A DNA stretch of 26,794 nucleotides from a virus: positions 1-26,794 of IMG/VR virus record IMGVR_UViG_3300020457_000079; one strand, given 5' to 3'. Below the pieces are notes generated by a model. It did not search any database. It saw only the letters and a program-made list of their open reading frames with translations, and was not told where the DNA came from. The translations under genes were made by a program, and so were the position numbers. Every line of letters begins with the position of its first letter. Positions within the stretch are counted from its first letter, which is position 1. Shown here piece after piece: positions 1 through 26,794 of this stretch.

Positions 1-132
1 TACGAAACGTAGTTTAAGGATGAGTTGAGTTTCTTCAGCGAGCCTTTGCGTGTATTCTTCTGTGCCTGGTACTTGCCTAATAAATCTATCGTACAGCCTA
101 GTTATGTCGTTCAGTTCTTTATCTTTTTTCAT
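1..132 (-). CDS. Partial gene, 5' end only; possible N-terminal part of a DnaE-like palm
   Basis: An open frame runs from an ATG at 132 to the window edge, giving the first 44 residues of a longer protein. It starts MKKDKELNDITRLYDRF. The stretch at residues 27-44, with pattern Y-x2-RL-x2-E-x3-I-x3-F, resembles the segment of bacterial DnaE (PolIII alpha) that leads into the first half of the palm (family pattern Y..RL..EL..I...GF..Y). That is a short and weak match. It gains interest because a second gene here (3994-4599) begins exactly at the DnaE motif that would follow this half. The leader at 133-165 carries three copies of AGGCAA. Alternative: an unrelated hypothetical protein. The coding call is fairly safe; the family call is tentative. 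Confidence 0.55.
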   Translation of the reverse strand, partial: MKKDKELNDITRLYDRFIRQVPGTEEYTQRLAEETQLILKLRFV

Positions 133-175
133 TGCCTATGCTTTTATGTTTGCCTGTTATTGCCTTGAGCAAATA

Positions 176-196
176 TATTTATCTGCGTATATTATA
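176..196 (-). promoter_or_regulatory. Possible promoter before the left-edge gene (late-type GATAAATA plus TATAAT)
   Basis: On the minus strand GATAAATA (176-183) fits the T4-type late -10 pattern NATAAATA. A TATAAT hexamer lies just upstream at 191-196, without a clear -35. Both sit in the 80-base gap between the gp41 stop and the ATG at 132. Such AT-rich strings arise easily by chance in this genome, so confidence is low. Confidence 0.3.
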
Positions 197-212
197 GGAA
201 ATGTTTTTTTGG

Positions 213-1670
213 TTATTGTTCTTCGTCTGAGTGTAGTTCGTTGAGCAGTTGTCTGAGTTTTGTACCCTCAACTGTTGCCCTCACTTTGCCAACATCGTCG
301 CCTTTAGTTGGATCTATGTTATCGTCACTTCTTGCGTCTTTTGGTGTATTTGGAGTTACTGGATTATTTGGCGTAACTTTTGATTTCTGTTTAAGTGAGT
401 CATAAATTGAACTTCTTTGTTTATCAAATTGTTTATACTCTGGATCGTCTGCCAAGTCTCTTATTCTCAAAGTGTCCACGTCAAATTCTAAATCTATTTT
501 TTGTCCAACACCTGAACTAGATCTAGTTTTCATAAATTGTATTTGATATCTTCCACGTTCTCTCATGGCTCTTGATGTAAAGATACCAATTACGTTATCT
601 GCTGTTTGTATCTTAGATAATCCACCTGCTATATGAGAATGGTCAAATTCAATTTCTTCAACACTTGCTCTGTTTAACTGCGATGCAGTTGCTAATAACA
701 TTTGAGATTCTACTGCAAAATTTCTTAGTTCTTCTGACACATATTTGTCTTTTATAAACAAATCTGCTGGCGATACTCTTTTAGATTTTGGCATCATTAG
801 ATCAAGATAATCAATCAGTATACAATCTATTTTCTTTTTGTTTTTAAGTTCTAATTCTTTAATATAAGTTTTTATATCGAGTATTGTGCTACCACTTGGC
901 AAATATTTTAGTTGCAAGTTTCCGGATTTCTTTTTTAACATCTTAACTTTCATCTCAACATCGTCCATGGATTTCATCACGTTCTTTGTTGGAATGTTGG
1001 TTGTCATAGCATCTATCCTCATAGCCGCAAGTACCTCAGATAATTCAAAAGATATGTAAACTGTGTTCAAGCCAGCCAGTGCCCAATTCACTGCAAGATT
1101 CTGTAAGAACAAACTTTTACCTGCACCTGATCCGCCTGCAAAAATGTTTAGTTCTCCTCGATTAAATCCACCGAACAGTTTCTTATCGAGATTAGGCCAA
1201 CCTGTGCTGACTTGTCCGTTTGAACTTTTTAAAAGTTCTAACCTACCTTTTGGATCATCAAAGTAGTCTGTACCTAGATCACGTGTTAGTCCTACGTTCA
1301 CTGCATCTTTGACCATATCCTCTACTGGAGCATAGTCGCCTCTTTCAAGTAAATCTGCAGATTGAAGTATTGCACCTTCGAGTGCCTTGTGTCTAGAAAA
1401 TGTTTCAAATTCATCTAATAACCAATTGAAATGAGATGGATCTAAATCCTGTGCACCTTTTAATTTAATATCGTGCTTGGCATTAACTTGATCAACCTCT
1501 GGCATAACCTTGTATTCTTCTACATAATCTTTAATGAATGTTGCAACTGGTTGTAATTTTCTATCAAAATGTTTTGGAATAAAAATGTTAGATGCTCTAG
1601 CAAATGATTCAGCATCTGCTAAAAACATTTCTAAATATAACTTCTGAACATCAAAACTATACTCTGCCAT
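213..1670 (-). CDS. 41: Replicative DNA helicase, T4 gp41 (DnaB-type)
   Basis: Hexameric 5'-3' helicase that unwinds the fork and works with the gp61 primase as the T4 primosome. The 485-aa length is close to T4 gp41. An N-terminal helical domain (about residues 1-130) is followed by a RecA-like motor: Walker A GGSGAGKS at 179-186, the SFELSE segment with the likely catalytic Glu at 209, and Walker B ILIDY at 284-288. A Q/N/P-rich charged tail fills about residues 420-485 and may be a partner-binding extension. The start ATG overlaps the end of the primase gene by 14 bases, so helicase translation is probably coupled to primase. Family identity is secure; the T4 name rests on the adjacent gp61. 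Confidence 0.93.
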   Translation of the reverse strand: MAEYSFDVQKLYLEMFLADAESFARASNIFIPKHFDRKLQPVATFIKDYVEEYKVMPEVDQVNAKHDIKLKGAQDLDPSHFNWLLDEFETFSRHKALEGAILQSADLLERGDYAPVEDMVKDAVNVGLTRDLGTDYFDDPKGRLELLKSSNGQVSTGWPNLDKKLFGGFNRGELNIFAGGSGAGKSLFLQNLAVNWALAGLNTVYISFELSEVLAAMRIDAMTTNIPTKNVMKSMDDVEMKVKMLKKKSGNLQLKYLPSGSTILDIKTYIKELELKNKKKIDCILIDYLDLMMPKSKRVSPADLFIKDKYVSEELRNFAVESQMLLATASQLNRASVEEIEFDHSHIAGGLSKIQTADNVIGIFTSRAMRERGRYQIQFMKTRSSSGVGQKIDLEFDVDTLRIRDLADDPEYKQFDKQRSSIYDSLKQKSKVTPNNPVTPNTPKDARSDDNIDPTKGDDVGKVRATVEGTKLRQLLNELHSDEEQ

Positions 1671-2676
1671 ACATCTTTCTCTTTAAATCTATTTTAAGTC
1701 TATTTGACTCTGTTGATTTTAGTATTGATTGTATAGTAAACAATCTTCCATATTTTAACACAGCATCGGCAACATCGTCAACATCTTCTTCCCACTCTGG
1801 AAATGCAACACTCCAACGAAAATCCATTGCTTGGTTAATTAATTTTTCTCCAGGTGCATCTCTGTCTGGTACTACAATTACCTTTCTTCCTAAGGCGTCA
1901 ATCAACTCTCTTTGTGTATCATTTATCTCTGATCCTAGTATGCTGACACCAGAAACGGATATAGCATCAAAAGGTCCTTCTGTAACAATTACAAACTTCC
2001 TTGTCCAGTCCTGTGCATCCATGTTAAAAACATAACCCGGTTGGACCTCTGTATAATATTTTACCTTACCTGAGTCGTCAAATATTCTGCCAGTGTAACC
2101 AACAACATCACCCTTCCAGTAAAATGGTATTATCAATCTTCTGTTAAAATCAAATGACATATCTGGAGAATACATAAAATCATACCAATCAGCACCAATG
2201 CCTCTTGCTCTTAAATAATTTAACAAAGAATCGATATAATTGTGTTGCTTATCTGTAAGATCTTTTCTGAGATATTTTTCTAGCCAAGTATCTAATTTGT
2301 GTGCATTTTTTGGCAAACTTTTTTTAATAAAGGAAACAAATTTTTTCTTTTCGATTACGTTATCTGATTCTTCCAGACGCATAGCCTCAATAACAAGTTT
2401 CTTAATTGTGTTGTCGTCAATTCCTAACCAAGACATCCATTTTTTAGTTTTTACGGAAATTTTTCTGCCTGGTATATAGGAAGTTTTAAATCCACAATTA
2501 AAACAATGATATGATAAGGTACCGTCCGCACTATTCATTATACCTCCACGTTTCTTTTTATCTTGTGTTTCTCCGTTGTGTATACAGCACGGTCCGTTGA
2601 ATGCAATCCACCCAGAAGGAGTTTTTTTCTTATTCGTAGGTAAGGATGTCAGAATAGTCGACTGGATCAGGTTCAT
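1657..2676 (-). CDS. 61: DNA primase, T4 gp61
   Basis: Makes the RNA primers for lagging-strand synthesis with the gp41 helicase. The 339-aa protein has an N-terminal zinc-binding module of the CHC2 kind (C30/C31, H33, C58, C61 in HCFNCGF) and a TOPRIM catalytic domain with TEGPFDAI (acidic E233) and the PDRDAPG motif (D271, D273). Length and order match T4 gp61. It sits between a virion-type gene upstream (10-base gap) and gp41 downstream (14-base overlap). No good Shine-Dalgarno is visible before the ATG, only AT-rich sequence, so expression may depend on coupling. Confidence 0.93.
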   Translation of the reverse strand: MNLIQSTILTSLPTNKKKTPSGWIAFNGPCCIHNGETQDKKKRGGIMNSADGTLSYHCFNCGFKTSYIPGRKISVKTKKWMSWLGIDDNTIKKLVIEAMRLEESDNVIEKKKFVSFIKKSLPKNAHKLDTWLEKYLRKDLTDKQHNYIDSLLNYLRARGIGADWYDFMYSPDMSFDFNRRLIIPFYWKGDVVGYTGRIFDDSGKVKYYTEVQPGYVFNMDAQDWTRKFVIVTEGPFDAISVSGVSILGSEINDTQRELIDALGRKVIVVPDRDAPGEKLINQAMDFRWSVAFPEWEEDVDDVADAVLKYGRLFTIQSILKSTESNRLKIDLKRKMYGRV

Positions 2677-2686
2677 AAACTATATT

Positions 2687-3469
2687 TTATAGTCTATATA
2701 ACAATTTGTCAAGTGAACCGTTATTACCAGATGCTCTGTCGTGTGTAAATCTAACGTTTTCATACACACCATTAAAATTATAATAGGTAATACCGGATTG
2801 GTTAGAAAGGTTTACGTTTTGAATTGTAGTCCAATCTGTTTCAGCAGGTGTAGGTGCTAGTGTGCCTTGAATCTTAAAGTTACCAGTGTAATCAGACCAG
2901 TATGCCGCAACAGTGTGAAGTGCTGAATTATTATTTTGTCCAGGTCTAGCAAATACATTACCAGATGTTCTTCTTGTAGTTGCACCAGACATGGCAACGA
3001 ATGATGGTTCAATACTTTTTACAAATTCTGGATATGCACCACTTAAAATTTCCACTGTGCCTGAGGCATTGTAAAAACTATCTGCGTATGTAACTTCTCT
3101 TGAATTATCTGATTTTACTTCTCTGATTGCATAATTGTAAAATTTTGCATCCAATGAAATTAAATCACCGTCTGTAATAGTTACAGATGCTTGGCCTTTT
3201 GTAGATACTGTACTACCATCATCAAGTATAGTTAGGTTCCTTGTCAACACAGATTTGTTGCTTTCTGTGTCTATCAAATTAAATTCGTAGGTTCTACTGT
3301 TTACAAATTGTGCTTTCTGATCCTCATTTTTAAATGTAAAAGTAATAGGATTTGATACTCCTCTATACACTTTTAATCTACGATCGTACACTTTTGCGTT
3401 CCTTCCATTATAACCACTTATTGTGGCCGTTACCAAATTGGTTATTAAATACCTTGAGACTGTTTGCAT
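2687..3469 (-). CDS. Putative virion structural protein (beta-rich, BppU-like N-terminus)
   Basis: A 260-aa protein that looks structural rather than enzymatic: it is rich in T, S, N, Y and alternating beta-strand patterns and has no catalytic motif. Residues about 30-115 have the layout of baseplate upper protein (BppU)-type N-terminal domains: NPITFTFKNED, then FNLIDTESNKSV, then a turn of DDGSTVSTKGQ and a VTITDGDL segment. The second half contains GNVFARPGQNNNS and a final LYRL, which I recall from cyanophage-type structural proteins but cannot check here. A late-type promoter element lies just upstream (3486-3493), which fits a late virion gene. It is odd to find it inside a replication block, right before gp61. 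Function as tail, baseplate or head decoration is not determined. Confidence 0.65.
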   Translation of the reverse strand: MQTVSRYLITNLVTATISGYNGRNAKVYDRRLKVYRGVSNPITFTFKNEDQKAQFVNSRTYEFNLIDTESNKSVLTRNLTILDDGSTVSTKGQASVTITDGDLISLDAKFYNYAIREVKSDNSREVTYADSFYNASGTVEILSGAYPEFVKSIEPSFVAMSGATTRRTSGNVFARPGQNNNSALHTVAAYWSDYTGNFKIQGTLAPTPAETDWTTIQNVNLSNQSGITYYNFNGVYENVRFTHDRASGNNGSLDKLLYRL

Positions 3470-3485
3470 AGTACATATTTAACAG

Positions 3486-3493
3486 TATTTATT
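3486..3493 (-). promoter_or_regulatory. Late-type promoter element AATAAATA
   Basis: AATAAATA on the minus strand matches the T4-type late -10 consensus (TATAAATA; NATAAATA in marine relatives). It lies 16 bases before the ATG of the virion-type gene, inside the 33-base divergent spacer. It would give a short leader. The match to the expected expression class supports it; the AT-rich background weakens it. Confidence 0.45.
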
Positions 3494-3502
3494 GGAAAGT
3501 GA

Positions 3503-3877
3503 ATGAACGAAATATTTGAAAAACTAGGAAAGAAATTCCCCTTTTTAACACTCGTACAAAAGAGTGACTTTGAATATGTTGGTATAGTCCAAAACCAAGA
3601 TACCAATGTTATAAGTGTATACGACTATGATAAACTAGCAACACAGAGAGAAAAAGAATTATTCTTGTCATTAGGTGAAACTTGGTGGTGGGAGTCCAAT
3701 AGAAAATTACCAATCAATATATTTCTTAAAAAAGACTTCAAACAGTTCAAGTACACACTTACAACATTGAGTGGCAAAGATGTAAGAATTGTGCATGGAC
3801 CTACTGTACGATTGGCCGATATTGCGAAGAAACGAATAAAGCGAAGAACTATTCAGTTAATGCGTAAACCTACCTAG
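3503..3877 (+). CDS. Conserved-type hypothetical protein, 124 aa
   Basis: Plus-strand gene with a reasonable ribosome site (GGAAAGTGA directly before the ATG). The protein starts MNEIFEKLGKKF and has a mixed, folded-looking composition with a Trp cluster (ETWWWES, about 60-66). Its end is strongly basic (AKKRIKRRTIQLMRKP), which would suit nucleic-acid or membrane contact. I recognise no enzyme motif. It diverges from the virion-type gene, and its last 8 bases overlap the end of the minus-strand 52-aa gene. It is the only plus-strand gene in the replication block, so it probably has its own promoter in the 33-base spacer. Confidence 0.75.
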   Translation: MNEIFEKLGKKFPFLTLVQKSDFEYVGIVQNQDTNVISVYDYDKLATQREKELFLSLGETWWWESNRKLPINIFLKKDFKQFKYTLTTLSGKDVRIVHGPTVRLADIAKKRIKRRTIQLMRKPT

Positions 3878-4028
3878 TTTTCTTCTTTTCAGGAAGTATA
3901 GCACCTGTTATCAGATAGTGTTGTGTTAAAGGACTATTTGGGTTATAACCATACGGATCTGATTTTTTAGAAGAAGTTTTTTTATTAAGTTTTTTACGGA
4001 TTGTTTTTTTCTTTTTTTGATTGTGCAT
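3870..4028 (-). CDS. Small basic protein, 52 aa
   Basis: A short frame starts MHNQKKKKTIRKKLNKK and has a Lys/Arg-rich first third. A hydrophilic aromatic segment, DPYGYNPNSPLTQHYLI, follows, and the protein ends KKKTR. The ATG lies 35 bases inside the end of the DnaE-like gene, and the stop overlaps the end of the plus-strand 124-aa gene by 8 bases, so it fills the space between the two exactly. The varied, ordered C-terminal sequence argues for a real product. Function is unknown; the charge suggests nucleic-acid binding. No strong Shine-Dalgarno is visible. Confidence 0.6.
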   Translation of the reverse strand: MHNQKKKKTIRKKLNKKTSSKKSDPYGYNPNSPLTQHYLITGAILPEKKKTR

Positions 4029-4599
4029 CAAAACTATATTTATTTCTTTTCATTAGATTCATCTGTACTACGATTGCATGAGCATATGCAATAGCATGGG
4101 ATTTCTTAAAGAAGTAACTGCCGTCTGCAGGTTTAGTCCATACTTCCTTCAATATATCGACCCAGTCTTTATACATTAGGTGCCTCTTTGCAGGACGTAT
4201 AATTGCTAATACAGCCGCAAGTTGTTCAATATTTTTTGGTTCAAGTTTTGAAACAATATTGTAATGACCATTCAAATGAAATAAATTATCAACCACGTTG
4301 GAATCTTTTAGTATATCCCAGTCTGGTTCTTCTATCATTAATTCTACAAGTTCTCTTTCAGATTTTATATCCTTGTAAATATTGACATTCAATAAATCTA
4401 TCTTAAAATATCCACGACTCTCTGCATCTTTGTAATCTAGACTTGATCCTTTAGTATTTGGATTTACAGGAATGTCATGAAAGTATATTCCTGATTTATG
4501 TTTTTCATGCACGTCGTTCTTTACAATAGTTGCTGGAGTATGTTTGAATAATTGTAATACTCCTTCTCTATCAAAAAAATCTATGTCTACATCAGGCAT
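3994..4599 (-). CDS. Miniature DnaE-like (PolIII alpha) catalytic-core protein
   Basis: A 201-aa protein that reads as a compressed second half of the bacterial DnaE palm. It opens with MPDVDIDFFDRE, equivalent to the DnaE PDxDIDF motif carrying two catalytic aspartates (here D5 and D7). The third appears in GYFKID (D68), matching the KxDFLGL motif. H31/H34-KSG, then LFHLNGHYNIVSKLEP and LAIIRP (about 107-136), match the DnaE block usually written FQ.ES.GM...L...KP......ALYRPG. FFKKSHAIAYAHA (163-175) matches FNKSHA.AYA. The first and third aspartates are about 60 residues apart, against about 150 in full DnaE, and most of the C-terminal half is absent. An in-frame stop 21 bases before the ATG fixes the start, with AAGGA as ribosome site. 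It overlaps the preceding microgene by 8 bases. Family assignment is good; activity is unknown. Confidence 0.75.
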   Translation of the reverse strand: MPDVDIDFFDREGVLQLFKHTPATIVKNDVHEKHKSGIYFHDIPVNPNTKGSSLDYKDAESRGYFKIDLLNVNIYKDIKSERELVELMIEEPDWDILKDSNVVDNLFHLNGHYNIVSKLEPKNIEQLAAVLAIIRPAKRHLMYKDWVDILKEVWTKPADGSYFFKKSHAIAYAHAIVVQMNLMKRNKYSFDAQSKKEKNNP

Positions 4600-4765
4600 T
4601 TTGTTTTTTATAATCCTTTATTGTTTTGTTTAATTCGCCACCTTCATAATTTGGCAAGTTCATTAATTCGTTTAAAACTTTATTCTTTGGATCTAGTTTA
4701 TACACTTCTATTGCAAGTGAATTTATAAATCTAACATCCATTTGTGTTTTAATGTGTTTACCCAT
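4592..4765 (-). CDS. Small hypothetical protein, 57 aa
   Basis: The frame starts MGKHIKTQMDVRF and ends KDYKKQNA. It is tied into the operon on both sides: its ATG shares one base with the stop of the upstream gene (TAATG), and its TGA overlaps the ATG of the DnaE-like gene by 8 bases. This coupling is the main evidence that it is real. The protein looks like one or two short helices with charged ends and an LxPNYEGGEL segment. No family is recognised. Its position suggests a small accessory of the DnaE-like protein, but that is inference. Confidence 0.65.
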   Translation of the reverse strand: MGKHIKTQMDVRFINSLAIEVYKLDPKNKVLNELMNLPNYEGGELNKTIKDYKKQNA

Positions 4766-4989
4766 TAGTGTATGGTTCCTCCTGCTGTTTTATCAAATTC
4801 TTCTTTAGCGCCTGGTTTTAGCATATCAATTACATCCAACATTTTTTTATATCCTTCACTTTGTACAGTTTCTGGATTCATTTCTGGCACAACAATTTTT
4901 CCTAATGATCCATCTGGTTTAATTACAACCACGCAGTCACCAATTTCAAAATCAAGTTCCTCTGCAACTTCAATATCTATCTTACTCAA
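4765..4989 (-). CDS. Small acidic hypothetical protein, 74 aa, TTG start
   Basis: Starts as (M)SKIDIEVAEELDFEIGD and has a compact beta-rich core (GDCVVVIKPDGSLGKIVVPEM) that looks like an SH3- or KOW-like barrel strand pattern, followed by a helical C-terminus (YKKMLDVIDMLKPGAKEEF). The start is chosen at TTG 4987-4989 because AGGAG lies six bases upstream and the overlap with the preceding gene is then only 8 bases (TTGAGTAA). Longer versions would begin inside that gene without a ribosome site. The stop overlaps the next ATG by one base. No family is recognised. Confidence 0.7.
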   Translation of the reverse strand: MSKIDIEVAEELDFEIGDCVVVIKPDGSLGKIVVPEMNPETVQSEGYKKMLDVIDMLKPGAKEEFDKTAGGTIH

Positions 4990-5674
4990 TTTTTGCTCCT
5001 TTTGCCGTTTCTTGAACAAACAATAAGTCTGCTGGATAACTTTTAAACTTGCTTGACCAATATCCTGGGTTAATAAATTTTTGTGTCATTTGTAATTGTT
5101 CGTCTGTAAACGATTGTAACATTTTTTTTCCAGCAGAGCAACCGTAGATTAACCATGGCGATATTTTACCTGCTTGAATGTGTTGTACCGCTCTGTTTGT
5201 GTTTACTAATCTAAAGTAGTCAGACCATTGTGCGTTTTGTGTATCTGCCCAATCCATCATTGTTGTTATAGATCTTTGTAATGCCGCTTCAACTGGTTCA
5301 ACTTTTAATGTTTCAACGAGATATGTTTCATACAAATCTTCTCTTGCCCAATGATCAAGTTTAATTCTTGACAGTACAATATAGTCTATATATTTGTCTG
5401 GATATAAAGGATTTATATGCATCATAAACCTACCAAACTTTACAAATGCATTATAATAAGGAGATGAACAAAAATCGTCATATGTTCTTTGTTTTGCATT
5501 TTTTTGATTCACTTCATAAAATCTTTGAAATACTATAAAGGCATTCTGCACCCATTTTTCATTTTTTTGTAAGTGTCTACGTTTAGGTTCGCACATATGG
5601 ACGTGTAATGTACGTTCACGTGAAAATGTCTTACCACAATATGTACAAGTAAATTTAGTTAATTCCGTGTGCAT
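4982..5674 (-). CDS. C2HC zinc-finger protein, 230 aa, function unknown
   Basis: The N-terminus carries a single zinc-finger of the form C10-x2-C13-x12-H26-x-C28 (CTYCGKTFSRERTLHVHMC) followed by a basic run (EPKRRH). This looks like a DNA- or RNA-binding finger. The remaining 200 residues are mostly helical, with many aromatic and charged residues, and show no known catalytic motif. The ATG has a near-perfect Shine-Dalgarno, GGAGGAA, at seven-base spacing inside the end of the gp62-like gene (20-base overlap). Lying between a clamp-loader-like gene and the DnaE-like gene, it may be a replication or transcription regulator; this is inference. Confidence 0.75.
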   Translation of the reverse strand: MHTELTKFTCTYCGKTFSRERTLHVHMCEPKRRHLQKNEKWVQNAFIVFQRFYEVNQKNAKQRTYDDFCSSPYYNAFVKFGRFMMHINPLYPDKYIDYIVLSRIKLDHWAREDLYETYLVETLKVEPVEAALQRSITTMMDWADTQNAQWSDYFRLVNTNRAVQHIQAGKISPWLIYGCSAGKKMLQSFTDEQLQMTQKFINPGYWSSKFKSYPADLLFVQETAKGAKIE

Positions 5675-6104
5675 CTAACAATTCCTCCAACTCTCGGTCA
5701 GTGATAATCTTGTCTAGTGTTTCTAAATCTGATTCCTTCCATGTCGGATATATTTGCTGTAATTGTTTTAAAGATTTATTAGGCACACGTTTCATAGGCT
5801 TAATCCATGGATGAAACTCTTGTTTTAATGCACCACACATAGCAGTTAGAATCCAACATAGTTTTTTGTGTTTACTAGATAAAGTAAACAAATGTTTGTT
5901 AACACACTCATTGGTCATTTCAACATAGTGTTCAACATAAAATGGATCTTTCGATGAAACACTTGACACATATCTCATCAACATATAAGGCGAATACAAT
6001 GATTTCTCATGATCATCTATTCTATCGTAATAGTCTTTATTTCGGAAGTCCACTGCTTTCAGACCATTACGTAACTCAAAAAACTTTCTTTTCTTCTCTA
6101 CCAT
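5655..6104 (-). CDS. 62: Clamp-loader small subunit, T4 gp62-like (probable)
   Basis: A 149-aa protein that fits the small clamp-loader subunit, which joins gp44 to load the gp45 sliding clamp. The family trend seen here is a helical segment with YSPYMLMRYVS, then a polar region with TNECVNKH and SSKHKKLCW, a WIKP turn (about 101) and a C-terminal helix pair ending DRELEELLDAHGIN. These correspond in order to gp62 features (position-specific Y-P-x-R-x-LS, N, RPKKR and W-x-K blocks), but identity is low. No gp44 or gp45 gene lies in the window. It is shorter than T4 gp62 (187 aa), in the range I expect for marine relatives. Alternative: an unrelated small helical protein. Confidence 0.55.
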   Translation of the reverse strand: MVEKKRKFFELRNGLKAVDFRNKDYYDRIDDHEKSLYSPYMLMRYVSSVSSKDPFYVEHYVEMTNECVNKHLFTLSSKHKKLCWILTAMCGALKQEFHPWIKPMKRVPNKSLKQLQQIYPTWKESDLETLDKIITDRELEELLDAHGIN

Positions 6105-6244
6105 AATTTAAATCTTTCTAACTTCTTTAATAATTCTTTTATTGGTTTATACACTGTCCATATTTCTTCAATATGACTATCAAGTTTCTTTTCTAACTTG
6201 TCTAATTTTTTTTCTATTCTATCTAATTGTTTTTTGTCTACCAT
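6098..6244 (-). CDS. Micro-protein, 48 aa, coiled coil
   Basis: The frame starts MVDKKQLDRIEKKLDK and shows a heptad pattern of I/L residues (LDRIEKKLDKLEKKLDSHI), predicting a short amphipathic coiled coil, then WTVYKPIKELLKKLERF. It fills the 133-base gap before the gp62-like gene. The ATG overlaps the preceding stop by 7 bases and its TAG overlaps the following ATG by 7 bases. Double overlap in a coupled operon is good evidence for a real gene. It could be a dimerising accessory protein of the replisome; the function is unknown. Confidence 0.65.
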   Translation of the reverse strand: MVDKKQLDRIEKKLDKLEKKLDSHIEEIWTVYKPIKELLKKLERFKLW

Positions 6245-6741
6245 ACTTCACTGTAATCTATTTGTTCACATTGTCTAGAAATATCTTTTACAAAGTAAGC
6301 ACACACAGGATTCTTTTTTGTTTCTAAAGGAACGCAAAGTATTTGTCCTGACTTAATTTTTGGAAAGTACCATTTCACTTCTTGATAGATATCAACAATA
6401 TCTATAGGATGAAAGTCTGGCTTTGCACTTGTCAACGGATTAAATGTAAATGCTTCAAATCCTCTGTCGTTCAAACTAGTAATAGGCAATACGTGTAACT
6501 CTCCTTGCTCTGCTTCTCCTACTACCATCTTCCAATCTAAAGGCATTTTAATTTTGTACTTTCCTATTTCAAGCACAGCCGCTGGGGCATTAAATGATTC
6601 TAAAAATATCAGTGGTATAAAGAAATAGTCAGGCTCTTGAGGATTGGAATTATCAAGCACTGCAAATCTTAATTTGTCGTCTACGTATTCTGGAATTTTT
6701 TCCAATGTATAAGTTTGATTTTCTAATTGTAAAATTTTCAT
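6238..6741 (-). CDS. Conserved-type hypothetical protein, 167 aa
   Basis: The protein starts MKILQLENQTYTLEKIPEYV and seems beta-rich in its first half (KLRFAVLDN, FFIPLIFLESF). A helix and the segments YKIKMPLDWKMVVGEAEQG and LTSLNDRGFEAF follow, and it ends with PVCAYFVKDISRQCEQIDY. No catalytic or metal site is evident. It is coupled to uvsW by an ATGA overlap and to the 48-aa gene by 7 bases. Its place directly after UvsW suggests a role in replication or recombination, but nothing in the sequence shows which. It could be a structural accessory. Confidence 0.7.
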   Translation of the reverse strand: MKILQLENQTYTLEKIPEYVDDKLRFAVLDNSNPQEPDYFFIPLIFLESFNAPAAVLEIGKYKIKMPLDWKMVVGEAEQGELHVLPITSLNDRGFEAFTFNPLTSAKPDFHPIDIVDIYQEVKWYFPKIKSGQILCVPLETKKNPVCAYFVKDISRQCEQIDYSEVW

Positions 6742-8186
6742 ATATCTATCTTTTCTATATTATACGGATAATTTGCCTCTTTGTAAAACTTTTTTCTTTG
6801 TGTTAGATGTCTTTTTGCAAATTTACATGAACTGGTAATATCCCATATTTGAACTTTGTCTTTGTCCTCTGCTTTACGTATACCTCTACCTATACTTTGA
6901 ATTACCCTAACGAAAGACTTGCCAGGTTCAATAAGAACAAGATTGAATATCCTAGGAATATTAATTCCAACGGATGCGACCCCATAAGTTGCAATAATGA
7001 TTTTGTTTTGTGTTGTAGACACTTCATCGTAGTGCTCTTTCCTTTCTAAATTTTTAGTTGATCCTGATATAAACACAGAATCCTTTAATTTTTTCTGTAA
7101 TATTTCTCCCGCGGATATTCTGTCTACTAAAATCAATGTATTCCCCGATGATGAAATATCTTTTATTGTTTGTGCCACCCAAGTCATTCGAGTGCTATCC
7201 GTAGTTAGCCATTTCAGTTCTTCTGGATAATTTTTAAACTCTTTAAGGTCTTGTGTTTGTAAAACATTCACGTGACAATTAGCAAGTACACCTTTATCTT
7301 GTAATTCCTTTGCAGGCAGTTTGTTAATAACATCTCCTATCGAACATTTAATTCCCATGAATTCATAATCTGCTTTAGGAACTGTGCCAGTCAATCCCCA
7401 ACGTATTCCACAATGTGCAAATGCACCAGTGAGCAATCTTTTAAGTACATCTGCTTTTGCCATGTGTACCTCATCTATAATCACAGTGTTTATGCCTTCA
7501 CAAAATTCTTTAAACTCTGTGCTATGTTCATTTTTTGCTTTCTTCTCAAGCACATTCAGTGATTGCCAGGTTGCTATTGTGTTATATCTGCCAACTTCTT
7601 TTCTGTCTCCATAATAAACACCTGTGTCTAAGTTACAAGCAAGAAAGTCTTCTTCTGTTTGTGTAACCAGACTTTTGTTTGGAACTATTGTGAGTGTCCT
7701 TCCGTACGGTTCGACCAATTGGCATAATGCCGCAGTAATGATTGTCTTACCTGCACCAGTGGCGATCTCTTGTATGCTTTGTGGATTTGCAATAAATTTG
7801 TTTATTGTTTCTACTTGATAGTCCCTCAATTCTATTGGTTGTCCAGCCATTGGGTGGTTTGGTGGCCAATTGATGTGTGATAGATAATTTTTGTCTATTG
7901 CATTAAATTCAAAATCATGTTTTTCTCTTTCGTCTTTGAAATCAACATACACACCACCTTCTTCTAATATGGGTAATATTTGATCTACAAGATTTAAGTA
8001 TGTTGTACCACCTAGACCGAAGAATGCAATCTTGCCGTCCCAACGTCCTAATTTTACAGCAGGTAAGTGGAACGCATATGGGATTTGATATTTGAATTTT
8101 TGATGTAGACGTTGTCTCCATTTCAAGTCTAAGTTTTCAAACTTGACATTTACTTCGTCTTTTATTACCAGTTTACATGAACTCAT
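6738..8186 (-). CDS. uvsW: UvsW, SF2 ATP-dependent DNA helicase
   Basis: SF2 helicase that in T4 unwinds branched DNA and R-loops and helps switch from origin- to recombination-dependent replication. An N-terminal DNA-binding region (1-115) leads into RDYQ (121-124, Q-motif), Walker A ATGAGKT (142-148), DEVH (238-241) and GLTGT (264-268). The second RecA domain carries ATYGVASVGINIP (399-411) and the arginine-finger motif QSIGRGIRK (430-438). The 482 aa are close to T4 UvsW. It overlaps its neighbours by 4 bases on each side, so it is translated as part of the operon headed by the 446-aa gene. Identity is secure. Confidence 0.93.
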   Translation of the reverse strand: MSSCKLVIKDEVNVKFENLDLKWRQRLHQKFKYQIPYAFHLPAVKLGRWDGKIAFFGLGGTTYLNLVDQILPILEEGGVYVDFKDEREKHDFEFNAIDKNYLSHINWPPNHPMAGQPIELRDYQVETINKFIANPQSIQEIATGAGKTIITAALCQLVEPYGRTLTIVPNKSLVTQTEEDFLACNLDTGVYYGDRKEVGRYNTIATWQSLNVLEKKAKNEHSTEFKEFCEGINTVIIDEVHMAKADVLKRLLTGAFAHCGIRWGLTGTVPKADYEFMGIKCSIGDVINKLPAKELQDKGVLANCHVNVLQTQDLKEFKNYPEELKWLTTDSTRMTWVAQTIKDISSSGNTLILVDRISAGEILQKKLKDSVFISGSTKNLERKEHYDEVSTTQNKIIIATYGVASVGINIPRIFNLVLIEPGKSFVRVIQSIGRGIRKAEDKDKVQIWDITSSCKFAKRHLTQRKKFYKEANYPYNIEKIDI

Positions 8187-9523
8187 ATTTTGTCTATAGC
8201 ACTTCCATAATTTGTATATGTGCTATAATACAATCTTTTATGAATATTTTCAAGCCATTTCCTTACAGTTTCTCCATAAGGTGCATAAGAATTGCTTACC
8301 CAACTTAATGTTGTCAAAGGTCTTATACCAGATTTCATTAAAGTTCGAGGTATTTTGTTTCTGATAAAAATAATTTTTGTATTTTTACCAATAAATTTAT
8401 TCTTTTCCGATCGTTTATGCAAAGTTTTAAATTCATTATAGATGTTTGTTTTTTGTTCCTTTGTCATATCTGTACGGTATAAATGTGAATACGGATTGTC
8501 TAACATATCCAAGTTATCGTTAGATACCTCTTCGTCATTAGGATCTGCCATTGGATACTTTGCCAAATCAAATCCCCATGCAACTTGTTTATCTGTAATA
8601 CCTTGTTCGGTAAAAGCATAAAACCAATTTGTCATGTCCTGTATATCTTCAGGAGAATTTATATCGCTCATAGGAACAATTAAAGGAAATAAGTCAAGTT
8701 CTTCACAAGCAGATAAAACTTGATTCCGACTCCAAAGCAACGGATCGATATGAACTTCCTTTGTTTTTGTTACTGCAATTTTTTCAGCAAGTGTATCAAC
8801 CTTATCCGGAGTAATTGGAACTCCTAATCCAAATGTTTTAAGACTATCTACCTGTTGTAGTAGTGGCTTAATTGTAATATTACTTTTCCAGTAAGCATTT
8901 AAAGATTCAGATGCGTTTTCTAACCCTAAATTTTTCTTGCCAACAACAACTTGTACGTGTTTAAATTCTTTCTTTTCTTTTCTAATTTGTTCGAAATCTT
9001 CAAACATTGTTTGATCAGTAAATTTAAAATCATATCTAGTTCCAATTAACGTGATATAATATGCAACAACTTCTGTGTATTTTGCTGTCCAACGTTTTGA
9101 TTCTCCGTCGTACCTAAAGTATCCTGCAGGCAAGCCACGTTTATCTTTTAAACAACGTATCAAGGCAATTATTTTTTCATTATAAGGAAATCGTATTTCT
9201 AACTCGTCCTCGTTCTCATCATTTGTGTATTTTTCAATTACTTTAGCATAATCAATTTTTCTAAAAGGATCTCTCCATTTTGGATTCTCACAAATGTCAC
9301 TTATATCTACTTTATATTTTTCAAATAATGTCTTGTATCTCTTTAATATTCTAAGTCCTAGCATGGCTTGTTTTTCAGTCCACGGATACAGTGTTTGAGC
9401 AAGTGAGTTTATTGTTGCACGGTCTTTGTCATGAGCCTGAAATCCTTCCCAAAAATGCTCATTATATGCTAATATTTCTATGCATTCTTGTACAGTTTGG
9501 GGTATTTTATGAGTCGATAACAT
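8183..9523 (-). CDS. Unknown 446-aa protein, head of the replication operon; HARP-like segment
   Basis: The protein starts MLSTHKIPQTVQECIEIL and shows no Walker or other catalytic motif. Residues about 105-165 (FPYNEKIIALIRCLK, then YFRYDGESKRWTAKY) have the shape of HARP or SF2 N-terminal DNA-contact domains: a hydrophobic helix, then RYD-x-x-x-KRWT, then a helix. The C-terminal third has VFIRNKIPR-like strands and could be a degenerate helicase half, but I cannot show this. It is the first gene after the strong sigma70-type promoter (9560-9587) and overlaps uvsW by 4 bases. I suggest a UvsW partner or DNA-remodelling protein with DNA-binding activity only. The gene itself is certain; the function is not. 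Confidence 0.8.
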   Translation of the reverse strand: MLSTHKIPQTVQECIEILAYNEHFWEGFQAHDKDRATINSLAQTLYPWTEKQAMLGLRILKRYKTLFEKYKVDISDICENPKWRDPFRKIDYAKVIEKYTNDENEDELEIRFPYNEKIIALIRCLKDKRGLPAGYFRYDGESKRWTAKYTEVVAYYITLIGTRYDFKFTDQTMFEDFEQIRKEKKEFKHVQVVVGKKNLGLENASESLNAYWKSNITIKPLLQQVDSLKTFGLGVPITPDKVDTLAEKIAVTKTKEVHIDPLLWSRNQVLSACEELDLFPLIVPMSDINSPEDIQDMTNWFYAFTEQGITDKQVAWGFDLAKYPMADPNDEEVSNDNLDMLDNPYSHLYRTDMTKEQKTNIYNEFKTLHKRSEKNKFIGKNTKIIFIRNKIPRTLMKSGIRPLTTLSWVSNSYAPYGETVRKWLENIHKRLYYSTYTNYGSAIDKI

Positions 9524-9559
9524 ATGCTAAATTCCAGTTAAATACAGTTATTACGCACA

Positions 9560-9587
9560 ATTATAACATAGATGGTAAAAAGGTCAA
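9560..9587 (-). promoter_or_regulatory. sigma70-type promoter with extended -10, heading the replication operon
   Basis: On the minus strand TTGACC (9582-9587) and TATAAT (9560-9565) are separated by 16 bases, and TGT precedes the -10, giving an extended TGn element. The start would fall near 9553, about 30 bases before the ATG at 9523. This is close to the bacterial consensus and suggests early expression by unmodified host RNA polymerase. Confidence 0.75.
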
Positions 9588-9598
9588 CCGCATAAGAT

Positions 9599-10012
9599 AT
9601 GAATAAAAGAAGAAAAACACAGAAATTTAAAAAACATTTGGAAAAAGTGTTGAACAGGCCTAGTACCCAACAACCATATTATACAAATATGCATGGGATT
9701 AAGTCATGGTACGATCACTATAACGTTGCCTTGTTTGACAACAAATTACCGTATTTTGATGAAATAAAAATAAAAAGAATACATGGTGCATTAGGACAGG
9801 TTGTTTATACAACTTATAAAACTAAAGATAAGCATTATGTTCTTGAGATGTTACCAAAATATCCAACCAAAAAAATGTTTTTAGAAACGTTGGTACATGA
9901 AATGATACATTTATATCAAATGAAAGTGCGAAACAACACAGGTAACCATAACAAATTATTTTATAGTTTCAAAAGCAAACTTAATTTTTTAGGTCTAGAA
10001 CTTTCTCGATAA
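9599..10012 (+). CDS. SprT-like zinc metalloprotease
   Basis: A 137-aa protein with the SprT fold signature: HEMIH at residues 100-104 (two zinc His and catalytic Glu), with a third His likely at H117 in the following NHNKLF segment. The region before it (KSWYDHYNVALFDNKLP, about 35-51) matches the SprT-family start, where the F..LP motif precedes the zinc site. SprT/Spartan relatives cleave DNA-bound proteins; a phage copy may clear proteins from DNA or act in host takeover, which is inference. It lies divergently from the replication operon. Its last 32 bases overlap the end of the minus-strand GT42-like gene. Confidence 0.85.
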   Translation: MNKRRKTQKFKKHLEKVLNRPSTQQPYYTNMHGIKSWYDHYNVALFDNKLPYFDEIKIKRIHGALGQVVYTTYKTKDKHYVLEMLPKYPTKKMFLETLVHEMIHLYQMKVRNNTGNHNKLFYSFKSKLNFLGLELSR

Positions 10013-10727
10013 ACTCTGCATAAGCCATAACCTTGTGATTCTTATGAGGTATTACTTTGATATAATCGGGCGGAGTATCATGTACAATAGTAAAATTGCA
10101 GTACGGTCTTCTTTTACAAATACTTTTATATTGTTGTAACCATGGCTCAAATATTGTATCACTATCTCTCTTGCCGTAGTTTTCTGTGTCTTGATAAATG
10201 TTGTTTAACTGATTTTTTCCGTACTCTCTGAAATCATATCCTATCAAATATATATTTTTGTGTCCGTGTATACAAGCGGTCCAGAATGCGGCATTACCTG
10301 ATATCCAATGAGGATTATGAGGGATCAAATTTAACTTATAATCCGATCTCGACATTTCGATTGCAGGCGCATAACATACAGTCTTTTCATACACTTTATC
10401 TTTCACAATTTTTTGAGACATAAATCTGTCAACACTGAACAAATACGTTGGGATAAAATCTCTATATAGAGCATTACAGCCATAAGTTTGTCCGTTGTTA
10501 TGCAACCAATTTAAATCTAATTTGTCTTGCCTTGACGGACCATTCCCTATACAGTATGCATTTCCTTGTGGCACTGCCTTAATTCTATCTTCGACCCATT
10601 CACGTTCTTCAATTTTTTTGCCTTGACGTATTGTCATACGTGCAATTATTTCTTCGCCTTGATACTGTGTCCATTCTATAGGTTGATCTGGATCCGGTCG
10701 TTTGCCAATGTGAAATACTTGTTTCAT
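9981..10727 (-). CDS. Glycosyltransferase, GT42/DUF115-like (sialyltransferase fold)
   Basis: The 248-aa protein has the nucleotide-sugar signature AYCIGNGPSR (about 57-66), followed by a GCNALYRDF segment and a SVD strand. SGNAAFWTACIHGHKNIYLIGYDF then matches the bacterial CstII-type order (SG.....A..LG...IYL.G.DF). This suggests transfer of a sugar, possibly a nonulosonic acid, to a glycan; the substrate is unknown. The DUF115/MptE-like group is the alternative, because it shares the GNGPS strand. It ends the minus-strand operon 12902-9981 and overlaps the ParB-fold gene by an ATGA. The tail overlaps the SprT-like gene by 32 bases. Confidence 0.7.
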   Translation of the reverse strand: MKQVFHIGKRPDPDQPIEWTQYQGEEIIARMTIRQGKKIEEREWVEDRIKAVPQGNAYCIGNGPSRQDKLDLNWLHNNGQTYGCNALYRDFIPTYLFSVDRFMSQKIVKDKVYEKTVCYAPAIEMSRSDYKLNLIPHNPHWISGNAAFWTACIHGHKNIYLIGYDFREYGKNQLNNIYQDTENYGKRDSDTIFEPWLQQYKSICKRRPYCNFTIVHDTPPDYIKVIPHKNHKVMAYAEFIEKVLDLKN

Positions 10728-11152
10728 TCAATCTCCATTAATTTGTAAAATGCCCAACTATTAATTAGGCCACTTACTCCTAAATTATAATTTTGTTCTT
10801 GATCTATATCTCTTAAAATTTTATTTGCTTTTGCTAATCCTAAACCTGACTTTATAGGAATTATAAGTGCCATTATTTGATCGTCTTTCATTTTCTTTGC
10901 CGCTTGTACTCTATGCCATCCATCACAAAGAACGTAGTATCCTGTATCTTTTATTGGTGCAACCAATATTGGATTTAAAGGTTCTGATTGTTTTGTAAGT
11001 TTCTTTATCCAATCTCGTTTTTCTTTGTTCAATGGTCGTTCTGCTCCTAGTCCTAGTTCTGCTAAGGTGATTAACTTATCAATCTTTACTTGTATAGGTT
11101 TTACTATTTTTTTATGTATTTTTCTAACAGTCTTTCTCTTATCCTTGCCCAT
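10724..11152 (-). CDS. ParB-like (ParB/Srx-fold) protein, 142 aa
   Basis: A basic N-terminus (KDKRKTVRKIHKKIVKP) leads into the fold: a strand NPILVAPIKDTGYYVL followed by CDGWHRVQAAKKM, where DGWHR (77-81) is the GxHR-type nucleotide-binding loop of ParB/sulfiredoxin-like domains. No DNA-binding helix-turn-helix or ParB C-terminal dimer domain is evident, so this is a free-standing domain protein. Such proteins in phages are often annotated as nucleases, or are linked to kinase or base-modification chemistry. The start at 11152 has the ribosome site AGAAGGA, although it sits 49 bases inside the upstream gene. It is fully embedded in the glycosyltransferase operon. Confidence 0.75.
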   Translation of the reverse strand: MGKDKRKTVRKIHKKIVKPIQVKIDKLITLAELGLGAERPLNKEKRDWIKKLTKQSEPLNPILVAPIKDTGYYVLCDGWHRVQAAKKMKDDQIMALIIPIKSGLGLAKANKILRDIDQEQNYNLGVSGLINSWAFYKLMEIE

Positions 11153-11982
11153 GGCTTTCCTTCTCTAAATTCTTCTGTGAACCATTCTGTATATGATAAC
11201 TGATTTGCCCAGTTTTGTCTAGCCGGCATTGCCGGGTGTAATATATCTGACAAATCCGTATTACCAACATCATGGCATAAACTTTTCTCTGACACAAACA
11301 CAGGTATACCGTGTATTACTGCCTCCATGGCAGGGTTTGAACTGTGATTGACCACTGCCCAGGTTGATGCTAAAATTTTTTTAAAGTCAGTATCATCGTA
11401 TGTATTCCAATCACGTTTAGGTAAATTTACTCTGACGTGTTTATATTTGTGTTCTGGAAAATTATGAACTATATTTCTTGGGTGTGGTCTTATTACAATT
11501 GGTTTGTCTGTATATCTTCTTATTTCTTCAATACAATTTTTAAAATAGGATTTAAGTCCAGGATTTTCTCTCCACTGATGACTATTGTGATGTTGTCCAC
11601 ATATTACTATTACGTTACCTGTTTGCTTCCACGGTCTAAATTGATGATTAAAAAGTGGCCAACGTTTGTCATCATATGTCTGATTTGCAAAGTCTGCCTC
11701 TCGATTGATTCCGTTTATACCCATTTTGAAAGATGAATTTCTACGTAGTCCGCCTACCTCTAATACAACAACTGGTCTTCCTGTGCCTCTAAATTTTTCC
11801 CAAACTTCTTTATTAGGTTGCATCCGTCCTTGCCAAAGTACCGACCAAATTACTGCAACATCACAGTTCCTATCCTCTCCTATAAAAACTTTTTCACCCT
11901 TTGATTTTAAATGTTCAATAAGTGCGGCGAATACCGGCTTTCCGTTTAAACTTGAATTTTCAGGGTAGAGTGCAATTCTCAT
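11104..11982 (-). CDS. GT-B-like glycosyltransferase, paralog A (capsule polysaccharide type)
   Basis: A 292-aa protein of a GT-B-like family related to capsule or Kdo-type transferases. The diagnostic C-terminal half holds PIVIRPHPRN (the HP nucleotide-sugar motif), then WAVVNHSSNPAMEAVIHGIPVF, NTDLSDI and a YTEWFTEEFREGKPW tail. The N-terminal half has a short Rossmann start, MRIALYPENSSLN. The same order of blocks occurs in three other genes of this window (12928-13947, 14969-15781, 18127-18948), so they are diverged copies. The start is coupled to the upstream GT by TAATG. The ParB-fold gene begins inside its last 49 bases. Donor and acceptor are not deducible. Confidence 0.75.
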   Translation of the reverse strand: MRIALYPENSSLNGKPVFAALIEHLKSKGEKVFIGEDRNCDVAVIWSVLWQGRMQPNKEVWEKFRGTGRPVVVLEVGGLRRNSSFKMGINGINREADFANQTYDDKRWPLFNHQFRPWKQTGNVIVICGQHHNSHQWRENPGLKSYFKNCIEEIRRYTDKPIVIRPHPRNIVHNFPEHKYKHVRVNLPKRDWNTYDDTDFKKILASTWAVVNHSSNPAMEAVIHGIPVFVSEKSLCHDVGNTDLSDILHPAMPARQNWANQLSYTEWFTEEFREGKPWARIRERLLEKYIKK

Positions 11983-12902
11983 TAATTTCCTTGTGTTCCT
12001 TTTGCTACTTTACTGATAATATCTTCTGCTTGTTTTGGATCAAATCCACTTTTAGCAAATGGATCATAACTTTCAACACTTTGCCAATATTCTTCTGGTC
12101 GATTAGATCTTAGGTCTGTTGCAGAACTTTTACCTTTTACTTTTCTTTTGCCTTTCATGTGATCGACATAAGCACCAAGAACACTATTAATAAAAACATG
12201 ATGTCCTTTTGCACCTGCACCTTTGCCTATATCGTAACCATCATTTGGGGCAACTTCTTTTAGTACTTGCCAAAATACATAGGAATCATGCCATTCGAGA
12301 TGTTCAAAAATTGTATCTTTATTATATAAATCAATCCAAGTATCAATAAATGAATTAATTAAGTAATGCCTTTTATTGTAACTAACCCAACCACACTCAG
12401 GATATTTTTCTCCCCTACCCAAAAAATTTACTAACTTATCAACTGGCATTAGATTAAGGACAAAATCTTTTGGTATAGGTCTAAAAGTATATGTGTCTGC
12501 GTCTAACCATAAAACAACATCGACATCTATGTTTTTTATTGCATGAGCAACTGCAAATGTTTTATGTGCAAATCTTACTGCGTCCCATAAGAAAGAGCCT
12601 TTACCTTTATCGTTTTTTCCTGCATTTGGATTTCTACGTACACCACCTGGTATCTCTTGTAGTTCTCCATTTGCAACTGGATCATCTTTATGTCTGTTTT
12701 TAAAACTAACTAAATCAGGATTTTCTTTTTCTAAATCAATATAAATTATTTTTTCGTGTTGCAATGGCGGTAGTTCTTTTTCGTAATACACATATAATTT
12801 TACATCATCGGGCCAATTTTCTACAAAACTTTCTAACATTCTTTTCCCATACGCCTCCCAACGGTTTGGTGGGAAAGTTGTAATAACCGCTAATCTTCTC
12901 AT
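11982..12902 (-). CDS. GT-A glycosyltransferase with DxD motif
   Basis: A 306-aa protein whose start, MRRLAVITTFPPNRWEAYG, is followed by a first Rossmann half. The metal-binding motif VLWLDADTYTFRP (DxD near residue 137) marks a GT-A fold. The later segments HDSYVFWQVLK and KGHHVFINSVLGAYVDHMKGKRK match the acceptor-side and HxxG-type regions of such enzymes. The ribosome site AAAGGAAAA lies before the ATG. It is the first gene of the minus-strand glycan operon and shares one base with the next. An ATTAAATA late-type element sits about 28 bases upstream. Confidence 0.75.
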   Translation of the reverse strand: MRRLAVITTFPPNRWEAYGKRMLESFVENWPDDVKLYVYYEKELPPLQHEKIIYIDLEKENPDLVSFKNRHKDDPVANGELQEIPGGVRRNPNAGKNDKGKGSFLWDAVRFAHKTFAVAHAIKNIDVDVVLWLDADTYTFRPIPKDFVLNLMPVDKLVNFLGRGEKYPECGWVSYNKRHYLINSFIDTWIDLYNKDTIFEHLEWHDSYVFWQVLKEVAPNDGYDIGKGAGAKGHHVFINSVLGAYVDHMKGKRKVKGKSSATDLRSNRPEEYWQSVESYDPFAKSGFDPKQAEDIISKVAKGTQGN

Positions 12903-12927
12903 GGTTGTTTTCCTTTGATAATTATAT

Positions 12928-13947
12928 ATGTATTTAATGAAAAGTCTTACAGTACAAATTTTTAGAAGAACAGTTAAGGATCGAAAACGTGGAGATTCTT
13001 ATAAGTTGTTGTACGACTTTGCCGAAGGAGTTAGAGCAGTAGGTGACAAAGTAGAAATCATAAACGAAAATATGACCGGACCAACACAGGACGGAGAAAT
13101 GGAAATTACTGCACCAATTGGTGTCATGTTTGGATACGGCGGTGATAGACAATTACATCATACAAAAGGTAGACGTCATATGCTTGTTCAAAATGCAAAA
13201 AATAAAGGTAGTGTTGTAATAACATTTGATGGGGGTTTGTGTTCAAGTTTTGGTAATACAGCAGGTGTGCCAAACCACAGATACAGAGTTGCCCTGTGGA
13301 CACCAATGCGTAATGGAAACTTTTTAGCAGATAACTCACCCGACGATAGATGGAAAGAAATGCAAAGTTTGTTTAATATTGGAAGTTACGAATGGCAAAA
13401 ACCAAAAGATGACGCACCTATTTTATTTGTTTTACAACCAAAAGATAATTGGAGCATGAATGAATTAGATCCTATTGAATGGTTTAATGATGTTTATAAA
13501 AAAATAAGACCATTGACAAAAAGAAAATTATTAATTCGTCCACATCCAAATAATGTTGCATCAATGGATGAAAGGAGAAATGAGTTTCCTGATGATTGTG
13601 AATTAATAATTGGACAAAAACATTTTGCCGGTGATGAAAAAAAGTACTATAGATTTAACTTCCAGGACGCATTAAATAATTGTCATGCTGTTATTACTCA
13701 CAACTCTACTGCCAGCGTCGACTCTTGCATTCGTGGAATCCCTACCTTTGTTACCTCAGATCTTGCAATTTGTTGGCCAGTAGCAAATACTAATCTAGAA
13801 GATATAGAAAATCCAAAATATCCGGATAGAACACAATGGTTAAATGATCTAGGTTATATGATGTGGTCTGTGGACGAAATTCGTTCAGGTAAAGTTTATT
13901 CAAGATTCCGTAGCAAAATACTTGAATCTAATTTGATATCGTTGTAA
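12928..13947 (+). CDS. GT-B-like glycosyltransferase, paralog B
   Basis: The longest of the four paralogs, with up to 339 aa. It repeats the family blocks: LLIRPHPNN, then AVITHNSTASVDSCIRGIPTF, NTNLEDIENP, and a W-LNDLGYMMWSVDEIRSG tail. The start is uncertain. The ATG at 12928 is used here, but a second in-frame ATG at 12937 (MKSLTVQIFRRT) looks more natural; neither has a clear Shine-Dalgarno. The gene diverges from the GT-A gene across a 25-base spacer and collides tail-to-tail with the GT61-like gene in a 52-base overlap. It probably acts on the same glycan as the neighbouring transferases; this is inference. Confidence 0.75.
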   Translation: MYLMKSLTVQIFRRTVKDRKRGDSYKLLYDFAEGVRAVGDKVEIINENMTGPTQDGEMEITAPIGVMFGYGGDRQLHHTKGRRHMLVQNAKNKGSVVITFDGGLCSSFGNTAGVPNHRYRVALWTPMRNGNFLADNSPDDRWKEMQSLFNIGSYEWQKPKDDAPILFVLQPKDNWSMNELDPIEWFNDVYKKIRPLTKRKLLIRPHPNNVASMDERRNEFPDDCELIIGQKHFAGDEKKYYRFNFQDALNNCHAVITHNSTASVDSCIRGIPTFVTSDLAICWPVANTNLEDIENPKYPDRTQWLNDLGYMMWSVDEIRSGKVYSRFRSKILESNLISL

Positions 13948-14939
13948 TCGTTTAATCTTTTATAAGTTTTTTCGTGTGTGGTTTTAGGTATAGGAACACA
14001 CTCTCCCATCAATACCTTATGGTCCAAGCCAAGCAAATATGAGAGATTAGGATAAACTTTTTTAGCAGTATGTTTATGAACAATTTCAATTACTTTAGTA
14101 CCTGGCAAACACCAAAGTAGATTAACAAGTCCTGCACCGTGAGTGCCAACAACGTGTGTTGCTTCTGCAAATGCTATCATTTGATCTAACACTGGCATCT
14201 CTTCGAGTCTCAAAACTTCCCATCCTTTTAGTATTGCAAATATTTCTTCTTTGTTTGATAATTTTCTAGAACCTACACCTCTGTCTATAAAAATTTTCCT
14301 ATGAGGGGGTTTTACTTTTTTATGTAAAAATCTTGAGCGTATAAAATTAACTGATTGTGGAATAATTACACCGTCATTATGATTGCACATTGTAGGAACG
14401 TATAAGTGTTTAAACTTCCATGTTTCGTTTTTAGGCATGACCACAAGTTTGATTTCTGGCATAATTTCAGTAATTATTTTTTCCATATATTCGCTTCTGT
14501 GAGGCATAATGTAAACAAAATCTTTAAAGGGTTTACTTAATCTTTTCTCTAGCAATCTCATTTTTGCAATTACATCTATCCATATGTGCCATGGGTTATT
14601 GCCAGAGGAAACGTCTATTGGCAACCATACAAATTTATTTGTGTCTGTGAATTCTTGTGTAGGCAAAGGAATGTTGACATCAACACTTTCACCCCACTTA
14701 GGATATATTCCTTGCCGAGGTCCTAATTTATTCTTTTGTTTCCATGTTAGCGGCCATACGTGTTCTGATATTAAACCACCCATTTTGGTTATTAAGAAAG
14801 GCCAGGTATGAACCATACAATCTTCAAACTCAGCAAGATAGGTAGAGTGTGTTTCAAAGTTTAAATATTTTTGAGGATAATCAATAACATCAAACTTGTC
14901 ATGGAAATACTGAATACTTTCGATATTTTTAACTTGCAT
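13896..14939 (-). CDS. GT61-family glycosyltransferase (DUF563)
   Basis: A 347-aa protein whose final third carries the GT61 signature: a DRGVGSRKLSN segment, an EEMPVLDQMIAFAEATHVVGTHGAGLVNLLW block with the HGAG motif, then PGTKVIEI. The N-terminal part contains the family's strand pattern (HSTYLAEFEDCMVH, WIDVIAKMRLLEK). In GT61 the HGAG region contributes to the sugar-nucleotide pocket; known activities are xylosyl- and GlcNAc-type transfers, but the phage substrate is unknown. It stands alone on the minus strand between plus-strand genes, with a 29-base divergent spacer on one side and the 52-base convergent overlap on the other. Confidence 0.8.
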   Translation of the reverse strand: MQVKNIESIQYFHDKFDVIDYPQKYLNFETHSTYLAEFEDCMVHTWPFLITKMGGLISEHVWPLTWKQKNKLGPRQGIYPKWGESVDVNIPLPTQEFTDTNKFVWLPIDVSSGNNPWHIWIDVIAKMRLLEKRLSKPFKDFVYIMPHRSEYMEKIITEIMPEIKLVVMPKNETWKFKHLYVPTMCNHNDGVIIPQSVNFIRSRFLHKKVKPPHRKIFIDRGVGSRKLSNKEEIFAILKGWEVLRLEEMPVLDQMIAFAEATHVVGTHGAGLVNLLWCLPGTKVIEIVHKHTAKKVYPNLSYLLGLDHKVLMGECVPIPKTTHEKTYKRLNDYNDIKLDSSILLRNLE

Positions 14940-14968
14940 AATTTCAATTATTTAATTACAATATAACT

Positions 14969-15781
14969 ATGCTCACAATTTATGCACCTATGGAAAATCT
15001 AAACAGCAAAGCCTGGGAGGTATTTGGGGGTGTAATGAAGTCTTGGCCCACTGCTTACCAAACACTGGATAACGGAAAAGCAACAGATCCTTTTGATAAT
15101 AGTATGTTTTGGGGTTTTGTTAATAATAATCTTAAACTAGTTCATAAACTTGAGGAACGCAAAGATAATTTTTGGTTTACAGATACTCCATATTTTGGTA
15201 GATTTAATAATAAAAATTTAAAGCCGGACAACCATTGGTGGCGTATATGTAGAAATAACATTCATGCAAAACTATTAACTAATTGTGATTCAAAAAGATT
15301 TGACTCTTTTGGTATCAAAGTAAATCCACCAACAAGAGATGGAAAATATATTTTAATTTGTCCTAGTTCTGCAGGTATTCATATGTATCTTAAGCAGACT
15401 ACATGGTTAGATGATACAATTAAAGAAATTAAAAAACATACAGATAGACCAATTAAAATAAGAGAAAAACCTCGAGGCAGAGGAACATCAGGACCTAGTG
15501 AAGCAAAGATAACCATTGAAGAAGATTTAAAGGACGCATGGGCCTGTGTAACTTCTTGTTCTATCAGTGCAATAGAATCAATATGTAACGGTGTACCTGT
15601 TTTTTGTCATGAGAAAAGTTTTGCTACACCTGTAGGTTCAACAGATTTAAGTTCTATTGAAAATCCAAAGTTTGTTGACTCATATCAATGGTTATGTTCG
15701 TTAGCATACCAACAATTCACACCAGAAGAATTTGCTAATGGTACTGCTGTCAGTATAATAAAAGAATATTATGATAGTTAA
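14969..15781 (+). CDS. GT-B-like glycosyltransferase, paralog C
   Basis: A 270-aa member of the same family as the genes at 11104, 12928 and 18127. The HP motif is altered here to REKP (IKIREKPRGRGTSGPSE). The rest follows the family: WACVTSCSISAIESICNGVPVF, then STDLSSIENPKF and SLAYQQFTPEEFANG. Loss of the histidine at the HP position could change donor binding or activity, while the later blocks remain. It opens a plus-strand operon of five genes. No Shine-Dalgarno is visible before the ATG, only AT-rich sequence. It overlaps the FkbM gene by 11 bases. Confidence 0.75.
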   Translation: MLTIYAPMENLNSKAWEVFGGVMKSWPTAYQTLDNGKATDPFDNSMFWGFVNNNLKLVHKLEERKDNFWFTDTPYFGRFNNKNLKPDNHWWRICRNNIHAKLLTNCDSKRFDSFGIKVNPPTRDGKYILICPSSAGIHMYLKQTTWLDDTIKEIKKHTDRPIKIREKPRGRGTSGPSEAKITIEEDLKDAWACVTSCSISAIESICNGVPVFCHEKSFATPVGSTDLSSIENPKFVDSYQWLCSLAYQQFTPEEFANGTAVSIIKEYYDS

Positions 15782-16400
15782 AGTAAATGAATTTTGGGTA
15801 CCAGAGAACGACATACATATAGAAGAATGGAAATCTGGACAACCGTTTACACAAAATAAATGTTTAATAAAATTTAAAGAATGGTGTACATCTCAACAAA
15901 AAAAATTTCGAACTGTTATAGATGTAGGTGCATGGTGCGGAACTTGGGCATCTGAAATGTACGAATTTGCTGATAGCATAAAAGCATTTGAGCCTAATAC
16001 AGTAAATTTTAAATGCTTAGAAAGAAATGCTGGTAGGTATCCTAATGTTAATCCGTTCATATATGCTTTAGGTGACAAAGAAGGATTCCTAAGCATGACT
16101 AATGATGACTTTACTCAGGCGATTAGGATAGAAGAATCACAGGGTAAAATTCCAGTTAAGACTATTGATTCGTTTGGTTGGACAGATGTTGATCTCATAA
16201 AAATTGACGTTGAAGGTTATGAGATGAAAGTTTTAGAAGGTGCAAAAGAAACTTTAACAAACACTAATCTTTTAATGATAGAACTTAACAATAATACAAA
16301 AAAATATGGTTCAAGCAATCAGCAGATAGAAGGATATTTAAAAGAGTTAGGCTTTCACGAGATGATCAACATTTGGCCTGACAAGGTATATTGCCGATAA
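15771..16400 (+). CDS. FkbM-family methyltransferase
   Basis: A 209-aa SAM-dependent methyltransferase: motif I VIDVGAWCGTWASEMYEF, then IKAFEPN (acidic end of strand 2), YALGDKEGFLSM and the FkbM-type ending VKTIDSFGWTDVDLIKIDVEGYEMKVLEGA. The IKIDVEGYE block is highly characteristic. FkbM proteins typically O-methylate sugars or related groups, so this gene probably caps or decorates the glycan made by the island. It starts inside the end of paralog C (11-base overlap) and is followed by the epimerase after 9 bases. Confidence 0.88.
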   Translation: MIVKVNEFWVPENDIHIEEWKSGQPFTQNKCLIKFKEWCTSQQKKFRTVIDVGAWCGTWASEMYEFADSIKAFEPNTVNFKCLERNAGRYPNVNPFIYALGDKEGFLSMTNDDFTQAIRIEESQGKIPVKTIDSFGWTDVDLIKIDVEGYEMKVLEGAKETLTNTNLLMIELNNNTKKYGSSNQQIEGYLKELGFHEMINIWPDKVYCR

Positions 16401-16409
16401 TTATTTAAA

Positions 16410-17414
16410 ATGGCTAAGATTTTTATTACAGGTGTTGCAGGATTTTTAGGTTCTCATTTGGCAGATTTAATGATAGCAAATGGGCATAAAGTTGCTGGCA
16501 ACGACAACATGATTGGAGGATATGTAGATAATGTACCACAAGATGTTGAGTTTCATCAAGTTGATTGTAAAGATTTAGAAAAACTTACAAAAGCCATGGA
16601 AGGATGTGATATAGTTTATCATACAGCCGCAACGGCATATGAAGGCCTTTCAGTTTTTTCTCCTGTACTTGTAACACAAAATATATTTGAGGCATCAGTT
16701 GCAACTGTGACTGCCGCTATAAAGAATAAAGTAAAACGTTTTGTGTATTGTTCAAGTATGGCAAGGTATGGAGAAAATCAAACACCATTCAAAGAAGAAT
16801 ATGATTGTAAACCACAGGATCCATATGGTATTGCAAAGAAAGCCGGGGAGGATGTATTGAAAAATTTATGTGAGGTACACGGAATGGAATATGTTATTGC
16901 TGTACCACATAACATAGTTGGCCCGAGACAAAAGTATGACGACCCATTTAGAAACGTAATGTCGATTATGTTAAACAGGATGTTACAAGGTAAACAACCT
17001 ATCATATATGGCGATGGAGAACAAAAAAGATGTTTTAGTTATATAGATGATTGTTTGTATTGTTTGAACGCACTTGCCTTTCAGGATAACGTGGTTGGTG
17101 AAGTGATTAATATTGGACCAGACGAAGAATCAACAACTATCAACGGATTAGCAGAAATGTGTGCAAACGAAACAGGTATAAATTTAGATCCTGAGTATCA
17201 TTTAGACAGACCGCAAGAAGTTAAACTTGCAACCTGCTCATCTGATAAAGCACGTCAATTATTAGGGTATAAAACGTCTACAAATTTAAGGACAGCAGTT
17301 AAAAAAACTGCGGACTATATTAGATTAAGAGGAACTAAAAAGTTTCAATATCATTTACCTTTAGAAATTATAAATGATAAAACACCTAATACTTGGAAAA
17401 ACAAATTAATATGA
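16410..17414 (+). CDS. NAD-dependent epimerase/dehydratase (UDP-sugar 4-epimerase-like)
   Basis: A 334-aa extended SDR enzyme. The NAD motif is ITGVAGFLGSHLADLM (GxxGxxG, about 6-15). The active site shows the Ser/Tyr/Lys arrangement with YCSSMARYG and DPYGIAKKAGE (YxxxK). PHNIVGPRQ and GDGEQKRCFSYIDD are sugar-nucleotide and late-fold signatures of epimerases such as GalE or WbpP. It would convert or supply an activated sugar for the nearby transferases. The final residues and the start of the next gene share an ATGA. The precise sugar is not deducible. Confidence 0.88.
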   Translation: MAKIFITGVAGFLGSHLADLMIANGHKVAGNDNMIGGYVDNVPQDVEFHQVDCKDLEKLTKAMEGCDIVYHTAATAYEGLSVFSPVLVTQNIFEASVATVTAAIKNKVKRFVYCSSMARYGENQTPFKEEYDCKPQDPYGIAKKAGEDVLKNLCEVHGMEYVIAVPHNIVGPRQKYDDPFRNVMSIMLNRMLQGKQPIIYGDGEQKRCFSYIDDCLYCLNALAFQDNVVGEVINIGPDEESTTINGLAEMCANETGINLDPEYHLDRPQEVKLATCSSDKARQLLGYKTSTNLRTAVKKTADYIRLRGTKKFQYHLPLEIINDKTPNTWKNKLI

Positions 17415-18130
17415 TTTCAATAAGTTGCCCATCTAGAGGACGTCCAGAACTCGCAAAGAGAATGATTGATACTGCTTACGAAACAGCCGCCTCCGATATT
17501 GAATTTTTAATATACCTTAATGATGATGATCCTATGTTGGACGAGTATCAAGATACGATTGATAAAAAACATTATTCTATTGGTCCAAATAGATCAACTT
17601 GTTACAGTTGGAATTTAATGGCAGAGAAAGCCAAATATGATTATGTATTCTTAGCAGGAGACGATATCCAATTTAAAACAAAGCATTGGGATAAGATTAT
17701 GACAGATGGTTTTAATGATTATCCAGATAAAATTTTAATGGCTATTCCTTATGACGGAAAAGAAAAAAATAAACCTAAAAAATTATTACAAGCAAAAGGC
17801 CCTACATTGATAGGAGATATTCCTTTCTCTTCTCCTCATTTTCTAGTTCACAAAAATTGGATAGATACATTAGGTTATTTTGTGCCACCATTTTTCTGGC
17901 ATTGGTACGTAGATACATATACGCAAAAGGTTTCAAGAAAACTTAATAGATGCTTATTTTTTCCAAATGTTACAATTAAAGCAAGAAAAATATTTGACGA
18001 AACAGGAAAGCAAGTAAGAAAACATTTAGTAATTAATGATAGAGATGATTATGTTTGGACAAAAATTAGACAAAGACATCTAAACGCAGATGTTGAATTA
18101 TTACAAAAATTTATTGAGGAATATAAATGA
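17411..18130 (+). CDS. GT2-like glycosyltransferase
   Basis: A 239-aa protein starting MISISCPSRGRPELAKRM. It has the GT-A/GT2-like order: a strand with FLIYLNDDDPML, then YDYVFLAGDDIQF (acidic metal site GDD) and a later HFLVHKNWIDTLGYFVPPFFWHWYVD segment that resembles acceptor or catalytic-base regions. The ATG at 17411 is chosen because it overlaps the epimerase stop as ATGA; a longer version would need a TTG six codons earlier inside that gene. It is likely to act in the same pathway. The donor is unknown. Confidence 0.75.
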   Translation: MISISCPSRGRPELAKRMIDTAYETAASDIEFLIYLNDDDPMLDEYQDTIDKKHYSIGPNRSTCYSWNLMAEKAKYDYVFLAGDDIQFKTKHWDKIMTDGFNDYPDKILMAIPYDGKEKNKPKKLLQAKGPTLIGDIPFSSPHFLVHKNWIDTLGYFVPPFFWHWYVDTYTQKVSRKLNRCLFFPNVTIKARKIFDETGKQVRKHLVINDRDDYVWTKIRQRHLNADVELLQKFIEEYK

Positions 18131-18948
18131 TAGCAGGTATTCACACCACGAAACCGAGAACACAACGATATGTGGAATCTTTTGTAAAAGGTACACCCGG
18201 TCCTTTTAAAATATACCAATGGAGGGATTTAAAAGAACTTCCTGAAGAAAACTTAACTATGTATGGAATTCTAGCAGGGTCAGGAGAAGTATACAAATGG
18301 TGTGAGAAAGAAAAACGAGATTTTTATTTTATGGATCATGGATATTTTTCGTATGCTCATGACTTTCCATACTGGTTACGTATTACTAAAAACGGACATT
18401 GTCAAACTAAACTGTTTAACAGACCTAGTGATCGTTATGAAAAATACTTCAAACAAGACATCAAACCATGGAGTAAAAGGGGGTCTAAGATCCTCATACT
18501 GCCCCCTACAAACGCGATTTCAGACTTCTTTAGTGTAACGGACTGGCTAGAAAATACCGTTAAAATATTGCGTGAAAATACAGATAGAGAACTGGTTATA
18601 AGGGATAAACCATATAATCCGGCTGTTACTAAAGATCACGTAGGTGCTACAATTAAAGTAGACTTACCCACAAATAAAACTTCAGGAGCAATAGATTGGT
18701 CGCAATACTTTGCCTGTGTTACCTATAATAGTAACACCATGATTGAAAGTTTTACTAACGGTGTGCCTGTATTTTGTGACCCAAATAACTGTGGAGCAAC
18801 ACCTATTGCCGAAACTGACTTTACAAAAATTGAAACGCCTATATATGGTGATAGAATGTCTTTGTTTAGTTCACTTGCTTATAACAATTTTAATATGGAA
18901 GAAATGCAGAATGGAACTGCATGGACTTTACTCGGTGATTTGATTTAA
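18127..18948 (+). CDS. GT-B-like glycosyltransferase, paralog D
   Basis: A 273-aa fourth copy of the family. The HP position is RDKP (LVIRDKPYNPAV). FACVTYNSNTMIESFTNGVPVF, ETDFTKIETP and SSLAYNNFNMEEMQNG keep the usual order. Like paralog C it lacks the HP histidine, so C and D form a subgroup distinct from A and B. It is translationally coupled to the GT2-like gene (ATGA) and ends the plus-strand operon. Its last 21 bases overlap the end of the minus-strand oxygenase gene. Confidence 0.75.
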   Translation: MIAGIHTTKPRTQRYVESFVKGTPGPFKIYQWRDLKELPEENLTMYGILAGSGEVYKWCEKEKRDFYFMDHGYFSYAHDFPYWLRITKNGHCQTKLFNRPSDRYEKYFKQDIKPWSKRGSKILILPPTNAISDFFSVTDWLENTVKILRENTDRELVIRDKPYNPAVTKDHVGATIKVDLPTNKTSGAIDWSQYFACVTYNSNTMIESFTNGVPVFCDPNNCGATPIAETDFTKIETPIYGDRMSLFSSLAYNNFNMEEMQNGTAWTLLGDLI

Positions 18949-19701
18949 ATTAAAGAGTCTATTTCTTTTCATCACTTCAGCAATTATATTAATACTCAGT
19001 CTGTCATGTCCTGGATCTATACGTGGAGTGACACCGTGTACTGCTTTGTTTGAATTCCAAAACATAACAAAAGTGTTTTCCTTATATTTTATTGTTTTAC
19101 TTTCTTTTATTTCATGACTTTTAGGTATTTGCCTTCCTGTTTTTGCAATTACACTACTCACTGGTTCAGAATCGTATACAACAAAATCTCCGCCCTTTGC
19201 ATTATCACCCCGTTGTCTCATATATAAAAGTCCAGCATACATCTCAACTGGATTATCAATATGTGAAGTTCTAGTTGAAACAGTAACAGGTTTGTGAACA
19301 ACAAACTGGCAATCAGTAACAACATTTCTTTGGCCAGGACTATGCCTGATTCCTGGTATTTCGTTTACAATATTATTATAATAGTTTTCATCTTTAATTT
19401 CGTTTTCAAATATTTTAAGTATGTTTTTATAAAAATCATGAGAAGTATGATATGTTAAAAAATCAAACCATGGTTGTTTAATTTCTATTTTATTTTCGCC
19501 TAAAAATTCATTAGCATTTCCTCTCCATGTATGTCCTTCCATTAATGGAAACTTATCTTTTATAGTCTGTACTGGAAAGTTTTCATAAAGCAATTCGTAA
19601 GTTTGTGTAGGTAGACAATTTTTGATGATAATATGAGGATAAGGATCCGTAAAATAATCGGTTGCTGGATTAAATTTTTGTAGTACTGAGTATGTATTCA
19701 T
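18928..19701 (-). CDS. 2OG-Fe(II) dioxygenase
   Basis: A 257-aa protein with the double-stranded beta-helix iron site: the HxD motif in SHIDNP, a distal His in AVHGVTPR, and an Arg about 12 residues later (HDRLSINII) for the 2-oxoglutarate carboxylate. Between them, GLLYMRQRG-NAKGGDFVVYD matches the prolyl-hydroxylase-type core. It would hydroxylate a protein, sugar or other small substrate; the phage target is unknown. It is coupled to the GT gene at 19701 by TAATG. Related enzymes are common in marine T4-like phages. Confidence 0.85.
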   Translation of the reverse strand: MNTYSVLQKFNPATDYFTDPYPHIIIKNCLPTQTYELLYENFPVQTIKDKFPLMEGHTWRGNANEFLGENKIEIKQPWFDFLTYHTSHDFYKNILKIFENEIKDENYYNNIVNEIPGIRHSPGQRNVVTDCQFVVHKPVTVSTRTSHIDNPVEMYAGLLYMRQRGDNAKGGDFVVYDSEPVSSVIAKTGRQIPKSHEIKESKTIKYKENTFVMFWNSNKAVHGVTPRIDPGHDRLSINIIAEVMKRNRLFNLNQITE

Positions 19702-20375
19702 TATGAACTAAAAAGATTTATTAATTCTTTCTTCCAATCGTCACCATATTCACAATCACGATATCCGTCAAACCACGGACCGCCCTCTGTGTAATGCAGT
19801 ATTTTTGGAGTTCCATCATTTGGTTCTTTGTACCAACCAACTAACCAATTGTATTCGGGTGGCATAGATCCTATTTCGTTATCATCTAACCAACTGAATC
19901 TATGTAGGAATTTTGGAGACTCTTCGTTAAGTAATTCTGGTGTAAGTATTTTATTTTTAGGATGTTCGCAATTCCAAAGCACCATGCTTGACCAATTTTT
20001 ACGTGGATACACTGTTTGTACTTGTCCGTCCATCTTAGTTGTTTCTTTTGGTGCGTAGTCATGTTGTACTACTACAACTGCTTTTGAGTTGTCACAGTAT
20101 TTTACAAGTTCGTGTGATGGTATCTTCCATAAAAAATCGCAATCACAAAACACTGCCCAACCTTTGAAGTCGTTTAGATAGGGTATAAAAAATCTTGTAA
20201 ATGTAAATTCTGTTGAAGCAAGTTTATCAACCGGTCTTGTGTAAAGGCCTTGATCACGCATTTGTTTTTGTTTTAATGGAATAACTTCTGCTGAAGGATC
20301 TCTTCTTTTGATAGAGTGTTCACATACCTGATATGCTATGTCTTCTCGACTATCGTGTCCTACATATATTTTCAT
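19701..20375 (-). CDS. GT-A glycosyltransferase (GT8-like) with DxD
   Basis: A 224-aa protein starting MKIYVGHDSREDIAYQVCEHSI, which matches the GT8-like opening (I.VG.D.RE..A). It also has a FTRFFIPYL helix, the metal motif FCDCDFLW (DxD), and a late IGSMPPEYNWLVG plus ILHYTEGGPWF segment as in GT8 enzymes. The ATG at 20375 is preferred over an upstream TTG at 20405 because it overlaps the HAD stop as ATGA. The gene links the recombination block to the glycan island by transcription from the right. The acceptor is unknown. Confidence 0.8.
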   Translation of the reverse strand: MKIYVGHDSREDIAYQVCEHSIKRRDPSAEVIPLKQKQMRDQGLYTRPVDKLASTEFTFTRFFIPYLNDFKGWAVFCDCDFLWKIPSHELVKYCDNSKAVVVVQHDYAPKETTKMDGQVQTVYPRKNWSSMVLWNCEHPKNKILTPELLNEESPKFLHRFSWLDDNEIGSMPPEYNWLVGWYKEPNDGTPKILHYTEGGPWFDGYRDCEYGDDWKKELINLFSS

Positions 20376-21010
20376 CTTGCTACTATTCCGTGTATATCTT
20401 TCCAATTATTTACACGGATAATATCAGGGTGACTAAAATCTTGATTGTATGGGTGACTAATTAATATAGGTTTTAAACCGTATTTGAGACCTGCTAGTGC
20501 GTTTGCAGGCTTGTCCTCGACCCAATATAGGCCTGTGTTATGAAACTCGGATAAAGCAGAATCTTTGTTTGCTCCTGTATCTAAAATATGATAATTTTTA
20601 AAAATATGATCTCCAAATAATTCTCCCAATCTTTTCTTACGCAAAAGTTGTGCAGGTATGTCAGAAGTTTGTGATGTGATTGGTATAAAAGTCCAACCCT
20701 CTGCGGCTAACAATTTTACCCAAGTTTGAGATTCTAACATTGGTGATTGATTACCCATCCATGCACTTTTATTAAATTCTCTGATTTCTTTTCTAATCTC
20801 AGTTTTGGTTAGTCCAAATCTCTCTGCCATCTCGTATGTGTTCTGTGTATTGTCTAATAATGTGTATGGGTAAACTCTTTTACCTACATAACCTTCTCCT
20901 ACTTCGTCTTCAAAATAAGATCTTTGTAACATCCATTGAGTAAAATGGTTTTCCCATTCTAGCAGTACACCGTCTACGTCTGTTAATATTATTCTATTTG
21001 ATTGTGGCAT
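20372..21010 (-). CDS. HAD-superfamily phosphatase
   Basis: A 212-aa hydrolase with motif I LTDVDGVLLEW (nucleophile D11, acid/base D13), motif II PITSQT, a conserved Lys in the following helix (RKKRLGE) and motif IV WVEDKPANALAG with acidic metal ligands. The cap inserted after motif I is helical, as in 5'-nucleotidase-like C1 types. Possible roles are nucleotide pool adjustment or removal of a phosphate from a sugar intermediate; its coupling to a GT gene (ATGA) favours the second, and its place after the uvsX block the first. It overlaps the UvsY-like gene by 17 bases. Confidence 0.85.
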   Translation of the reverse strand: MPQSNRIILTDVDGVLLEWENHFTQWMLQRSYFEDEVGEGYVGKRVYPYTLLDNTQNTYEMAERFGLTKTEIRKEIREFNKSAWMGNQSPMLESQTWVKLLAAEGWTFIPITSQTSDIPAQLLRKKRLGELFGDHIFKNYHILDTGANKDSALSEFHNTGLYWVEDKPANALAGLKYGLKPILISHPYNQDFSHPDIIRVNNWKDIHGIVAR

Positions 21011-21455
21011 CTTCCATCCCCGCTACTCTAAGTTTAACAATGTTTGTGATTTGCCATTGTTTCTGATCTAACCCTTTGGTGATGCCTAGCCATTGGTTTC
21101 TTAATAATGCGAATTCATTAATAATTTTCTCTAAATCTACTACATCTGCTTCACCATCGACATACTTGTCAGCATCACGTGAAGTAAGTGCCCTGTTATA
21201 ATTTTCTAAAAACTTTTTGAAAGTTTTAGATCTTAATCTTCTTTTTTCAATATTTAGATATTCTAAGATTGCTTCAATCTCTTGTAACTGATTAAATCGT
21301 TGTTCAACTACACCAGGCATAGAAGCAGATGCTTTTTCTAAATTACCCCATATAGAACATTCTTTTCGTGCCTGTTGATATTCTGTTTCGAAATGTTTGA
21401 TACACTCTGGTATCAATGAAATATCTTTACTTACTTTAGTATACCAATTCGTCAT
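20994..21455 (-). CDS. UvsY-like recombination mediator (candidate)
   Basis: A helical 153-aa protein starting MTNWYTKVSKDISLIPECIK. UvsY helps load UvsX on gp32-covered DNA and lies near uvsX in some marine T4-like genomes. The match rests on size, helicity and the segment RALTSRDADKYVDGE followed by a LRNQWLGITKGLDQKQWQI region with amphipathic helices ending VAGMEDATIK. There is no catalytic motif. The ATG at 21455 is preferred over an upstream start at 21482 because AAGAGG stands nine bases before it. An unrelated coiled-coil accessory is the alternative. The call is moderate at best. Confidence 0.55.
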   Translation of the reverse strand: MTNWYTKVSKDISLIPECIKHFETEYQQARKECSIWGNLEKASASMPGVVEQRFNQLQEIEAILEYLNIEKRRLRSKTFKKFLENYNRALTSRDADKYVDGEADVVDLEKIINEFALLRNQWLGITKGLDQKQWQITNIVKLRVAGMEDATIK

Positions 21456-21672
21456 CGTCGTAATCCTCTTCGTCATCTTCAAATACCATGTTTACCGCTT
21501 CTTCTAATTTAGGGTCGTAATCTGATGATGCTTTAAGTTCTTTATCATCAACACCAATATCTCTCAGTGTGTTAATAAAGTCAACTGCTCCATCTAACTT
21601 ATTTCTTTCTGGTATGTAATGTGAAAATGAGTTCCAAATACGTTCGATATCCTCGTGAGTCATCTCTGCCAT
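21436..21672 (-). CDS. Acidic hypothetical protein, 78 aa, downstream of uvsX
   Basis: The protein starts MAEMTHEDIERIWNSFSHYI and consists of helices followed by a strongly acidic tail (FEDDEEDYDDDELVY). It follows uvsX directly (TAA then ATG) with an AAGGA ribosome site inside the uvsX end, and overlaps the next gene. Acidic tails on small phage proteins often mediate contacts with single-strand binding or recombination proteins, so a UvsX/gp32-interacting role is possible; this is inference. No known family is recognised. Confidence 0.75.
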   Translation of the reverse strand: MAEMTHEDIERIWNSFSHYIPERNKLDGAVDFINTLRDIGVDDKELKASSDYDPKLEEAVNMVFEDDEEDYDDDELVY

Positions 21673-22734
21673 TTATTCATCCTTGGGTTCTTCAACTGTT
21701 TGTTCAGTTGTTGTTGATAATTTATCAAAATCGCTCATCAACATATCTAATTTATCTCCAACCCAAGATTTTCTGAATTCTAGATGCTCCTTTCCGTTCG
21801 TATCAATGTATTTCAATCTATTTCCTTGTTGCACTAGTATACCTTTCTTTTCGAATAAATCCACTAGTCCACTATACGGATCCATACCAGTATCGTAAGG
21901 TATTTTAACTTGAACACTTTCAAATGGTTTTGCATATCTTGTTTTCATTACTTTACAAGCGGCTCTTATACCTCTAACATCTGATATCTTGTTACCTTTT
22001 TCGTCTTCTTTAAGTTTGAGTTTTTTCATTGCAATTACAATTGAACTTGCATAAATGAATCCTTGTCCACCTGATATTTTGTCATCTGGATCAAACATAT
22101 CTTGAGATGCATATGTGTGATTAGTTGCTACAAGTCCTACATTCCAACTACCAAACATATTCACACAGTTTCTTACAAGTGCAGTAAGGGCCTTTGGCTT
22201 TCTACCTAAGTCACCTTTCATTTCACCTTTCTCAAACTGATCAACATCTGTTGGTGTAAGCAACATACCTAAACTGTCTATTACGAACAATACTTTAGGT
22301 GCCTCTTCTTTACTATCTGAATGTTGTTCTTTATAACCTTTCATGAACTCTGATACAGTCTTTGCTACATCATCTATCATCGATAAACTTAATTTTAAAA
22401 GTTTATCCTCCGATGTATCTACTTTCAATGCTTGTAACCATTGTTCATCTAATGCATTTTCTGAATCAATTAATATTACAAATATGCCTTGATCTTGTGC
22501 ATTCTTAATAATGTTGCCTGATGCAATATATGATTTACCTGCACCAGACTCACCGGCAAGTACTGATACTTTGCCTAGGGGAATTCCTTTGTTAAAATCT
22601 CCTGATATTAAATAATTTAAAGCATAGTTTCCTGTGCTTATCCAATCTGTAGGATCACTAAATCCTATGCCAAGTCCTTGTATAGACTTTGTTATACTTT
22701 TTCTAAACTTTGTTGCATCAAATACTTTTGTCAT
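21673..22734 (-). CDS. uvsX: UvsX, RecA-like recombinase
   Basis: The 353-aa T4 RecA homologue forms presynaptic filaments with UvsY and gp32. Its Walker A is GESGAGKS (61-68). FVILIDSENALDEQWL carries the Glu of the RecA-like core, VLFVIDSLGML is the Walker B, and GLVATNHTYASQDMFDPDDKISGGQGFIYASS covers the L2/ATP-sensing region. A basic motif KVMKTRYAKPF follows. The length is near T4 UvsX (391 aa), slightly shorter. A promoter at 22745-22773 lies just upstream, so uvsX can be transcribed independently of gp32. Confidence 0.95.
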   Translation of the reverse strand: MTKVFDATKFRKSITKSIQGLGIGFSDPTDWISTGNYALNYLISGDFNKGIPLGKVSVLAGESGAGKSYIASGNIIKNAQDQGIFVILIDSENALDEQWLQALKVDTSEDKLLKLSLSMIDDVAKTVSEFMKGYKEQHSDSKEEAPKVLFVIDSLGMLLTPTDVDQFEKGEMKGDLGRKPKALTALVRNCVNMFGSWNVGLVATNHTYASQDMFDPDDKISGGQGFIYASSIVIAMKKLKLKEDEKGNKISDVRGIRAACKVMKTRYAKPFESVQVKIPYDTGMDPYSGLVDLFEKKGILVQQGNRLKYIDTNGKEHLEFRKSWVGDKLDMLMSDFDKLSTTTEQTVEEPKDE

Positions 22735-22744
22735 ATCGTACCTT

Positions 22745-22773
22745 ATATTAGCATACTAGACCCTGATCGTCAA
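22745..22773 (-). promoter_or_regulatory. sigma70-type promoter for uvsX, extended -10
   Basis: TTGACG (22768-22773) and TAATAT (22745-22750) are separated by 17 bases on the minus strand, and TGC precedes the -10 (extended TGn). The start would be about seven bases downstream, near the uvsX ATG at 22734, so the leader is very short and may be leaderless-like. The -35 lies in the loop of the hairpin at 22758-22789. Confidence 0.6.
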
Positions 22774-22789
22774 TTGAAAACCAGGGTCT
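22758..22789 (-). repeat. Inverted repeat between gp32 and uvsX
   Basis: AGACCCTG and CAGGGTCT form an 8-bp perfect stem (9 with a G-U pair) around a loop of about 14 bases, in the 67-base gap after the gp32 stop. There is no T-run after it, so it is not a textbook terminator. It may protect the 3' end of gp32 mRNA, pause polymerase or bind a regulator at the uvsX promoter. Confidence 0.6.
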
Positions 22790-22801
22790 GGTAATTTATT
22801 G

Positions 22802-23782
22802 TTATTGACTTTGTCTGCTTCGAATCAATTTTAATATATCCTCGGCTCTTTTAGCACTATCTCCATTTGGAGTTGCTGGTGCTGAAGTTTCCGTTTGTGT
22901 AGTTGCTGGTGCTTCTACCGGTTTCACTTCTGGCGTGGATGTTGTTGATTCTACAGGTGCTGGTTTACTTGCTTCTGGCGTACTTGTCTTAGGTGCAGAT
23001 GTTCCTGCAGGTCTAAAGTACTGTCCATATTTTTCTAGATCATAAGCCTCACCGTCAACAGATTTCTCAAATAATTCTTTAATTATTTTTACTTCTGCAT
23101 CAGTTGGTTCTTTTGGTCTATAGTCTGATAAGTTGAACAAACCATGCGTTTCAATTGCGGCTCTCTCTGCCTCGTCTAATGCACGTTCTCTTCTTGACCA
23201 TTTTGAAGTTGAGTAGTCAGCATAACCACCTTTTGATGTTTTAGTAATTCTAAAGTCTACACCTTTAACTGAATCAGTTGGTAACTCTTCCATTTCTGGA
23301 TCAAGTAACGCAGATCTAATGATGTTAAAGATTTGTGGACCAATTATGAATCTTCTAATAGGATTCTCAGGTTGGTTTTCTTCGTTTAAGGGATTAGTTG
23401 TAACAAAACCTTGGAAAATATAACTTTTCTTTTTCCAGTATTTTCTACCCATGTCCTCCATGCTTTTATCTTTGAACCATGGTCTAACTTCTGTTAGTAC
23501 AGGACAAGTTTTTCCATACATTTCCATACACGGTACTTGTACTTGTACTGGTCTAGAATCAGTCTGTCCTTTAATTCCAGCAAAAGGTAATTTAATCATG
23601 TTCCTTTCAGTCCAGAAAAAAGTATTGTGTTGATCCTTATCTGGTAAGAATCTAATTACTGCTTCTTGTCCTTCTTGTATATTCCAATGTGGATAGATGG
23701 CGTTGTCTCCGCCGGATGATGAAGTGGAGCGATTCACTTCTTGAGTTTTTAACTTCGCTCTTATTTCAGCCAATGTAGCCAT
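22802..23782 (-). CDS. 32: gp32, single-stranded DNA-binding protein
   Basis: The 326-aa T4-type SSB coats ssDNA during replication, repair and recombination. The N-terminal cooperative region is MATLAEIRAKL, then a Ser/Gly linker and the core with WNIQEGQEAVIRFLPD, NMIKLPF and a probable zinc site using C85, C93 and a His (H32 or H52). The C-terminal third is unusual: a P/T/S/E-rich linker (about 255-310) leads to a basic helix SAKRAEDILKLIRSRQSQ rather than the very acidic tail of T4 gp32. The ribosome site is a perfect AAGGAGG, eight bases before the ATG. The upstream leader is long (120 bases). Confidence 0.93.
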   Translation of the reverse strand: MATLAEIRAKLKTQEVNRSTSSSGGDNAIYPHWNIQEGQEAVIRFLPDKDQHNTFFWTERNMIKLPFAGIKGQTDSRPVQVQVPCMEMYGKTCPVLTEVRPWFKDKSMEDMGRKYWKKKSYIFQGFVTTNPLNEENQPENPIRRFIIGPQIFNIIRSALLDPEMEELPTDSVKGVDFRITKTSKGGYADYSTSKWSRRERALDEAERAAIETHGLFNLSDYRPKEPTDAEVKIIKELFEKSVDGEAYDLEKYGQYFRPAGTSAPKTSTPEASKPAPVESTTSTPEVKPVEAPATTQTETSAPATPNGDSAKRAEDILKLIRSRQSQ

Positions 23783-23797
23783 AATGTAAGCCTCCTT

Positions 23798-23826
23798 GTG
23801 TGCCTATGTTTGTTTTAGTGTGCCTA
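23798..23826 (-). repeat. Direct repeat in the gp32 leader
   Basis: TAGGCACAC occurs twice, exactly, with a 20-base period (23798-23806 and 23818-23826), directly before the AAGGAGG ribosome site. T4 gp32 represses its own translation by binding its leader, so this may be an operator for gp32 or for another protein. The repeat is exact; the function is inference. Confidence 0.55.
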
Positions 23827-23850
23827 AATTGTATATTAAGCATATTGCAT

Positions 23851-23879
23851 AATATACTACTATATTTATGAATTGTCTA
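23851..23879 (-). promoter_or_regulatory. Promoter for gp32: sigma70-type with an overlapping late-type element
   Basis: TAGACA (23874-23879) and TATATT (23851-23856) are 17 bases apart on the minus strand, a fair sigma70 match. The spacer contains CATAAATA (23863-23870), the T4-type late -10. Overlap of the two would allow gp32 to be made both early and late. The transcript leader would be about 60-70 bases and includes the repeat. Confidence 0.5.
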
Positions 23880-23902
23880 GTGTTATTATTGGTAAAATGC
23901 TA

Positions 23903-26008
23903 TTATTTAGAAAGTTGAACTATTCTTGATAGTTCTTCGTCTGCTTTTGCTGTGTCTTTTTGTATTTTTGCTTTAATTGATTCAACAATTTTTGATCTCG
24001 ATTCGCCTAGTGAATCTTCTTTTTTAGGTTCACCTTTCATCTCGCCGGATCTCATTTTTGCAAAGTTTTTAGAAAGAAATGCCATTGCCGCTTTTGAATC
24101 ATGAGATTTGTATACTGAATTTCCGTCTTTGTCTAAAACATCATTTACCATTTTTCCGTTTTCGTCTCTATACATTGAAACGTATGGTTTGATATCTTCA
24201 AATGTTACTGACTCACCGTTAAATGCATCTACGTCTAAACCTTTTGGTTTCATTGTTGAAAGATATCCTTCTTGATCTCCGTACATATCTTTAAAAGTAT
24301 CAGGATCGTGATCTGCAATAGTTTTCATAACAAATTCTCTCGGAGCAGTATCTGAATTGTAAAGATATTTTCCTAACTCTTCTAATTTGCCTGCATCTAA
24401 CATATCTGCAGATTTAATAAACATTTCGCTGTCCATTGAGTCTTTATCTTCTTCACCTGCTTTTCTAATTATTCTTGATGCTAATGTTGAACCTTTATCC
24501 TCTGTTGCATCTATGTTGTTTACCCAATTTTCAAATGCTTCAGTTTCTTTTGCTTTACCTTGTCTATCTTTTTTAGGTGCAAATGCTTGAGGATCAACTC
24601 TTACTTCGTCAGCATACTTTGGATCTGCTTTCATTTTTTTGTAATCGTCAATGTATCTTTTTGCTAACATTACAGCAATTTTTTTATTTTTTAAATAATC
24701 TTGATCATGCTGTGCAAAAGGTGTTCCTTCTTTTTCTAAATCATCTGCAACTCTAGAAGCAAAGTTTGCCACTCTGTCTTCTTCGTTTCCTTTTGACATC
24801 ATTCTTGCCGCTATGTCAGATAGTATTGAACCTAGCATTGTATTTTTATTATTAAATTTTGTTACAGATAACATTTTATCTGCTGTATCATCTTTTCTTA
24901 AAACTAATTTGTTATCTGGATTTGTTAACCAACTTTGAACAATCGCTCCATGATCAACTGGTGGTTCAACTTTGGCATCTTTATCTGTTGGCTCATCAGT
25001 TTTATATTCTGACATTATGTCATGAATTAAAGGAAGTGCTTCTTCTACTCTATCATCTAATGTTTTAAGTGTAAATTTTTCTCTGTATGTGTTTCTAGTT
25101 TCGTCGTCTAAAACTCTTTCTTCTGCTGTTTTAAAGTTTTTAAATGTTTCGTCGTAGTGTGATTGTTTGCCTAAGTTTCTAACATATTGTCTTAAGTTTT
25201 CTAATTTCATTTTAGTCTGCTCAATAATATCACTTGCGTTATCATTAAGTTGATCTTTGTTTGCCGCATATCTCGAGAATGAATTTAGTTTAGCAATATC
25301 TTCAGATGTTTGTATAATGTGTTGTCCAAAATCATCATGTGGTTTTCCACCATTAGCCACGTGTCTAACCATTGCTCTTGCACCTGCTAAATGTGTTAAT
25401 GGATATTTGAATCTTTCACCATCACTGTTTTCGATGTACAATGATTGTATCTGTCTTGATCTTGCACCAGGCACAGTTTCGTCTACTTTGCCTTTGTGTC
25501 TAATAATTAATCTTGTTTTATCTAAATTTTCATATGAACTTTTACTAGTTCCACGTAGACTTTCTTTTACTTCTACGCCTGCTAATTTAGTGATTTCTTG
25601 TATCTCTTCTGACATTTCATCAGTATTTACCGTTTGATTTGTATCTGCAAGATTCTTAAAATCCTGGCTTGATAGGTTAGATTTAGTAATATCACGTACA
25701 TCGAACTTCAATTGATGCTGTACAGCAAGGTCTTTTAGTTCTTTTAAAAAAGCAAAAAATTCCGATTTACTATTTTCGTCTATTTTATCAGTTAAGTTCT
25801 TATTGTAAAATACTTTCATTGATTCACCGTCTGCTATTGATATACTCATTCTGCCAAACGTGTCTGAATCTTCGGCATACTCGAAATCATAAAATACTGC
25901 TTTTCTAGGATCAGCGGTAACATTTCCGTCTGTATCTCCTAGTTGGACATCACCAAACTTTGATCGTATTTTGTTAAAGACGTTGTTAGATAGTACTTCT
26001 GTTGTCAT
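23903..26008 (-). CDS. Large putative virion or head-associated protein, 701 aa
   Basis: A highly charged, mostly helical protein without a recognisable enzyme motif, starting MTTEVLSNNVFNKIRSKF. A folded N-terminal block (about 1-90, with AVFYDFEYAED and MSISIADGESM) is followed by a long middle segment with IIRHKGKVDETVPGARSR and YPLTHLAGARAMVRH, then many Lys/Asp/Glu-rich helices and a final KKEDSLGES region. The pattern suggests a structural or internal virion protein of the type seen in marine T4-like phages, but I cannot name it. It follows gp17 after 14 bases and precedes gp32. Confidence 0.6.
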   Translation of the reverse strand: MTTEVLSNNVFNKIRSKFGDVQLGDTDGNVTADPRKAVFYDFEYAEDSDTFGRMSISIADGESMKVFYNKNLTDKIDENSKSEFFAFLKELKDLAVQHQLKFDVRDITKSNLSSQDFKNLADTNQTVNTDEMSEEIQEITKLAGVEVKESLRGTSKSSYENLDKTRLIIRHKGKVDETVPGARSRQIQSLYIENSDGERFKYPLTHLAGARAMVRHVANGGKPHDDFGQHIIQTSEDIAKLNSFSRYAANKDQLNDNASDIIEQTKMKLENLRQYVRNLGKQSHYDETFKNFKTAEERVLDDETRNTYREKFTLKTLDDRVEEALPLIHDIMSEYKTDEPTDKDAKVEPPVDHGAIVQSWLTNPDNKLVLRKDDTADKMLSVTKFNNKNTMLGSILSDIAARMMSKGNEEDRVANFASRVADDLEKEGTPFAQHDQDYLKNKKIAVMLAKRYIDDYKKMKADPKYADEVRVDPQAFAPKKDRQGKAKETEAFENWVNNIDATEDKGSTLASRIIRKAGEEDKDSMDSEMFIKSADMLDAGKLEELGKYLYNSDTAPREFVMKTIADHDPDTFKDMYGDQEGYLSTMKPKGLDVDAFNGESVTFEDIKPYVSMYRDENGKMVNDVLDKDGNSVYKSHDSKAAMAFLSKNFAKMRSGEMKGEPKKEDSLGESRSKIVESIKAKIQKDTAKADEELSRIVQLSK

Positions 26009-26022
26009 AATACTATATTTAG

Positions 26023-26794
26023 TTATATTCCTAGGTTGGCAAATATAGGCATTGGAGCAGTATATTCGGTGTCTCTATTGGTCCATTTTTCAAAGATTTT
26101 TGGATCAAAATCTGCAAGTACTTTCATCATACGTGTCATTATTAAACAAGCACTAACAAGATCGTCGTGTTGTCCAGGCTTTGCTTTAAATGAAATTCCT
26201 GTTGCAACAAAATCCTTAAGTTCAGATATTAATGGTTTACTGTTTATAATCATTTTGTTACTTTCGATCAATTCTTTAAATTTTGTACAGGCATCTATCT
26301 TGTGTTTTGCAGTGGTGTTAAAGCCTCTTCTAAATTTTCTTCTATGTCCTTTTCTGATAGGTTCAGATAAAAATTGTCCATGAATATTTTCTTCTCCTAT
26401 ATCCATAACTCTTAATAGAGCCGCTTCTCCGACTGTGTTATTTTCCATTGAATAAAATATTGAAGGATTTTTTGACGAATCTTGCTCTAAGCAAGTTTCG
26501 TGTATATGTTTACAGATTCCTTGCAATATTCGTATTTGTTGATTCATTGGAGTTGTGTTATGATGCCATTCTGCTACTTGTTCGAATGTTGGAAGTTCAA
26601 ATACTTGGATTGCGGCAAAATCTCCTCCAGTACCCATCGCAGGATCTAATGCAACCATGTAAGTCATTTTAGGATTTGGTTTTTTCCACCACCTTACTTG
26701 TCCCATTGTTTGCATAGGTTCTGCACCTTCCATCTCAACAAGTGTTGTAGATGAAATAAGTGTTTCATCAAAAATTAAGAATTCACATTCGTGT
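26023..26794 (-). CDS. 17: Terminase large subunit gp17, C-terminal (nuclease) part, cut by window edge
   Basis: The reading frame is open from the right window edge to the stop at 26023, so only the last 257 codons are here. It keeps the RNase H-like nuclease of the packaging motor: LDPAMGTGGDF (first metal Asp), YSMENNTVGEA (Glu strand) and GQHDDLVSACL (last Asp). HECEFLIFDETL before them belongs to the link after the ATPase. The ATPase Walker motifs lie outside the window. The downstream gene is not the usual tail-sheath gene but the 701-aa protein and then gp32, an unusual order compared with T4. Confidence 0.9.
   Translation of the reverse strand, partial: HECEFLIFDETLISSTTLVEMEGAEPMQTMGQVRWWKKPNPKMTYMVALDPAMGTGGDFAAIQVFELPTFEQVAEWHHNTTPMNQQIRILQGICKHIHETCLEQDSSKNPSIFYSMENNTVGEAALLRVMDIGEENIHGQFLSEPIRKGHRRKFRRGFNTTAKHKIDACTKFKELIESNKMIINSKPLISELKDFVATGISFKAKPGQHDDLVSACLIMTRMMKVLADFDPKIFEKWTNRDTEYTAPMPIFANLGI

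Follow-up and report, generated by a model that had tools for sequence, protein, structure and literature searches.

A short DnaE-like ORF conserved in large T4-like phages

The window, by which we mean the whole 26,794-nt (26.8-kb) stretch of viral DNA that was analysed, encodes a 201-aa protein carrying sequence blocks of the C-family DNA polymerase DnaE, and raises the question of what so short a form could do in a T4-like phage. A first-pass annotation had described it as a miniature polymerase core that might be a free-standing nucleotidyltransferase, a dead decoy or one half of a split enzyme. The ORF has an ATG start and the N-terminus MPDVDIDF, and the motif blocks quoted in that annotation are all present within it (MPDVDIDF, GYFKID, LFHLNGHYNIVSKLEP...IRPAKRH and FFKKSHAIAYA; Table 1). 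Along its entire length it aligns with phrog_11778 ('DNA polymerase', 197 positions; E 1e-64), and it has weaker matches to other phage PolIII families. Pfam returned a weak fingers match only, and a single-protein phmmer search against the PDB gave no match.

Using tblastn we identified homologues in 63 phage records, nearly all of them large T4-like phages; in 61 of these the match spans 80 % or more of the protein. Identity was 52-54 % for Phosso and Atu_ph07, 51 % for PA5oct-like phages and 35-38 % for RaK2, 121Q, GAP32, Munch and others, while relatives were found in hundreds of IMG/VR stretches. All homologues examined share the same short form. Pairwise dN/dS against close relatives was 0.02-0.08, with dS near saturation, and the gene is under strong purifying selection. 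The phrog_11778 match, the wide spread of relatives and this selection place the ORF far from a chance reading frame.

Profile matches and predicted structure support C-family ancestry

A search of the PDB with a profile built from 13 divergent homologues matched DNA polymerase III alpha chains only, albeit weakly (best E 0.025), and the alignment to the alpha chains 2hnh and 5lew placed the PD.D.D, RP and KSHA..Y blocks in order. An AlphaFold2 model computed from 53 sequences of the protein's own family had a mean pLDDT of 88.8, and a Foldseek search of the PDB with this model returned C-family polymerases at all of ranks 1-15. Using VIA-align, the model superposed on PolC (3f2c) with a Z of 9.5 over 193 of the 201 residues (rmsd 3.6) and on E. 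coli alpha (2hnh) with a Z of 9.1, starting at residue 400. C-family chains occupied ranks 1-14 (Z 5.8-9.5) and the next, unrelated chain scored 2.8. A Z near 9 is modest alone, and it is the drop to unrelated folds together with the motif register that carries the case. The DnaE-like (PolIII alpha/PolC) ancestry is thus supported by both the profile matches and the predicted structure.

Catalytic residues are invariant in a much reduced chain

In the profile alignment the first two aspartates, D3 and D5, fall on D401 and D403 of E. coli alpha; D68 provides the third. Twelve positions (D3, D5, D7, H34, G37, K66, D68, R135, P136, K138, H168 and Y172) do not vary among the 141 distinct sequences compared, so that the three catalytic aspartates noticed from the single sequence hold throughout the family. 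The D3 to D68 spacing is 65 residues. We take the catalytic residues of E. coli alpha to be D401, D403 and D555, the latter 154 residues after the first, and on this assumption the protein lacks about 90 residues between its aspartates, as first estimated; the segment absent between D5 and D68 presumably corresponds largely to the thumb of PolIII alpha structures. The protein thus shares with cellular PolIII alpha (DnaE) and PolC the D.D palm strand, the third aspartate, the RP and KSHA..Y blocks and the fold, but differs in its size (201 vs ~1,160 aa) and in having no PHP, thumb, clamp-binding or OB domain. It also lacks the GS (GRGS) dNTP-binding motif, since the chain starts after the position of that motif.

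Such extensive losses, of the residues between the catalytic motifs and of most PolIII alpha domains, are what might be expected of a catalytically dead remnant, a decoy or a regulatory fragment of a former polymerase. We consider this extremely improbable, as the catalytic aspartates and fingers residues are invariant among the 141 sequences, which contradicts the earlier suggestion of a dead decoy, and the gene is under strong purifying selection; the GS motif of the putative partner described below is likewise invariant.

Table 1 Features of the window, with positions numbered from its first nucleotide
Feature	Position	Strand	Basis
Probable C-terminal half (201 aa; catalytic, binds Mg2+) of a split minimal C-family DNA polymerase	3994..4599	-	phrog_11778, models, conservation
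DVDID (residues 3-7), with catalytic aspartates 1 and 2 (D3, D5) and D7	4579..4593	-	D3/D5/D7 invariant, n=141; aligns with MPDFDVDF of 2hnh
KID (residues 66-68): third catalytic aspartate D68, invariant K66	4396..4404	-	Alignment
RP (residues 135-136), fingers block, invariant	4192..4197	-	Alignment
KKSHAIAY (residues 165-172), fingers block with invariant H168 and Y172	4084..4107	-	Alignment
230-aa C2H2 zinc-finger protein, phrog_11058, conserved neighbour	4982..5674	-	61 phage records vs 63 for the 201-aa protein
Small convergent gene, phrog_11637, conserved just downstream of the 201-aa ORF	3503..3877	+	Nearly every relative examined
DNA primase (gp61-like), downstream, same cluster	1657..2676	-	Synteny with annotated primases
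DnaB-type replicative helicase (gp41-like)	213..1670	-	Synteny with annotated helicases
Start (44 residues) of a second C-family gene, for a PHP-less minimal DnaE in a single chain, truncated by the window edge	1..132 (132-1)	-	90 % identical to L089

A separate gene in relatives encodes the complementary N-terminal half

We identified a separate gene of about 165-200 aa, matching PF07733 and phrog_11127, in all ten complete jumbo-phage genomes tested that carry the 201-aa protein (Phosso, Atu_ph07, PAC2, RaK2, XacN1, SCTP-2, Vibrio 2.275.O, RAS14, Munch and GAP32), and the two genes occur together in many large IMG/VR contigs. The C-terminal part of its product follows the pattern ...G.GRGS..(S)Y...(I)G.H.(v)(S)..Y.LD..EFL, and GxGS is conserved in every one of 63 distinct sequences. 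In a model of this N-terminal half (pLDDT 91), residues 76-80 to 171 align with residues 279-393 of 2hnh and, likewise, with 307-413 of M. tuberculosis DnaE1 (5lew), while hardly any fold match covers the first 75 residues. As the model of the 201-aa protein starts at residue 400 of 2hnh and 419 of 5lew, shortly after the points where the N-terminal half ends, the two proteins follow one another along a single polymerase core, which is interrupted in a short loop before the first catalytic strand. The same junction can be seen in a natural fusion, the single-chain enzyme of LR756508, in which the N-terminal profile ends at residue 97-98 and the C-terminal motif begins from residue 105; in this 484-kb record we found a family-B polymerase and neither separate half.

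One large contig, the 349-kb G040, is the sole one with the N-terminal half and no C-terminal half. It ends at gp41 on the right and at the gene upstream of the polymerase cluster on the left, and this apparent exception is explained by a break exactly where the cluster would be expected. The two genes are 34-224 kb apart in the isolates measured (RaK2 ~34 kb, PAC2 ~44 kb, Atu_ph07 ~182 kb and Phosso ~224 kb), so that operon-level support for the pairing is absent, which weighs against it. The N-terminal gene is linked instead to a GroES-like gene: 77 of 80 GroES loci contain it, the other three being cut at a contig end, and in relatives with a capsid protein 72-77 % identical it lies upstream of the GroES-like gene. 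At almost all N-terminal loci (e.g. L131:7878-9084 and L085:1195-2576) an 'NARGD' protein and then the GroES-like protein come next.

Neither the N-terminal half nor the GroES-like block was found in the contigs of the window's marine lineage, which are fragments of at most 133 kb, and an outward walk from the end of contig G001 reached short contigs only. From its relatives we infer that the phage of the window carries the N-terminal gene outside the 26.8-kb fragment.

Homology, predicted fold, invariance of the catalytic residues, residue-level complementarity of the halves and their co-occurrence in relatives together argue that the 201-aa protein is very probably one of the two chains of a minimal C-family DNA polymerase, namely its C-terminal subunit. 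Of the earlier suggestions, that of one half of a split enzyme is supported by these data. The short form is real, but it does not stand alone: in relatives the partner half is a separate gene. In the proposed arrangement the C-terminal chain would supply the catalytic strands with D3, D5 and D68, two metal ions and reduced fingers (RP, KSHA..Y). The N-terminal chain (~170 aa, phrog_11127), encoded far off, would supply the preceding palm segment, with W.G.GRGS holding the triphosphate of the dNTP, and the break would fall within the short loop that links the GS segment to the first catalytic strand. Together the chains would form a palm-plus-fingers core devoid of PHP, thumb, clamp-binding and OB domains. 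The halves would be expected to bind each other, and DNA synthesis by their complex is predicted and likely. A core of this kind, having neither thumb nor clamp-binding domain, may not be a processive polymerase.

A second, single-chain C-family gene is sporadic

The first-pass annotation had missed the start of a second C-family gene in the window, lying directly after gp41 and 4.5 kb downstream of the 201-aa ORF. Its counterpart in related contigs, L089, is a 563-aa, PHP-less single-chain DnaE (PF07733, E 2e-42; PF17657, E 3e-17). Single-chain enzymes of this type (L089, LR756508; phrog_405, phrog_11165) share the minimal C-family core with the 201-aa protein but hold PF07733 and the fingers domain in one chain, with the N- and C-terminal parts joined, and keep more of the region between the aspartates.

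Among single-chain contigs tested, 19 of 19 also encode the 201-aa protein on the same strand, 4-8 kb from the single chain. The reverse is not true: the close relatives G066 and G003, for which 22-25 kb of downstream sequence is available, keep the 201-aa protein and have no single chain. The single chain is therefore an accessory, sporadic gene, and the C-terminal half is kept with or without it.

The consistent proximity of the two genes, both of which are present in the window, and the lack of an N-terminal half among the marine-lineage fragments could indicate that in this lineage the 201-aa protein works without that half, for example by serving the single-chain DnaE as an accessory or exchange subunit, or by acting as a free-standing nucleotidyltransferase. 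We regard this as unlikely given that G066 and G003 retain the protein with no single chain to serve, and that across the wider family the N-terminal half is always present where the genome is complete. A free-standing nucleotidyltransferase, as suggested earlier, is made unlikely by the phosphate-binding GS motif, which is absent from the C-terminal half and located in the other chain.

In some relatives an endonuclease III-like gene, identified by eye (L306, G022:21080-21766), is positioned between gp41 and the single-chain polymerase; it is absent from that position in the window, and may suggest a link to base repair. Beside the single-chain polymerase of a phage contig, five consecutive ORFs (L303, G016:64209-68812) seemingly encode, as judged by eye, a complete branched-chain amino-acid ABC transporter.

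Family-B polymerase and the probable role of the split enzyme

All four jumbo isolates tested have a family-B polymerase (gp43), as do 9 of 10 contigs with the N-terminal half. Its gene is located about 174 kb from the C-terminal half in Phosso, the closest isolate, and is present in a 349-kb relative contig with a UvsX 71 % identical. With PF00136 we obtained no hit in the window, and none in ~40 contigs belonging to the marine lineage or its near relatives; these are all fragments, the longest 133 kb. Absence of gp43 or of the N-terminal half from fragments of up to 133 kb says nothing, because in Phosso both genes are more than 170 kb away. We infer that the phage of the window has gp43 and that the gene falls outside the 26.8-kb fragment.

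The missing PF00136 match, and the position of the single-chain gene immediately after gp41, could also be read as loss of gp43 by this phage, the replicase role having passed to minimal C-family enzymes of the split type, the single-chain type or both. This is highly improbable considering that every one of these contigs is a fragment and that Phosso and other relatives, including the 349-kb contig, retain it. There is a similarly very small chance that the marine lineage combines a split and a single-chain minimal C-family polymerase, the latter encoded right behind the primase and helicase genes, in one replisome which has replaced gp43 in replicative synthesis. An accessory role of the split polymerase, be it in repair, in filling gaps or in extending primers beside the primase, would be likelier than that of main replicase, owing to the presence of gp43 in the four isolates and in most contigs with the N-terminal half.

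In two of the records the family-B polymerase itself occupies two frames, which are separate and 18 nt apart in Atu_ph07 (L091/L096) and ~3 kb apart in LR756508 (259348-267284); a frameshift, a true split or an insertion could each account for this.

A conserved replication neighbourhood

The gene for the 201-aa protein belongs to a replication cluster conserved between the window and its relatives, which comprises UvsW, a 167-aa protein, the C2H2 protein, the C-terminal half, the phrog_11637 gene (3503-3877, no Pfam match), a structural protein, gp61 primase and gp41 helicase. The C2H2 protein has a phyletic pattern almost identical to that of the C-terminal half and is a possible accessory factor or subunit. 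On account of a GCSAGK stretch this adjacent 230-aa protein had been suspected of being the N-terminal half itself, which was ruled out by its C2H2 finger match and by the distant location of the GRGS gene.

Elsewhere in the window we observed by eye an SprT-like metalloprotease motif, HEMIHLYQ (9599-10012, plus strand), and a long cassette of sugar-/methyl-transferase-like, epimerase and 2OG-oxygenase-like genes (10724-20405). The cassette is situated between the replication and structural clusters and varies among relatives.

Relation to known polymerases and significance

A split minimal PolIII alpha was already described in 2021 for group 2.2 jumbo phages, to which Atu_ph07 belongs, as two distantly encoded proteins, one N-terminal and NTP-binding, the other C-terminal and Mg2+/template-binding, accompanied by a family-B polymerase and lacking the other PolIII domains (Iyer et al., PMC7824862). 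Our data agree with this description in that the window encodes a stand-alone C-terminal, Mg2+-binding protein and Atu_ph07 carries both homologues found here. The window differs in that its marine lineage is uncultured, with no more than 54 % identity to the nearest isolate, Phosso, and in having the C-terminal half only, plus the start of a single-chain minimal DnaE. In a survey of marine jumbo phages, PF07733 was present in 51.9 % of cluster PGC_A (PMC9123017). We found no experimental study of the split PolIII alpha in the open-access literature, which omits most subscription journals.

The idea of a split enzyme is thus not new, and the 201-aa protein is a new marine member of the polymerase type predicted in 2021. 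The present data add that the enzyme type extends to an abundant marine lineage; they also locate the break point at residue level, with models of both halves, and show the invariance of the motifs of both halves, the conserved neighbourhood, the linkage of the N-terminal half to a GroES-like gene and the coexistence of the C-terminal half with a single-chain relative. Should the two chains reconstitute a polymerase, its size of ~370 aa in total would be very small for the C family, and its nucleotide-binding and metal-binding halves would be open to separate study. It would offer a testable model of the growth of PolIII out of a bare nucleotidyltransferase core, and would represent a second DNA polymerase in a common group of large phages.
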